Below are positions 1 through 56,498 of a stretch of 56,498 nucleotides of DNA, piece by piece. The DNA comes from Gammaproteobacteria bacterium. GTDB taxonomy: Bacteria > Pseudomonadota > Gammaproteobacteria > Steroidobacterales > PWYM01. Position numbers and translations under genes: made by a program. The stretch's first letter is position 1. Every line of letters begins with the position of its first letter. The stretch lies in the NCBI GenBank assembly GCA_007693855.1, contig RECU01000045.1, positions 78,536 through 135,033 of the forward strand. The letters run 5' to 3'. The notes beneath the pieces were generated by a model that saw only the letters and a program-made list of their open reading frames with translations, had not been told where the DNA came from and did not search any database.

Positions 1-381
1 GGCGAGGTGCGTCTCCGTCGCCCGCGTTCGCTGGGGCAGCGCCAGTGGCGCAAGCAGCGACGTCAACCGTTCCCGGTGATCGACAGTCGCCGCGTGCAGG
101 CGCTCGACGCGGGCCCGTCCCAGCGCGCCGAGATCAGGCGCGTCATTGGCCTCGGCGAGTCGCTGGGCATGCTGCCCCAACTGCACCAGCAGGAGTTCCA
201 GCCGATCCCGCCATTCGCCAAGTGTCGCCACCGGCTCGGCAAACAGGGCGGGCACACCGTCCAGCAGCGGGAAGACCACCTGGCCGCCCTGGTTGGTCAG
301 TCCCTGCGGATCAGCGCGCAGCTGTTCCCCGGTGCGCGGACAGGCGAGGAGGTCGAGAGGCAGGCTGGTGTTTGCAGTCAT
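1..381 (-). CDS. Trm112-like domain protein, 5' part (runs off the window)
   Basis: An uninterrupted reading frame starts at the ATG at 381 and is still open at base 1, giving 127 codons. The N-terminus (MTANTSLPLDLLACPRTGEQ) has the L-L-A-C-P-x-T-G pattern of Trm112/YcaR-type zinc-ribbon-like domains, continuing with 'VVFPLLDGVPALF', the usual end of that domain at about residue 50. Only the first Cys of a possible zinc site is evident, so metal binding is unclear. After it comes a charged, Leu/Arg-rich helical stretch. In other bacteria such a domain often precedes a SAM-dependent methyltransferase; the part that would show this lies outside the window, so the fusion is inference. The frame has no stop and fits the codon use of its neighbours, unlike the opposite-strand frames here. 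Confidence 0.7.
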   Translation of the reverse strand, partial: MTANTSLPLDLLACPRTGEQLRADPQGLTNQGGQVVFPLLDGVPALFAEPVATLGEWRDRLELLLVQLGQHAQRLAEANDAPDLGALGRARVERLHAATVDHRERLTSLLAPLALPQRTRATETHLA

Positions 382-463
382 GCCGCACATTATGACCCGA
401 CCGTCACGCGCAGTGTAGCGCCATGGCCGGTCGGGCCCGGGACCGTCGGCGGCGGGCGCGACT

Positions 464-2059
464 TCAGATCGTGCCGTTGACGATCGGCTGAAAGGCGGTC
501 AACTGGTCACGCAGGGTCGGACTGCCGAGGCCATGGCCGGGGAACAGACTGGGGAAGTTCGCCTGCTCGCCGTGCAGGGCCAGGTAGTTCAGTACGGTGA
601 GTTCGACCAGCTGATTGACGTTGTTGGCGGCCGGACTCGATGCGGTCTCCACCGAACCGTCGGGCCGGAACCAGCCGATCTGCTGGTGCCTGGCCTGTTG
701 CTCCGGCGTCGCGCCCAGCAGCTGTGGTCTGCCCCCAGGGTTGTAGACCAGGAAGAACGAGGCGGCCGTGGACTGGTTATCGCTGGTCCACTCACCCTTG
801 CCGCGGCCCTGCTCGGAGTTGTCGATGACACCGTTGCTGGAAAGCGATCCGTCGCTGAACACGTACATCATCAACGGCACGTTCATGCGGGCGGCGTACT
901 CAAGACACGCGCCCATGCACCGTCCAGCGCGCAGGTCGCGGACTTCGCCGAGTGCCCGTCGGCCACCGTGGTAGTCATAACCGCCCATGGTGATGCAGCC
1001 GGCGCCGGCGAAGCCGTTCATGACCAGCTTCATGACCGATGCCGTCTTCCGGAACTCTCCGTCGCTGTTGAATTCCTGTTCGCTGAAGATCCCGTTTGGT
1101 CCGACGATGTCCGGATCAAATGCGGGGTTGAGCGAGGATGGATCACCGAATCGGTCGGCGATGTCGGCGGAGCGCAGGTAGCCGCAGCGAACCAGGTCCT
1201 TGATCACGGCATCACGTGTGATCAGACCGGTATCGACGCGGTTGAGCTTGCTGTCGCTCAGCCGATAGATCGACTCCATCACGGCGACCGCGTCATCCTG
1301 GTCCAGCAGGCCGATGAGCTTGCCGGTGTCCACCAGGCCGGTGACGTCCGTCGGTCGGTCGACCTTGGTCGGGCGTACTTCGGGGTTGATCATGGCCATT
1401 GGTGCAAGCGAATTGCCGCCGGAGTCGGTCGGCCGCGAGCCGATCAGCGTCAGCAGCGACCCGTCTGCGCCTGCGCGGTGAATTCCGTAGAGCGGGTTGT
1501 GCGGATTGTTGCCGGTGTCATTCTCCGAGCGTGCGGGGATCAGCGCGCCGTTGACGTTACCGAACCGCCCGGCAGGGAGTTTGTCGACAATACCGCGCAG
1601 GAATGCGCTGTCCGAATGGAAGGCAAGCCCCAGCCGGTCATCGATGTATGCCGCACCGGTCAGCGGGTCATTCATCCGCGGCACCATGTCGCCTGGCAGG
1701 CCCTGGCGGCTGTAGCCCTGTGTACTGATGAAATCCAGCTGTCCGCCCTGACGCCCCCCCAGGACATTCGAACCGACCATGTTGGCGCCGCCGGCAAGGT
1801 CAAAGCAGATGAAGGGGATCTTGCCGGCACCCTGGACAGCGATTCCGCAGCTTTCCGTGAGCGACCGCAGATCTGGAGACAACTGCGCCCAGGCCGCTCT
1901 CGGATTGGCGAACAGACTGAACAGCCCGGCGCCCGCGATGGTGGCCGCTCCGGTCATGAAGCCCTGTGCGATCAGCTGTCGGCGGGTGATCGGCCGGGGA
2001 TGATCCGGGTGTCGCAGTGGCGCGTACCAGTCGTTGGTGTGCCTGCTTCGCCTTGTCAT
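464..2059 (-). CDS. Tat-exported DUF1501-like protein
   Basis: 531 residues. The N-terminus carries a twin-arginine signal (ITRRQLIAQGF, about residues 24-34) followed by a hydrophobic stretch and an A-W-A cleavage-like site near residue 58, so the folded protein should go to the periplasm. The body resembles the DUF1501 family, whose members have an alkaline-phosphatase-like fold: 'ICFDLAGGANMVGS' near residue 85 and a 'GGYDYHGGR' segment resembling the G-[FY]-D-[TY]-H motif. The ATG at 2059 follows GAGG 7 nt upstream. It is the last of three minus-strand genes coding exported proteins, 35 nt after the LamG diheme lipoprotein. In Planctomycetes, DUF1501 proteins commonly sit beside secreted cytochrome-domain proteins, which matches this context. 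Substrate and activity are unknown; the family call rests on weak motif similarity. Confidence 0.7.
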   Translation of the reverse strand: MTRRSRHTNDWYAPLRHPDHPRPITRRQLIAQGFMTGAATIAGAGLFSLFANPRAAWAQLSPDLRSLTESCGIAVQGAGKIPFICFDLAGGANMVGSNVLGGRQGGQLDFISTQGYSRQGLPGDMVPRMNDPLTGAAYIDDRLGLAFHSDSAFLRGIVDKLPAGRFGNVNGALIPARSENDTGNNPHNPLYGIHRAGADGSLLTLIGSRPTDSGGNSLAPMAMINPEVRPTKVDRPTDVTGLVDTGKLIGLLDQDDAVAVMESIYRLSDSKLNRVDTGLITRDAVIKDLVRCGYLRSADIADRFGDPSSLNPAFDPDIVGPNGIFSEQEFNSDGEFRKTASVMKLVMNGFAGAGCITMGGYDYHGGRRALGEVRDLRAGRCMGACLEYAARMNVPLMMYVFSDGSLSSNGVIDNSEQGRGKGEWTSDNQSTAASFFLVYNPGGRPQLLGATPEQQARHQQIGWFRPDGSVETASSPAANNVNQLVELTVLNYLALHGEQANFPSLFPGHGLGSPTLRDQLTAFQPIVNGTI

Positions 2060-2094
2060 GGACTTGCCTCGCGCGATACGTCGATGAATGGATG

Positions 2095-4548
2095 TCAGTG
2101 AACCAGCATGGCCGCGCTGCCAAGCACAGCCGCGCAGGTGGCCTTGCCGATCACTACCGTGCGGTCAGCCGGGCAGCTGCCGCCGCAGTTGTCGAGCCGG
2201 TCGATCAGGGCGTTGAGCTCGCCGCGGATCTCCGTGGCGCTGGGTTGCTGCTCGAGGCCAAGCCCGACCATGCGTGAGATCAGCGGATCGATCAGAAGAT
2301 CACGTCCGTTTCCAGCCAGCGCTGTGCCTGGGGCCGCCGAGAAATTGAACCCCGGGAAGTAGGCGCTTCGGCGTGTCTGATCCTCGAGCAGGGCGTTGCA
2401 GTACTCGATGGCGAGCTGAGTGACCCCGATCTGGTGAGCCGATACGAAGGTGTCAATTGCGGCAATCGAGGGCAGTTGCTGGCGGACCAGCCCAAAGGTT
2501 TCCTGGATGTCACCGGTGGTCTGCGGAATGCCTGTCACCACGGACATGGTCGCGTTGATCCGATCGAAGGTGCGAATCCCGATGCGCGAGGACGGCGTTC
2601 CATCGACGACGGCCGGTGGCTGCGGCGTGGGCTCGACAATGAAATTCGTGCTTGAGCCCAGCCGTTCGAAGCTGAGGAAGAATTCATCGATGTCGGGTCC
2701 GGCTTGCAGCCCGATGACTACGGCCTGCGGGGAGAGCAGTTGTCCGAAGCCGGGTTCGTAGTCCATACCGCCGAGCTGGGTGTCGAGCTTGGCAAACGCC
2801 TGGCCGACACTGCCGACGCTGCCGTTGACCCCGACCCGAAGGCCCTGTAGCGGAATACCTGCAGGTGCGGTATCGCTGCCCAGGACGATGAATCGTGGTT
2901 CAGCGAACAGGTAGGCATAGCTGTCGAACTGGCTGACCTCGATCAGGATATAGCTGTCAGCCTGGCCCACATGCTCGCTGACGTTGAAGAGCAGGAAGAA
3001 CTTCTCGCCCACGCCTGCTTCGGTGTTCTGCTCGATCTGTTCGGGCGTCAGTGCGCGGTTGTGGACCGCCACCAGGCGCAGCACACCCTCCCAGGGGGCG
3101 TCACCCGAAGGCTCGTTTCCAAGCACGAAAGCGAAACTGTCATCCCAGTCGTTCAGACTGCCACCGCCGCTGGGATCGGTCATGACTACGAGGTTGCCGT
3201 TGACAAAGATCTGTCGGCCGCCGACCGGATCGAAAGTGACCACCACATGCTGAAGGGTCGCTTGCAGCACCTCGTCGGCATCGCGGGTAGACAGGGCAGG
3301 CATCCCGTTGACGTCGGTCGTATCGCTCCGATTGAGGAAATCGTAGTTGTACATGGTCTGGCCGAGCGTGAAGTTACGGGCCATGGCGCCCGCCGAGTAA
3401 CTGACGATAGGCACCTCTTCCTGGTTGACATTGCCGGGAACGACCCAAGCCTCGATGGAGTACTCACCGGTGGCGCGAATCAGGTCATAGAGCTTGCGGC
3501 TGGCGGCAACACTCCCCTGGGCCTTACCTCCGCGCAGGTCGATGCCCCATCCGCCGAACCAGTCGAAATCGCCACTCAGGGTGAGATCGAGCGCTGGTTG
3601 CACGCCGCTGGTATCGAAGGCGCGGTTGCCACGGCCTTCCTTGAACTCCCAGAAACCGATCTGCGCCGCCTCATAGCGATTGCCGCCAGCGGCCACGATG
3701 CCGTCGGGCAGGCCGAGTGCCATGCTGACCACCAGGGAAGGATCGACCTGGCTGACCGGGATCATCGCCGCCATTGCCGCGATGGCATCCTCGAGGGCCT
3801 GACCATCATTACGGCAGTCGCCGCTCCAGCAGTTGTGGAACTCGTCACCGACGCGGACAACGAAACGCGAAATTCCGGGTGAATCGAGATTGATACGACT
3901 CCGGGCGGCGTTGTAAGCCGTGATGACGTCGCCATCGGCGAAAAAGGGTGCGACGCCGTTGGCGACCGAGCCGCTATGGCAGTCGGCGCAGAAGTCGCGG
4001 AGCAGGGGGAAGACGGTGGTCTGGAACGGCCCCGGATCGGCCGGCATCACGCGGCTGTCGGCCACTGTTCTCTGCACGGGAGGCACGAGCTCGATCTCGC
4101 GTCCCTGGTTGCCGTCACCGCCTGACCAGTTGCCGATCCAGGTGGTCATGATGTCGGCACACGCCTGGGTGCTCTCCAGCCAGCAGTTGTGTCCGTTCGC
4201 GACCATGCTCACCAGGACCGAGTCGCCCGGTGAGGTCAGGTTGACCAGCCCACCGACATCCTGATAAGCCAGGTTGACGTCATCGGTACGGGCGAATGTC
4301 GGCAGGGTGCCCCCGGTGCCGTGACAGTTTCCGCAGGTGTTCAGCGTGTTGACGTTTTCCCACAGATGCGTACGAAAAGCCTGTACTTCGGCGGTGGCGG
4401 GGGGGGGGCCGGCGTAGCCACCACTGCCAGGTGGCGCGACGATCGGGTTACTTTGGGTCTCCACGTCGCTGCCGCAGGCGGCGAGCAACGCGAGGGTGGC
4501 GCCGAGTGCGGCGGTTCGCAGATGCGATGTACGGCTCATCATGCTCAT
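2095..4548 (-). CDS. LamG-domain lipoprotein with two haem c motifs
   Basis: 817 residues from the ATG at 4548; further ATGs follow at 4542 and 4539. A signal peptide ends in the lipobox LLAAC, so the protein is probably a lipid-anchored periplasmic or surface protein. Two c-type haem motifs are visible: CGNCH at residue 72 and CADCH at residue 187, inside cytochrome-c-like segments. Residues about 365-515 form a LamG/concanavalin-like region (YSIEAWV, HVVVTFD, VAVHNRALTPEQI). The C-terminal 300 residues match nothing I recognise. Just after the lipobox, a run of ten identical bases (4399-4408) encodes Pro-Pro-Pro. The gene lies 22 nt after the monoheme protein and 35 nt before the Tat-exported protein, so one transcript is likely. 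A role as an electron-carrying surface protein that binds a polymer or partner through LamG is inference. Confidence 0.8.
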   Translation of the reverse strand: MSMMSRTSHLRTAALGATLALLAACGSDVETQSNPIVAPPGSGGYAGPPPATAEVQAFRTHLWENVNTLNTCGNCHGTGGTLPTFARTDDVNLAYQDVGGLVNLTSPGDSVLVSMVANGHNCWLESTQACADIMTTWIGNWSGGDGNQGREIELVPPVQRTVADSRVMPADPGPFQTTVFPLLRDFCADCHSGSVANGVAPFFADGDVITAYNAARSRINLDSPGISRFVVRVGDEFHNCWSGDCRNDGQALEDAIAAMAAMIPVSQVDPSLVVSMALGLPDGIVAAGGNRYEAAQIGFWEFKEGRGNRAFDTSGVQPALDLTLSGDFDWFGGWGIDLRGGKAQGSVAASRKLYDLIRATGEYSIEAWVVPGNVNQEEVPIVSYSAGAMARNFTLGQTMYNYDFLNRSDTTDVNGMPALSTRDADEVLQATLQHVVVTFDPVGGRQIFVNGNLVVMTDPSGGGSLNDWDDSFAFVLGNEPSGDAPWEGVLRLVAVHNRALTPEQIEQNTEAGVGEKFFLLFNVSEHVGQADSYILIEVSQFDSYAYLFAEPRFIVLGSDTAPAGIPLQGLRVGVNGSVGSVGQAFAKLDTQLGGMDYEPGFGQLLSPQAVVIGLQAGPDIDEFFLSFERLGSSTNFIVEPTPQPPAVVDGTPSSRIGIRTFDRINATMSVVTGIPQTTGDIQETFGLVRQQLPSIAAIDTFVSAHQIGVTQLAIEYCNALLEDQTRRSAYFPGFNFSAAPGTALAGNGRDLLIDPLISRMVGLGLEQQPSATEIRGELNALIDRLDNCGGSCPADRTVVIGKATCAAVLGSAAMLVH
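4399..4408. repeat. Ten-base G:C homopolymer inside the LamG lipoprotein gene
   Basis: Ten consecutive G on the plus strand (C on the coding strand) lie about 47 codons into the lipoprotein gene, just after the lipid-attachment Cys. The reading frame is open on both sides, so the gene as given is in frame. Runs of this length are prone to slipped-strand mispairing and also to sequencing error. Confidence 0.9.
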
Positions 4549-4570
4549 GGCGGCCTGTCCTCTCTCCAGC

Positions 4571-5779
4571 TCAGTCGGCACGACAGTAGGCGGCCGTTTC
4601 GGCAAACACCTGGCGCATGCGGTAATTGCTGCCGCGGAAACTCGTCACCATGCTGGCGATCTGTTGACGGTCGGCGGCGTCGGTCGGGGATCGCAGGCAG
4701 ACGGTCCGAAAGACTTTCTCGACCTGGCACTGTGCAAAGGCCTGGCTGTTCGCCAGTTCCTCGCCCATCGACTTGGCGCCATACCCCTCGCCCGTGCGAC
4801 CCGGATCCCATCCGAGCAGGGCGTTCTGCCCTTCCCGCCAGTAGTTGGCCCAGCTGGCATCCGTGGTCACGAAACCGAAGGGGAAGGTATCGGCATTGTT
4901 GAAATACTTCGGTCTGACCTGACCTGCCGAGTAGACGATCCGACGGGCGCTTTCATCCCAGTCGTAGTAGGCGTACGCCTGGGCCAGTGGATCCATGCCA
5001 GTGTGGCAACTCACGCAGTTGTTCAGGAACAGACGGCTGTCGCCCCCCGGGCTGCGCGAGACGTCCTGGCGGATACGGTCAGGCGAGCGTGTCGTGTCTG
5101 CCAGCTGCTCGAGATCCCGACACATATGTGCCATCAGCGTAAAACGCAGCATCGCCCGATTGGTGCCAGCGATGAAGAACGCTTCCGCGGCGGCACGCGT
5201 GGTCATGACCCCGGCTGTCGCCTCCGGCGGCAGGTCGGTCATGGCTGACTGGCTTCGCTGCTCGAGGTTTTCCATCAGGTTGACGTTCCGCCGCTCCAGC
5301 TCTTCGTAGTGCGCATTGCTGGTCATGGAGTAGGCCGGGATGCCAGCCAGGCCGTCGCGGCCTACGTAGACGATGTCCGCAGACAGCAGCTGGTTGAATG
5401 GCACATCGTCGCGAACCATGCCGATCACGGTCGCGATGTAATCGTTCAGTGGTACGAAGACATCTTCTTCCCGGTTGGTCCAGGGTGCTGCCCAGTTTTT
5501 CAGGGTGACGTCATAGAACGCGCGGTTCTCCATCGCCACATAGGCCGCGCCGATGGCGTCGCCACTGTTGATGAGGCTTGTCATCTGGTCCAGTACGGCA
5601 CTTGTCGGAGGTACGCCGGCAAGACGGTCATGAATGCGACGTGCTTCATCGCGCGGCGTCGCAAACGCCTGCACGATCAGTGCCAGTGCGAGATACACGC
5701 CCAATGCGAGTACCGCCGTGGACAGTCTGCCCCGGGGCCATCGCGTCGTCGTCCGGAGCTCATGCATGCCAGCTGTCAC
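4571..5779 (-). CDS. Membrane-anchored protein with one haem c motif
   Basis: 402 residues, starting at the GTG at 5779, which follows GAGGTGA with good spacing; an ATG four codons later is the alternative. One transmembrane or uncleaved signal segment (STAVLALGVYLALALIVQAF) lies near residues 20-40, placing the rest in the periplasm. A single haem motif, CVSCH, is at residue 255, followed by 'TGMDPLAQAYAYYDWDE', the G-M-D-P-L context of DUF1585/DUF1588-like and related secreted cytochrome-domain proteins. The C-terminus has three more Cys, two of them in CQVEKVFRTVC. It is the first gene of the minus-strand trio and is divergent from the HzsA-like gene across 200 bp. Electron transfer with the LamG protein downstream is inferred from the shared operon. 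Confidence 0.8.
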   Translation of the reverse strand: MTAGMHELRTTTRWPRGRLSTAVLALGVYLALALIVQAFATPRDEARRIHDRLAGVPPTSAVLDQMTSLINSGDAIGAAYVAMENRAFYDVTLKNWAAPWTNREEDVFVPLNDYIATVIGMVRDDVPFNQLLSADIVYVGRDGLAGIPAYSMTSNAHYEELERRNVNLMENLEQRSQSAMTDLPPEATAGVMTTRAAAEAFFIAGTNRAMLRFTLMAHMCRDLEQLADTTRSPDRIRQDVSRSPGGDSRLFLNNCVSCHTGMDPLAQAYAYYDWDESARRIVYSAGQVRPKYFNNADTFPFGFVTTDASWANYWREGQNALLGWDPGRTGEGYGAKSMGEELANSQAFAQCQVEKVFRTVCLRSPTDAADRQQIASMVTSFRGSNYRMRQVFAETAAYCRAD

Positions 5780-5979
5780 GTCGATTCACCTCGTGTCGAA
5801 TTGGGCTTGCCACAGACTGGAGTCCATTAAGCAAACGCAACTGCTGGTGGTTCTGTGACCGAGTTAACGTTTCTTCAGATCGCCATGGGGTTAAGTAAAA
5901 CGGCCGCTGTCTGAAGCGTTTTCCACGGTTCAGACTTCAGTCGTCGACGCAACGGCCGATAACTGAAGGGGCGACTAGG
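5780..5979. promoter_or_regulatory. Divergent intergenic region with CTTCAG/CTGAAG repeats
   Basis: These 200 bp separate the two divergent haem-protein operons and should hold both promoters. The hexamer CTTCAG or its complement CTGAAG occurs four times, at 5873-5878, 5911-5916, 5935-5940 and 5963-5968, in alternating orientation. The middle two lie in an inverted repeat, GTCTGAA (5909-5915) and TTCAGAC (5929-5935), with 13 nt between the arms. This looks like a binding-site array for a dimeric regulator controlling both operons; no regulator gene lies beside it. I see no convincing -35/-10 pair. Confidence 0.45.
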
Positions 5980-8667
5980 ATGCACGCGATGAAACCGATT
6001 CCGGGTGACTCGATGACCAAACGGATCACGCACACTAAAGCCGCAGCGATACTGTGCGCGATTGCGCTGGCTGGCTGCGGGGGTGAAGACGGCATCGGGC
6101 TTGCCGGCGGGCAGGGACCCGATCCGGTGGTTGTGGACGTCCCGATCGCCTACGTTCAGCGTCCGGTCCCGGTTGGGGCGCAGGGCATGCTGACGAACAC
6201 CGATGCGCGTCGACTGTTGGATCGTTTCGAATTGGGTGCGGATCTCATCATTCGGGAAAGGGCTTCACCCTCTGCCGCTGAAATCAACGTCACCGGGGCA
6301 CTGACTGAAGGCCTTTACGACATTCGTGATGTCAGCGTCTCATGGGACGGCGAGCGACTGCTGTTCTCGATGCGTGGCCCCTTTATAGCGGGTGCAGATC
6401 TGGAGGATCAGCCGACCTGGAATATCTGGGAATACCATCGTATCGATGAGCGCCTTCGCCGGATCATCACCTCGGAGTTGACCGCGGAATTAGGGCATGA
6501 TCTGGCACCTCATTATCTACCCGATGGCCGGATCATCTTCACATCCACCCGGCAGCGGGGTGGCAAGGCGATGCTGCTCGACGAGGGTAAGCCACAATTC
6601 GATGCCCTGGATGAGAATTTCAATGAACCGGCGTTTGTGCTGCACGTCATGAACGAAGACGGCAGCGAAATACGCCAGGTGTCTTTCAACCAGAGCCACG
6701 ACTTTTCGCCAAGTGTCCTGTCCAACGGTCAGGTGGTGTTCAGCCGCTGGGACCGTTACGGCTCCCGTAACGAAATCAGCCTCTATCGTATGAACCCCGA
6801 TGGTACCGGGCTCGAGCTGCTGTACGGGAAAAACAGCCGAGGTACGGGACAGGGCGGCACGGACGTGCACTTTCTGAAGCCGCGTCAGTTGCCCGATGGC
6901 CGGATTCTTGCACTCGCTCAGCCTTTTCAGACGAGTTATCTGGGGGGCGACCTGGTCCTGATCGATGTTGCGAACTACGTCGAGAATACCCAGCCGACCG
7001 CCGCCAATATCGGTGTCCTGAGTGGCCCGGCCCAGCAGTCTGGGACCGCTAACGTGGTGACACCGGGCGTGGGCCTTTCCCCCGGTGGGCAGTACAGCGC
7101 AGCATGGCCACTTGAGGACGGCACCGATCGAATGTTCGTGAGCTGGAGTCAGTGCCGGCTGATGGAGAACGGACGGATCGTGCCGTGTACGCCGGAGCGT
7201 CTGGAAGACCCTGCCGCCGTGCCCGCGCCGCCACTCTACGGGATCTGGATTTACGACCGACGTGAGGATACCCAGCTCCCAGTGCTGCTGCCGCGCGAAG
7301 GCGTGGTGTACTCGGAGGTCGTGGCGATGCAGGCGCGGCCCTTGCCCGGCATCGTTTTCGATCAGCTTGCCAGTGGTCAGGCGGACAGCCGGCTCGCCGA
7401 GCAGGGCCTTGGACTGCTGAACATTCGCAGCGTCCACGATGTACTCGGCGAAGACGTATCCGGCCCGGGCATCGAGGTTCTGGCGGATCCGGCGCAGCGC
7501 GGTTTTGCCGATCGACCGGTGGCGTGGCTTCGCGTGCTCAAGGCGGTCTCGATCCCTGATGAGGATGTGCGTGATTTCAACCGAGGCGCGGCCTTCGGCC
7601 GTGGTGGTGCGCGCGGTGGCATGCGCGAGATCATCGGCTATGCGCCGATCGAACCGGACGGCTCGGTCGTGGTGGCGGTGCCAGCGGATGTGCCCCTGTC
7701 GCTGTCAGTGCTCGATGGCGCGGGGCAGCGCGTTCGGGCTCGCCACCAGAACTGGTTGCAGGTCAGGCCCGGGCAGACCCTGAGCTGCAACGGCTGCCAC
7801 CAGCCAGGCACCGGACTGTCCCACGGGCGCCTGGATGCGTTCGACAGCGCCTGGGCAGGTGCGCCGTCGTCGAGTGTGCCGTTTCCGAACACGCAAGGGT
7901 CGTTGTTCGCCGATTTCGGCGAGACTATGGCCGAGGTCAAGGCCCGCATCAGCTGCGGCGTGGACGACTGTGCCGCCATCCGACCGAGCGTCGATGTGAT
8001 CTACGAGGACATCTGGACCGATCCTGTGGCTGCAGGCCGCGAACCCGATCCCTCGATTGCGTGGCGCTATGAAGACCTGGAGACGCCGGCGCCGGTGAGC
8101 GAGGCCTGCATGCAGCGGTGGACCGCCAGCTGCCGCACGGTGATCAATTACGAGACACATATCCAGCCGCTCTGGGAACTGGATCGTCAGGTGCTCGACG
8201 ATGATGGCGTCACGATACTGGTCGATCGGACCTGTACCAGCTGTCATTCCCGCACTGATGCCATGGGCGTGACCCAGCTCCCTGCCGCCCAGCTGGAGTT
8301 GACTGGCGACCCATCGCCTGCGCAGGCCCTGCAGTTCCGCTCCTATCGCGAGCTGTTGTTTCCCGACGTGCAGCTGGAGTTGGTGGAAGGGGCGCTGCAG
8401 ATCCGGCTGGTGGAACAGATCGATCCTGCCACAGGTCTTCCTGTGGTCGATGAGGAGACCGGCGAACCGATTCTTGTGACCGTCGGCGTGCAGCCCTCGA
8501 TGAGCGCTGCCGGGGCACGGGCCTCCGGACGCTTTCTGGGGATGTTCGCACCCGGTGGTGGTCATCCGGGCTGGCTGAGCCCCGCCGAGCTTCGCCTGGT
8601 GACCGAGTGGCTCGATATCGGGGCCCAGTACTTCAACAATCCTTTTGACGCGCCGGCGGAGGACTGA
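5980..8667 (+). CDS. HzsA-like beta-propeller lipoprotein with two haem c motifs
   Basis: 895 residues from the ATG at 5980, which has AAGGGG about 8 nt upstream; the ATG at 6013 would give a shorter, more typical signal peptide. The signal ends in the lipobox ALAGC, so the protein is lipidated. Residues about 100-350 have TolB/WD40-like propeller repeats (HVMNEDGSEIRQVSFN, LYRMNPDGTGLELLYG, 'LPDGRI' turns). Two haem motifs follow: C603-NG-C606-H607 and C752-TS-C755-H756, the second followed by a conserved-looking D-A-M-G. This arrangement matches proteins annotated as HzsA-related after the hydrazine synthase alpha subunit, but nothing here suggests anammox; no other hydrazine genes are present. 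The SH3/barrel gene follows after 7 nt. A periplasmic or surface electron-transfer role is inference. Confidence 0.75.
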   Translation: MHAMKPIPGDSMTKRITHTKAAAILCAIALAGCGGEDGIGLAGGQGPDPVVVDVPIAYVQRPVPVGAQGMLTNTDARRLLDRFELGADLIIRERASPSAAEINVTGALTEGLYDIRDVSVSWDGERLLFSMRGPFIAGADLEDQPTWNIWEYHRIDERLRRIITSELTAELGHDLAPHYLPDGRIIFTSTRQRGGKAMLLDEGKPQFDALDENFNEPAFVLHVMNEDGSEIRQVSFNQSHDFSPSVLSNGQVVFSRWDRYGSRNEISLYRMNPDGTGLELLYGKNSRGTGQGGTDVHFLKPRQLPDGRILALAQPFQTSYLGGDLVLIDVANYVENTQPTAANIGVLSGPAQQSGTANVVTPGVGLSPGGQYSAAWPLEDGTDRMFVSWSQCRLMENGRIVPCTPERLEDPAAVPAPPLYGIWIYDRREDTQLPVLLPREGVVYSEVVAMQARPLPGIVFDQLASGQADSRLAEQGLGLLNIRSVHDVLGEDVSGPGIEVLADPAQRGFADRPVAWLRVLKAVSIPDEDVRDFNRGAAFGRGGARGGMREIIGYAPIEPDGSVVVAVPADVPLSLSVLDGAGQRVRARHQNWLQVRPGQTLSCNGCHQPGTGLSHGRLDAFDSAWAGAPSSSVPFPNTQGSLFADFGETMAEVKARISCGVDDCAAIRPSVDVIYEDIWTDPVAAGREPDPSIAWRYEDLETPAPVSEACMQRWTASCRTVINYETHIQPLWELDRQVLDDDGVTILVDRTCTSCHSRTDAMGVTQLPAAQLELTGDPSPAQALQFRSYRELLFPDVQLELVEGALQIRLVEQIDPATGLPVVDEETGEPILVTVGVQPSMSAAGARASGRFLGMFAPGGGHPGWLSPAELRLVTEWLDIGAQYFNNPFDAPAED

Positions 8668-8674
8668 GTCTCCC

Positions 8675-9436
8675 GTGAACCTGATGCCTGTCCACGCTCT
8701 GCGACTGCTGCTCCTGGGTGCTGGCGTTTTCTTGCACTTCGTCACACCGGCGCAGGCGCGCGAGGCGCACTATGTGGTCGAGGTGGCCGAACCATTCCTG
8801 GAACTGCACAGCGGGCCGGGACGGGGCTATCCGAGGTTCCACATCGCTGAACGCGGAGAGCGGGTCGAGGTCCTCAGTCGGCGGACGGACTGGTTTCGGG
8901 TACGGACGGCCGGCGGGGTCGAAGGCTGGGCAAGTCGGGCCCAGGTCAGCCAGACCGTACGGCCTTCGGGAGAAGCGGTCAGCATCGCACCCCCGAGTCG
9001 ACTCGACTATCTCGACCGGCGGACCGAGGGTGGTGTGATGCTCGGCGACTTCGGGGGTGCGGACGTGCTCTCAGCGTATTTCGCCTGGCACGCAACGAGG
9101 AACCTGTCAGTGGAGTTGAGTGCATCAGATCTCAACGGGCGGTTCTCCAGCGGTTGGCTCGCGGGGCTCAATCTCGTACACCAGCCGTGGCCGGAGTGGC
9201 GGGTATCGCCGTTCCTGGCGCTCGGCACCGGCGTGATACGGGTCGAGCCACGGGCCACCCTGGTCGATGTGGAAGACCGTACGGACCAGGTCGGGCATGC
9301 AGGCCTTGGGCTGCGGATGCACGTGAGTCGTAATTTCATGCTACGGGCCGAGTATCGGCGATACGTGGTGTTCACCAGCCGCGACGAAAACGAGGACGTC
9401 AACGAATGGAAAGCGGGCTTCGGTTTCTTCTTCTGA
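8675..9436 (+). CDS. SH3-domain protein with C-terminal outer-membrane barrel
   Basis: 253 residues from the GTG at 8675, chosen because GGAGGA lies 11 nt upstream; the ATG at 8684 is too far from it. A signal peptide ends near TPAQA. Residues about 27-85 resemble a bacterial SH3b domain ('LELHSGPGRGYPRFHIAERGERVEVLSRRTDWFRVRT..GVEGWA'-type pattern). From about residue 110 to the end come alternating amphipathic strands, ending in GFGFFF with a terminal aromatic residue, typical of a small outer-membrane beta-barrel. The SH3 part would face the periplasm, possibly touching peptidoglycan or a partner. Its last 31 nt overlap the next gene, suggesting coupled translation. The specific partner is unknown. 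Confidence 0.7.
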   Translation: MNLMPVHALRLLLLGAGVFLHFVTPAQAREAHYVVEVAEPFLELHSGPGRGYPRFHIAERGERVEVLSRRTDWFRVRTAGGVEGWASRAQVSQTVRPSGEAVSIAPPSRLDYLDRRTEGGVMLGDFGGADVLSAYFAWHATRNLSVELSASDLNGRFSSGWLAGLNLVHQPWPEWRVSPFLALGTGVIRVEPRATLVDVEDRTDQVGHAGLGLRMHVSRNFMLRAEYRRYVVFTSRDENEDVNEWKAGFGFFF

Positions 9437-10074
9437 ATACGGTAGTCACGCTGTCACTCGCTGTGATGGCGGGTGGCTGCAGTCGCGTGGTGGATACGCT
9501 CGATGAGCCCAGTGCAGCCGAGCCGGTGATCGATCCGCGCGTTGAGCGTCGTGAAGTCCGACGTCCCCGGATCGATACCGAAAACTTCGAGCTCGGGGTG
9601 TATACGGGCTTCATCAGTGTCGAGGATTTCGGCAGCAGCACCGTGTATGGCGGCCGGCTTGCATACCACATTACCGAGGGGCTGTTTGCCGAGGCGACGA
9701 TCGGCCAGACCACCGCCGGGCGCACCAGCTTCGAAACCCTGAGCGGTTCGGTCGACCTGCTCACGCCGGATGAGCGCAGGTTCCGCTACTACGATCTTTC
9801 GCTGGGCTACAACCTGTTTCCAGGTGAGACGTTCATCGGACGAAATCGAGCGTTTACCTCATCGCTCTACCTGCTGCTTGGCGCAGGCAGTACGGAGTTT
9901 GCCGGTGACAGCCGGTTCACCATCAGCTTCGGTGCTGGCTATCGCGTGCTGCTGAATGACTGGCTGTCCGCCCACCTGATGGTACGGGACCACGTGTTCA
10001 GGACTGATCTTCTGGGTGAGGACAAAACGGTTCACAACATCGAGTTCGTGATCGGACTGGGCTGGTTTTTCTGA
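9406..10074 (+). CDS. Outer-membrane beta-barrel domain lipoprotein
   Basis: 222 residues. The signal peptide ends in the lipobox VMAGGC (Cys near residue 25), so the mature protein should be lipidated. The body has the strand pattern of the small barrel domain described in myxobacterial and other outer-membrane proteins (TIGR04565-like): 'FELGVYTGFISVEDFGSSTVYGG', 'YHITEGLFAEATIG', 'YDLSLGYNLFPGE', 'YLLLGAGSTEFAGD', ending IGLGWFF. It starts inside the end of the SH3/barrel gene (31-nt overlap) and is followed by the thioredoxin-like gene. Two consecutive barrel proteins behind a haem propeller suggest a shared outer-membrane assembly; this is inference. Confidence 0.75.
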   Translation: MESGLRFLLLNTVVTLSLAVMAGGCSRVVDTLDEPSAAEPVIDPRVERREVRRPRIDTENFELGVYTGFISVEDFGSSTVYGGRLAYHITEGLFAEATIGQTTAGRTSFETLSGSVDLLTPDERRFRYYDLSLGYNLFPGETFIGRNRAFTSSLYLLLGAGSTEFAGDSRFTISFGAGYRVLLNDWLSAHLMVRDHVFRTDLLGEDKTVHNIEFVIGLGWFF

Positions 10075-10118
10075 CCTGACCAGGATACGAACTCAGGATG
10101 CAACTCCAGGGAGCGACG

Positions 10119-10646
10119 ATGACAGACAAAGCCTATCTCGATCGCCGCGCAGTGTGCGCGATGCTTGCCACGGTGCCGCTTGCCGCGATACCGATGTCCG
10201 CAGCCCTCGCGCGTACCGCACAGAGCGGTCCGGCGCCGGACTTCACGCTACCTGTGCGCGGTGGCGGCAGCCTCAGCCTGAGTGACCTGCGCGGTGATGT
10301 GGTCATGATCAATTTCTGGGCAACCTGGTGCCCTCCCTGTCGCCAGGAAATGCCACTGCTCGACCAGATCCATCAGCGTTTCCAGCGGCTGGGCTTCAGT
10401 CTGCTGGGGGTGAACGTGGAGCAGGAGAACCGGCTGATCGATCGTTTCCTCGCCGAGGTGCCGGTGAGCTTTCCGATTCTGCTGGACACGAAAGAGGAAG
10501 TGGGCGCCCTTTACGGGGTGGCTGCCATGCCCACCACAATTCTGGTCGACCGCCAGGGCCAGCTGCGCGATCACTTTTTCGGTTACAAGCCGGGCGATGA
10601 ACAGAAGTATCAGGACGCGGTGCGCGCACTCGTCCGGGAGCGTTGA
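10119..10646 (+). CDS. TlpA-like thioredoxin-fold exported protein
   Basis: 175 residues from the ATG at 10119, which has GGGAG five nt upstream; the ATG at 10098 lacks a usable ribosome site. An N-terminal signal with RR (DRRAVCAMLATVPLAAIP) ends near residue 30, so it acts in the periplasm. The thioredoxin active site is WATWCPPC (about residues 65-72), followed by 'MPLLDQIHQRF' and the cis-Pro segment 'AMPTTILVD', as in the TlpA/ResA/DsbE family. It is followed after 2 nt by DUF4266 and then DUF3570, a recurrent trio. It may reduce disulfides of the Cys-rich DUF4266 protein or keep haem-site cysteines reduced in the upstream cytochromes; both are inference. Confidence 0.9.
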   Translation: MTDKAYLDRRAVCAMLATVPLAAIPMSAALARTAQSGPAPDFTLPVRGGGSLSLSDLRGDVVMINFWATWCPPCRQEMPLLDQIHQRFQRLGFSLLGVNVEQENRLIDRFLAEVPVSFPILLDTKEEVGALYGVAAMPTTILVDRQGQLRDHFFGYKPGDEQKYQDAVRALVRER

Positions 10647-10648
10647 TC

Positions 10649-10879
10649 ATGACCAGGTTCATGCGCTGTCTTCAGGTGCTGGCGATCACGCTGACGATCA
10701 GTGCCTGCTCGGGGATCCAGCCGTGGGTGCAACCCTACGAGCGCGACCGTCTGGCTGACCCGATCATGAGCTTTGAGCGCGATCCGGTGTCCGCGGCCTA
10801 TCTTCAGAAACTCTATGACATTCGCGAGGGTGCCCGTGGCGCGAGCGGTGGATCCGGTGGCGGCTGCGGGTGTAACTGA
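10649..10879 (+). CDS. DUF4266 small lipoprotein with CGCN tail
   Basis: 76 residues from the ATG at 10649, two nt after the thioredoxin-like stop. The signal peptide ends in ISAC, a lipobox, so the mature form is a short lipidated peptide of about 57 residues. The core 'WVQPYERDRLADPIM' is the DUF4266 signature, and the C-terminus is glycine-rich, ending GGGCGCN. Members of this family usually end in this Gly/Cys tail. Two cysteines spaced by one glycine could bind metal, form a disulfide for the neighbouring thioredoxin, or be modified; none is shown. DUF3570 begins one base after its stop. Confidence 0.9.
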   Translation: MTRFMRCLQVLAITLTISACSGIQPWVQPYERDRLADPIMSFERDPVSAAYLQKLYDIREGARGASGGSGGGCGCN

Positions 10880-10880
10880 A

Positions 10881-12050
10881 ATGAATCGTTCGGCAACCGA
10901 TCAGCATTCCGTACCCCGGTCACTGGCCTGCGTACTGTCCGCAGCGGTGCTGTGCGCTGCAGGTCATGCGAACGCAGCCGTCCTGCCCGAGGAACGCATG
11001 GATGTCCTCTACCACTATTATGAGGGCGGTGGCATCACGGTGGAGGGACCATCGGTACTGGTCCGCAAGCAGCTGGGCGAGAGTTTCTCGGTGCAGGCGA
11101 AATACCATGTCGACACCATCTCGGGTGCCTCGATTGACGTCATCACCACGGCCAGCCCTTACCGTGAGGAGCGCACGGAGCTGGCCGGCACGCTGGATTA
11201 CCTGAGAGGCGACACCCTGCTCAGTGTTGGCATCGTGACCAGTGACGAGAACGACTACAAGGGCCGATCGTTCAATATCGGTGTGAGCCAGGAAGTCTTC
11301 GCTGCAATGACGACCCTCAGTATGGGCTACGTTCGTGGCTCGGATGAAATTGGCCGCACCGGCGAGCCGGACTTCCGCGAAGAGCTGGACCGTCATTCCT
11401 GGCGCCTGGGCGTGACCCAGGTCGTCAGCCGCAATATGCTGGCCGAACTCGCCTTCGAAACCATCACCGACAAGGGGTTCCTGAATAATCCCTACCGGCA
11501 GGTGCGCTATCTCGATCCCGAGTCTGGCCGCGGTTACGGTTTCCAGGCCGAACTTTATCCCCGGCGCCGGACCAGCAACGCGGTGGCCCTGCGCGCGCGC
11601 TATCACCTGCCTTACCGTGCTGCAGTGCATGCTGAATACCGGTATTTCAGTGACGACTGGGGGATCGACGCGCATAGCACCAGGATCGGCTACACCCATG
11701 CGACCCTGCCGCGGGTGATTCTCGATCTGCAGTACCGCTATTACACTCAGGGGGCGGCGGATTTCTGGAGCGATCTGTATCCGTTTCGCAGTGCGCAGAA
11801 TTTTCTCGCGCGGGACAAGGAACTCAGCCGCTACGACAGCCATTCGGTGCGCATGGGTGTGAGCTATGAACTGTTCACGGCACGCTGGGCGATGTTCGAC
11901 CGCGGCACCGTGAACCTGACCTATGACTGGATCACCGCCGACTACCGTGACTTCCGGGATCTCCGGGTGAATGTCGATGTTCCAGGAGACGAGCCCACAT
12001 ACAGTCTTTCAGCCAACGTCTTCCAGGTCTTTTTTTCGTTCTGGTTCTGA
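10881..12050 (+). CDS. DUF3570 outer-membrane barrel protein
   Basis: 389 residues from the ATG at 10881, the first base pair after the DUF4266 stop plus one. A signal peptide ends at GHANA near residue 31. The mature part starts 'VLPEERMDVLYHYYEGGGITVEGPSVLVRK' in pattern and continues with long alternating strands, ending 'NVFQVFFSFWF' with a C-terminal aromatic as in outer-membrane barrels; this is the DUF3570 family. It closes the plus-strand operon. In other bacteria DUF3570, DUF4266 and a TlpA-like protein travel together, often with an ApbE flavin transferase, which is absent here. It may export, display or receive the DUF4266 lipopeptide; this is inference. Confidence 0.9.
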   Translation: MNRSATDQHSVPRSLACVLSAAVLCAAGHANAAVLPEERMDVLYHYYEGGGITVEGPSVLVRKQLGESFSVQAKYHVDTISGASIDVITTASPYREERTELAGTLDYLRGDTLLSVGIVTSDENDYKGRSFNIGVSQEVFAAMTTLSMGYVRGSDEIGRTGEPDFREELDRHSWRLGVTQVVSRNMLAELAFETITDKGFLNNPYRQVRYLDPESGRGYGFQAELYPRRRTSNAVALRARYHLPYRAAVHAEYRYFSDDWGIDAHSTRIGYTHATLPRVILDLQYRYYTQGAADFWSDLYPFRSAQNFLARDKELSRYDSHSVRMGVSYELFTARWAMFDRGTVNLTYDWITADYRDFRDLRVNVDVPGDEPTYSLSANVFQVFFSFWF

Positions 12051-12072
12051 GGGGCGGCTGTTGTGGACGGTG

Positions 12073-12711
12073 TCAGTCGCCCCACAGTTCGTTCAGGCGA
12101 CGGTCACGCCCGCAGTTGAAGCGGTAGAATCGGTAGCGTACCGGGTTCTTGCGGTAGTAGTCCTGGTGATACTCTTCCGCGGGATAAAACGCGCTGCGTT
12201 CCCGAATCGGCGTGACGATCGGCTGATCGAAGCGCCCGGATGCTTCCAGTGCGGCAAGTGAGGCTTCGGCGAGGGTGCGTTGTTCGTCGTCGTCCACAAA
12301 GATACCGGTCAGATAGGCCTCACCGCGGTCGCAGAACTGCCCGCCATCGTCCAGCGGGTCGACGTTTCGCCAGAACACGTCGAGGAGCTGGGCATAATCG
12401 ATTACGTCGGGATCATAGACCACCTTCACCGCCTCGACGTGCCCGGTCCCGCCCCGGACCACCTGCTGATAGCTGGGATTGGAGACATGTCCGCCGATAA
12501 AGCCGGAGGTGGTGGAAACGACCCCCTCCAATTCATCGAAGGGCGGTTCCATGCACCAGAAACACCCGCCCGCGAAGACCGCGCTGGCCTGACCACCGTC
12601 AGTGGTGGTAGCCGAACTGCCGAGCACCGGGGCGCTGCTCGCCACCAGCGCGAGGGTGAGGGTGGTGCCGAGCACCGCAGGTAACAGCATCCGCAGCATC
12701 GACTGCATCAT
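12073..12711 (-). CDS. msrA: Exported peptide-methionine (S)-S-oxide reductase MsrA
   Basis: 212 residues. It reduces the S form of methionine sulfoxide in proteins. A signal peptide (about residues 1-30) places it in the periplasm. The catalytic motif GCFWC gives Cys50 as the nucleophile; downstream 'EGVVSTTSGFIGG', 'GHVEAVKVVYDP' and 'FWRNVDPLDDGGQFCDRGEAYLTGIF' are classic MsrA segments, and the C-terminal 'EEYHQDYYRKNP' is present. Its start overlaps the end of msrB by 4 nt, so the two are translationally coupled with msrB first. It is convergent with DUF3570, 22 nt away. Repair of oxidised periplasmic proteins fits the redox-rich genes next door. Confidence 0.95.
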   Translation of the reverse strand: MMQSMLRMLLPAVLGTTLTLALVASSAPVLGSSATTTDGGQASAVFAGGCFWCMEPPFDELEGVVSTTSGFIGGHVSNPSYQQVVRGGTGHVEAVKVVYDPDVIDYAQLLDVFWRNVDPLDDGGQFCDRGEAYLTGIFVDDDEQRTLAEASLAALEASGRFDQPIVTPIRERSAFYPAEEYHQDYYRKNPVRYRFYRFNCGRDRRLNELWGD

Positions 12712-13268
12712 CCGCGCAACTCCGGCAGTGGCTCAGTGTGGGGCACGAAGCGCAGCGCCACTCCGTTATTGCACCAGCGTTTGCCGGTCGGGCGGGGACC
12801 GTCGTTGAACACGTGCCCCTGATGTCCGCCGCAGCGCAGGCAGTGGTATTCCGTACGCGGTAGGATGAGTCTGAAATCCCGTTTCGTGCCGATATGGGCC
12901 TCGATCGCCGCCCAGAAACTCGGCCAGCCCGTGCCGCTGTCATACTTCGTGTCGGACTCGAAGAGGGGCAGGTGACAGGCGGCGCAGACGTAGGTGCCCT
13001 CGCGTGTCTCGTCGTTCAGCGGACTGGTGAACGGCCGCTCGGTGCGCTCCCGGAACAGCACATCCCAGGCCAGCCCGTCCACATAGCGCCGCCAGAAGTC
13101 AGCGGAGTGTCCGAGGCGCTGGATTTGGCCTTCATGGATCAGCATACGGGTAATGGCCTCGATATCGTGGGTGCCGGCGTCAGCGCTGGCTGAGCCCCAG
13201 GGGGCGGCTGCTCCCGCCGCCGCAACGGCGGCAATACCGCCCATGAACCCTCGTCTGTCCACGTCCAT
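12708..13268 (-). CDS. msrB: Tat-exported methionine (R)-S-oxide reductase MsrB
   Basis: 186 residues from the ATG at 13268, chosen because GGGAG precedes it and the twin-arginine signal (DRRGFMGGIAAVAAAG) then starts at residue 4; a longer frame upstream adds an Arg-rich stretch unlike any signal. It reduces the R form of methionine sulfoxide. Two CxxC pairs (CAAC, CLRC) form the structural zinc site, 'YDSGTGWPSFW' is the substrate-binding segment, and Cys166 in RWCNNG is the catalytic residue. Export by Tat suits a zinc protein folded before transport. Translationally coupled to msrA by a 4-nt overlap; together they repair both stereoisomers in the periplasm. Confidence 0.93.
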   Translation of the reverse strand: MDVDRRGFMGGIAAVAAAGAAAPWGSASADAGTHDIEAITRMLIHEGQIQRLGHSADFWRRYVDGLAWDVLFRERTERPFTSPLNDETREGTYVCAACHLPLFESDTKYDSGTGWPSFWAAIEAHIGTKRDFRLILPRTEYHCLRCGGHQGHVFNDGPRPTGKRWCNNGVALRFVPHTEPLPELRG

Positions 13269-13367
13269 ACTCCCGAACAGTCCTCTGCGAGACACTCTGA
13301 CCCGGGAGCGCCGCCGGCGGTTCCTCCATGGAGCCTGCCTCATGATACGATCGCGACCGGTTTCCGG

Positions 13368-15974
13368 ATGCCCGAAATGACCCGCAGGTTTACCGCCTTA
13401 TACCATCGTCTGGTGCTTGAGCACCCCTGGATCGCCATCCTCCTGGTGGCCGGGGTGCTGGCTGTGGCGGCGACCCAGATCCGTCATTTCCAGCTCGACG
13501 CCTCGGCCGAGTCGCTGGTGCTCGAGGGTGACGAGGCCATGCACTATTACCGGGAGATCCGCGCTAGCTATGGCGCGGATGATTTCCTGATTGTCACCTG
13601 GACACCCGCTGGCGAACTGTTCGAGTCCGCCACGCTGGCCCGCCTGGAAGCGCTGCGGGACGCGCTGTTTGCGCTGCCCGGCGTTGACTCGGTTCTGAGT
13701 ATCCTGGATGTCCCATTGCTGGACAGCCCACGCGCAGGGTTTTCGGAGGTGCAGGACGGGCCCCGGACACTGCTTGATGCGGACACCGACCGGGACCTGG
13801 CCCGCGAGGAATTCCGCAGCAGTCCGCTGTATCGCGACCTGTTGATGAATCAGGACGCCGACACCACGGCGCTGGTTGTCTCGTTGGTGCGCGATGACGA
13901 CGCCCACGCGCTGCTGACGCGCCGGGATGCGCTGCGGGTGCGGCGGGTCACGACGGGGCTGGGTGAGGCCGAGCGCCGGGAGCTTGCTGAACTCGATGCC
14001 GCCTACCCGGTGGTCAGCCAGCGGCTCCAGGCTGAACAGACCGCGGTCATCGCCGAGGTCCGCGAAGTGCTTGAGGGGCATCGCGAGCACGCGCGGATCC
14101 ACCTGGGCGGCGTACCCATGATCGCGGTGGACATGATCGCGTTCGTGCGCAGTGATATACAGACCTTCGGCGTCGGCGTGGGACTGTTCATACTTCTCCT
14201 GCTGGCGGTCAGTTTCCGGCAGCTGCGCTGGGTGGTGATCCCCAGTCTCATCTGCGGCGGCGTGGTGGTCGGCATGGTCGGCTTCCTCGGGATGGTGGGC
14301 TGGCCGGTGACGGTGGTCTCGTCGAACTTCATTTCGCTGATCCTCATCCTGTCGTTGTCGCTGGTGGTCCATCTGGTCGTCCGCCAGCGTGAACTGCACC
14401 AGGCCCAGCCCACGGCCGACGCCAGGCAATTGATGCGCGGCACCGTGGAAAGCAAATTCAAGCCGTCGCTGTATACGGCCCTGACAACCATGGTGGCCTT
14501 CGGGTCGATGATGTTCGCCGATATTCGACCCGTCATGGACTTCGGTCTGATGATGGTCTGTGCCGTGGCCTTCGCGTTGGCGCTCACGTTCGTGCTGTTT
14601 CCTGCGCTGGTGGTGCCCTGGCCTGTCGGGCCAGTGCCGGCGGTCCGGCGTGACCTGACCCAACGCGTCAGTGGCGCGCTGGTGGGTCTCGCCCAACGGC
14701 GGCCGACGATGGTCGCGCTGGGGTTTGTCGCGGTGGTGGTGGTTGCAGTGGTTGGTGTCACCCGGCTCACGGTCGAGAATCGCTTTATCGATTACTTCAA
14801 GCCCACTACAGAAATTTACCAGGGCATGGAGCTGATCGATCGTGAACTCGGTGGTACGACGCCACTGGACGTGGTGCTCGACGCCACCCGTGCGTTCCTC
14901 GAATTCGAGGTGACCGGCGACGGGCCCGCCGGCGAGGCCGCCAACGACGACTGGCTCAATGACGATCTGGACGACCTGGATTACGGCTACGACGAAGAGG
15001 AGCGTGACGGACCGATCGGTGGTTACTGGTTCACCAGTTACCAGCTGGAGACCCTCGATCGCATCCAGGCGTATCTCGATGACCTGCCGGAGACCGGCAA
15101 GATTCTGTCGCTGGCCACGAGCATGCGTCTGATGACCATGCTCAATGACGACCAGCCGCTCGACGGTTTCGGGCTGGCGGTGATGTATGACCGGATGCCC
15201 GCTGAGCTCCGGGCGCTGCTGTTCGATCCCTACATGTCGGAAGACGGCAATCAGGTGCGCTTCGATATCCGCGTGATCGATTCCGCGCCGAATCTCTCAC
15301 GCGATGCGTTGTTGCGTCAGATCGAAGAGGAGCTGCTCGAGCGCTTCGATTTGCTGCCCGAGCAGCTGAACCTCACGGGCATGCTGGTGCTCTACAACAA
15401 CGTCATGCAGAGCCTGGTCCGTTCGCTGTTTGTTACGCTGTTTCTGGTGTTCGGCGCCATGATGGTGATGTTCGCACTGCTGTTCAGATCGTGGAAGATG
15501 GCGCTGATCGGTCCGATGCCCACGCTGATTGCCGCCGTGGCGGTAATGGGTGCCATGGGGCTTGTCGGCTTGCCTCTGGATATCATGACCATGACGATCG
15601 CGGCGATCACCATCGGTATCGGTGTGCATGACACCATCCACTACACCCATCGGTATGCGGCAGAGGTGCATGCGGGTTCCGACGACGCCGCGGCGGCGCG
15701 GACCTCGCATCTGCAGGTTGGCAGAGCGATGATCTACACCACCGTGATCGTTGTCGGTGGCTTCTCGATTCTCGCCGCATCGAATTTCATGCCGACGATT
15801 TATTTCGGTCTGCTCACCGGGGTGGCGATGCTCTTCGCACTGTTCAGCAACCTGACCCTGCTACCGCTGCTGCTCCAGTGGCTGCGTCCGTTCCAACAGG
15901 GTCCGGCTGGTGCCCGCCAGCATCCGTTGCCGACGTCTGCCGCCTTAGAACCCCAGGGTGGTCGCGAATTGTAG
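13368..15974 (+). CDS. RND/MMPL-superfamily exporter (COG1033 type)
   Basis: 868 residues. Two halves each have one N-terminal membrane helix, a large periplasmic domain and a block of five helices, the usual 12-helix RND layout: helices near residues 20-40, then 265-450, then about 460-480 and 675-860. Typical segments are 'LILILSLSLVVHLVVRQRE' and 'MTIAAITIGIGVHDTIHYTHR'. An acidic insert (about residues 517-549, rich in D, E and N) interrupts the second periplasmic domain. No adaptor protein gene is adjacent, as usual for this lipid/hydrophobe-exporter branch. The end overlaps the convergent DcaP-like gene by 30 nt. The substrate is not evident; lipids, hopanoids or siderophores are transported by relatives. 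Confidence 0.85.
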   Translation: MPEMTRRFTALYHRLVLEHPWIAILLVAGVLAVAATQIRHFQLDASAESLVLEGDEAMHYYREIRASYGADDFLIVTWTPAGELFESATLARLEALRDALFALPGVDSVLSILDVPLLDSPRAGFSEVQDGPRTLLDADTDRDLAREEFRSSPLYRDLLMNQDADTTALVVSLVRDDDAHALLTRRDALRVRRVTTGLGEAERRELAELDAAYPVVSQRLQAEQTAVIAEVREVLEGHREHARIHLGGVPMIAVDMIAFVRSDIQTFGVGVGLFILLLLAVSFRQLRWVVIPSLICGGVVVGMVGFLGMVGWPVTVVSSNFISLILILSLSLVVHLVVRQRELHQAQPTADARQLMRGTVESKFKPSLYTALTTMVAFGSMMFADIRPVMDFGLMMVCAVAFALALTFVLFPALVVPWPVGPVPAVRRDLTQRVSGALVGLAQRRPTMVALGFVAVVVVAVVGVTRLTVENRFIDYFKPTTEIYQGMELIDRELGGTTPLDVVLDATRAFLEFEVTGDGPAGEAANDDWLNDDLDDLDYGYDEEERDGPIGGYWFTSYQLETLDRIQAYLDDLPETGKILSLATSMRLMTMLNDDQPLDGFGLAVMYDRMPAELRALLFDPYMSEDGNQVRFDIRVIDSAPNLSRDALLRQIEEELLERFDLLPEQLNLTGMLVLYNNVMQSLVRSLFVTLFLVFGAMMVMFALLFRSWKMALIGPMPTLIAAVAVMGAMGLVGLPLDIMTMTIAAITIGIGVHDTIHYTHRYAAEVHAGSDDAAAARTSHLQVGRAMIYTTVIVVGGFSILAASNFMPTIYFGLLTGVAMLFALFSNLTLLPLLLQWLRPFQQGPAGARQHPLPTSAALEPQGGREL

Positions 15975-17246
15975 CCGGTTCATTCGTCCGGAGGCCCCGG
16001 ACTCGATTTCGCGGCGCGCATGGATGTACTCGAGGCCAAAGCGCAGATCGCTGGTCGCCTGGTAGATCAGGTTGACATGTGCGCTTTCGGCGGCACGGGT
16101 GACTGCCGTGCCGCTGAGGGCGATGTCATGGTCGGCGCGGAACATCGAAACGGTAAAATTCGAGCGCCAGCGCGGATGCCAGATGTGCCGATAGGATAGA
16201 AAACCGCCCCAGGCCTCGATGGTGTCCAGGCCACCGCTGGCGTCGAGCACGGCGTCATTGACGGTGTTGAGGCCGAGATAGCGGCCGATACCGGGCCCGC
16301 CGGAGACCATCCAGCGCAGATCGTTCTGCCCAAGATCGATCTTGCCTGAGGCGCTGAGTCCCCAGGCGATGCGCCGTTCGCGAGCGAGCGGCTCGTCGAT
16401 GCCGAGTTCGCGGGCAAGGCCCGCCAGACTGAACTGGCCCCAGGCAGCGCTGTGGTTGTAGCGCAGCACGAAATCGGGCATGCGCGCGGTGTCGGTGACC
16501 AGGCGCGCACCCCCGCCAAACGGCGTCACGGTGGTTTCCGGGTTTTCCACGGCGATCTGCCAGGGCCCATGCGTGTAGCGCAGCTGCGGCTGGCGAACAA
16601 AGATGGTCCCCTCGGACGGTCCAATGAAGTCGATGTTTTCCGGCAACGCGCCGACGTTGAAAAACGTGGTCCAGGCCTGGCCTGCAAGCAGGCCGCGCCA
16701 GCGCAGAAACGCCTGTCGCACGTTCGGGCTGGTGGCGTTGGTGAGGCGTTCATCGCCACCGGTGTTGGCGGAGAAGTCGAACTCCAGATAGGCCTGGAGG
16801 TCCTGATCCGGACGGTTGACATTGAAAATGAACCGGGTCTCTCGGGTGTGGCTGTCGAAATCTGTCGCGGAGGAACTGCCGCCAACAGGTACGGCCGCGG
16901 GAACATAGAAATCGCGCAGCACGCCTTGCGGGGGGACACGACCACCACTGTAGCGGCTGAACATCATGTCGTGCTTGATGAACCCGGTGAAGCGGAATTC
17001 GGTGCCCGGCCCGGCCGGCGGGGGCACGGGCTTGACCGCTGGGGTCTCCGGGCGCGGTGTCTCGAGCACCGGTGTCGCGGCTGCCGGTGAGGGTGGTGCC
17101 TCGCCGGCGAGCAGGGTGGCGACCAACCGCTCGAGTTCTGCAACTCGTGCCTCGAGCGCCTGCTCCCGTTCGCCGCCGATGGTCAGCGTTGGGTATGCCA
17201 GAGCCAGGGCGGCGCCCAGCGCAACAGCGGTACGTGATCTGTTCAT
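15945..17246 (-). CDS. DcaP-like trimeric outer-membrane porin
   Basis: 433 residues from the ATG at 17246, with GGGGGAG just upstream. After a signal peptide (about 24 residues) comes a short coiled coil (REQALEARVAELERLVATL), a Pro/Ala-rich linker, and from about residue 85 a beta-barrel: 'FRFTGFIKHDMMFSRYSGG', 'DFDSHTRETRFIFNVNRPD', 'EFDFSANTGG', ending in TTLGF. This is the layout of DcaP-type porins, whose N-terminal coiled coil trimerises. Relatives take up dicarboxylates or aromatic acids. It is convergent with the RND exporter and divergent from the crbR-like regulator across 194 bp, so uptake of an acid controlled with the acetate-type block is possible but unproven. Confidence 0.85.
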   Translation of the reverse strand: MNRSRTAVALGAALALAYPTLTIGGEREQALEARVAELERLVATLLAGEAPPSPAAATPVLETPRPETPAVKPVPPPAGPGTEFRFTGFIKHDMMFSRYSGGRVPPQGVLRDFYVPAAVPVGGSSSATDFDSHTRETRFIFNVNRPDQDLQAYLEFDFSANTGGDERLTNATSPNVRQAFLRWRGLLAGQAWTTFFNVGALPENIDFIGPSEGTIFVRQPQLRYTHGPWQIAVENPETTVTPFGGGARLVTDTARMPDFVLRYNHSAAWGQFSLAGLARELGIDEPLARERRIAWGLSASGKIDLGQNDLRWMVSGGPGIGRYLGLNTVNDAVLDASGGLDTIEAWGGFLSYRHIWHPRWRSNFTVSMFRADHDIALSGTAVTRAAESAHVNLIYQATSDLRFGLEYIHARREIESGASGRMNRLQFATTLGF

Positions 17247-17328
17247 TGCTCTCCCCCTTGGCGGCTGGTGACCGCACCACGCGTTGCAGCACTATGATGA
17301 GCAGGTGCTGTCGAGACCATTGGGCGAA

Positions 17329-17341
17329 GGTCGATACGACC
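17329..17341. promoter_or_regulatory. Short inverted repeat between the DcaP-like and crbR-like genes
   Basis: GGTCG and CGACC flank three bases at 17329-17341, and GGTCG recurs at 17344-17348. It lies in the 194-bp region separating divergent genes and could be a weak operator. With 5-bp arms it may also be chance. I see nothing else of note between 17247 and 17440. Confidence 0.2.
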
Positions 17342-17440
17342 AAGGTCGCAGGCCAGCTGCAGACAGCGACTGCTAGACTTCGTCTCAGCTGGTGTTCATT
17401 CAGGGCGGGGGCGGCTGCCCTGGTGTAATCGGGGTCTCAC

Positions 17441-18127
17441 ATGCCTGCCACTGATCCACACAAGGTTATTGTCGCCGACGACCATCCTCTGTTCCGCGAG
17501 GCACTGGGGCTTGCCCTCGACCGCGCGCTGGGTGGCGTACGGCTGGTGGACGCCGGCAACATGGATGAGCTAGAGCAGGCCGCCAGCGAGCACGAGGATG
17601 CTGATCTGGCGATGCTCGATCTGCATATGCCCGGGGTCCAGGGGTTTTCTGCGCTCGTGTATCTGCGTGCCCATCACCCCGGCCTACCGGTCTGCGTCAT
17701 CTCGGCGAATGACAACCCTCTGGTGATCCAGCGCGCCCTCGACCATGGTGCCGCGGCGTTCATCCACAAGTCCGCGCCGGTGAGCGAAATCCGCGTCGCG
17801 CTGCAGGCTGTCCTGGCAGGGGATATCTGGCAGCCGCCAGGTCTGGCTTCCCCGGAAGCCGGGGCCCCGGCCGATGAGCTCGAAGTGGCCGAGCGTGTCG
17901 GTGAGCTTACACCGCAACAGTTCCGGGTGCTCATGATGGTCACCGAAGGCCTGCTCAACAAACAGATTGCCTACGAGCTGGAGATCTCGGAGGCGACGGT
18001 GAAAGCCCATATGACGGCGATCTTTCGCAAGCTCGGTGTCCACAACCGCACGCAGGCGGTGCTGGTGGCGCAGCGTCTGGCCGTGGACTCCCCCGAAAGT
18101 GGCAGCCGCGACTTCTCCGGGCAATAA
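17441..18127 (+). CDS. crbR: LuxR-family response regulator, CrbR/ErdR-like
   Basis: 228 residues. The receiver domain (residues 6-125) has the acidic pair at D13-D14 in VADDHP, the phosphoacceptor D60 in MLDLHMPG, and the conserved Lys in FIHKSAP near residue 110. The C-terminal LuxR-type helix-turn-helix (about 150-215) reads 'LTPQQFRVLMMVTEGLLNKQ' then 'ISEATVKAHM'. It binds DNA when phosphorylated. It lies directly upstream of the DUF4212/symporter pair and 2.7 kb from a SLC5-STAC hybrid kinase, the same set as the CrbS/CrbR (MxtR/ErdR) acetate switch that controls acetyl-CoA synthetase in Vibrio and Pseudomonas. The partnership is inferred from this arrangement. Confidence 0.85.
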   Translation: MPATDPHKVIVADDHPLFREALGLALDRALGGVRLVDAGNMDELEQAASEHEDADLAMLDLHMPGVQGFSALVYLRAHHPGLPVCVISANDNPLVIQRALDHGAAAFIHKSAPVSEIRVALQAVLAGDIWQPPGLASPEAGAPADELEVAERVGELTPQQFRVLMMVTEGLLNKQIAYELEISEATVKAHMTAIFRKLGVHNRTQAVLVAQRLAVDSPESGSRDFSGQ

Positions 18128-18245
18128 ATGTTCGCCCGGTCGCGACCATGGTCGTATGGGCAGGCCAATGTCACCGATTTAGGATAGCGTCATGCTGGCG
18201 GTGCATTGTGTGCCGACAGAGGGGTTCTCAGGGGGAGTAGAGTCA

Positions 18246-18512
18246 ATGACGAACGAGCATTCGGCCGCCGCGTACTGGTCGGCGAATCTGCGCATCATCA
18301 CCATCTGCATGGTCATCTGGGCGCTGGTCTCGGTGGGCTTCGGGATCGTGCTCCGGCCGCTGCTGGCCATGCTGCCGATCACCATCGGCGGCACCGATCT
18401 GGGGTTCTGGTTTGCGCAGCAGGGCTCGATTCTGACGTTCATCGCCCTGATTTTCTACTACACCTGGTACATGAATCGCCTCGATCGACGCTTTGGCGTG
18501 GACGAGCAGTAG
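18246..18512 (+). CDS. DUF4212 small subunit of Na+/solute symporter
   Basis: 88 residues from the ATG at 18246, with GGGGGAG upstream. Two membrane helices: 'IITICMVIWALVSVGFGIVL' and 'GSILTFIALIFYYTWYMNRL', with 'GFWFAQQGS' between them, the DUF4212 (TIGR03647) signature. The protein always pairs with the large sodium/solute symporter, whose gene follows after 12 nt, and is thought to be its accessory subunit in the inner membrane. Same operon as the symporter. Confidence 0.93.
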   Translation: MTNEHSAAAYWSANLRIITICMVIWALVSVGFGIVLRPLLAMLPITIGGTDLGFWFAQQGSILTFIALIFYYTWYMNRLDRRFGVDEQ

Positions 18513-18524
18513 GGAGGCGCGCGC

Positions 18525-20297
18525 ATGGACCAGTTCGTTCTCAACCTGATCGTCGTTGGGGCCACTTTCGCGCTGTATATCGGCATTGCCATCTGGGCGC
18601 GCGCGGGCACCACCGCGGACTACTACACCGCCAGCCGCGGCGTAAATCCGATTGTCAACGGTGCGGCGACGGCGGCTGACTGGATGTCGGCCGCCTCGTT
18701 CATCTCGATGGCCGGGCTGATCGCCTTCGTCGGCTATGGCAACTCGAGCTATCTCATGGGTTGGACCGGGGGCTATGTACTCCTCGCCCTGTTGCTCGCG
18801 CCGTACCTGCGGAAGTTCGGTCGATTCACGGTACCGGAGTTCATCGGTGACCGCTTCTACAGCCAGAGTGCCCGGATCGTCGCCGTGATCTGCCTGCTGG
18901 TGATCTCTATCACTTACGTGATCGGTCAGATGACCGGTGCGGGTGTGGCCTTCTCGCGGTTCCTGGAGGTTGAGAATACCACCGGCCTGCTGATCGCCTC
19001 GACGGTGGTCTTTATCTATGCCGTGCTGGGCGGGATGAAGGGCATCACCTACACCCAGCTTGCACAGTATTGCGTGTTGATCACCGCCTATACCATCCCG
19101 GCGGTGTTCATCTCGCTGCAGCTGACCAGTAACCCGGTGCCGGCGCTCGGGCTGTTCTCGACCCATGCGGAATCCGGTATCCCGTTATTGACGCGTCTCG
19201 ACCAGGTACTCACGGAACTGGGGTTCCACGATTACACCGGCCACCATGGCACCACCCTGAACATGGTGTTGTTCACGCTCTCTTTGATGGTGGGTACGGC
19301 CGGACTACCACACGTCATCATCCGGTTTTTCACCGTGCCCAAGGTCGCCGATGCGCGCAAGTCGGCAGGCTGGGCGCTGGTGTTCATCGCGTTGCTCTAT
19401 CTCACGGCGCCGGCCGTGGGCGCGATGGCCAAGCTGAATATTCTCTCCACGATCTATCCTGACGGTACCAGCGAACCCCCGATCGCCTATGCCGACAAGC
19501 CGGACTGGATGAGTAACTGGGAGCAGACCGGTCTGCTGCGTTTCGAAGACAAGAATGACGACGGCCTGATCCAGTATTACAACGACCGCTCCGAGGACTT
19601 TGCGTCAGTGGCAGCCGAGCGGGGCTGGGAGGGCAACGAAATCGTCGTCTTCAATCAGGACATCCTGGTGCTTGCCAACCCGGAAATCGCCCAGCTGCCT
19701 GGCTGGGTGCTGGCCCTGATTGCGGCGGGCGGCCTGGCCGCGGCGTTGTCGACCGCGGCGGGGCTGCTGCTGGCGATTTCTTCGGCCATCAGTCATGACG
19801 TGCTGAAGTCTGTGCTGTTGCCCGGGATCAGCGATCGACAGGAACTGATGGCGGCACGGATCTCGATGGCGTTTGCCATCGTGCTGGCGACATGGCTGGG
19901 GCTTAACCCGCCCGGGTTTGCGGCGCAGGTGGTGGCACTGGCGTTCGGTCTCGCGGCCGCCACGCTGTTCCCAGCGCTGATGCTGGGTATTTTCTCGAAG
20001 AAGATGAACACCCAGGGTGCGGTGGCCGGCATGCTGGTCGGACTCATTACGACCTTGCTGTATATCTTCACCTACCTCGGCTGGTTTTTCGTGCCGGGCA
20101 CCAACATGCTGCAGAACGTCGAGGAAAACTGGCTGTTCGGGATCTCGCCGCTGTCGTTTGGCGCGGTTGGCGCAGTACTGAACTTCGCTACCGCCTGGGC
20201 GGTCATGAAGCTCACCAAGGCACCACCGCCTGAGATCCAGGAACTGGTCGAGAGCATCCGTGTGCCGCGCGGTGCCGCGGGTGCGATCGACCACTGA
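18525..20297 (+). CDS. Sodium/solute symporter large subunit (acetate-type, TIGR03648)
   Basis: 590 residues, about 13 membrane helices, of the SSS (SLC5) family. Recognisable segments: 'DYYTASRGVNPIVNGAATAADWMSAASFISMAGLI', 'FTVPEFIGDRFYS' and 'GTAGLPHVIIRFFTVP' in pattern. A soluble loop of about 70 residues after helix 8 (DGTSEPPIAYADKPDWMSNW onward) is typical of the long VC_2705-type branch and distinguishes it from ordinary ActP. It carries a short-chain carboxylate, most likely acetate, with sodium. The gene overlaps the next one by a single base (TGATG). Confidence 0.9.
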   Translation: MDQFVLNLIVVGATFALYIGIAIWARAGTTADYYTASRGVNPIVNGAATAADWMSAASFISMAGLIAFVGYGNSSYLMGWTGGYVLLALLLAPYLRKFGRFTVPEFIGDRFYSQSARIVAVICLLVISITYVIGQMTGAGVAFSRFLEVENTTGLLIASTVVFIYAVLGGMKGITYTQLAQYCVLITAYTIPAVFISLQLTSNPVPALGLFSTHAESGIPLLTRLDQVLTELGFHDYTGHHGTTLNMVLFTLSLMVGTAGLPHVIIRFFTVPKVADARKSAGWALVFIALLYLTAPAVGAMAKLNILSTIYPDGTSEPPIAYADKPDWMSNWEQTGLLRFEDKNDDGLIQYYNDRSEDFASVAAERGWEGNEIVVFNQDILVLANPEIAQLPGWVLALIAAGGLAAALSTAAGLLLAISSAISHDVLKSVLLPGISDRQELMAARISMAFAIVLATWLGLNPPGFAAQVVALAFGLAAATLFPALMLGIFSKKMNTQGAVAGMLVGLITTLLYIFTYLGWFFVPGTNMLQNVEENWLFGISPLSFGAVGAVLNFATAWAVMKLTKAPPPEIQELVESIRVPRGAAGAIDH

Positions 20298-20821
20298 TGT
20301 TGCTGGAATTCATTGCCGCGATCGCCCTGGGTCTGGGTGCGGCGGGGGTGGTGATGGCGCTGAATGTCGCGCTGCGTCGCCGTCTCCCGGCGTGGCTGGT
20401 CCCGGCGGTGGCCGGCGCGGCGATGATCAGCTTCATGGTGCACATGGAATACGCCTGGGCTGAGCGCACCGCTGGCCAGTTGCCCGAGGGCGTGGTCGTG
20501 GCGTCCACAGGCACCAGTGTCTCCTGGTTCCGCCCCTGGACCTGGATCAAGCCGCTCGAACTGCGCATGCTGGCGGTGGATACGCGCCGGAGCCGGCGTA
20601 ATCCGGCCGCCCCGGGCCAGGTGATGACCACCGTGGTGCTGCTGGAGCGGTGGATGCCCGTTCGCGAGATTCCGGTGGTGTTTGATTGTCCCGGTGCACG
20701 CCGGGCCGATCTTCACGCTGGCGTCGAACTGGCTGCTGACGGACGACTCGAGGGCGCCCAATGGCGGGCACTCGAGAGCGGGGATGCGGCGCTGCGAGTG
20801 GCCTGTGCCGGAGAGACGTAG
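20297..20821 (+). CDS. Two-helix membrane protein linked to the symporter, unknown
   Basis: 174 residues; its ATG shares one base with the symporter stop. Two hydrophobic helices at residues 4-25 and 33-50 are followed by a soluble region of about 115 residues ('WFRPWTWIKPLELRMLAVDTR', 'VMTTVVLLERWMPVREIPVVFDC'). The C-terminal part has two Cys (PVVFDCPGARR and LRVACAGET) and would face the periplasm or the cytoplasm depending on topology. I do not recognise a family. Coupling with the symporter suggests an accessory role. It is convergent with the hybrid kinase gene, 17 nt away. Confidence 0.75.
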   Translation: MLLEFIAAIALGLGAAGVVMALNVALRRRLPAWLVPAVAGAAMISFMVHMEYAWAERTAGQLPEGVVVASTGTSVSWFRPWTWIKPLELRMLAVDTRRSRRNPAAPGQVMTTVVLLERWMPVREIPVVFDCPGARRADLHAGVELAADGRLEGAQWRALESGDAALRVACAGET

Positions 20822-20838
20822 CCGTCAGTGGGAATGAT

Positions 20839-23800
20839 TCAGCGCCCGGCTGGCAGCGGCCTGGCGTTAGCGAGCCGCCCCAGCAGGGCACGTAAAGCAG
20901 CGGGTTTCAGCGGTTTGTGGAGAACCCGGAGCCCGGCGGCCCGTGCACGGTCACGCACCCCTGCGCTCTGGTCGGCCGTGATGAGGATCCCGGGGATCCG
21001 CTGGTCGCAGTGGGCCCTGAGTGAGTCCAGCACCGAGAGGCCGTCTTCTCCTGCGTCGAGATGGTAATCGGCGAGAACCACATCGGGGGCTGCAGGGCGT
21101 CCGGAGCACAAGGCCAATGCCTCCGTTTCATCGGTGGCGGCGAGGATTTCACAACCCCAGGGGCGCATCAGCGCCGCCATCCCGGCGAGGATGTCCGGTT
21201 CGTTGTCGACACACAGCACCACCAGGCCGGTGAGGTCCTGCGGGCTGCGTCGACGCTGCGGCCGCAGCTGGATTGGCCCCTCTCCGGCGCGCGCCAGCGG
21301 CACCCGGATGGTGAACCGCGTCCCGCGTCCCGGCGTGGAGTCAACCTGGATGGGATGTTCGAGCCTGCGGGCGATACGCTCGACGATGGCGAGACCGAGA
21401 CCGAGACCCTGGCTGCGACGGGCGCCCTGCAGACGATGAAACTCGCGGAAGATCGCGGTCGTCTGATCGGCGGGTATGCCGGGGCCGGTATCCAGCACCT
21501 GGATGCTCAGTGAGCCTGCCTGTCTGCGACAGCCCAGCAGGACGCGTCCGGAGGGCGTATAGCGCAGTGCGTTGGAGAGGAAATTCTGCAACACCCGTCG
21601 CAGCAGCTTCGGATCTGAGTGGATTTTGGCCGTGCACTGGACCCGATCGAAGCGAAGACCGCGTTCCGCGGCCAGGGCGGAAAACTCGGCATGCAGGGGG
21701 GCCAGCAGGTCCGAGACCGGGAAGCTCCGCAGCTCGACCGGCATGGCTCCGGCATCAAGTCGGGAGATGTCGAGCAGGGCGCTCAGCAACTGCTCGGCGC
21801 TGTCGAGCGCCCCGTCCAGCCGCTCCACGAGGTGTTTCTGTGCCGGGCTTTCGGCCGGCAACTGCGCCAGCGACGAGGCGAACAGTCGGGCGGCATTCAT
21901 CGGCTGAAGCAGATCGTGACTGGCCGCCGCCAGAAAACGTGTCTTGGACTGGTTGGCATCGTCGGCGGCGGCCTTGGCCAGGCGTAGGGCTTCCTCGACG
22001 CGGGTTCGCGTGGCGACCTCGCGTCGCAGCTCGGCGTTGAGTTCGGTCAGCTCCCGGGTGCGCTCCTCGACGCGCTGCTCGAGGCCTGCCAGCGCCTCGG
22101 TGAGGCGGCGTTCGCTGTCGCGGAGGGCCGCCTCGGTGCGCCGTCGTGCGGTCACATCGGTGAAACTGGTCACGAAGCCGCCGCCCGGCATCGGGTTACC
22201 CCGAATCTCGATCACGCGGCCATCGGTACCGACGCGCTCATAGTAGTGTGGGCTGCGCCGCCGCAGCCAGGCCATGCGCCGCTCGACCAGCAGGTCGACA
22301 TCACCCTCGCCGAGCCAGCCGCGCCGTGCGTTGAACTCCAGCACCTCCATGATCGGTCGGCCAATGTGGATCAGGCCCTCCGGGTAATCGAACAGGCGCA
22401 GGTAGGCGCGGTTCCATGCCACCAGGCGGAACTCGGCATCGATGACGCTGATGCCTTCGGAGAGGTTCTCCATCGCGGATTGCAAAAGCTCCTGGCGGAA
22501 CTTCAGCCGTTGTGAGGTGCGATCGAGCAGTCGGACGACCGCGTCGAAACGCATACCACTGCCAGCCAGCGCCGAGGTCAGTACCTGGCGTGCGGAGCTT
22601 GTTCCGATCACACCGGAGAGGACCCGCTCGGTGTGGCGCAGCAGTTCCCCGTCTGCAGGCTGTTCCTCGCGCAAGGGCTCACCGCGCTGCAGTGCATAGT
22701 CTTCGAATGTCTGGCGGGTGCGCGGTTCCCCGAGAAATCGCTGGGTCAGGTTCATGAAGTCGCCCACCCTGGCGATACCCACACTCGGGAGGGCATCGGC
22801 GGTAGCGCCGAGCGCTGCACCGTGGAAGGCGTTCGCCTGGATCCGGTCGATCGGACGTTCGCGCCCCGACCAACTCCCGATCAGCAGGCCTGTCACGTTG
22901 GCCAGCAGCGACCAGAACACCCCGTGGCTCAGGGGGTCAGCGAATGCCATGCCGAACAGGGCCTCGGGCCGCAGCCAGACGATCCCAAGCGGACCCGCCT
23001 CCAGCCAGCCGGGGAACACGGCTGTGCCGCGCAGGATCACCGGCAGCATGAGGCAGTAGAACCAGCCCGCGAAGCCCAGTGTCAGACCGAGCATGGCACC
23101 GTGCCGGGTGGCGCCTCGCCAATAGGCGGCGGCCACCATAAGCGGGCCAAACTGAGCAACGGCAGCGAACGACAGCAGGCCGATCCCCGCAAGGCTCTCC
23201 GCATAGCCGAACAGCCGGTAATAGCCCCAGGCGAGCAGCAGCAAGCCGATGATCACCACCCTGCGCACCCTGAGAAGCAGGCGCCCGAGATCGGCCTCAC
23301 CGTGTTGGCCGGGAGGTCGTCGCCGGAGCAAGGCGGGCATGACGATGTCGTTGGACACCATGGTCGAAAGCGCCACCGCGGCGACGATCACCATGCCGGT
23401 GGCTGCGGAAAACCCGCCGAGCATGGCGAGCAGGGTCAGGCCTTCCTGCCCTGCCGACATCGGCAGGGCGATCATGAAGGTGTCCGCGGGTACGCGGCTG
23501 TCAAAACTGAGCAGCCCCGCCACGGCGATGGGCACCACGAAGAGACTGATCAGGACCAGATAGGCTGGAAACAGCACCCGCGCCCAACGCACCTCACGCT
23601 CGCTGGTGCTTTCCACCACGGCGACATGGAATTGCCGCGGCAGGCAGAACACCGCCAGCATGGACAACAGCAGGATGGTGAAAAAGCTGAGCCTGAGTGC
23701 GTCAGGTGCGAACATCCCGGCCACGACGACATCGTCTATGCTTAGTGGATCGAGCGCCCGAAAACCATCGAACATGAACCAGGTCACGAACACGCCGACG

Positions 23801-24498
23801 GCCAGGAAAGCCAACAGCTTCACCAGCGACTCGAACGCCACCGCCAGCATCAGGCCGGGATGGTGCTCGGTGGCGTCGAGCTGGCGGGTGCCGAAGAGGA
23901 TGGTGAACAGCGCGAGCAGCAGGGCGACCAGCAGCGCCGTATCCGTGTGCAGCGGCGCCGGCGTCTCGGCCACGGGCATGCCGTTGGTCGCGCTGCCGGT
24001 CAGCAGCGTGAAGCCCATGGCGATGCCTTTGAGCTGCAGCGCAATATAGGGCAGCACGCCGAGGGTCGCGACGACAGTGACGAGCACGGCCAGGCCCTGG
24101 GTCTTGCCGAAGCGCGAGGCGAGGAAATCGGAGATGGAGGTGATGTTCTGTTCCTTGCTCACGCGTACGATGCGAACAATGAACCCCCCGAGCACGACGA
24201 ACATCAATGCCGGTCCGAGATAGACCGGCAGGAAGTCCCAGCCGTTGGTTGCGGCCTGACCCACCGCTCCGTAGAAGGTCCAGGAGGTGCAGTACACTGC
24301 CAGTGACAGACTGTAGATTACCGGTTGTGCGATCTGTCCACGGCGAGTGTGCGCGTGGCGGTCTCCCCACCAGGCGATCAGGAACAGCAGTGCCACGTAG
24401 GCTAACGAGACGGTGACGATGAGGGGGACGGAAAACACGCTGGGTCGGCCTGGCCGCAAGGCTCCCGTAAATGTGCGGTGGCTTGGCCGCCGGATCAT
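20839..24498 (-). CDS. crbS: SLC5-STAC hybrid sensor kinase, CrbS/MxtR-like
   Basis: 1219 residues. Residues about 20-520 form a sodium/solute-symporter-like membrane domain; about 600-655 match the STAC linker ('LLRHTERVLSGVIG'); a PAS domain spans about 670-780 (GISVIDAEFRLVAWNRAYL); a coiled coil about 785-845 leads to HisKA with the H-box SHDLLQP near 859; an ATPase domain carries NFLSNALRYTP and DTGPGIPAD near 1003; a C-terminal receiver has its Asp in VLADYHLD near 1143. This is the CrbS/MxtR design, in which a transporter-like domain senses or moves a small carboxylate and controls a LuxR-type regulator. Start is uncertain: neither the ATG at 24498 nor the GTG at 24438 has a clear ribosome site. 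It is divergent from the exonuclease fusion gene. Confidence 0.88.
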   Translation of the reverse strand: MIRRPSHRTFTGALRPGRPSVFSVPLIVTVSLAYVALLFLIAWWGDRHAHTRRGQIAQPVIYSLSLAVYCTSWTFYGAVGQAATNGWDFLPVYLGPALMFVVLGGFIVRIVRVSKEQNITSISDFLASRFGKTQGLAVLVTVVATLGVLPYIALQLKGIAMGFTLLTGSATNGMPVAETPAPLHTDTALLVALLLALFTILFGTRQLDATEHHPGLMLAVAFESLVKLLAFLAVGVFVTWFMFDGFRALDPLSIDDVVVAGMFAPDALRLSFFTILLLSMLAVFCLPRQFHVAVVESTSEREVRWARVLFPAYLVLISLFVVPIAVAGLLSFDSRVPADTFMIALPMSAGQEGLTLLAMLGGFSAATGMVIVAAVALSTMVSNDIVMPALLRRRPPGQHGEADLGRLLLRVRRVVIIGLLLLAWGYYRLFGYAESLAGIGLLSFAAVAQFGPLMVAAAYWRGATRHGAMLGLTLGFAGWFYCLMLPVILRGTAVFPGWLEAGPLGIVWLRPEALFGMAFADPLSHGVFWSLLANVTGLLIGSWSGRERPIDRIQANAFHGAALGATADALPSVGIARVGDFMNLTQRFLGEPRTRQTFEDYALQRGEPLREEQPADGELLRHTERVLSGVIGTSSARQVLTSALAGSGMRFDAVVRLLDRTSQRLKFRQELLQSAMENLSEGISVIDAEFRLVAWNRAYLRLFDYPEGLIHIGRPIMEVLEFNARRGWLGEGDVDLLVERRMAWLRRRSPHYYERVGTDGRVIEIRGNPMPGGGFVTSFTDVTARRRTEAALRDSERRLTEALAGLEQRVEERTRELTELNAELRREVATRTRVEEALRLAKAAADDANQSKTRFLAAASHDLLQPMNAARLFASSLAQLPAESPAQKHLVERLDGALDSAEQLLSALLDISRLDAGAMPVELRSFPVSDLLAPLHAEFSALAAERGLRFDRVQCTAKIHSDPKLLRRVLQNFLSNALRYTPSGRVLLGCRRQAGSLSIQVLDTGPGIPADQTTAIFREFHRLQGARRSQGLGLGLAIVERIARRLEHPIQVDSTPGRGTRFTIRVPLARAGEGPIQLRPQRRRSPQDLTGLVVLCVDNEPDILAGMAALMRPWGCEILAATDETEALALCSGRPAAPDVVLADYHLDAGEDGLSVLDSLRAHCDQRIPGILITADQSAGVRDRARAAGLRVLHKPLKPAALRALLGRLANARPLPAGR

Positions 24499-24542
24499 AG
24501 CAGGCCGTGCGTCTGCCGTCGGGGGGCAGTGAGGTGCGTCCG

Positions 24543-26738
24543 ATGGACTGGCGCCAGATCATGATGGTCTCGGCCGTCGGCGTTGTCTGTCTGGGCTGGC
24601 TCCTGGTGGCCGGTGTGCTGTTGCGTGCGGTGCTGGGGGAGGCCGACTGGCAGGCCATGATGGCGCTGCTTGGGGGGCGTATCGGGCTACTGGCGATGCT
24701 GTGGGCGCTGGCGCTGATCCCCGTGAGCCTGCTGATCGGTCATCTGCTCGAGCACTATGTGCGCGCACCGGCCCGGCTGGCCATGGCACTGCGCAGCGCT
24801 TTACACGCCGGCGTGCATCGGCCGGTGGTGCCGGATGGCAGCCGCGAGACCCGTGAGCTCGCCGAACTGGTCAACGCTCTGGTGGCTGAACGTGAGGCCA
24901 TGCACCGGGACATGGACGCCCGGGTGCGTGAGGCCAGCCGCGCCACGGAGCTCGAACGTAACCGGCTTGCTGCGCTGATGTCGGAGCTTGGCCGCAGCGT
25001 GATCGTGTGTAATCTCGATGGTCGTATCCTGCTGTACAACCAGCGTGCACGCCTGCAGTTCCGCCGACTCTCGCGCGCGGCCGGATGGATGGGGGGCGCG
25101 GAGCTGATCGGTCTGGGGCGGTCGATCTACACCGTACTCGACCGGGAACTGGTCGCCCATGCATTGGAAAATGTACAGCGCAGGCTGGCGCGGGGTGCGG
25201 AGGCCCCCTCGGCCCAGTTCGTGACACCGATCGCGTCAGGCGGACTGTTGCGGGTGCAGATGGCGCCGGTGCAGACCGATCCCGAGTCGCTCGAGGGCGA
25301 TCCGGAGGCCGTTGCCGAGGGCAGTGGGGAGCGCGGTCATGCACTGGCCGGTTTCGTGCTGCTGCTGGAGAACGTGACCGAGCAGCAGCGCGCCGACGCC
25401 GAGGAAGATCGCCTGGTGGCGCGACTCGTGGCGGACGGCCGACACCTGGCGTCGCGTGCGCGCGACGTTCTGTCGGAACCTTCGTTGGCAGTCGGCGAAG
25501 CCATCCCGCAAGTGGGGAATACCACCGAGGTGCGCGTGCTGCTGGCAGGCTTCGAAGCGCGGCTGGAGCAGTTTTCGCGCGAGCGTGCCGCGCTGTTGCC
25601 TGCGCGCTGGTCTCTCGATGACATGCTTGGCAGTGAACTTCTGGAAATGCTCGAACAGAACATTGTCGACCGGCTGGCGCTCGCGGTCAGCCGTATCGAT
25701 TGCAGTACCTCGCCGTGGCTGCGGGTGGAGAGCTATTCCTTCATGCAGGCTGTGCTGCATCTGGTCAAGCGAGTCCACCGCGACTGCGGCGCAGGCGCGC
25801 TGCAGATCGGTCTGGTGAGCGATGCCCCTGGTGCGGCGCTCGAGCTGCGCTGGAATTCCGACAGCGCGCCGACACCGCATCTGGTGGGGGATTGGATGGC
25901 GTCCTCGGTGGCCGGTAACGGAGAGTCCGGGCTGTCGGTGGCGCAGGTGCTGGCGCGACACGGTGGTAGCCTCGAACTGCTCGAGCCGACTGGCGGAACG
26001 GTCGGTGTGCGTCTGCCGCTGCGCCTGGCGCCACCGCAGGAAGAGCTTCCCCAGGAGACCTGGTTGCGCGGCGACAGCCGGCCCGAGTACTACGATTTCG
26101 ATCTGTTCCGCGCGAGCGCGCGGGTCAGCTCACTGGAGGACAGCCGCCTCGAGGACCTGGTGTTTACCGTGTTCGATACGGAGACTACCGGCCTGGACCC
26201 AGCCGGCGGTGATCAGATTCTGCAGCTCGGTGCGGTACGTATCGTCAACGGGCGCGTTCTCCCCCATGAGAGCTTCGAGCAGCTGGTTGACCCGAAACGT
26301 GCCATTCCTGCGGCGGGTATCGCCATCCACGGCATCACCCCGGAAATGGTCAGGGACCAACCGGGCATCGAGACGGTACTGCCCGCGTTTCACGCCTTCT
26401 GTGAGGGAACCGTGCTGGTCGCGCACAATGCGGCCTTCGACATGCGTTGTCTGCAGCTCGCTGAGTCGCGTGCGGGTGTGCAGTTCGATCATCCGGTGCT
26501 GGACACCCTGCTGCTCTCGGCGGTGCTGTCGCCTGAAGAGACGTCTCACCGTCTGGAAAGTATCGCCGAGCGGCTGGGGCTGCCGATTATCGGTCGGCAT
26601 ACGGCCATGGGCGATGCGCTGGTGACAGCGGAGATTTTCGTCCGGCTGTTGCGGCTGCTCGCCGACCGGGGGATCAACACACTCGCGCAGGCCAGGGTCG
26701 CATCGCGAAACACCTACCTGGCGCGCCTGCGCTATTGA
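24543..26738 (+). CDS. Membrane PAS/degenerate kinase fused to DEDDh 3'-5' exonuclease
   Basis: 731 residues from the ATG at 24543 (GAGG about 8 nt upstream; GTG starts exist at 24507 and 24534). Two membrane helices (about 8-30, 42-65), a HAMP/coiled-coil-like stretch (about 70-140), a PAS-like domain (about 145-290: LGRSVIVCNLDGRILLYNQR), then an ATPase-like region (about 395-500) whose N-box lacks the catalytic Asn but retains 'GLSVAQVLARHGGSLEL'. The C-terminal DnaQ-type exonuclease (about 540-705) has all DEDDh residues: D545 and E547 in FDTETTGL, H628-N-A-A-F-D633, H686 and D691. It is likely catalytically active as a nuclease but not as a kinase. The gene is 15 nt before the DUF294 gene, and similar pairs occur beside this symporter family elsewhere. 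Substrate unknown. Confidence 0.88.
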   Translation: MDWRQIMMVSAVGVVCLGWLLVAGVLLRAVLGEADWQAMMALLGGRIGLLAMLWALALIPVSLLIGHLLEHYVRAPARLAMALRSALHAGVHRPVVPDGSRETRELAELVNALVAEREAMHRDMDARVREASRATELERNRLAALMSELGRSVIVCNLDGRILLYNQRARLQFRRLSRAAGWMGGAELIGLGRSIYTVLDRELVAHALENVQRRLARGAEAPSAQFVTPIASGGLLRVQMAPVQTDPESLEGDPEAVAEGSGERGHALAGFVLLLENVTEQQRADAEEDRLVARLVADGRHLASRARDVLSEPSLAVGEAIPQVGNTTEVRVLLAGFEARLEQFSRERAALLPARWSLDDMLGSELLEMLEQNIVDRLALAVSRIDCSTSPWLRVESYSFMQAVLHLVKRVHRDCGAGALQIGLVSDAPGAALELRWNSDSAPTPHLVGDWMASSVAGNGESGLSVAQVLARHGGSLELLEPTGGTVGVRLPLRLAPPQEELPQETWLRGDSRPEYYDFDLFRASARVSSLEDSRLEDLVFTVFDTETTGLDPAGGDQILQLGAVRIVNGRVLPHESFEQLVDPKRAIPAAGIAIHGITPEMVRDQPGIETVLPAFHAFCEGTVLVAHNAAFDMRCLQLAESRAGVQFDHPVLDTLLLSAVLSPEETSHRLESIAERLGLPIIGRHTAMGDALVTAEIFVRLLRLLADRGINTLAQARVASRNTYLARLRY

Positions 26739-26753
26739 CCCGGGGAGCCTGTC

Positions 26754-28571
26754 ATGAACCGCGCCGAGGTTGTCGAGTTTCTTGCCACGGTGGCCCCGTT
26801 TTCGGAACTCGAGCGCGAAGCGCTGGCCGAGTTTGCCGAGCGCTTCGCAGTCCAGCAGCATGCCGCGGGTGAACCGCTGGGGGAGTTCCCGCAACCGGGT
26901 CATCATGGCCTCTTTCTGGTGCGGGAAGGGGCGGTGGCGCTGTTCGATAGCGAGGACCGACGTCTGGAGCAACGCGGCGAGGGTGAACTGTTCGGTCATG
27001 CGATCATCCTCGACGGCGCGGCCAGGGACTACACGGTGCGCGCCAGCGAAGCGTGTGTGCTCTGGCAGCTGTCACCCCAGGCGCTCGACGAGATGGTGTC
27101 TGCATATCCGCTGATCGGGCACTTTCTCACCGCAGCGCCGGGCGAGCGTCTGGCCACGCTCGCCGCGCAGGGCACCGGGATCCTCGAAGATCTGCGCCTG
27201 CGCACCCCGGTGACCGTGAGCGCCGATACGCCGATCGCGGAGTGCGCCCGACTGATGGCCGAGCGACAGGTCAGTTGTCTGCCAGTCCTGCGCGATGACG
27301 AGCTGGCGGGTATCGTGACCGACCGCGATCTTCGCAGCCGGGTCCTTGCCCGTGGTGTCGACCCGGGTACCGCGATCGCGGAAGTGATGACGCCCCAGCC
27401 ACTCACGGCGCGGCCTGACAGCAGGATTGAGGACGCGCTGCTGGAGATGATGCGTCTCGGGATTCACCATCTGCCTGTGGTCGACGACAGCCGGCAGCTG
27501 GTCGCGGTCATCAGCGCAGGCGACCTGCTGCGCAGGCAGTCTCCGCATCCGTTGCGCCTGGTGCGCGATATCCAGCGTGCCGGGGATGTCACCGAACTGG
27601 CTGCGATGGCGCGCCAGGGCCCTGGGCTGCTGGCGGCGCTGTCGCGCCAGGGCAGCGAGGTGACCGAGGTGGGTCGGATTGCCAGCATGCTCACCGACGC
27701 CTGTACCCTCCGTCTGCTCGCGCTCGCGCAGGCCCGGCTGGGAGACGCGCCCTGCCGCTGGGCCTGGCTGGCCTTCGGCTCGCAGGCGCGCATGGAGCAA
27801 GGCCTGGTGAGCGACCAGGACAATGGTCTGTTGCTGGCCGAGACACCGGATGCCGATGGTGAGACCTGGTTTCGCGAGCTCGCCGACTTCGTCTGCGATG
27901 GCCTCGACCGCTGTGGCTACGTGTATTGCCCGGGTGGTGTGATGGCGAAGGGCCGCTGGCGGCTGTCTCAGGCGAAGTGGCGGTCGACCTTTGCCGGCTG
28001 GATGGATGAGCCGACGCCGGAGTCCGTGCTGAATTCCAGTATCTTTTTCGACATGCGCGGCGTGGCCGGCGACGTGACGCTGGCGGAGCGGCTGCATGAA
28101 GAGGTGCTGGAGCGCGCCCGCGAGACCCGTATTTTCCTGCGTTTTCTCGCTGCCGAGTCAATGACACACACCCCGCCATTGGGGCTGTTCCGGCAGTTCG
28201 TCCAGGAGAGTGACGGGCGTCAGAGCCACGGACTGAATCTGAAGAAGCGGGGGGTACTGCCGATCGTTGACCTGGCGCGCGTTCGCGCCCTCGAGGGCGC
28301 GATCCCGGCAGTGGCGACTGAAGCGAGATTTCGTGCGGCCGCGGCAGCGGGGGTGATGAGCGAGCGCGACGCCGAGGATCTCGTTCATGCCTATCGGTTT
28401 ATCGGCAATATCCGCCTGCGTCACCAGGCGCAGCAGCATGCCCGCGGTGAGACACCCGGACACCTGGTGGATCCGGAGTCGCTGTCCGGCCTGCACCGGC
28501 GCTATCTGCGCTCGGCTTTCGGGATTGTTCGCAGCGCCCAGCGCGCCCTGGCCCAGCGCTATGCCCTGTAA
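26754..28571 (+). CDS. cNMP-binding/CBS/DUF294 nucleotidyltransferase-like protein
   Basis: 605 residues, cytoplasmic. Residues about 8-130 form a cyclic-nucleotide-binding-like domain; two CBS domains follow ('TPIAECARLMAERQVSCLPV', 'IEDALLEMMRLGIHHLPVVD'), about 145-265; then the DUF294 nucleotidyltransferase-like domain (about 290-430) with AFGSQARMEQGLVSDQDNG near residue 341, the G-S-x-A-R and D-x-D/N pattern of GlnD-type uridylyltransferases; then DUF294_C (about 455-600). The family is found beside the DUF4212 symporter and DnaQ-like exonuclease in many gammaproteobacteria and probably integrates nucleotide signals to modify a partner protein. Fifteen nt after the exonuclease gene, so co-transcribed. 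Confidence 0.92.
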   Translation: MNRAEVVEFLATVAPFSELEREALAEFAERFAVQQHAAGEPLGEFPQPGHHGLFLVREGAVALFDSEDRRLEQRGEGELFGHAIILDGAARDYTVRASEACVLWQLSPQALDEMVSAYPLIGHFLTAAPGERLATLAAQGTGILEDLRLRTPVTVSADTPIAECARLMAERQVSCLPVLRDDELAGIVTDRDLRSRVLARGVDPGTAIAEVMTPQPLTARPDSRIEDALLEMMRLGIHHLPVVDDSRQLVAVISAGDLLRRQSPHPLRLVRDIQRAGDVTELAAMARQGPGLLAALSRQGSEVTEVGRIASMLTDACTLRLLALAQARLGDAPCRWAWLAFGSQARMEQGLVSDQDNGLLLAETPDADGETWFRELADFVCDGLDRCGYVYCPGGVMAKGRWRLSQAKWRSTFAGWMDEPTPESVLNSSIFFDMRGVAGDVTLAERLHEEVLERARETRIFLRFLAAESMTHTPPLGLFRQFVQESDGRQSHGLNLKKRGVLPIVDLARVRALEGAIPAVATEARFRAAAAAGVMSERDAEDLVHAYRFIGNIRLRHQAQQHARGETPGHLVDPESLSGLHRRYLRSAFGIVRSAQRALAQRYAL

Positions 28572-28588
28572 CGATGGTGGCGCCTGCG

Positions 28589-29164
28589 TCAGCGCGACAC
28601 CAACGGGACACCGAACAGTGTGCCATGTAACCAGAACAGGAACGCCCCATAGAGCGCGAGGCCGCCGACCACGACAATGATGTCGTTCGCCCGCGAGGCC
28701 GGCGCCTGGAAAATATCTCCCTGGGGACGGCGCTTCATGGAGATCCGGTCGGCCACCGCCCAGGCAAGGAAACCCCCGAACAGCAGAATGGCGGCCAGCG
28801 TGCCGTTGACCAGCAGGTGGGCCAGCGCCCACGCTTTGACGGCCACCAGCATGGGGTGCTTGAGCGCGCGCTGAATGCGCCCCGGGAAGTAAGCCGCCAG
28901 CAGTGCCGGGAAGGCGGGCAGCATGAGCAGCATGGCGACATGATGTGTCCAGGTGGGCGGGCTGTACAGCACCACCGGCTCGAACCGGGCCTCCGCGTAG
29001 CCCCGCACGATGAGCACCAGGCCGATCAGCGCAACGACCCCGTAGAGGCCCTTCCATGGCCATTCACCGAGGCGCGAGACCATGGCATCACGCCACGGTC
29101 GGGCCAAGATGGACACGGAGTGAATGCCGAGGAACAGCACCAGGCCGATGATCAGTTGCAACAT
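28589..29164 (-). CDS. NnrU family membrane protein
   Basis: 191 residues with five or six membrane helices. 'FLGIHSVSILARPWRD', 'PPTWTHHVAMLLMLPAF' and 'HPMLVAVKAWALAHLLVNG' are characteristic NnrU segments (the H-P-M-L and H-L-L-V-N-G motifs). NnrU was first linked to nitrite/nitric-oxide respiration, but most members, including plant isomerase Z-ISO relatives, have haem-related or unknown roles. No denitrification gene is in the window. Convergent with the DUF294 gene (17 nt) and divergent from the TonB-dependent receptor. Confidence 0.9.
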   Translation of the reverse strand: MLQLIIGLVLFLGIHSVSILARPWRDAMVSRLGEWPWKGLYGVVALIGLVLIVRGYAEARFEPVVLYSPPTWTHHVAMLLMLPAFPALLAAYFPGRIQRALKHPMLVAVKAWALAHLLVNGTLAAILLFGGFLAWAVADRISMKRRPQGDIFQAPASRANDIIVVVGGLALYGAFLFWLHGTLFGVPLVSR

Positions 29165-29195
29165 GGCAATCCCTGCAGGTCGAAACCGCGTTTAT

Positions 29196-29213
29196 CCTAA
29201 CGCAAACATTAGG
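29196..29213. promoter_or_regulatory. CCTAA/TTAGG inverted repeat upstream of NnrU and the receptor
   Basis: CCTAA at 29196-29200 and TTAGG at 29209-29213 form an inverted repeat with 8 nt between arms, in the 286-bp region (29165-29450) separating the divergent NnrU and receptor genes. It starts 31 nt before the NnrU start codon, a plausible operator position. Elsewhere in this region I see a GGGGGAAG ribosome site for the receptor and no convincing promoter. Confidence 0.25.
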
Positions 29214-29450
29214 GTGATGTCGGTGCGCGACAGATGATACGCGCCTGTCGGAGGCGCTGTGAATGCCCGCTACCGTCGTCTGCGGATCAGGTCGCGTGAG
29301 TCGTGATGTTGCGGCACCGCACCATGTTTCTCGCGCTGCTGCGGCCGTTGCATCTCCAGGTGTGCCGGCGGATACTTCGGGAAAACAAAGCTTAATTCCA
29401 GCGATCTCGCTCAATCTTGCCTGTACAGTCCTTATCTCCGGGGGAAGCAT

Positions 29451-31916
29451 ATGAACACCAGAACAGCCGTACGTTGCGCACTGGCGACGCTCGCCGGGAG
29501 CGCGCTGACCTTACCTGTATACGCGCAGATCGACGAGATCGTGGTCACCGCCACCAAGCGTGAGCAGACCCTCCAGGATGTGCCCGTGGCGGTATCAGTG
29601 GTTCAGCCAGAGGTGATCGCCCAGGCGCAGATCATCGACATCCTGGATCTGCAGTCCATCGTCCCCTCTCTGCGGGTGACCCAGCTGCAGACCTCGACGC
29701 AAACCAACTTCCTCATCCGAGGTTTCGGTAATGGCGCCAACAACCCCGGCATCGAGCCCGCCGTGGGGGTCTTCATCGACGGTGTCTACCGCTCGCGCTC
29801 TGCCTCGCAGATCGGTGATTTGCTGGACATCGAACGCATCGAAGTGGTGAAGGGCCCGCAAAGTACACTATTCGGTAAAAATGCCTCGGTCGGCGTGATC
29901 AACATCGTCACGCAGCGCCCGTCGCGCGAGTTCGGGGGACATGCCGAGGCGTCGATCGGCAACTACAACCAGCGCATCCTGCAGGGTCGGGTGACAGGAC
30001 CGCTGGGCGAGACCACCGCCTTCAGCCTGACCGGCAGTCTCAACAAGCGCGACGGTTATTTCCGCAACCTGTTCAACGGCGAAGATGTCAACGAGCGGGA
30101 TCGCTGGAGTCTGCGTGGACAGCTGCTGTGGGAGCCCTCCGACACCCAGAGCTGGCGGCTCATCGGCGACTTCAGCCGCATCGAGGAAGACTGCTGCGGC
30201 GTCTCCAACCTGGTCGACGGCCCGACCGGCGCGGCGGTACGTGCGGTGGGCGGGGACATCTTCCCGGAAGATCCCTTTGCCCGGCGGGCGTTCCTCGACG
30301 TGCAGCCAGAGAACAAGGTTGATAATGGAGGCCTGTCGTTACAGGGTGATTTCGACCTGGGCGCGCTGACCCTGACCAGTATCACCGCCTTCCGCACCCA
30401 GGAGGCGAGCTTCGACTACGACACCGATTTCACCAGCGCGGATCTCGTGCCGACCAACCAGAGCCTCCAGGATATCGACACCTACACCCAGGAGTTCCGG
30501 CTGGCGTATTTCGGCGACGGACCGATCACCTGGCAGGTGGGCGGCCTGTTCATGCGCGAAGAGGTGGAGTACATCAATGGCATCGAGCTGGGCAGCGCCT
30601 TCCGGCCGTACGCCAGCCTGCTGGCCGGCAATCCGGCCGCCTTCGATGGTCTTGAGGCGGCCCTTGGCCTGCCGCCCGGCATCCTTTTCGGTGAGGGGCA
30701 GGGCAACCGCGCGGTCTTCGAGCAGGACAACAACTTCTTCTCGGTGTTTGGCCAGATGGACTGGGCACTGACTGACCGCGCGACGCTGACGCTCGGTGCC
30801 GCCTATCTCAACGATCGCAAAAAGGTCTCGGCCACCGACAATCACACCGATGTCTTCTCGCAGCTCAATTTCGTGGACATCGGTTTCGCGGTGACGCTCG
30901 ACGGGCTGCTGCAGGCCGGTCTGCCGCTGGAGGTGGCCGGCCCCATTGCCGACCAGGGGAGTGTCACGCCCTGTGGTCCGAACGGTGCGGCGCCGCAGCC
31001 GCCGAACTGCAATCCCTTTCTGGGGCTCTACCCCTTGCAGTTCATCATTCCGCTGGATGGGTTCCAGAACGAGCGTACCAGCGACAGCCGGGTGAACTAC
31101 AACATCCGGCTCGCCTACGAGGTCAGTGACAACCTCAACGTCTACGCCGCCTGGGCCACCGGCTACAAGGCCACCTCCTGGAATCTGTCGCTGGACACGC
31201 GGCCGTTCGGTGGACCGGGCAGTTCGCCGCTCGGAGGCTTCGACAACCCCTTCTACCCGCGATTCGGTACCCGCTTCGCGGATCCCGAAAGAGTCGAAGT
31301 GCTCGAGCTTGGCCTCAAGGGCCAGTGGGCCGATATCGCTGTCAACGCCGCGCTGTTCGAGCAGGTCGTCAAGGACTTCCAGTCGAACATTTTCGTCGGT
31401 ACCGGCTTCGTGCTGGCGAACGCCGGCAAGCAGACCACCCGGGGGCTCGAGATCGACGTTCAGTACCGGCCGATTTCCGCGCTGGAGCTGGCGGTGTCCG
31501 GTACCTTCCTCGATCCGAAATTCAACAGTTTCCCAGGCGCCACCGGCGTCGATGGTCCTGTTGATCTTTCCGGCGAACGGCCTTCAGGCATCCATCGCAC
31601 CAGCGTGTCGACGGCAGCGACCTTCTACTGGCAGGCCGGGCAGGTCGATGGCTTCGTCCGCGCCGATTATCTCTACGAGAACAATGTCCGCCTGGTCTCG
31701 AATGTCCCGGAGACAGTGGGGTCACGTCAGGTGAACCAGCTCAATGCCAGCGTCGGCTTGAGCGTGGAGGATTGGGATGTGGTGCTGTGGGGCCGCAACC
31801 TCACCAACAACGACTTTCTGATCAGCGCCTTCCCCTCGGTCGCGCAGTCGGGCAGCTTTTCCGGCTACCCGAACCAGCCGCGGACCTGGGGCATCACGCT
31901 TCGCCGGAGCTTCTGA
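29451..31916 (+). CDS. TonB-dependent outer-membrane receptor
   Basis: 821 residues. After a signal peptide of about 25 residues comes the TonB box region (DEIVVTATKREQTLQDVPVA), then the plug domain (about 45-155: 'TNFLIRGFGNGANNPGIEPAVGVFIDGVY' in pattern, 'IERIEVVKGPQSTLFGKNA'), then a 22-strand barrel ending RTWGITLRRSF. This plug style is typical of the large receptor family of Sphingomonads and marine gammaproteobacteria that import carbohydrates, aromatic compounds or vitamins, and not only siderophores; the substrate cannot be told from sequence alone. It uses energy from TonB-ExbBD, not encoded here. GGGGGAAG precedes the start. It faces a methyltransferase-fold lipoprotein across a strong hairpin. 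Confidence 0.95.
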   Translation: MNTRTAVRCALATLAGSALTLPVYAQIDEIVVTATKREQTLQDVPVAVSVVQPEVIAQAQIIDILDLQSIVPSLRVTQLQTSTQTNFLIRGFGNGANNPGIEPAVGVFIDGVYRSRSASQIGDLLDIERIEVVKGPQSTLFGKNASVGVINIVTQRPSREFGGHAEASIGNYNQRILQGRVTGPLGETTAFSLTGSLNKRDGYFRNLFNGEDVNERDRWSLRGQLLWEPSDTQSWRLIGDFSRIEEDCCGVSNLVDGPTGAAVRAVGGDIFPEDPFARRAFLDVQPENKVDNGGLSLQGDFDLGALTLTSITAFRTQEASFDYDTDFTSADLVPTNQSLQDIDTYTQEFRLAYFGDGPITWQVGGLFMREEVEYINGIELGSAFRPYASLLAGNPAAFDGLEAALGLPPGILFGEGQGNRAVFEQDNNFFSVFGQMDWALTDRATLTLGAAYLNDRKKVSATDNHTDVFSQLNFVDIGFAVTLDGLLQAGLPLEVAGPIADQGSVTPCGPNGAAPQPPNCNPFLGLYPLQFIIPLDGFQNERTSDSRVNYNIRLAYEVSDNLNVYAAWATGYKATSWNLSLDTRPFGGPGSSPLGGFDNPFYPRFGTRFADPERVEVLELGLKGQWADIAVNAALFEQVVKDFQSNIFVGTGFVLANAGKQTTRGLEIDVQYRPISALELAVSGTFLDPKFNSFPGATGVDGPVDLSGERPSGIHRTSVSTAATFYWQAGQVDGFVRADYLYENNVRLVSNVPETVGSRQVNQLNASVGLSVEDWDVVLWGRNLTNNDFLISAFPSVAQSGSFSGYPNQPRTWGITLRRSF

Positions 31917-31946
31917 GCGCCCACCGGGCAACAGTCGCGCAAGCGC

Positions 31947-31982
31947 GGGGCGCGTGAGCCGGTCGGTCGGCTCACGCGCCCC
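31947..31982. terminator. Strong 15-bp hairpin between convergent genes
   Basis: The arm GGGGCGCGTGAGCCG (31947-31961) is perfectly complementary to CGGCTCACGCGCCCC (31968-31982) around a six-base loop. It sits between the stops of the receptor (31916) and the convergent lipoprotein gene (31989). There is no T-run on either side, so it is not a textbook intrinsic terminator; it may still stop both transcripts or protect their 3' ends. Confidence 0.65.
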
Positions 31983-31988
31983 GTATCG

Positions 31989-32948
31989 TTACTCAAGCGG
32001 TTTGCGGAACTTGAGCGTCATCCGGTGTGACTCGCCGATGGCCTCCTTCTCGGCACGCAACTCAGGGTTGTCCCGACTGGTGGCGAGCATGGGGGGCAGC
32101 CGCCATACGGCGTCGTCGACCGTCGGCTGATCCAGCGGATTGGCGTTGATGTTGCTGGCGCTGACGAGTTCGAAGCCGGCCGCTTCGAAAGCCTCCACCA
32201 CGAAATCGCGCTTGAGGTAGCCGGCGGCGCCGCTGGCCCACTCGTCCGGCATGTCCTCGCGAGCTTCGTGCTGGACGACCCCCACGACGCCGCCAGGGCG
32301 TAGCACGGCGTGGACATCCGCCAAAGCGCGCCCGAGATAGTCCTCGTCTCCGGTCGAGAATCGTGCGAGGTTGTGCAGGGCACGAATCATCAGGACGGCA
32401 TCAGCACTGCCCTCCAGCGCCTCCGGCAGGGCACCGAGCTGGAAGGCGGCGACGCTGGCATCGCCCTCGCCGCGCCAGCCTTCGGCGGTGGCGGTCCAGT
32501 CCTCCACCCAGGTAGCCTTGGCGGCGATCTGTTCCTCGTTCATGAAGCCGAACAGCCGGAACATCTCGATTTCGTAATCGACGCCGATCAGCTGGCCGTC
32601 TTCACCGAGGTAGGGCAGCAGGATACGCGAGTACCAGCCGCCGCCCGGCAGTACCTCGGCAACCGTCATGCCCGGTTCGATGCCGAAGAATCCGAGGGTC
32701 TCCGCGGGGCGTCGCTGCGCGTAGCGTGCCTGTACGTCCTCGGGTTGCGCTGCCAGTACCTCGACGAGCCGGTCGGCCGCCGGATCTACCGGCGCTGTCT
32801 CCCGGGGCTCGGTGATCGCATCGCTGATCTCCTGGTCTGGCGCCGGCAGTTCCGGCTCCTGGGGCGGTGCGTCGCCGCTGCACGCGCCGAGTGCGAACGT
32901 CATGCTGATGAGGGCCGTCGAGACGGCCATGCGGACCGTGGTTTTCAT
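31989..32948 (-). CDS. Lipoprotein with class I methyltransferase fold (COG4798-like)
   Basis: 319 residues from the ATG at 32948, with GGAG six nt upstream. A signal peptide ends in ALGAC, a good lipobox, followed by an acidic Pro/Glu-rich linker. From about residue 70 the protein has a Rossmann methyltransferase fold: 'RPAETLGFFGIEPGMTVAEV', the SAM-loop LPGGGWYSRIL, the acidic end of strand 2 in GVDYE, and 'DAVLMIRALHNLARF'. Related predicted methyltransferases (COG4798) are also exported, although SAM is cytoplasmic. Either the fold serves another purpose outside the cytoplasm or the signal is not used. It is convergent with the TonB-dependent receptor and has no other clear partner. Confidence 0.85.
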   Translation of the reverse strand: MKTTVRMAVSTALISMTFALGACSGDAPPQEPELPAPDQEISDAITEPRETAPVDPAADRLVEVLAAQPEDVQARYAQRRPAETLGFFGIEPGMTVAEVLPGGGWYSRILLPYLGEDGQLIGVDYEIEMFRLFGFMNEEQIAAKATWVEDWTATAEGWRGEGDASVAAFQLGALPEALEGSADAVLMIRALHNLARFSTGDEDYLGRALADVHAVLRPGGVVGVVQHEAREDMPDEWASGAAGYLKRDFVVEAFEAAGFELVSASNINANPLDQPTVDDAVWRLPPMLATSRDNPELRAEKEAIGESHRMTLKFRKPLE

Positions 32949-33029
32949 CGGGTTCTCCTTGCGGCAGGGCTGGGGCTTGTCTAACGTGCCAGGCCGTTAC
33001 TCTAGCACGCAGTGCGCGCAAGGTCGGTC

Positions 33030-33722
33030 TCAGGCCAGGGCGTGTTCGGGGATGCGCCCGTGCTCCACCCAGTCGAGCAGCGTGCCCCATTGCTCCACGT
33101 CTTTGGCTTCGGTGCCGCCCCGCAGTTCGTGGATGCCAAGACCCTGGTCGAAGGCGCGGACATAGTTCTGCGTGTCCCGGAGCACGCCGACGACAGGAAT
33201 CTCCAGCGTCGCGAGGAAGCGCATCAGCGAACGGAAGACTACGGTATTCGGCTTGACACGATTGGCGACAATGCCGATTCGCCCGGCGGCCCGTGGAATC
33301 TTGGCCACCAGCAGCAGGTCGGCAATGCAGCGGGTGACGGCGTGAATGTCGATGTCCGAGGGCAGCACCGGGACGATGATGCGTGAGGCATCGCGGGTCA
33401 GTTCGCGAAGTTCCTCTTTGGGTACGGCTGCCGGCGTATCCACGATCAGGCGTCTCGTATCGGGTGGCGGACGCGTCGCGAAACTGCGGGTCACGTTACT
33501 GGGCAGGTCGTAGCTGCGCAGTCCCTGCACGGCGGGGGCCTCCGCAGGTCGCTTGCTCAGCCAGCGGCTGCTCGACCCTTGCGGATCCATGTCGAGCAAT
33601 GCCGGCGAAAGCCCCTGAAAGGCGCACCAGGCGGCGAGGTTGGTGGCCAGCGTCGACTTTCCCGAGCCCCCCTTCGGGTTGAGCACCAGAATTCTGCGTA
33701 ATTGCGTGCCGTCACTGTTCAT
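33030..33722 (-). CDS. ParA/MinD-family ATPase
   Basis: 230 residues from the ATG at 33722; other in-frame starts occur up to 39 nt upstream and none has an evident ribosome site. The deviant Walker A motif is KGGSGKST (residues 17-24) with the signature first Lys; 'PALLDMDPQGSSSRWL' is switch I/Walker A', and 'RRLIVDTPAAV' is Walker B. It is a small orphan ParA with no ParB or centromere-like repeats next to it, so chromosomal partition is unlikely; relatives position protein complexes or are of unknown role. It lies 87 nt after dgcN on the same strand and may be co-transcribed, without an obvious functional link. Confidence 0.9.
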   Translation of the reverse strand: MNSDGTQLRRILVLNPKGGSGKSTLATNLAAWCAFQGLSPALLDMDPQGSSSRWLSKRPAEAPAVQGLRSYDLPSNVTRSFATRPPPDTRRLIVDTPAAVPKEELRELTRDASRIIVPVLPSDIDIHAVTRCIADLLLVAKIPRAAGRIGIVANRVKPNTVVFRSLMRFLATLEIPVVGVLRDTQNYVRAFDQGLGIHELRGGTEAKDVEQWGTLLDWVEHGRIPEHALA

Positions 33723-33809
33723 CGGCAGGAGCATACCGAAACTCATGCGGCACTGCGGCATGCGCCGCTGGTCGAGCGGTGCGATGGGCGGCTCGGGACG
33801 ACCGGGGGG

Positions 33810-34835
33810 TCATGCCGACAGGCAGGCGTCCACGAGGCGGTCAAAGCTTGGCCCCCCTCGCACGGGGTCTGCGCAGGGCAGGCCGAGGCGCTCGGCTTCG
33901 GCCGCGAGTACTGCGGCGGCCTCCTCGGGCGCGAGGCCGGCGGTATTGAGGCTGATACCGGCCACGCGTGCGTCCGGGTTGACCCGCCGTGCATGCTGCA
34001 GATGCAGGCCTATCGCGTCTTCCAGCGAGGGCAGGGGGTAGCCGTCGCCGTAGCCGATGACATGCTCGCGGCCATGCTCATGGCACAGCACCAGCACATC
34101 AGGCTGACTGCCATGCAGCAGGCCGAGTGAGACGCCGGCATAGGCCGGATGGAACAGGGACCCCTGCCCCTCGATCACATCCCAGTGATCGGGTGCGGCA
34201 TCCGGGCTGAGTACTTCGGCTGCGCCGGCCAGAAAATCACTCACCACGGCATCCATGGGGATGCCACGCCCGGCAATCATGATGCCGGTCTGCCCCGTGG
34301 CGCGGAAATCCACGGCGACGCCGCGGGCCTGGAAGGCCCGCGCCAGTGACAGCGCGGTGTACTTCTTGCCCAGTGCACAGTCGGTGCCGACGGTCAGCAG
34401 CCGCTTGCCGCGGCGGCGCTGTCCGGTAGCCACCGGCAGGCCGGGTGGCGGTCGGCGGATATCGATCAGACGGCGTCCCAGCCGGGTGGCCGCGGCGGAC
34501 AGCACCGGGACATCGGCCAACGCCGAGTGCATGCCACTGACGATGTCCAGGCCGGCCTCCAGCGCCTCCAGCAGCGCATCCAGCCAGAGAGGCTGGAGTG
34601 CCCCGCCGATGGGTGCGACGCCGATCACCAGCGACTTCGCACCCTGTTCGCGGGCCTCGCTGGGGGTCAGCACTGGCAGCCCGAGCCGCAGCGGATTGCC
34701 CGGCAGCGCCCATTCCCCGACGCAATGCTCGGGCGTCCAGTCACGCAGGCCCAAGGCGGTTTTGGCATAGCCGGGGTCGGCAACGTCGCCGATGAACAAC
34801 AGAAACGGCCGTGGCAGTTCGATGATGCCGCTCAT
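33810..34835 (-). CDS. dgcN: D-glutamate N-acetyltransferase DgcN (DUF1611)
   Basis: 341 residues from the ATG at 34835, which overlaps the dgcA stop by 4 nt (ATGA). The DUF1611 family has a P-loop-like segment, here GTDCALGKKYTAL at about residues 150-162, then 'RATGQTGIMIAG' and 'VIEGQGSLFHPAYAGVSLGLLHG' in pattern. In marine Proteobacteria DgcN acetylates D-glutamate using acetyl-CoA; DgcA then racemises the N-acetyl product so it can be used as L-glutamate. Pairing with a DgcA-type enolase-superfamily protein in one overlapping operon is the diagnostic context. Cytoplasmic. A general DUF1611 role with dipeptides was an older guess. Confidence 0.88.
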   Translation of the reverse strand: MSGIIELPRPFLLFIGDVADPGYAKTALGLRDWTPEHCVGEWALPGNPLRLGLPVLTPSEAREQGAKSLVIGVAPIGGALQPLWLDALLEALEAGLDIVSGMHSALADVPVLSAAATRLGRRLIDIRRPPPGLPVATGQRRRGKRLLTVGTDCALGKKYTALSLARAFQARGVAVDFRATGQTGIMIAGRGIPMDAVVSDFLAGAAEVLSPDAAPDHWDVIEGQGSLFHPAYAGVSLGLLHGSQPDVLVLCHEHGREHVIGYGDGYPLPSLEDAIGLHLQHARRVNPDARVAGISLNTAGLAPEEAAAVLAAEAERLGLPCADPVRGGPSFDRLVDACLSA

Positions 34836-35845
34836 GCTGCAGGCTCCGCGTCCCACCCGCCTGGGGGGCAATCCACCAGGCCGTCCTCGTAGTGCGCGGC
34901 CGGTTCGCGGTCACGAAGCAGGTGCCAGGGCCCGTCGAGATCCACGACCTCGCAGAGCTGCCCGACCAGGAACGCCGGGGCGCAGGACAATGACGTGCCG
35001 ATCATGTTGCCGACCATCACTCCCAGGCCGCGTTCACGCGCCAGGTTGGCCATGGCCAGCGCCTCGGTCAGGCCGCCACTCTTGTCGAGCTTGATATTGA
35101 TGACGTCAAACAGATCGGCCATACGCCCGATGTCCTCGCTGGTCAGAACGCTTTCGTCGGCTGCCAGCGGCATGGGGCAGTCCAGGCCGCGCAGGCATTC
35201 TTCTGCACCGACCCGGCAGGGCTGCTCGAGCAGTCGCACATCGGCCTCGACCAGTGTCGGCAGCAGCGTCTCGATCCCCGCCCGGTCGAAGGCCTGGTTG
35301 GCATCCACGGCCAGCCAGCAGTCGGGCCGGGCCTGGCGCACCGCCTGAACCCGCCCGGCATCCTCGCCATCGCCGATCAGCTTCAACTTCAGGGCGCGTG
35401 CCAGGGTGGCCTCGCGGGCACGCTGCGCCATCACCGCCGGCGTCTCGGCGCCCAGTGTGAAGGTGGTCAGCAGTGGCCGTGGCGGCTGGAGGCCGGCAAG
35501 TTGCCAGACCGGGCGCTGTTCGAGACGCGACTCCAGGGCCCAGAGCGCACAATCCACGGCGTTGCGCGCGCCCCCGGGCGGCAGCAGCGTCTGCAGCGCC
35601 TCGCGGCTGATACCGGCCTCGATTTCGCCGCGCACGGCCTCGACCTGGGCGCGCATGCTCTCGGCGGTTTCGCCGTGATAGTAAACCCCGGTGGCCTCGC
35701 CGCGGCCGACCTCGCCGTCATGGCGCAGTGTGCAGACCATCAGGTCGAGCGTCTCGAAGGTATACCCGGTAATGCGGAAGGGGATTTTCAGCGGCCAGGA
35801 TTCCGCGGCAAGCTCGAGCGTCAGAGGTGCCGCCATACGGCTCAT
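34832..35845 (-). CDS. dgcA: N-acetyl-D-glutamate racemase DgcA (enolase superfamily)
   Basis: 337 residues. A muconate-lactonising-type enolase-superfamily fold: capping domain to about residue 125, then a barrel with the first Lys pair in LKLKLIGDG (about 152-156), metal ligands in DANQAF, EQP and ADES, and the second catalytic Lys in NIKLDKSGG (K252 or K255). These positions match Ala-Glu epimerases, and coupling by 4-nt overlap to dgcN on one side identifies the D-glutamate pathway. An L-Ala-D/L-Glu dipeptide epimerase is the alternative if dgcN had another role. The upstream secreted-protein gene also overlaps it by 4 nt. Confidence 0.88.
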   Translation of the reverse strand: MSRMAAPLTLELAAESWPLKIPFRITGYTFETLDLMVCTLRHDGEVGRGEATGVYYHGETAESMRAQVEAVRGEIEAGISREALQTLLPPGGARNAVDCALWALESRLEQRPVWQLAGLQPPRPLLTTFTLGAETPAVMAQRAREATLARALKLKLIGDGEDAGRVQAVRQARPDCWLAVDANQAFDRAGIETLLPTLVEADVRLLEQPCRVGAEECLRGLDCPMPLAADESVLTSEDIGRMADLFDVINIKLDKSGGLTEALAMANLARERGLGVMVGNMIGTSLSCAPAFLVGQLCEVVDLDGPWHLLRDREPAAHYEDGLVDCPPGGWDAEPAA

Positions 35846-36399
35846 CGATCCGCCTCACGGGCTGACCGAGCCCCCGGGCTGGCGATCGTCAGGGTTCCCG
35901 GCAGCCAGGTGTCGGATGTCGCGGTGCCGATCCAGATGTCGTACTGCCCAGCAGTCGCCGAGTCGAGCTGCAGGCTGACCGTGTCGGACGCCGCCGGGCT
36001 GCAGGACCAGCGACCGTCTGGCCGGTTGATGATCAGCATGGCTGCTACGCCGCTGACGTCTGCTGCAAAGCTGAAATCGAGGTGACTCGTGGCGTCCTCG
36101 AGATGGACCCGGTAATCCGGTGCCGCCGCGATCCGGCCCTGGCAGTCGCCGCTCAGCTCGGCGGCATCGACATCACCTCCTGCCAGCAGCGGCACGGTGA
36201 TCGGGGCCAGTTGTTCAATGGCTGTCAGCCGGGTCTCGCCAAAGGACGGGCAGGCGGCCAGATCGAGACCGGCCTCAGCGCCGCGCCACAGGGCATCGGC
36301 ATCGAAAGGACTGGCCGGGGACTCGGCGGCGAGCAACAGCCATGGGCACAGGCAGGAAAGCCCGAGAAAGTGTCGACTGGCTTGCAGGTATTGGGGCAT
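35842..36399 (-). CDS. Small secreted protein of unknown function, dgc operon
   Basis: 185 residues with an N-terminal signal (FLGLSCLCPWLLLAAESPA), so probably periplasmic. No family recognised. The C-terminal half is strand-rich ('HLDFSFAADVSGVAAMLIINRPDG', 'YDIWIGTATSD', 'GTLTIASPG' in pattern), resembling the small beta-sandwich PPC-like domains. Three Cys in the mature part (ACPSF, GDCQG, WSCSP). Its stop overlaps the dgcA start by 4 nt, so it is the first gene of the dgc operon, unusual because it is exported while the enzymes are cytoplasmic. A role in sensing or releasing D-glutamate-containing material is speculation. Confidence 0.75.
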   Translation of the reverse strand: MPQYLQASRHFLGLSCLCPWLLLAAESPASPFDADALWRGAEAGLDLAACPSFGETRLTAIEQLAPITVPLLAGGDVDAAELSGDCQGRIAAAPDYRVHLEDATSHLDFSFAADVSGVAAMLIINRPDGRWSCSPAASDTVSLQLDSATAGQYDIWIGTATSDTWLPGTLTIASPGARSAREADR

Positions 36400-36474
36400 T
36401 GCTTGCTTCAGCCTGGCGGCCCTTAGGCCCCGGTGGTCTGGATTCTACCGGCAGGTCACATCGCTGCGCACGGT

Positions 36475-37314
36475 CTATCTGAAAAGCGGCGCAGGCGCGC
36501 CGTCCGCCCGCCGGATACTGACGAGCACATAGGCTGTCTGCTTGCTGGCGTGCAGTTGCAGGCACAGGCGCGCCGTCACGGCGAGTTTCAGCCAGGCGGG
36601 TGACAGCCGTCGACGCCAGGACAACTCGCCCTCGCGCCGCCCCACCCAGGCGGCGAATCCCGGGAATACCCTGGGTGTCAGATCTCGCAGCTCGAGCACC
36701 TCGAGGCCCTGTGCGGCTGCAGCGCTGCGCAGCGCGGTCTCGCTGACGAGACTGGCCGGCGGGACGCTCGCCATGCGAAGTGCCATGCGTCGTGCACCGC
36801 CCCGCAGGCCAAGTCGAAGGGCGTCTTCGGATGTGCGAATCAAGGTGGTGAAGGCCAGCCGGCCGCCAGGCACCAGCGCACGCGCTGCGGTCTCCAGGAA
36901 GGCGTCGATAGAGTCGGCGTGATAGGCCGCGTCGACACAGAGCACGGCATCGAACAGCTGCCCGGCCAGCGGCGCTGGGAGCGGACGGTCGAAGCGACCT
37001 TCGGCCACGGTCAGGCGGTCAACGGGCGGAGCAGTGCGCAGCCCGGCGATGCAGTGGCTGCGGATATCGAGTGCTGTGATCGGCCCGGCCTGAAATTCAC
37101 GGCGCCATATCTCCACGGCTGCACCGTGCCCGCAGGCCAGCTCGAGGACACGCTGGCCAGGCGCCAGTGCAGCCGTCTCGCCGTGCAGGCGCGCCAGCGC
37201 CCCGCAGGCTGCCGTGTAGTCATCGGCCTCCCGCCAGTCCCCGAGGTTGTTCCAGCGGGCGTCGCCGTCGGGACCGGCCAACAGTTGCCCATCGATTGCG
37301 AATGCATCGGTCAC
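36475..37314 (-). CDS. Class I SAM-dependent methyltransferase
   Basis: 279 residues from the GTG at 37314, the only usable start after the preceding gene's stop; the frame remains open upstream, but that part lies over the FAD gene and has shadow-like Arg/Ala/Gly composition. Motif I is LELACGHGAAV (about residues 62-72), the acidic residue that binds the ribose is in ALDIRSH, motif II is DAVLCVDAAYH, and 'ALVPGGRLAFTTL' is motif III. These match cyclopropane-synthase/ubiquinone-type small-molecule methyltransferases. It lies 44 nt after a FAD oxidoreductase gene on the same strand, a pairing seen in lipid-modifying clusters. The substrate is unknown. Confidence 0.85.
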   Translation of the reverse strand: MTDAFAIDGQLLAGPDGDARWNNLGDWREADDYTAACGALARLHGETAALAPGQRVLELACGHGAAVEIWRREFQAGPITALDIRSHCIAGLRTAPPVDRLTVAEGRFDRPLPAPLAGQLFDAVLCVDAAYHADSIDAFLETAARALVPGGRLAFTTLIRTSEDALRLGLRGGARRMALRMASVPPASLVSETALRSAAAAQGLEVLELRDLTPRVFPGFAAWVGRREGELSWRRRLSPAWLKLAVTARLCLQLHASKQTAYVLVSIRRADGAPAPLFR

Positions 37315-37358
37315 CGGTCGGCAGGTCTGCTGGCCTGGTCGTGACGCGGCAGAGTGCT

Positions 37359-38609
37359 TCAGGACGTGCGCTGCGCGGCCAGCCGATCCACGACCAGCCG
37401 GGCCGAGCGCACGGCGGTCTCGAGCAGCGGGACGCCTTCGCAGGCCCAGGAACCACAGTAGAACAGCCGTCTGTCCGCCTCGGCGTGCCATCGCTCGACG
37501 GTCTGGAGCACCCCGGCGGTCGCCGTACTGACCGCCGCCCGTTGCAGCGTCAGTCGCTCGATCACCTGCGCCTCGCGCGGCGCGACCAGCGGATTCCACG
37601 ACTGGAAGACCGGTGGTCGGCCGCTCAGCGTGGGTTCCACGGCGTTCACCCAGACCGTCCAGGTCGGTTTCTCGGCATCTGCATCGGCGTGCAGGTTCAG
37701 GGCCGTCCAGTCGGCGCGCCGCGCGGGCAGCAGTTGCGGATCGGTATGCACGACCAGTTCTCCGGTGGCGTAGGGAATGCCCGCCAGCAGCTCGCGCTCC
37801 GGGGCGAACCTGGTGTCCGCCAGAAACTCCAGCTGATTCGCCTGGGTCGCGACGATGACCCGGTCGAACGGCCCGCCTTGGCCGCGCGCGTTGCGGACCT
37901 CCAGCCGCCCGTCGGCGGTCTCGGCCAGGGTGGTCACGGGGCTGCCACTCAGGCATTCGAGGTCTCGCGCCAGACCCTGCACCAGCGCGGATGTGCCGCC
38001 CTCGAGCCGGACAAGCCGCGAGCCGTGCAGAATGCCCTGCAGGCGTTCAAGCAGCTGGAGGGCCGGCCAGTTCATCAGCTCGGTCTCGTCACAAGTGCAG
38101 ATCGTGACCAGTAATGGCAGGGCCAGCCCGCGCCAGAACAGCGGCTCGAAGCGTTCACGCTCGAGGAAACGGGCCAGTGTTTCCCCGGCGTGATCGCCCG
38201 CCGCAAGACGCTCGGTGGCCCGCGAGAGTCGGCGCAGTTCACGGGCCAGCGTGAGCGAGCGCAGGTTGAGGTAGCGCGCAGCGCCCACGAAGGGCCAGCG
38301 CGTGAACGGCATCCTGCCGCTGCGAAACCAGGTCCTGCCGTCGGTACTGCTGCAGGAGACGTACGTATCGACGCCGAAAGTCCCCACCCCGACCTCGGCG
38401 GCCAGCGCCAGGACGCTTGCCCAGCTGTCCGGGCTCATCACCCGCAGCGGCACATCCACCAGGCCGTCATGCACCCGCAGGGCATGCGCATCCATGCCAA
38501 GGCCCGGCAGCGCTTCGAAGACCGTGACTTGCAGGCCCATGCGGCGGCAGAAGTGCGCTGCCGCAAGGCCCGCCATGCCGCTGCCGATCACGGCGACCTG
38601 CCTGCTCAT
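37359..38609 (-). CDS. FAD-dependent oxidoreductase (COG2907-like)
   Basis: 416 residues. The N-terminal dinucleotide-binding motif is VIGSGMAGLAAAHFCRR (GxGxxG, residues 7-23), ended by the acidic E in VFEALPG. The C-terminal FAD motif 'RRLFYCGSWACEGVPLLETAVRSARLV' in pattern confirms the amine-oxidase/phytoene-desaturase superfamily. It is closest to the predicted NAD/FAD-binding proteins of COG2907, often found with cyclopropane-type methyltransferases and DUF1365 in fatty-acid-modifying clusters. The methyltransferase follows after 44 nt. Divergent from an unknown membrane protein gene. Confidence 0.88.
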   Translation of the reverse strand: MSRQVAVIGSGMAGLAAAHFCRRMGLQVTVFEALPGLGMDAHALRVHDGLVDVPLRVMSPDSWASVLALAAEVGVGTFGVDTYVSCSSTDGRTWFRSGRMPFTRWPFVGAARYLNLRSLTLARELRRLSRATERLAAGDHAGETLARFLERERFEPLFWRGLALPLLVTICTCDETELMNWPALQLLERLQGILHGSRLVRLEGGTSALVQGLARDLECLSGSPVTTLAETADGRLEVRNARGQGGPFDRVIVATQANQLEFLADTRFAPERELLAGIPYATGELVVHTDPQLLPARRADWTALNLHADADAEKPTWTVWVNAVEPTLSGRPPVFQSWNPLVAPREAQVIERLTLQRAAVSTATAGVLQTVERWHAEADRRLFYCGSWACEGVPLLETAVRSARLVVDRLAAQRTS

Positions 38610-38712
38610 GTTGTCTGTCCCTTCCGTTGGGTCATCGTCGCCCAGTATAAGGGACCGGGCAGGGTCTGCCGATGATTGGCGAAACCATGGCAGGTGTCAG
38701 AGGAGGGGAGGA

Positions 38713-39537
38713 ATGACGATCGAGCGGGCTCACTGGTGGCTGTCCGTGCTGCGCGCCCTGTTCGTCCTGTGGCTGCTGATCGGCGGGCTGCTGCTCTCGG
38801 CCCGTGTGCTGCCGGTGCTGCCGGATACGGCGGTCATCGCGGTCTGCCTGCTGCTGGCGCTGCCTCTGGCATGGCTGTTGTTCCTGCGCCGGCGGTTGCG
38901 GCGGGCCGCCTTCCTGATGGTGGCGTTGTCGCCGGCGAGTGTCTGGCAGCGGCGCCTGCGCGGTGGCGTGCTGATGCTGCTGGGCCAGTGCATGATCGCA
39001 CTGCTGCTCGCCTGGCTGCTGGTGCTCGGTCTGGTGCGAATGGATGCGCGGGCGTTCTGGCTGCTGTTGATTGCCTTCGTGCCAGCCTGGCTCCTGCTGC
39101 ACGATACCCTCGGGCGCCGCTTCGCGGTGCATGTGAACCGCCGCTTCCTGCGGATGGTCACAGACAGGGTGACTGGCTGGCTGCTTGGGACCCCGCTGCT
39201 CATCGCCCTGCTCGCGCTGTCGTTTCATCGGCCGGTGCCGGCAGTGTCGGGCCTCAGCATCGAGGGCGCTCTGGCGGCATACACGGCAGAGGTGACCGCT
39301 GACAGTGCAGTGCTGGAAATCGGCCTGGTGCTGGCCGCCGCCGTGGAGGCCCTGCCACAGTGGTTCGCGCAGAACCTGGCGGTTGTGCTGCCTGGCGCGG
39401 GCTGGCAATGGCTGACCTGGACCCTGGTGCTGCTGCGCGAGTGGCTGGTGGTCTGGGCCCTGCTGCTGCTGGTGCAGGCGGTGCACGGCGGGCTGGATGG
39501 GGCGCGGCGTGCGCCCGCAGGAGAGAGAACGGAGTGA
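38713..39537 (+). CDS. Multi-pass membrane protein, unknown
   Basis: 274 residues from the ATG at 38713, which has a strong GGAGGGGAGGA ribosome site. About six membrane helices are visible (near 8-30, 36-58, 78-102, 110-130, 152-172 and 230-258). Between helices 5 and 6, 'LSIEGALAAYTAEVTADSAVLEIGLVLAAA' in pattern forms a periplasmic or amphipathic region. I recognise no family. Its stop overlaps the next gene's GTG start by 4 nt (GTGA), so the two are translated together and probably act as one membrane module. Confidence 0.8.
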   Translation: MTIERAHWWLSVLRALFVLWLLIGGLLLSARVLPVLPDTAVIAVCLLLALPLAWLLFLRRRLRRAAFLMVALSPASVWQRRLRGGVLMLLGQCMIALLLAWLLVLGLVRMDARAFWLLLIAFVPAWLLLHDTLGRRFAVHVNRRFLRMVTDRVTGWLLGTPLLIALLALSFHRPVPAVSGLSIEGALAAYTAEVTADSAVLEIGLVLAAAVEALPQWFAQNLAVVLPGAGWQWLTWTLVLLREWLVVWALLLLVQAVHGGLDGARRAPAGERTE

Positions 39538-40580
39538 TCACGGAAAGTGCCATCGGTGCTGGACGCGCGGGTGCCCAACCTGCGGGACTGGGATACGGAC
39601 TTGCGGCGCTGGCAGTGCTGGCGCTGCTGCTCTGGTCCGTGCTGGCACCGGCCCCCTGGAGCTGGCTGGTGGCACCGCGGATGGACGTGGCGGTCGAGGG
39701 TCGTGCATACCGCGTACCGGAGCAGGACTGGCGGGCTGCGCTCGCCGAGGGTCTTGCGGTGCTCTCGCGCGAGGAACAGGCGTTCGTGGTTGAACTCGGC
39801 GAGATGGTTGAACGCCGGGTGAGCACGCTGTTCGAGCTGCCGCAGTCGCAGGTCGAACGGGTTGCGGACTTCTACTACTCGCCGGCCGGACAGCTGCTGC
39901 GTGTGGCCGGCGCCCTGCCAGGGGCCGGGCCTGAGGCGCGGCTTCGCGAGGCGGTGGTGGCCCGGTTGTTCCCGGATGAGGTCTGGCGGGACGCCGAGGC
40001 CGCCGTGCTGGCCGAGCTCGCAGCGTTCGCGGCCGGTGGTGGCCAGGCCGTCGTGGGGGCGGCCAACGCGCGCATCCACGACATGCTGGCGCCGTGGCGA
40101 CGCGAGCTGCGCCGCGCCCCGACGCCGCCCCTGGTGCTCGACATGAGCCTCGATGAATCGGTCGTACGCCAGCGATTGCTGGAAGATCCGGCACTGGCAC
40201 GACAGATGGTGGTGTTCTCGACCAGCGCACTGACCGCCGCGGCGGCCCGCCGCGCCGCACAGGCGGCTGCCGCGCGCGCCGCGGGCCGGGGATCGGCCAG
40301 CGTGGTCGGTGCCGCCTGCGTGAGTACCGGGCCGTTCGCGTGGCTGTGCATGGGCACGGTGCTCACCGGCTCGGTAGTGGTCAGCGAGTATGCCGTGTTG
40401 CGCCTGGATGAGCATCGCAACCGCGCCGCCTTCGAGGCCGCGCTGCGTGAGGACCTCACGCGGATGGAGCAGCAGGCCGCAGAACGCCTGCACGCCGCCT
40501 ACACCGGCGCCCTTCAGCGTGCGCTCGAGGACTCCCGCGGGCGGATTCGTGACCCTGTGCGCCCCGTCGATACGCTCTGA
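39534..40580 (+). CDS. Membrane-anchored protein coupled to the preceding gene, unknown
   Basis: 348 residues from the GTG at 39534, overlapping the previous stop by 4 nt. One helix (about 20-42) anchors a periplasmic region that contains 'LSREEQAFVVELGEMVERRV' and 'DFYYSPAGQLLRVAGALPG', resembling helical bundles in DUF2059-like proteins. Near residues 240-290 an Ala/Gly-rich stretch ('TAAAARRAAQAAAARAAGRG', 'FAWLCMGTVLTGSVVVSEYA') may be a second membrane hairpin, and the C-terminus is an Arg/Glu-rich coiled coil. I do not recognise a characterised family; the gene pair should be treated as one unknown system. Confidence 0.75.
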   Translation: MITESAIGAGRAGAQPAGLGYGLAALAVLALLLWSVLAPAPWSWLVAPRMDVAVEGRAYRVPEQDWRAALAEGLAVLSREEQAFVVELGEMVERRVSTLFELPQSQVERVADFYYSPAGQLLRVAGALPGAGPEARLREAVVARLFPDEVWRDAEAAVLAELAAFAAGGGQAVVGAANARIHDMLAPWRRELRRAPTPPLVLDMSLDESVVRQRLLEDPALARQMVVFSTSALTAAAARRAAQAAAARAAGRGSASVVGAACVSTGPFAWLCMGTVLTGSVVVSEYAVLRLDEHRNRAAFEAALREDLTRMEQQAAERLHAAYTGALQRALEDSRGRIRDPVRPVDTL

Positions 40581-40637
40581 CGCCGGGTGAACTCCGGACG
40601 CCGCGTACCAGCACGGACGTCTGCACCGGCGCATGGC

Positions 40638-40643
40638 TATAAT
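40638..40643 (+). promoter_or_regulatory. Consensus -10 box placing avtA as leaderless
   Basis: A perfect TATAAT lies six bases before the avtA ATG at 40650. Transcription would then start at about the A of the ATG, giving a leaderless mRNA, which agrees with the absence of any ribosome-binding site. There is no recognisable -35 hexamer at 16-18 nt spacing. Confidence 0.5.
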
Positions 40644-40649
40644 CCGGCC

Positions 40650-41900
40650 ATGGAATTCTCAGCGTTCGGTCGTCGTTATGCCCGGCATACCGGGGCCCTC
40701 GAGCTCATGGAAGATCTCGGTGCGGCGATGGCGCGCGGCGGTGTCCACATGCTTGGCGGTGGCAATCCGGCGCAGATCCCCGAACTCGAGGCCGTATTCC
40801 GCGCCGAGATGGCGCAGGTGCTGGACGACCCCGTGCGCAGCCGGCGCATGCTGGGCAACTATGCTTCGCCCGGTGGTGAAGACCGTTTCCGCGAGGCGCT
40901 CGCAGCATTGCTCAAGGCGCAGTACGGCTGGGAACTCGGCCCGGCCAACATCGCGCTGACCAGCGGCAGCCAGACGGGATTCTTCCAGTTGTTCAACCTG
41001 CTCGCTGGCGAGATGCCGGACGGCAGCCGTCGGCGCATCCTGCTGCCACTGACCCCCGAGTACATCGGCTACAGCGACACGGGGGTGAGCGAGGGCATGT
41101 TCAGTGCCCGCCGGCCGGAGATCGAGCTGCTCGACGATCGCCTGTTCAAGTACCGCGTCGATTTCGATGCGCTGCAGCCAGGCAGCGACACGGCGGCCAT
41201 CTGTGTTTCCCGGCCCACCAATCCGACCGGTAACGTCCTCACCGATGACGAAATGAGCCGGCTGTCGGCGATCGCCCGCGCCCGCGAGCTGCCGCTGATC
41301 ATCGACAACGCCTATGGCCTGCCTTTCCCGCGCATTGTCTTCAGCGAGATCAACCTGCACTGGGATGAGAATACGATCCTCTGCATGAGTCTGTCGAAGA
41401 TCGGCCTGCCTGCCGTACGCTGCGGGATCGTGATTGCGCGCGAGGAAATCGTGCAGGCGCTGACTGGCATGAACGCGGTGATGAGCCTCGCGGTACCCAG
41501 CGTCGGGCCGGTGCTGCTCGAACGGCTGCTGGCCAGTGGTGAGCTGCTGCGGCTGAGCCGCGAGGTCATCCGTCCATTCTACCAGGCGCGTGCCGAACGC
41601 GCCGTGGCCTGGGTAGATGAGTCGCTCCAGGGATGTGACTATCGCATCCATCGCCCGGAGGGCGCCTTGTTCCTGTGGTTGTGGTTCCCGGGTCTGCCCA
41701 TCTCAAGCCAGGTGCTCTATGAGCGGCTCAAGGCGCGTGGTGTGCTGGTGCTCTCCGGGCATCACTTCTTCCCTGGTCTGGAAGATGACGACTGGCGACA
41801 CAAGCAGGAATGTATCCGTGTGACGTACTCCCAGGACGAGGCTACGGTGCGTGAAGGCATTCGCATCATCGGTGAGGAAGTCCGCGCAGCAGCGGGCTGA
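40650..41900 (+). CDS. avtA: Valine-pyruvate aminotransferase AvtA
   Basis: 416 residues, the usual length. A fold-type I PLP aminotransferase of the AvtA branch, which makes or uses alanine and valine with pyruvate and 2-oxoisovalerate. Signatures: 'MLGGGNPAQIPELE' near the N-terminus, 'GNYASPGGEDRFREALAALL', 'LTSGSQTGFFQLFN', 'SRPTNPTGNVLTDDE', and the PLP Lys250 in SLSKIGLPAVRCG. The ATG at 40650 is chosen because the family starts MxFSxFGxRY at this point; no ribosome site precedes it, and a consensus -10 box sits six bases upstream. The amidase gene follows after 10 nt. Confidence 0.95.
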   Translation: MEFSAFGRRYARHTGALELMEDLGAAMARGGVHMLGGGNPAQIPELEAVFRAEMAQVLDDPVRSRRMLGNYASPGGEDRFREALAALLKAQYGWELGPANIALTSGSQTGFFQLFNLLAGEMPDGSRRRILLPLTPEYIGYSDTGVSEGMFSARRPEIELLDDRLFKYRVDFDALQPGSDTAAICVSRPTNPTGNVLTDDEMSRLSAIARARELPLIIDNAYGLPFPRIVFSEINLHWDENTILCMSLSKIGLPAVRCGIVIAREEIVQALTGMNAVMSLAVPSVGPVLLERLLASGELLRLSREVIRPFYQARAERAVAWVDESLQGCDYRIHRPEGALFLWLWFPGLPISSQVLYERLKARGVLVLSGHHFFPGLEDDDWRHKQECIRVTYSQDEATVREGIRIIGEEVRAAAG

Positions 41901-41910
41901 AAGGGTACTG

Positions 41911-42771
41911 GTGAAACACGGCAGGTCCAGGCGAGCAGGGTCTCGGCGCCATCAGCGTCTGCGCCGACTGGTGGCGGCGGTCTCTGTCAGCCTGGCGCTG
42001 GTCGCCTGTTCCGCGGCACCGCCGATCGATACCCGCTACAGCGCGCAGAGCCAGGGCAGTCGTGTCCAGTTCATCATCCTGCATTTCACCTGGGACGACT
42101 GGGAGAACTCACTGCGGATCCTGACGCAGGGTCCGGTCAGCAGCCATTACCTGGTCCGCGATGAACCGGTGCGAATCTACCGACTGGTGGCGGAGTCGCA
42201 GCGGGCATTCCACGCTGGCGAGAGCGCCTGGAAGGGACATGGTTCGCTGAATGCCGCCTCCATCGGCATCGAGATCGTCAATGCCGGCAATCGTCTGGCC
42301 GACCAGGGCATCGACTGGCAGCCCTATCCTGAAGCGCAGATCGACGCGGTCATCGAGCTGGTGCGCTGGATTGCCGAGCGCCACGGCGTCCCGCCCGAGA
42401 ACATTCTCGGTCACAGCGATATTGCGCCCCAGCGCAAGGTGGATCCCGGGCCGCGCTTCCCCTGGCATCGGCTCGCCGAGGCCGGGCTCATCCCGTGGCC
42501 GGATGAAGGTGCCGTGCTGGCGCGCCGCGCCGAGTTCGAGCGTGCGCTGCCCGACGTGGCCTGGTTTCAGGCTCGGCTGGCGGTTCACGGTTACCAGGTG
42601 CCCCGCCACGGCAGGCTTGACGAAGAGACCCGGCGGGTCATCTCAGCCTTCCAGATGCGCTTCCGCCAGTCGCGCTACGACGGGGCCCCGGATGCCGAGA
42701 CCGCGGCGATCCTCGCGGTGCTGACCGATGCCGACGGGGCTTCGGTTGAGGTTACGGAGACGATCACATGA
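41911..42771 (+). CDS. AmiD-like N-acetylmuramoyl-L-alanine amidase lipoprotein
   Basis: 286 residues from the GTG at 41911, with AAGGG five nt upstream. The signal peptide ends in LVAC, a lipobox, so it is an outer-membrane lipoprotein facing peptidoglycan. The amidase_2 domain (about 45-200) has the AmpD zinc ligands H58, H168 and D178 (HFTWD, GHSDIAPQRKVDPG) with the same ten-residue spacing between the last two. A peptidoglycan-binding domain (about 215-275) follows. The enzyme cuts the bond between MurNAc and L-Ala. Its stop overlaps the next gene by 4 nt. Confidence 0.93.
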   Translation: MKHGRSRRAGSRRHQRLRRLVAAVSVSLALVACSAAPPIDTRYSAQSQGSRVQFIILHFTWDDWENSLRILTQGPVSSHYLVRDEPVRIYRLVAESQRAFHAGESAWKGHGSLNAASIGIEIVNAGNRLADQGIDWQPYPEAQIDAVIELVRWIAERHGVPPENILGHSDIAPQRKVDPGPRFPWHRLAEAGLIPWPDEGAVLARRAEFERALPDVAWFQARLAVHGYQVPRHGRLDEETRRVISAFQMRFRQSRYDGAPDAETAAILAVLTDADGASVEVTETIT

Positions 42772-43814
42772 ATACCACCGGCGAGCGCGCGGACGACCCG
42801 GTGAGATGCCGTGTCACGGTGATCCTGGCTGCCCACGGCGAGGCCGAGACGCCCGGATTTCGCGAAAACTTCATGGTGGGGCATCGCACGCTGTCGCACG
42901 TGGCCGAAGTCATGCCGCTACCGGCGCCGCTGCGTCTGGCGATCTGCACGATGGGTGCGGCGCGCAAGCGCTTTGCTGGTGGTGAGGGCTCGCCGCACAA
43001 CGCGTTGACGCGCAGGCAGGCCCAGGCGCTGGATGAACAGCTTGCCGGGGATGAGGCTAACGCATTCCGGGTGGTTCCTGCTTTCGGTTCATCGCTGCCG
43101 CTGGTCGACTCGCTGCTCGAGGGTGACGCTGCCGAGGGGCTTAGTATCGTGGTATCGATGACGCCGATCGATTCGCATCTGGCCTGCGGCAGGCTCTGTC
43201 ACCTGTTGGTGCATGCCAAGGCGTCGGTGGGCGAGGCGCGCGTCCTCGCGCGGTTCTGGGACGACCCTGACTTTATCGGCGTGAACGTCGAGCATGTCTT
43301 CTCGCATCTGCAGCTCCCGGACAACTCCGGGCGCTGCGCGCTGGTGCTGGTGATGCATGGCACGCTGGTCCGTGATGCCAAGGGCCGGGTGCCGGACTTC
43401 CACACCGGGCTGCAGGAGTCTGTCGTATACGCCCGGCGCCTGCGCGAAGCCTTTGCGACCGATCCGCGCAGTCCATTTTGCCGAATCGAGATTGCACATC
43501 TGAATCATGACGTCGGCGGGGAATGGACCCGTCCCACGTTGGAGGAGGTCCTCAAGGGTCTCGCCGCGGAGGGGGTGGATGCGGTGGCGGCCTATCCCTG
43601 CGAGTACCTGGTCGACGGCAGCGATACCGTGGGCAAGGTGGCGGCTGCGCTGGCTACCGGCGGGATTCGACAGACGCAGCGTCTGCCCTGCCTCAACGAC
43701 GCGCCCGGCCTGATTGCGCTGTTGGCACGGCGTATCCAGGGGCTTGTGAGCGAACAGATGGACGCCCCCGGGCGACACTGCGACGCCTGTCCGCTCACCT
43801 CGACCGACGTGTGA
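42768..43814 (+). CDS. Ferrochelatase-fold protein, divergent
   Basis: 348 residues, the length of HemH. Ferrochelatase-like segments: 'VILAAHGEAETPGFREN', then 'GEGSPHNALTRRQAQALDEQL' in pattern, matching the G-G-S-P-L..T..Q region of HemH, and H197 in VMHGTLVRDAKG, at the place of the catalytic His. The C-terminal P-x-x-F-x-x-D-x-x-E helix is altered: YPCEYLVDGSDTV has Asp but lacks the expected Glu. A CDACP motif ends the protein. It overlaps the amidase gene and the DUF429-like gene by 4 nt each. Haem synthesis genes are absent nearby, so it may be a divergent chelatase rather than the main ferrochelatase. Confidence 0.75.
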   Translation: MNTTGERADDPVRCRVTVILAAHGEAETPGFRENFMVGHRTLSHVAEVMPLPAPLRLAICTMGAARKRFAGGEGSPHNALTRRQAQALDEQLAGDEANAFRVVPAFGSSLPLVDSLLEGDAAEGLSIVVSMTPIDSHLACGRLCHLLVHAKASVGEARVLARFWDDPDFIGVNVEHVFSHLQLPDNSGRCALVLVMHGTLVRDAKGRVPDFHTGLQESVVYARRLREAFATDPRSPFCRIEIAHLNHDVGGEWTRPTLEEVLKGLAAEGVDAVAAYPCEYLVDGSDTVGKVAAALATGGIRQTQRLPCLNDAPGLIALLARRIQGLVSEQMDAPGRHCDACPLTSTDV

Positions 43815-44617
43815 GCGGCGACATTGCCGCGGCGCAACGCCGCTTCCGGCGCTACATCGGCATCGACTACTCCGGTGCCGCGACACCTGAGACCGGCCTG
43901 CCGGGCCTGCGGGTGTATGTCTCGAGTCCATCACGCCCGCCGCGCGAGGTGACGCCACCTGCGGGAGGCCTGCGTCACTGGAGTCGACGCGCCGTGGCGG
44001 ACTGGCTGGCCCGGACACTCGCAGTTGAAGTCCCTGCCATCGTCGGTATCGATCACGGCTTCTCCTTTCCGCAGGCCTGGTTCGAGCGGCATGGTCTGTC
44101 GCCGGACTGGGAGGCCTTCCTGGTCGACTTCCAGGCGCACTGGCCTTGCGATCAGCAGGGGGTGCGAGTGGAAGATGTCCGCCGCGGGCGGCTTGGCCGT
44201 GCGGCTGCGCGCTCGGGCGACTCACGCTGGCGGCGGCTCACCGAGCAGCGCAGCGGAGCGGCCAAGTCGGTGTTCCATTTTGACGTCCAGGGTTCGGTGG
44301 CGAAGTCCACCCATGCGGGGTTGCCCTGGCTGCTGCATCTGCGCCGCCGCCTCGGAACCCGTGTGCATGTCTGGCCTTTCGATGGCTGGGAGGTGTCGTG
44401 CGGGTGCAGCGTGCTCGCCGAGGCTTATCCGCGGCTCTATAGCGAGGGCTATCCGCGTCGGAAGCGAACACCGGATCAGCAGGACGCCTACAGCATTGCC
44501 GCCTGGCTGCGCGATCGCGACGGCGACGGGACGCTGGGGGGGATGTTGTGCCCGGTGCTGCCGCCTGCGGCACGCCGCCTCGCCGCTGTCGAGGGCTGGG
44601 TGCTCGGGGTGCGCTGA
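43811..44617 (+). CDS. DUF429-like predicted RNase H-fold nuclease
   Basis: 268 residues from the GTG at 43811, overlapping the ferrochelatase-like stop by 4 nt. Three Asp-containing strands resemble an RNase H fold: 'YIGIDYSGAATP' (D19), 'IVGIDHGFSFP' (about D81) and 'DQQDAYSIAAWL' (D225), as in DUF429/COG4328 predicted nucleases. The central 'FHFDVQGSVAKSTHAGLPWL' in pattern is also typical of that family. No substrate is known. Coupling with a peptidoglycan amidase and a ferrochelatase-fold gene is unusual and unexplained. Confidence 0.7.
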   Translation: MSGDIAAAQRRFRRYIGIDYSGAATPETGLPGLRVYVSSPSRPPREVTPPAGGLRHWSRRAVADWLARTLAVEVPAIVGIDHGFSFPQAWFERHGLSPDWEAFLVDFQAHWPCDQQGVRVEDVRRGRLGRAAARSGDSRWRRLTEQRSGAAKSVFHFDVQGSVAKSTHAGLPWLLHLRRRLGTRVHVWPFDGWEVSCGCSVLAEAYPRLYSEGYPRRKRTPDQQDAYSIAAWLRDRDGDGTLGGMLCPVLPPAARRLAAVEGWVLGVR

Positions 44618-44715
44618 GCACCGGGGGGTGCCGCCATCATCCGTACTTTTCCTGATGTTACCGCGCCGATGGCCTCGTCATAGTCGAAGATACCAGCGGT
44701 TATGTGGAGCGCGTG

Positions 44716-45105
44716 ATGATTACCCTCAACGTCAATCCCGACAATATCGAGCGGCTTATCCTGCTCGGCCGGGAGTTCCACGCGCAGGATACCGTGGTGA
44801 TCCCGGAGGAGCCGGTCGGCCCGTCCGATGAAGGCGTACGCCACATGCTTTCGCATCGCCGCGGTGACATGTCACTCGACGAGTTCCGCTCCATCATCGA
44901 AGATCTTGAGCCTGATCAGCAGGCCGAGGTCGTCGCGGTCATGTGGGTCGGACGCGGCGACTACGAGACTGACGAGTGGGAGGATGTGGTGCAGCAGGCG
45001 CAGGAGCAGTGGACCCCGTGGACGGCGGATTACCTGATTGCCCATCCGTTGCTGCCGCACTACCTGGCCGAAGGGCTCGAGTCGCTGGGTTACGACGTCG
45101 ACTGA
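44716..45105 (+). CDS. DUF3775 protein
   Basis: 129 residues from the ATG at 44716, with GGAG six nt upstream; an upstream GTG is less well placed. The sequence matches DUF3775: 'ERLILLGREFHAQDTVV', 'RSIIEDLEPDQQAEVVAVMWVGRGDY', 'AQEQWTPWTADYLIAHPLLPHYLAEGLESLG' in pattern. It is soluble, acidic and strongly helical. Function is unknown. It is convergent with the Crp/Fnr gene, overlapping it by 16 nt at the 3' ends. Confidence 0.92.
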   Translation: MITLNVNPDNIERLILLGREFHAQDTVVIPEEPVGPSDEGVRHMLSHRRGDMSLDEFRSIIEDLEPDQQAEVVAVMWVGRGDYETDEWEDVVQQAQEQWTPWTADYLIAHPLLPHYLAEGLESLGYDVD

Positions 45106-45917
45106 GGGGTTTCGCCGGGCTTGACCGCGCGCGTTGATGGCGTGCGCGGCTGCAGCGCGGTGGGTGCATCGTGCAGGCTGGCTGGCAAGCGTTGTGGCCA
45201 GGCGACTGGCAGGTTCGCCAGCGCGCGCAGGCGCCGCCGCGAGAGAATCTGCCAGTGATGGCCGTGGCGGTGCAGAATGCCGTCGCGCTCCAGGGCACAC
45301 AGCGTACGGCTCACGTGCACGACACTCAGCCCGACAGCGTCAGCGATCAGTTCCTGTGAAATCGGCAGTCGATAGACCCGCGGGGGCCTGTCGTGGAGCA
45401 GATCGAGGCGGCAGGCCAGTTCCCAGACCAGATGGGCGATCCGCTCACGGGCATTCATCCGGCCCACCGCCAGCAGATGGCTGCGCATCATCGCGGCATG
45501 CTGGGCAGCCATCCACCAGAGACAGACGCCGAGCCCTGGGGCGTGGCGCAGTGTCTCCAGCAGGAGGTCGGGCGGCACCCTGGCGTACTGCATCGCCGTG
45601 ATGGCCACCACGCTCGAGTCCGCTCGACGGGTGACGAAACTGCCGGGATCACACATGTCACCCGGCAGCAGGAATTCCATGATCTGCCGACGGCCGTCGG
45701 CCAGGGTGCGCTGGCGCAGCGCCCAGCCGCTGCATAGCAGTAACGCGGTGCGTCCGGGGTCACCCTCGCGCAGCAGGCAGGCATTCGGGGTGGCCTGCCG
45801 GCGGTCGCGGGTCAGCAGGGCGAGGGCGGCGAGCTCGTCAGGCCCTGGATCGACGAAGTGCTGCAGCCGATGGAGCAGTGGTTTGCAGGGGTGCTCGGCG
45901 GGCGTCTCGCTGGACAT
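45090..45917 (-). CDS. Crp/Fnr-family transcription regulator
   Basis: 275 residues; GGAGG precedes the ATG at 45917. The effector domain (about 20-140) has the jelly-roll pattern 'LLREGDPGRTALLLCSGWALRQRTLADGRR' and 'FLLPGDMCDPGSFVT'; the Crp-type helix-turn-helix (about 160-230) reads 'ISQELIADAVGLSVVHVSRTL' in pattern. The four-Cys iron-sulfur arrangement of Fnr is absent, so oxygen sensing through a cluster is unlikely. A Pro/Thr-rich tail of about 35 residues extends beyond the usual end. It is divergent from the PilZ gene, with a palindrome between them. Confidence 0.92.
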   Translation of the reverse strand: MSSETPAEHPCKPLLHRLQHFVDPGPDELAALALLTRDRRQATPNACLLREGDPGRTALLLCSGWALRQRTLADGRRQIMEFLLPGDMCDPGSFVTRRADSSVVAITAMQYARVPPDLLLETLRHAPGLGVCLWWMAAQHAAMMRSHLLAVGRMNARERIAHLVWELACRLDLLHDRPPRVYRLPISQELIADAVGLSVVHVSRTLCALERDGILHRHGHHWQILSRRRLRALANLPVAWPQRLPASLHDAPTALQPRTPSTRAVKPGETPQSTS

Positions 45918-45952
45918 TTTCCGGCCTCCCGACTGGCGCGGCGTACCGCGGT

Positions 45953-45964
45953 TAACCCAGGTTA
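45953..45964. promoter_or_regulatory. TAACC-CA-GGTTA palindrome between crp-like and pilZ genes
   Basis: TAACC (45953-45957) and GGTTA (45960-45964) flank two bases in the 112-bp divergent region, about 36 nt upstream of the Crp/Fnr start and 66 nt upstream of the PilZ start. It is a candidate site for autoregulation or for control of both genes. Its spacing is shorter than the classic Crp and Fnr sites, so the cognate protein is uncertain. Confidence 0.35.
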
Positions 45965-46029
45965 TGGCAAACCGCCGGTGTCAGATCCAGTATCAACCTC
46001 CAGCAGCACGTTGTACAGGGGAGGGAGAC

Positions 46030-46464
46030 ATGGAACACCGTTGCGGCGCACGTTGCCCGGTCCGCTACCCGGTCCTGATCGCCTGCGAATCCAAGCGCCC
46101 GCCCGTCCACGCGGTGACCCGCAATCTCGCCCCAGGCGGCGCGTTTGTCGCCGAGCTGTCCCGCCCGCTGCATCACCATCAGCCTGTGGAGCTGGTGTTG
46201 CGCACGCCCCGTGCCGCCACTGCCGAGTGGCGTTGGCCCGCGATGGTGCTGCGCTGCGGCCCCGCGGGCGCTGCACTGATGTTCGATCGTCTGCACCTCG
46301 ATGAATTTGCCCAGTTGCTCGCCGCCTTGCGCGCGGCCGAACTCAGCTGGCGCTGGGCGCCGGTCAGGCCGCTGCCGCAGGTACAGCCTGGGGCAGCTCA
46401 CCTTCCAGGATCGCCCGGCTATGGGGCAGTGCCTCCGGGTGATGGGCGGCAAGCCAGCCAATAA
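46030..46464 (+). CDS. PilZ-domain protein
   Basis: 144 residues; the strong site GGGAGGGAG precedes the ATG at 46030. The PilZ domain spans about residues 5-105: R-x3-R appears as RCPVR near residue 8, and the second c-di-GMP motif is NLAPGG, an altered N-x-S-x-x-G with Ala in place of Ser, so binding of c-di-GMP needs testing. The last 35 residues are Pro/Gly-rich and lie over the 3' end of the convergent mechanosensitive channel gene (101-nt overlap), so that tail may be passive read-through. Divergent from the Crp/Fnr regulator. Confidence 0.8.
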   Translation: MEHRCGARCPVRYPVLIACESKRPPVHAVTRNLAPGGAFVAELSRPLHHHQPVELVLRTPRAATAEWRWPAMVLRCGPAGAALMFDRLHLDEFAQLLAALRAAELSWRWAPVRPLPQVQPGAAHLPGSPGYGAVPPGDGRQASQ

Positions 46465-47440
46465 GCGCTTCGCGCAGGAAACACCGCAGGTTCCATGCCC
46501 GTCCAGAGTCCGCCGCCGAGATCAGGACGCGGACCACCACTTCGCGTGGCGTCGTCTCGACGACCTGCACTCCACAGACTTCAGTGTCCCAGTCGGGGTG
46601 ACCCTGAACCAGGCGCTCGGCCTCGCGCCGCAGCGCATCGACCGGCACGCGATAATCGAGGTGCAGCATCACGCTGCCCAGGATCTTGGCCTCGGTGCGC
46701 GTCCAGTTCTGGAACGGGCGATCGAGGAAATGACTGATCGGCACGATCAGGCGACGCCGGTCCCAGATGGCCACCACCACATAGGTCAGGGTGATTTCCT
46801 CGATGCGTCCCCACTCACCCTCGACGATCACCACGTCATCCATGCGGATCGGCTGGGTAAAGGCCACCAGGAACCCCGCGATCAGGTTGGACAGCGTGCG
46901 CTGTGCGGCCAGGCCGATCACCAGGCCGGCGAGACCGGCTGAGGCGAGCAGGCCGGTGCCGAGCTCGCGCAGGCGCTCGAAGCTCATGAGGATGATCACC
47001 AGGGCGAGCAGGGCAACCGCGATCACCGTGATCTGGCGGATCACCCGCAACTGCGTCTGCATCCGCCGGGCCCGCAGGTTGTCCGACTTCTCCACCCCGA
47101 GGCGCGCGACAATCATGTCCTCGCCGACGCGCAGCAGCCGCGTGATCAACCAGGCCAGCAGGATCACCTGAAAGACCCAGGCGGTCTGCTGGGCCGGGGC
47201 CAGCCAGGTTTCCGGGACCGCCAGCGGCAGCACCAGCTGCAGCAGCGCGATCGAGAGCACCCAGCCGAGCGGACCGGCGGCGCGTTCGTTCAGCGCGTTT
47301 AGCAACGACATCTGCTCGCGGCTGGCCCGCCAGCGCAGCAGCCCCTGGATCAGCGTGCGCAGCAGGTAGCCGCCGACCAGGGCACCGGTCAGCAGGGCCA
47401 GTGACTGCACCCAGAAGGGCAGGGCGTCGAGGGTTGGCAT
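46364..47440 (-). CDS. MscS-family mechanosensitive channel
   Basis: 358 residues from the ATG at 47440, with GGGAG upstream. Four or five membrane helices (about 10-30, 53-75, 85-105, 130-150, 155-180) lead to the pore-lining TM3 and beta domain: 'LLASAGLAGLVIGLAAQRTLSNLIAG' and 'PIRMDDVVIVEGEWGRIEEI' in pattern, the MscS signature, followed by a C-terminal alpha/beta domain. It opens under membrane tension and releases ions and solutes during hypo-osmotic shock in the inner membrane. Its 3' end overlaps the PilZ gene by 101 nt on the other strand. Confidence 0.93.
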   Translation of the reverse strand: MPTLDALPFWVQSLALLTGALVGGYLLRTLIQGLLRWRASREQMSLLNALNERAAGPLGWVLSIALLQLVLPLAVPETWLAPAQQTAWVFQVILLAWLITRLLRVGEDMIVARLGVEKSDNLRARRMQTQLRVIRQITVIAVALLALVIILMSFERLRELGTGLLASAGLAGLVIGLAAQRTLSNLIAGFLVAFTQPIRMDDVVIVEGEWGRIEEITLTYVVVAIWDRRRLIVPISHFLDRPFQNWTRTEAKILGSVMLHLDYRVPVDALRREAERLVQGHPDWDTEVCGVQVVETTPREVVVRVLISAADSGRAWNLRCFLREALIGWLAAHHPEALPHSRAILEGELPQAVPAAAA

Positions 47441-47578
47441 GTCGGTTCTCCCGAGGTTAGGGTTCTCTCTTCTAGCCCACCGCAGTCCTCGCGGCATTGC
47501 AAGTGCAGGGCATGTTGCGGCGACGGCTTCTGGTCGTCTGCGGTAGGGTGTGAATGGGCAGGCAGGGAGCAGACCGTC

Positions 47579-48805
47579 ATCCTCGATCTCAGCCGCACGG
47601 CACCCGGCCGCCGCGCGCTATTCGCGCTGCTGTACCTGGCCGAAGGCGCGCCAATCGGTTTCATCTGGTGGGCGGTGCCTACGCGGTTACGCGAGGCGGG
47701 AGTGCCGGTCGGGACGATTGCGCTGCTGACCTCCGTGATCATCCTGCCGTGGGCGTTCAAGTTCCTCTGGGCACCGCTGGTGGACGTGCTGCGCGGCCAG
47801 CGCTGGGGCCGGCGGGCGTGGATCGTCGCCGCGCAGCTGCTGATGGGGCTGACCTTGCTGCCCCTGGCGTTTGTCGACTGGCAGATGTCGCTCGGGCTGC
47901 TGTTTGTCCTGCTCCTGGTGCACGCTTTTGCAGCCGCCACCCAGGACGTGGCCATAGACGCCTGGGCGATCAGTGTGACCCCCCGCGCGCAACTCGGCGC
48001 GCTCAACGGCTGGATGCAGGTGGGCATGCTGTCGGGCCGCTGGCTGTTCGGCGCGGGGTTTCTGTTGGTGGCCCACGTCGTGGCCGATACCGTCGCGGTG
48101 CTGGCGATGATCGCGGTGATCTGGGTGACCACCGTGGTGGTGCTGCTCGCCAGTGAAGCCGATGACTACGCCACTGGCGAACGACGCCCTGGCGTCGGCG
48201 AGCGCTGGCAGAAGTTCTTCACGACCCTGCGCACCGCATTTCGCAGTGCCGACACCTGGCTGGGTATCCTGCTGGCCCTGCTCGCGTTTGCAGGCTTCAA
48301 GGCGGTCGGCGATATCGCCGGGCCGTTCATGGTGGACCGGGGCCTGTCATCAGCGGGTGTCGGGCGATTTTTCACCGGCGCCCTGGTGGCGATGATCGTC
48401 GGTGCGCTGCTCGGCGGCTGGCTGGCCGACCGGTTCGGTGCCCAGCGTGCCGTCGGCGCCCTGGTGGTGCTGGCGGCGGGCGTGGTCTTCGCGACCAGTG
48501 CTGCCGCCGTGGTCACGGTCGGCGGCCATGCGCTGGTGATCGCCGGTCTGCTCGGCGTGTATCTGTGCGCGGGCCTGCTGACGGCGGCGGCCTACGCGCT
48601 GTTCATGCGACTCACCGATCCACGGCTGGGGGCGACCCAGTTCTCGGCGTACATGGGGGCGATCAACGGTTGCGAGGCCTGGGCGGGCTTTACCGCCGGC
48701 CAGTTGGCGGAGCGTTTCGACTATCCCGTCGGATTTGTCGTCGTGGCCGCAGTCTCGTTGTTGGCGCTGCCGCTGCTCTGGCGGCTGCGCATGAGCAGCC
48801 GGTAA
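47579..48805 (+). CDS. AmpG-like MFS transporter, apparent non-standard ATC start
   Basis: 408 residues if it starts at the ATC at 47579. Twelve helices are expected; recognisable parts are 'ILPWAFKFLWAPLVDVL', 'AFAAATQDVAIDAWAISVTP' and 'GWMQVGMLSGRWLFGAG' in pattern, typical of AmpG/PAT-type transporters that carry muropeptides or similar solutes. The first ordinary start (GTG at 47675) would cut off half of the first helix; the frame upstream clearly continues the protein (ALFALLYLAEGAPIGFIWWA matches the family's helix 1), and AGGGAG at 47564-47569 is nine nt before the ATC. No ATG, GTG or TTG exists in frame between at least 47495 and 47675. The end overlaps the convergent RND permease gene by 85 nt. 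Confidence 0.8.
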   Translation: MLDLSRTAPGRRALFALLYLAEGAPIGFIWWAVPTRLREAGVPVGTIALLTSVIILPWAFKFLWAPLVDVLRGQRWGRRAWIVAAQLLMGLTLLPLAFVDWQMSLGLLFVLLLVHAFAAATQDVAIDAWAISVTPRAQLGALNGWMQVGMLSGRWLFGAGFLLVAHVVADTVAVLAMIAVIWVTTVVVLLASEADDYATGERRPGVGERWQKFFTTLRTAFRSADTWLGILLALLAFAGFKAVGDIAGPFMVDRGLSSAGVGRFFTGALVAMIVGALLGGWLADRFGAQRAVGALVVLAAGVVFATSAAAVVTVGGHALVIAGLLGVYLCAGLLTAAAYALFMRLTDPRLGATQFSAYMGAINGCEAWAGFTAGQLAERFDYPVGFVVVAAVSLLALPLLWRLRMSSR

Positions 48806-51783
48806 AGCACGGGGACGACCAGCAGGGTCAGGGCGCTCGAGGCGATCAACCCGGAGATGATCGCCCAGGCCATGGGCGGCCAGAGCGTCGACTGGGTGAA
48901 GGTCAGCGGCAGCAGGCCGGCTACGGTGGTGGTGGTCGTCAGCAGGATCGGTCGTGTGCGCCGCAGCACCGCCTCCGCGATGGCCTCGGCAGGCGCCAGT
49001 CCCTCGCGTCGTCGCGCTTCGGCCACGTCCACCATCACGATGGCATTGTTGACGACGATGCCGACCAGCGCCACGACACCGAGCAGGGCCATGAAACCGA
49101 AGGGCTGGCCGGCGAGCAGCAGCCCAGGAATCACCCCGACCGCTGCCAGCGGTACGGTGGCCAGGACGATGCCGACCAGTCGGAAGGAATTGAACTGCCA
49201 GAGCAGGAACACCAGCAGCAGCAGGATACCTATCGGCAGGCTGCGGAACAGGGCACTGTTTGCCGCGCCGGCTTCCTCGGCAGCCCCGCCGAGCGCCAGC
49301 TCCACGCCGGTTGGCAAGCTCAGGGTTGCCAACCGGGGCATCAGTACGTCGAGCACCTGGGCGTAAGTCACGCCAGGCTCGGTTTCGGCGAGGACCTGGG
49401 TCATTCGCCGCAGGTCGCGGTGTTCGATGACCGCCGGCTGATAGACCAGGCGCGGCCGAACAAACTGGGTGACCGGGAGTGCCGCCCCGCCCGGGGTCAC
49501 CAGCGTCAGGCCGCCGAGAGACTCCAGCGAGAGACGATCACCCTCGCGGGTGCGCAAACGCATGGGCACGGGTTCGCGCCCGGCGCGCCACAGTGAGGCG
49601 GTCTCCCCCAGTGTGGCGCCGGCGAGCGCGGCGCGGATATCGCCGCGCGCCAGGCCATGGCGTGCGGCTTCTGCGTCGTCGACGTCCAGCACCAGCACGG
49701 GCATGCCCGTCCCGAGCCGGTGGCGGACGTCGACCGCGCCAGGGATGTTCCTGAGCTCGCGCATCAGCAGGTCGACCGCCGTCTCGAGGTCGGCGGTGCT
49801 GCGTCCATAGACCAGGATTTCGACAGGGGCCTCCAGGGGTGGACCCTGTCCGAGGCGTCTGGGCGTGATCTGCGCGTCCGGCAGCAACGGTTGTGCGACT
49901 CGGCGCACGTGCTGCAGCAGTTCGGGAAGTTCGCGATCGCTGGGTGTGGTGAGCACCAGCCTGGCGCGATGCGGCACGGCCGGGATCTGCATCAGGTTGT
50001 AGTAGAAGCGCGGGCCGCTGAAGCCGGCAAACACCTGTGTATCCAGCACGGCCGGGTGTTCGGCAAGCACCTGGGCAAGCCCGCGGGCGGCCAGTGCGGT
50101 GTGCTCGGTCCGTGTGCCCTCGGGCAGGGTCAGGTCAATGACCAGCTGGTTCCGGTCGGTGTCCGGAAAGAAGTCGCGAGGCAGGAAACTGGCTAGAGCC
50201 AGGCTGAGGCCGAGCAGCAGTCCCGCACCGACCAGCACCACGCCCGGGTGATCACGGCCGATACGTGCCAGGTGTCTGCCAAGAGCATCGAAGCCGCCCT
50301 GGCCTGTGGCCCTGCGGGGCTTGAGCAGGGCACCGCCCCCGAGCGGGGTGACGAACATGGCGTAGAGATAGCTCACCACCAGGATGAGCATCACCATGAT
50401 CGGCACGTCGCGGGTGAAGTCCGCCGTATCGCCCTGGGCCAGCAGCAAAGGCGTGAACGCGGCGATCGTGGTGCCGGTGGCGGCGGCCAGCGGCCCCGCC
50501 AGTTCGCGGACCGCACGATTGGCGGCTTCCCGCCGGCTGGCGCCGCGGTCGAGGTGCCACTGCAGGTTCTCGGCCATCACGATCGCATTGTCGACCAGCA
50601 TGCCGAGCGCGATCACCATGCCGGCGATACCGATCTGGTGCAGCACACCGCCGCCGATGGCGAATACGCCAAGTGCGCTCAGCGTGACCAGCGGCAGGAG
50701 GCTGGCGACCAGCAGGCCGAGCCGCAGACCCATGAAGGCGAACAGCACGGTGGCGACGATCAGGACTCCCACCAGCAGGGTCCGCCCAAGCTCACGGATC
50801 CGCCGCTCCACCCATTGCGGCTGGAAGAACACCTCCTCGATCGCCAGCGGCGCATGGTCGGGGCGCAGTTCGTCCAGCAGCGCACGCAGTTCACGCCCGA
50901 AGCGCACGGTGTTCAGGCGGTTTTCCGGAATCACCACGCCCAGCGCGATCGCCGGCCGGCCGTTGCTCCAGATCCGTTCTGTGGCGGGTTCTGCCGGTGC
51001 CAGCGTGATGTCGGCGATCTCGCTCAGCGGCAGCAGTGTTCCGGTTGGCGTGCCGATCGGCGTGTTGGCCAGTTCGTCCAGCGTCGTGAAGGGTCCGGTG
51101 GGAGAAAGCACCAGGCTGCGACCACCGACGACCAGCAGCCCTCCCGGCTGGGTTCGGTTGGTCGCCTCGATCTGCCGGGCGAGTGCCGCCACGTCCAGCC
51201 CGAGGCTCTCGAGGCGCGCAGGATCGACCCGCAGCAGGAGCTGTTCACCCGGGTTGCCGAGGATTTCGACCCGACCGATGTCCGGCAGACGAAACAGATC
51301 CCGGCGCAGCGTACGCGCCGCCTCCAGGAGTTCGAGGAGATCGTCGCTGCCGGTGATCGAGAGCACCACGCCATGGCTCTCCATCATCCGGTCATTGATA
51401 CGTGGCGGCCCGGCCTCCGCGGGGAAGCGGCGCTCGGCGCGCTGCACGGCGACGCGGATACGGTCCCAGGCACTGTCGGTGTCGTACACGTGCTGGTGCA
51501 TGCTGACGACGAGAAAACCGACCCCCAGGCGCGCCGTGGCGCGGATCTCGCGGACTTCCTCGACGCTGACCAGTTCTTCCTCCAGGGGTTGGACAATCAG
51601 GCGCGCGACGTCCTCCGGCTCAGCGCCCGGCCACTCGACCAGGATCTGGCCATAGCGGTAGGGGAAGAAAGGGTCTTCCTGGCGGTCCATGGTGAACCAC
51701 GCCACCAGGCCGATCCCGGAGACGAGCAGTACGGCAGCAAACACCAGCCGCCGGTGATCCAGGGCGGCGAACACCAGGTTCAT
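48721..51783 (-). CDS. Multidrug efflux RND permease (AcrB superfamily)
   Basis: 1020 residues, the normal length. Twelve helices with two large periplasmic domains: 'IVQPLEEELVSVEEVREIRATA' and 'QIEATNRTQPGGLLVVGG' in the first, and the 'LGMLVDNAIVMAEN' helix with the proton-relay Asp pattern (V-D-N-A-I-V). The second half ends 'GIVVNNAIVMVDVAEARRREG'-type. It belongs to the hydrophobic/amphiphilic efflux family and works with the adaptor encoded upstream (4-nt overlap) plus a TolC-type channel from elsewhere. Regulated by the TetR protein at the head of the operon. The 3' end overlaps the MFS gene by 85 nt. Confidence 0.93.
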   Translation of the reverse strand: MNLVFAALDHRRLVFAAVLLVSGIGLVAWFTMDRQEDPFFPYRYGQILVEWPGAEPEDVARLIVQPLEEELVSVEEVREIRATARLGVGFLVVSMHQHVYDTDSAWDRIRVAVQRAERRFPAEAGPPRINDRMMESHGVVLSITGSDDLLELLEAARTLRRDLFRLPDIGRVEILGNPGEQLLLRVDPARLESLGLDVAALARQIEATNRTQPGGLLVVGGRSLVLSPTGPFTTLDELANTPIGTPTGTLLPLSEIADITLAPAEPATERIWSNGRPAIALGVVIPENRLNTVRFGRELRALLDELRPDHAPLAIEEVFFQPQWVERRIRELGRTLLVGVLIVATVLFAFMGLRLGLLVASLLPLVTLSALGVFAIGGGVLHQIGIAGMVIALGMLVDNAIVMAENLQWHLDRGASRREAANRAVRELAGPLAAATGTTIAAFTPLLLAQGDTADFTRDVPIMVMLILVVSYLYAMFVTPLGGGALLKPRRATGQGGFDALGRHLARIGRDHPGVVLVGAGLLLGLSLALASFLPRDFFPDTDRNQLVIDLTLPEGTRTEHTALAARGLAQVLAEHPAVLDTQVFAGFSGPRFYYNLMQIPAVPHRARLVLTTPSDRELPELLQHVRRVAQPLLPDAQITPRRLGQGPPLEAPVEILVYGRSTADLETAVDLLMRELRNIPGAVDVRHRLGTGMPVLVLDVDDAEAARHGLARGDIRAALAGATLGETASLWRAGREPVPMRLRTREGDRLSLESLGGLTLVTPGGAALPVTQFVRPRLVYQPAVIEHRDLRRMTQVLAETEPGVTYAQVLDVLMPRLATLSLPTGVELALGGAAEEAGAANSALFRSLPIGILLLLVFLLWQFNSFRLVGIVLATVPLAAVGVIPGLLLAGQPFGFMALLGVVALVGIVVNNAIVMVDVAEARRREGLAPAEAIAEAVLRRTRPILLTTTTTVAGLLPLTFTQSTLWPPMAWAIISGLIASSALTLLVVPVLYRLLMRSRQSSGSANNETAATTTNPTG

Positions 51784-52880
51784 GGCAGGATCCGCACCGC
51801 CTCGCCGTCGAGCAGCATCGCGTGGCCGGCGACGATCACTGTGTCGCCCGGCGCGAGCTCACCGACGACGCCGACCCGGTCACCCTGCAGTGCGCCCAGT
51901 TGCACCGCGATGCGCTCGGCGCGGTTCTCCCGCACCCTGAAGACACGGCTGTTGCCCGTTCCCGGGTCGATGATAGCCGCCATGGGCACGAGCAGGATCT
52001 CACTGCGGGTGATCTCCAGGAACGCATGCACCGGCTCTCCGGGAGCCCAGGGGGTGGCTTCTGGCAACGCCACCAGAATCGGCAGCGCGCGACCCGGGGC
52101 GGCGCCGCCGATCTCGCGGACGACCGCCTGGACGGCGGCCCCGTCGGCAAGGCGTTGTACGCGGACAGCCTGGCCCGGTCTGAGGTTGGTGGCCCATCCG
52201 GCGGGCAGTTCCAGGCGAAGCTCGAGGCGCTGAGGGTCGACAATGTCCAGCACCGGCTGCCCTGCGGCCACGAAATCGCCGGGCTCGACGTGCACATCGG
52301 TGATGACCCCGGCAAACGGTGCACGCAGGCTGGCTTCGGCAAACTGATCACGGGCGTCGGCCAGCGTGGCCTGTGCGCGCGCCAGTGCCTCGCGTGCGCC
52401 GTCCCGGCGCGACCGGGCCCGCTCGACCTCCTCCTCGGCGATCAGCTGGCGCGCCGCCAGTTCCTCCAATCGCTCGACATCGCGCTCGAGCTGCGCGGCG
52501 GTCTCGCGCGCCTCACGTTCGGCGGCCTCTGCTGCCAGGACGCCGGGCTGCAACGAGGGGTTGCGCAGGCTGGCCAGGCGCTCGCCGGCCGCCACCTGCT
52601 GGCCGAGTCGAACCGGACGCGCGGCCAGGACGCCGGCGTGGAAGAACGCGAGCCTCGCCCGTTGGCTGGCGCGCAGGGTTCCCGGCAGGCGCAGGCCTTC
52701 GGCCGCAGGCGCGCGCTCCACCTCGGCGACTTCCACGGGCCGGACAGTCGCTGAACCGGGCGGGGTCGGATCGGCCGTGCCCGGGGTGCAGCCAATACTC
52801 ACCCCGGTAGCAAACAGGAGGCCGAGAACCGCGAGTGCAGCACAGGGCAGGCGGGCGGACAGCAGGCGGTGTCGATGCAT
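51780..52880 (-). CDS. RND efflux periplasmic adaptor (membrane fusion protein)
   Basis: 366 residues. The signal peptide ends in SIGC, a lipobox, so it is probably lipid-anchored to the inner membrane as AcrA is. The usual order follows: beta-barrel/lipoyl start ('RARLAFFHAGVLAARPVRLGQQVAAGERLA'), an alpha-helical hairpin with heptads (about 110-165), lipoyl second half ('ASLRAPFAGVITDVHVEPGDFV'), beta-barrel and membrane-proximal domain. It links the RND permease (4-nt overlap downstream) to an outer-membrane channel not encoded here. Fifteen nt after tetR, so one operon. Confidence 0.93.
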   Translation of the reverse strand: MHRHRLLSARLPCAALAVLGLLFATGVSIGCTPGTADPTPPGSATVRPVEVAEVERAPAAEGLRLPGTLRASQRARLAFFHAGVLAARPVRLGQQVAAGERLASLRNPSLQPGVLAAEAAEREARETAAQLERDVERLEELAARQLIAEEEVERARSRRDGAREALARAQATLADARDQFAEASLRAPFAGVITDVHVEPGDFVAAGQPVLDIVDPQRLELRLELPAGWATNLRPGQAVRVQRLADGAAVQAVVREIGGAAPGRALPILVALPEATPWAPGEPVHAFLEITRSEILLVPMAAIIDPGTGNSRVFRVRENRAERIAVQLGALQGDRVGVVGELAPGDTVIVAGHAMLLDGEAVRILP

Positions 52881-52895
52881 GTTCGGGCTCGTTGC

Positions 52896-53504
52896 TCAGC
52901 GTTCTTCCGGGGGCGCCAGTCCCGCCATGAAGATCCGCAGGAAGTCGTCAAGATAGGCCTGGTCATCGCCGATGCCCGGCCAGCCCGAGTGATGTGCCTT
53001 GGCGGTGAACCATTGGCTGCATGCGTGCACGAACAGCGTCACCACATGGGTCGGGTTGACGTCATCGCGCAGCAGCCCGGCCTGCTGGGCCTGGCGGATG
53101 CGTTCCGCACCGAGCCGTACCAGTTCCGCATCCATCTCGCTGCAGCCTTCGTCGGCCTCGAGGTGAATCCAGGCGAGCAGGCGGACGACTTCGGGGCGCT
53201 GCTGCAGGAATCGGAAATACCTCAGCACCGAGGTCTGCAGCAGCGAGGTATCCGGGACCTGGCGGGCTTCCAGTTCGGCCATCTGTTCTTCGGCATAGCG
53301 CGAGAACGCGTGGGCCTTGACGGCGGTCCAGAGCGCCTCCTTGCTGCCGAAATGATGATGAATCAAGCTCTTGGTGACCCCCGAGGTCTCGGCGATTTCG
53401 CGCAGCGAGACGCCCGTCACGCCGTGCTCCACGAACAATGCAAGGGCTGCATCGAGAATGCGCGCGCGGGTGAGGTCCGGGTCGCGGGTGGCAGGACTGT
53501 CCAT
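52896..53504 (-). CDS. TetR/AcrR-family repressor of the efflux operon
   Basis: 202 residues. The N-terminal helix-turn-helix is clear: 'RARILDAALALFVEHGVTGV' and 'SLREIAETSGVTKSLIHHHF' then 'GSKEALWTAV'. The C-terminal ligand domain resembles the AcrR-type TetR_C groups. It is the first gene of tetR-adaptor-permease, and a 20-bp palindrome 18 nt upstream of its start overlaps its predicted promoter, so it very probably represses its own operon until a toxic ligand binds. No ribosome site is seen; the predicted transcription start is within one or two bases of the ATG. Confidence 0.93.
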   Translation of the reverse strand: MDSPATRDPDLTRARILDAALALFVEHGVTGVSLREIAETSGVTKSLIHHHFGSKEALWTAVKAHAFSRYAEEQMAELEARQVPDTSLLQTSVLRYFRFLQQRPEVVRLLAWIHLEADEGCSEMDAELVRLGAERIRQAQQAGLLRDDVNPTHVVTLFVHACSQWFTAKAHHSGWPGIGDDQAYLDDFLRIFMAGLAPPEER

Positions 53505-53512
53505 GGTTGCGG

Positions 53513-53541
53513 AATCTACGCTTGACTGGCCGACCGGTCAA
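53513..53541 (-). promoter_or_regulatory. Predicted sigma-70 promoter of the tetR efflux operon
   Basis: On the minus strand, TTGACC (53541-53536) and TAGATT (53518-53513) are 17 nt apart. The -10 box ends eight bases before the tetR ATG, which would make the transcript leaderless or nearly so. The -35 box and spacer coincide with the palindrome, which is what autorepression needs. Confidence 0.6.
53522..53541. promoter_or_regulatory. TetR operator palindrome
   Basis: TTGACTGGCCGACCGGTCAA is a 20-bp palindrome with 8 of 10 half-site positions matching (mismatched pairs at positions 6 and 9 of the half site). It lies 18 nt upstream of the tetR start and fits the TTGAC...GTCAA sites of AcrR/TetR repressors. 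Confidence 0.75.
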
Positions 53542-53635
53542 TACGTTGCGCCGCAATATGGTTCGCGGGTTCGCGGCCCATGCAGTCGATTGGCCAGTCG
53601 GCGCGCGGGCACGGTAAAGTGCAGGCTCATGCCAA

Positions 53636-53643
53636 GGGGGGGG
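53636..53643. repeat. Eight-base G run in a ribosome-binding region
   Basis: Eight G in a row lie five bases before the ATG of the DUF3185 gene and form its Shine-Dalgarno region. Length change by slippage would alter the spacing to the start codon. Confidence 0.8.
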
Positions 53644-53648
53644 ATCGC

Positions 53649-53858
53649 ATGCACTGGACTCGTATTCTCGGCATTGCCCTGCTGGTGCTGGGCGCCGTCC
53701 TGCTGTTCATGGGCTATAACGCCACCGAGAGCGTGACCGAAGAACTCCATGAGACCCTGACCGGCCGATTCACGGACGAGACCCGCAACTATCTGGTGGG
53801 CGGCGCCGTGGCGGCGGTGGTGGGCCTCGTGCTGCTGCTCTTCGGCGGGCGACGTTGA
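53649..53858 (+). CDS. DUF3185 small membrane protein
   Basis: 69 residues from the ATG at 53649, preceded by a G-rich ribosome site. Two membrane helices: 'ILGIALLVLGAVLLFMGYNA' and 'VGGAVAAVVGLVLLLFGG', joined by 'TLTGRFTDETRNYL', the T-G-x-F-T-D-x-T signature of DUF3185. An inner-membrane protein of unknown function. It is convergent with the SDR gene and divergent from tetR. Confidence 0.9.
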   Translation: MHWTRILGIALLVLGAVLLFMGYNATESVTEELHETLTGRFTDETRNYLVGGAVAAVVGLVLLLFGGRR

Positions 53859-53939
53859 CCACCGGTCGCGCTGCTGGGGCCGCCGGCACGGCGATCAGGG
53901 CGCGCGGGTGACTTGTAACGCTGCAGCGAAGAGACCTTC

Positions 53940-54704
53940 TTACGCCGCGGTCCAGCCCCCATCGACCACCACCGCGCTGCCTGTCATCAGGGCCGAGGCG
54001 TCGCTCGCGAGGAACAGGATGGCGCCCATCAGGTCCTCGACCTGCCCGACCCTGCCCAGCGCGATACGCTCCACCACCCAGCGGCGGAAGTCCTCATCGG
54101 CGAACATCGGTGCGGTGAGGTCGGTTTCGATGAAGGTCGGACACAGCGTATTCACGCGGATCCCAGCCGAGCCCAGCTCCCAGGCCAGCGCCTTGGTCAG
54201 GCCCTCCAGCGCATGCTTGCTCGCGCAGTACAGTGTGCGCCGCGGCGAGCCCACCAGGCCCATCTGTGAGGAGACGTTGATGATCGAGCCCGGCAGGCGG
54301 GCAGCCAGCAGTGCGCGGACAACCACCCGGCTGACATAAAAGGCTGACTTTACGTTCAGCTCCAGCACGGTATCGAGGTCCTCGTCGGGGATCTCGACCA
54401 GCGGCTTCGGGCGATTCATGCCGGCGTTGTTCACCAGCACCTGGAACGGTGGCCGCGCCGCGAGTTCGCGGCTGACCGCGGCGGCGTCGGTCACGTCCAG
54501 CACCAGTGCCTCGGCCCGTCCGCCCGCCTCGCCGATGGCCGCACAGGCAGCATCGAGGTCCGCTCTGGTGCGCGCGGCGAGTGTGACTTCGGCCCCCGCG
54601 TCGGCCAGCGCCGCGGCGGCCGCCAGTCCGATGCCCCGGCCTGCGCCGGTCACCAGCGCGCGACGCCCGTCCAGGCGAAAGCTCGGGGTGCGTGGCAGAC
54701 GCAT
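53940..54704 (-). CDS. Short-chain dehydrogenase/reductase, linked to HpsN-like enzyme
   Basis: 254 residues from the ATG at 54704, sharing one base with the upstream stop. Classical SDR: cofactor motif VTGAGRGIG (about residues 18-26), NNAG (about 92-95), the catalytic Ser in 'IINVSSQMG', Y-x-x-x-K in LYCASKHAL, and 'VVDGGWTA' at the end. It oxidises or reduces an alcohol with NAD(P). Coupling to a histidinol-dehydrogenase-like gene matches the hps pathway, where SDR enzymes HpsO/HpsP interconvert 2,3-dihydroxypropane-1-sulfonate stereoisomers for HpsN. That substrate is inferred from context only. Confidence 0.88.
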   Translation of the reverse strand: MRLPRTPSFRLDGRRALVTGAGRGIGLAAAAALADAGAEVTLAARTRADLDAACAAIGEAGGRAEALVLDVTDAAAVSRELAARPPFQVLVNNAGMNRPKPLVEIPDEDLDTVLELNVKSAFYVSRVVVRALLAARLPGSIINVSSQMGLVGSPRRTLYCASKHALEGLTKALAWELGSAGIRVNTLCPTFIETDLTAPMFADEDFRRWVVERIALGRVGQVEDLMGAILFLASDASALMTGSAVVVDGGWTAA

Positions 54705-56023
54705 CAGTCCAGGGCCGGGACCGGCTGGTACCAGGGCACCTCGCCACGCCTGCCGTAGCGGCGCACCCGCAAATTCGCCTGCTCGCCGTGGCCTGCGAAG
54801 TTCTCCATGTGGCAGAGCCGCGAGCAGACCTCGCCCATGGCGGCGCTGGCTTCGTCGGTGAGCACCTTCTGGTAGGTGCAGGTCTTGAGGAACTTGCCCA
54901 CCCACAGCCCGCCGGTGAAGCGCGCGTTGCGGCCCGTGGGCAGCGTGTGGTTGGTGCCGATCACCTTGTCACCAAAGCTTACATTGGTGCGCGGGCCGAG
55001 GAACAGGGCGCCGTAGTTGCGCATGTGCTCGAGGAAATAGTCGGGATCGCGCGTCATCACCTGGACATGCTCGAAGGCCAGTTCGTCGGCCTTGCCGAGC
55101 ATCTCCTCCACGGTATCGCAGACAATCACCTCACCATAGTCCGCCCAGCTCTGTGCGGCGATCTCGGCAGTCGGGAGAATCGTCAGCTGGCGCTCGACTT
55201 CGGTGAGGGTCGCGCGGGCCAGCGCCTCGCTGTCGGTGAGCAGCACCGCCGGCGAGGTCGGACCATGTTCGGCTTGACCCAGCAGGTCCACCGCGCACAT
55301 CTCCGCATCCACGCTCTCATCGGCGATCACCAGCGTCTCGGTGGGACCGGCCAGCAGATCGATCCCCACCCGCCCGAACAGCTGTCGTTTGGCCTCGGCC
55401 ACGAACATGTTGCCGGGACCGACCAGCATGTCCACCGGCGCGATGCTCTGGGTGCCCAGCGCCATCGCCACCATGGCCTGCACGCCACCGAGCACCAGGA
55501 TCTCGTCAGCGCCGGCCATGTCCATGGCCGTGACGATCGCCGCGTGCGGCGCGCCCTGGTAGGGCGGCGCGGTCGCGACCACCCGCGGGACGCCGGCCAC
55601 CTTGGCGGTCAGCACGCTCATGTGTGCCGAGGCGAGCAGCGGATACTTGCCCCCGGGGATATAGCACCCCACCGTGCTGATCGGAATGTGCCGGTGGCCG
55701 AGGAGGACACCCGGATAGGTCTCCACCTCGACATCCTGCATCGAGGCACGCTGGATCTCGGCGAAGTTGCGGATCTGCGCCTGGGCGAAGGCGATGTCCT
55801 GGATCTCGCGGGCCGAGAGCTGGCCTCTCGCCGTCTCGATCTCGGCACGGGACAGGCGAAAGTCCGCAGGCGCCCAGTGATCGAACTTGCGGCTGTACTG
55901 GCGTACCGCCTCATCGCCGCTCGCTTCGATATCGCTGATGATGGCCTCGACAGTGGCGCGAACCTGCGCTTCTTCCTCGCGGCGCACGGCCTGCGCTTTA
56001 CCTTGCTTGAGATATCGAATCAT
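54704..56023 (-). CDS. Histidinol-dehydrogenase-family enzyme, HpsN-like
   Basis: 439 residues, the length of HisD. Conserved segments: '[18 protein letters not shown]', '[23 protein letters not shown]', '[17 protein letters not shown]', '[12 protein letters not shown]' with the metal-binding Gln-His, and 'GTNHTLPTG'. HisD proper sits in a his operon; here the gene sits with an SDR, as for HpsN, the NAD-dependent sulfopropanediol 3-dehydrogenase that makes sulfolactate. '[14 protein letters not shown]' and '[25 protein letters not shown]' in pattern fit that branch, but a role with another polyol is possible. An inverted repeat lies 42 nt upstream. Confidence 0.85.
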
Positions 56024-56064
56024 GGGGCTCGTCTGGTGATTGGATCGACGTCCTCATGATACGT

Positions 56065-56085
56065 GTGACGTTTCCGCTCCGTCAC
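56065..56085. promoter_or_regulatory. GTGACG/CGTCAC inverted repeat upstream of the HpsN-like gene
   Basis: GTGACG (56065-56070) and CGTCAC (56080-56085) flank nine bases, 42 nt before the start of the HpsN-like gene. The geometry suits a dimeric repressor such as a GntR-family protein, but no regulator is adjacent in the window. Confidence 0.35.
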
Positions 56086-56204
56086 TCGGCAGCCACCCGT
56101 CTGGTGGTCACGCGTAGTTCATGCCGCTCGGAATTGACATCAGTCTGTCACCGGACGGGAGCATGCTGTCATCTTCGGTTTCGTCGACTTGGAGCGCAGG
56201 CTCA

Positions 56205-56465
56205 ATGATCAGGATCAAGGCACATCTGCATACCGACGAGGCGTTGGAGGAAAGTCACCTGCTCGATCTTCGCCGAATCGTCGAGGGCATCAGCGCCGCC
56301 CCGGATCACGTGCTGGTGTATCCGCATGAGGGCACCGGCGGCGGGCTGATGACGGAGTTTGCTGTCGAGGATGCCCCCCAGGCCAGTCTGCTCGAGGACA
56401 TCAGCCGCGCACTGATGAGTGCCGTGCCCGGCGTTTACGATGTCGGATTGTCCTTCCGCGACTGA
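56205..56465 (+). CDS. Small soluble protein of unknown function
   Basis: 86 residues from the ATG at 56205; GCAGG lies four nt before it, and an upstream in-frame GTG-type start would add a Ser-rich, unconvincing segment. The protein reads 'MIRIKAHLHTDEALEES' and 'LLDLRRIVEGISAAP', a compact alpha/beta pattern without signal or membrane segment. No family recognised. It is divergent from the HpsN-like gene and ends 33 nt before the window's end. Confidence 0.6.
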   Translation: MIRIKAHLHTDEALEESHLLDLRRIVEGISAAPDHVLVYPHEGTGGGLMTEFAVEDAPQASLLEDISRALMSAVPGVYDVGLSFRD

Positions 56466-56498
56466 CCGGCAGCAGGTCCGAGCGGGTCTCCGCGGTCA

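Follow-up and report, generated by a model that had tools for sequence, protein, structure and literature searches.

An envelope redox locus associated with Agl-Glt-type motor genes in Gammaproteobacteria

There are several partly described systems with which the locus considered here shares components. An Agl-Glt core complex was described in Gammaproteobacteria in 2011, and the available text of that report gives its function as unknown (Luciano et al. 2011, PMC3169522); no function has been attached to it since. DUF3570 and DUF4266 appear in the available part of a later survey as an ApbE-flavinylation pair (Meheust et al. 2021, PMC8238504). The flavoprotein barrel of the DUF3570 type has been known since 2021, with no acceptor assigned to it. 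PSCyt-PSD gene pairs of Planctomycetes and Verrucomicrobia have no known role (PMC5615132). Lastly, the Agl-Nfs spore-coat machine of Myxococcus is presented, in the accessible sections of its description, as a proton-driven motor with exchangeable outer cargo; those sections describe no haem or flavin cargo, unlike what is proposed below (Wartel et al. 2013, PMC3858216).

How does the present locus compare? The window, i.e., the whole stretch of 56,498 nt that was analysed, contains three minus-strand genes (A to C, 464–5779) diverging from six plus-strand genes (D to I, 5980–12050). These genes belong to a recurring gene set that unites an Agl-Glt core, a DUF3570 barrel, and HzsA-like and PSCyt-like haem sets, all previously unexplained. 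Each of the four can be tested via the others. Among open-access papers, we found none joining the redox half to the Agl-Glt half, none linking Agl-Glt in Gammaproteobacteria to redox proteins, and none on DUF1501 together with LamG and cytochrome.

Gene content of the divergent locus

The original prediction described nine neighbouring genes in two divergent operons, with an export signal or membrane anchor on every product. The gene layout bears this out, as do export features judged by eye from N-terminal sequences: A has an RR motif, B, D, F and H have lipoboxes, and the N-termini of C, E, G and I are hydrophobic. Profile searches likewise recovered the LamG domain, propeller, three barrels, TlpA-like thioredoxin and Gly/Cys-tailed lipopeptide that had been proposed, and the five CXXCH motifs are indeed spread over three proteins (two in B, one in C, two in D). 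The coordinates of H were corrected to 10649–10879, and the start of I is most likely the ATG at 10881 rather than 10773.

Protein A (464–2059, minus strand) is a Tat-type exported protein, 52–70% identical to its relatives in the class sample. Its structure model (pLDDT 80) has a predicted alkaline-phosphatase-superfamily fold, with a best Z of 12.4 to phosphatases and sulfatases (rmsd 4.9 over 240 residues); the fold comparison placed A at the level of this superfamily and singled out no nearer family. The proposed Tat export agrees with the RR motif, while the proposed likeness to DUF1501 found no profile match, A having none in Pfam or NCBIfam; A is called DUF1501-like because of its fold and a GGYDYH motif. 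B (2095–4605, minus strand) is a lipoprotein with a LamG (ConA-like) domain (PF13385, 3e-19) and two haem-c motifs, CGNCH (residues 91–95; 4321–4335, minus strand) and CADCH (residues 206–210; 3976–3990, minus strand). C (4571–5779, minus strand) is anchored or secreted, with one haem-c motif (CVSCH, residues 255–259; 5003–5017, minus strand) and a PSD2/PSCyt3-like C-terminus (PF07624, 8.6e-5), for which both PSD2 (22.6 bits against a Pfam cut-off of 25.8) and PSCyt3 (12.1 against 27) score below threshold. As in the PSCyt-PSD pairs (PMC5615132), PSD/PSCyt-like and LamG haem proteins stand beside a conserved partner gene. Unlike those pairs, ABC is a conserved three-gene set, usually present once per genome, and its PSD2/PSCyt3 matches are sub-threshold; the alkaline-phosphatase-superfamily partner of the PSCyt/DUF1501 pair has a counterpart in A (Z up to 12.4), but the DUF1501 profile match does not.

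Across the intergenic region, D (5980–8667, plus strand) is a lipoprotein composed of a PD40 beta-propeller (3.2e-6), an HZS_alpha middle domain (PF18582, 7.8e-16) and a C-terminal haem domain. It carries the haem-c motifs CNGCH (residues 603–607; 7786–7800, plus strand) and CTSCH (residues 752–756; 8233–8247, plus strand). Conservation of the Cys-His motifs had been set beforehand as a check that could refute the redox assignment. The motifs are conserved, with both motifs of B kept in 19/20 relatives, that of C in 21/21, and those of D in 37/37 and 35/37, respectively, so they are not chance occurrences.

The remaining plus-strand genes encode barrels and thiol proteins. E (8645–9436) combines an SH3 domain (PF08239, 2e-10) with an outer-membrane beta-barrel (PF13505, 2.3e-7), and F (9406–10074) has, besides its lipobox, a TIGR04565-type (OMP_myx_plus) outer-membrane barrel (161.7 bits, cut-off 60; 1.4e-47); neither matches the NCBIfam gliding models. 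G (10098–10646) is a TlpA-like periplasmic thioredoxin (AhpC-TSA, PF00578, 1.1e-28) with a WCPPC motif, both cysteines of which are kept in at least 95% of relatives. H is a DUF4266 lipopeptide (PF14086, 2.5e-21; 76.8 bits, cut-off 27) ending in GGGCGCN; within its CXC motif (10865–10873, plus strand), C73, G74 and C75 are kept in at least 95% of 29 relatives. I (10881–12050) is a DUF3570 16-stranded outer-membrane barrel (PF12094, 2.5e-44; 152 bits, cut-off 25) and a predicted ApbE substrate. Fold comparison of its structure model (pLDDT 85) returned outer-membrane barrels only and singled out no closer family.

H and I are, judged from sequence, the known flavinylation pair, which the original prediction missed. 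Flavins therefore probably add to the five haems. Indeed, I contains two predicted flavinylation sites, DTISGAS (11112–11132, plus strand; Ser84) and DVITTAS (11136–11156, plus strand; Ser92), numbered from the ATG at 10881 and giving one SGAS and one TTAS acceptor. The pattern Dxx[ST]xA[STG] occurs in 97/99 D-linked DUF3570 proteins, 78 of which have two or more sites. ApbE is encoded in all 33 genomes with the system and clusters with the locus in many relatives; the window genome has two ApbE genes, both unlinked to the window. ApbE flavinylation of the barrel is likely. In genome G017, where H and I are fused, neither CXC tail nor flavin sites are left. The clusters of Meheust et al. (PMC8238504), as far as the available text describes them, share the DUF3570 barrel, the DUF4266 CXC tail, a thioredoxin-like protein, ApbE and two tandem sites, which in I are predicted. 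The present system differs from that account in adding the HzsA-like D, the E/F barrels and ABC, and in having no adjacent DsbD. Its sites also differ: they are mostly SSAS and TTAS across relatives, with Asp, Ala and Ser retained, unlike the tested [ST]GA[ST]. The locus had been called undescribed and without a recognisable terminal component; given the published DUF3570/DUF4266 pair, both descriptions need revising.

Co-occurrence of the operons and the motor genes

Do the two operons form one system? In a sample of 229 Gammaproteobacteria, close to one per family, 33 genomes have the D–I operon and 196 do not. By raw counts uncorrected for phylogeny, protein A is present in 28/33 of the former and 5/196 of the latter. 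This co-occurrence holds even when ABC sits elsewhere in the genome, so chance adjacency of the two operons can be rejected. Where the flanks suffice, the order A<B<C<D>E..I> is found at 53 of 55 named loci. A class draw across 23 family labels gave E..I in 25/25 cases and ABC in 17/25. Thus, the operons do not occur independently in most genomes, and the idea of one envelope system is well supported by their co-occurrence, linked or unlinked, across many families and by the conserved Cys-His motifs. An unsupervised scan of neighbour clusters returned mostly shadow ORFs as recurring “families”, which were disregarded.

The nine genes are a portion of a wider set, to which ApbE and an ExbB/ExbD/AgmX-PglI machine of the Agl-Glt core type also belong, a second reason to revise the two descriptions above. 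Another contig of the window genome encodes ApbE and a second TlpA, as well as TPR proteins, ExbB, two ExbDs and a protein with the AgmX/PglI tail, and the same set lies directly downstream of the redox genes in many relatives. For example, the nine genes of the core cluster (y, 1, 2, 3, 4, R, Q, S and J) directly follow the redox genes in G080, G126, G157, G205, G014, G139 and G045 (loci L178, L180, L185–L188 and L210, with one or two members absent in some). The AgmX/PglI-tail gene is found in 31/33 system genomes and 23/196 others, again as raw counts without phylogenetic correction. The window genome has exactly one each of HZS_alpha, DUF4266, DUF3570 and the AgmX/PglI tail. The association of redox genes with motor genes is strong.

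Core genes were assigned to the Agl-Glt type, whose proton-driven machine is related to the gliding motor of Myxococcus, via family models, not Myxococcus sequences. The motor genes on contig C58 comprise one MotA/TolQ/ExbB protein (PF01618, 101 bits) and two ExbD/TolR proteins (PF02472, 57 and 56 bits). J is a GltG-like TonB-type transducer by its AgmX/PglI tail (NF033768, 66.1 bits, cut-off 40), with a full-length GltG score far under the cut-off (40.6 of 650). Three TPR proteins are in place as candidate counterparts of GltC, GltD and GltE, the GltE model scoring 33 bits against a cut-off of 225. An ExbB-like R, ExbD-like Q and S, a GltG-like J with the AgmX/PglI tail, and large and small TPR proteins within one cluster are all features shared with the Agl-Glt core as set out in the available text of Luciano et al. 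(PMC3169522); the redox outer module is a difference from that complex. In the accessible part of Meheust et al. (PMC8238504), we found no mention of linkage to such a core. The motility proteins GltA/B/H-K of Myxococcus gliding were not identified in the present system. Agl-Glt-type cores are also found without redox genes, since 10 of 54 tail-bearing genomes have neither DUF4266 nor HZS matches, so the two sets are separable. In the window genome itself, the redox locus and the motor core are on different contigs. A contig-edge artefact is an unlikely cause of this split, both clusters being internal to their contigs with other genes flanking each side.

A possible motor-driven redox machine and its alternatives

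What might such a gene set do? One reading, whose chances we regard as even, is that the nine genes form the redox-active outer part of a single envelope-spanning machine driven by the proton motor. First, ApbE would likely attach FMN to two sites within a single loop of the DUF3570 barrel, a loop that strand parity puts on the outer side. Second, reducing equivalents may flow from DsbD through the TlpA proteins, the DUF4266 CXC tail and the barrel flavins, in that order, and end on D, B and C, the haem proteins at the surface; the whole route may also run in reverse. The original suggestion of electron movement between periplasm and surface is thus plausible and is strengthened by the predicted flavin sites; the particular route is our own inference. 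Third, by way of J, which is TonB-like, and a scaffold of TPR proteins, the motor (R, Q and S) could move or remodel the outer complex. Fourth, the target would probably be a surface polymer contacted by LamG and the phosphatase/sulfatase-fold protein. More tentatively, and with somewhat less confidence than in the machine itself, the system may represent a new class of envelope machine, in which an Agl-Glt-type motor with haem, flavin and thiol cargo couples mechanical work to surface electron transfer. If so, this coupling would assign a function to the gammaproteobacterial core complex, and bacterial surfaces would have a new operating principle, electron transfer coupled to a proton-driven surface motor.

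Alternatively, the locus could be an outer-membrane conduit for respiration, by extracellular or surface electron transfer, encoded only incidentally beside a motor with an independent task such as envelope upkeep. The five haems, the thiol carriers and the outer loop with its two predicted flavin sites are consistent with this, as are motor cores without redox genes and the separate contigs of the window genome. MtrCAB-like porin-cytochrome conduits also combine a barrel with haem proteins in the outer envelope. However, they rely on multihaem cytochromes, whereas the haem proteins of the locus and its relatives have one to three haems each and no MtrA/MtrC-type wire; with at most three CXXCH motifs per protein, a multihaem conduit is rejected. 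The near-universal presence of the AgmX/PglI-tail gene in system genomes also argues against incidental proximity, as does the finding that redox and motor genes lie side by side time and again across many families. We therefore consider a respiratory conduit unlikely. Equally doubtful is a surface-polymer machine, in which the haem and flavin proteins would oxidise or cross-link a polysaccharide moved by the motor. The LamG domain of B and the predicted sulfatase/phosphatase fold of A point this way, PSCyt proteins with carbohydrate-binding domains have a proposed role in carbohydrate metabolism (PMC5615132), and Agl-Nfs moves strands of the spore-coat glycan, according to the available text (PMC3858216). 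Against it, no glycoside hydrolase, lyase or polymer synthase recurs among the neighbour clusters inspected.

Less probable still is that the thiol and haem proteins serve to assemble or mature an outer-membrane complex, by disulfide formation or cofactor insertion, and do not lead electrons to a substrate. Maturation is the usual role of TlpA proteins, and clusters of DsbD-fed thioredoxin, DUF3570 and DUF4266 are already published; this explanation leaves the conserved haems of B, C and D and the two flavin-type sites of the barrel loop unaccounted for.

Finally, D resembles a hydrazine-synthase-like nitrogen enzyme in its middle domain (58.9 bits, cut-off 26.6) and in its sole PDB relative, hydrazine synthase alpha (5c2v/5c2w), with which it shares the layout of propeller, middle domain and C-terminal haem domain. 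Such an activity is extremely improbable, and hydrazine chemistry is rejected: a Tyr at +4 after the haem-1 His, corresponding to the axial haem ligand of the synthase (Tyr591), is missing in 111/111 D relatives, the NCBIfam hydrazine_alpha equivalog model scores 51.6 bits where its cut-off is 800, and no HzsB/HzsC partner recurs among the inspected neighbourhoods.

Two further features of the locus vary among relatives. In some loci without ABC, D has an extra C-terminal haem domain related to the motif-2 domain of B; all eight D proteins with this domain come from such loci, which counts in favour of a single machine, and the B-D domain fusion was probably a single event. In addition, a SAM-dependent methyltransferase gene is an optional fourth member of the ABC operon. 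Its 5' part lies at 1–390 on the minus strand, and the gene (L004:17544-18926) runs on beyond the window; its protein cluster is present at 28/122 D loci, and one relative matches CARME/Methyltransf_11.

Layout and co-occurrence of the two operons

The nine genes form two divergent operons, as originally noted: A, B and C run leftward (464-5779) and D to I run rightward (5980-12050). Family scans find LamG in B, PSD2/PSCyt3-like fragments (under the cut-off) in C, a PD40 propeller and HZS_alpha in D, SH3 and a barrel in E, a TIGR04565 barrel in F, a TlpA-like thioredoxin in G, DUF4266 in H and DUF3570 in I, which starts immediately 3' of H; A matches no family in these scans. The five CXXCH motifs are all present, spread over B, C and D, and the Gly/Cys-tailed lipopeptide of the original observation is H. 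The predicted structure of A falls in the alkaline phosphatase superfamily (fold comparison, Z up to 12.4), with sulfatases and phosphodiesterases among the matches; this modeled fold agrees with a DUF1501-like protein and names no activity. Two neighbors adjoin the locus. Translations read by eye at 12073-13343, on the opposite strand, show apparently exported proteins that resemble the methionine sulfoxide reductases MsrA and (Tat-type) MsrB. A SAM-dependent methyltransferase gene follows A immediately on the same strand (17544-18926 of locus L004; window 1-390 and left), with relatives in 28 of 122 D loci.

How consistently do the two operons occur together? In an even sample of the class comprising 229 genomes, many of them metagenome assemblies, HZS_alpha occurs in 35 and DUF4266 in 55, and the neighborhoods of HZS matches were examined up to 20 kb. 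All 25 D loci from this draw with enough flank contain E to I, and 17 of the 25 contain ABC; D-I-type loci occur under 23 family labels. The order A< B< C< D> E..I> is found in 53 of the 55 loci with enough flank among the 80 best named relatives, which were chosen by similarity and are thus less independent than the class draw. Protein A, used as a query, is found in 28 of the 33 genomes with a D-I operon (“system genomes”) versus 5 of the 196 without (Fisher ~7e-26, treating genomes as independent). Where ABC is unlinked to D, an intact C-B-A operon lies elsewhere in the five genomes examined (G044, G214, G075, G203 and G197). Given this co-occurrence, linked or unlinked, the proposal of a single envelope system is well supported: the operons are not independent, and at the sequence level the Cys-His motifs are conserved.

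Some loci depart from this pattern. ABC is present with D missing in L164 (G035) and with D split over two frames in L219 (G034), through either loss or sequencing error. Across 299 genomes sampled from the phylum, HZS_alpha matches over the cut-off were seen only in members of the class. Another set of HZS_alpha proteins, larger or divergent (L070-L076; G066, G139, G197, G201, G081 and G064), lacks E-I neighbors, so the family has other contexts.

Protein D and its haem domains

The only solved-structure relative found by the D profile is hydrazine synthase (HZS) alpha, but its tyrosine haem ligand, reportedly four residues after the haem-1 histidine in a 2015 structure, is absent from all 111 D relatives (0/111). 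D also falls far short of the NCBIfam hydrazine equivalog score, and on these two results D is rejected as a hydrazine synthase alpha.

D has an extra C-terminal haem domain in eight loci, none of which contains ABC (0/8), and is short in all 92 loci with linked B and C. The long form is also found in 5/5 system genomes that lack A altogether. In a profile comparison, the added domain matches the second of B's haem domains (probability 97%). Since long D is restricted to loci without ABC and its added domain is B-like, the haem domain of B may work against D. The long form probably arose in a single event, so the eight loci are not eight independent cases. A different D, in L045 (G036, contig C66), has a large insert after haem motif 1 that resembles a repeat or adhesion domain.

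Candidate flavin sites in I

A DUF3570 protein is flavinylated by ApbE at two [ST]GA[ST] sites, and gene clusters have been described that combine ApbE and DUF3570 with DUF4266 and a thioredoxin-like protein, in some cases also with DsbD (Meheust et al. 2021, PMC8238504). The window's I has the candidate sites DTISGAS and DVITTAS. Among 99 D-linked DUF3570 proteins, Dxx[ST]xA[STG] occurs in 97, and at least twice in 78, but the glycine is mostly replaced by serine or threonine. ApbE adjoins many D loci and is encoded in 33/33 system genomes (164/229 overall). Flavinylation of I is likely. The model of I is a 16-stranded barrel (pLDDT 85, lower in the site loop), and the two sites lie within or next to the loop joining strands 3 and 4. 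The long loops carry odd numbers and the short turns even ones; with the usual topology the site loop would therefore face outward. Because ApbE is periplasmic, flavin attachment would have to precede barrel insertion. In a genome of the same order (G017; L191, 12941-14242, plus strand), a single DUF4266-DUF3570 fusion protein takes the place of H and I, D and ABC are absent, and neither the CXC tail nor either flavin site remains. H and I thus look like partners that lost their redox motifs jointly.

The motor cluster and a possible mechanism

On contig C58 of the window's genome, ApbE is followed by a second TlpA and by y (a 190-residue secreted protein), 1, 2 and 3 (TPR proteins), 4 (a 158-residue secreted protein), R (MotA/TolQ/ExbB), Q and S (ExbD/TolR) and J (TonB-like, with an AgmX/PglI C-terminal domain). 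In relatives this cluster comes directly after I, in the order A< B< C< D> E> F> G> H> I> (ApbE>) y> 1> 2> 3> 4> R> Q> S> J>. By family models and architecture, y to J fits the “core complex” as listed by Luciano et al. (PMC3169522): aglR,Q,S with gltC,D,E,G, clustered in Gammaproteobacteria with function unknown. This proton-driven Agl-Glt core, related to the Myxococcus gliding motor, has been termed a standalone basal transport machinery (Wartel et al., PMC3858216). The AgmX/PglI tail exceeds the cut-off in 31/33 system genomes versus 23/196 others, and the window's genome has exactly one each of HZS_alpha, DUF4266, DUF3570 and this tail. The core also occurs alone, without redox genes; hence, the redox set is a common partner module of the core, not an obligate part.

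How might the machine work? Composition, motif conservation and gene association are established from sequence. First, the two operons and the Agl-Glt-type core very probably constitute one gene system, likely with flavin on I and with B, C and D carrying haem c. Second, electrons would pass, in either direction, between the thiols of DsbD (encoded elsewhere in the genome), TlpA and DUF4266, the flavins of the barrel and the haem proteins at the surface. Third, the R-Q-S motor would act on this same outer complex by way of J and the TPR scaffold. Motor-coupled electron transfer to or from the surface is a tentative reading, somewhat less likely than not. Fourth, LamG in B and the sulfatase/phosphatase fold of A point to a surface polymer; for PSCyt proteins that have domains of this kind, the link to carbohydrate metabolism is by context only (PMC5615132). 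IS66-type transposase-like genes, seen by eye near 5727-6418 of L177, lie beside the C58 cluster, and such elements possibly separated it from the redox locus.
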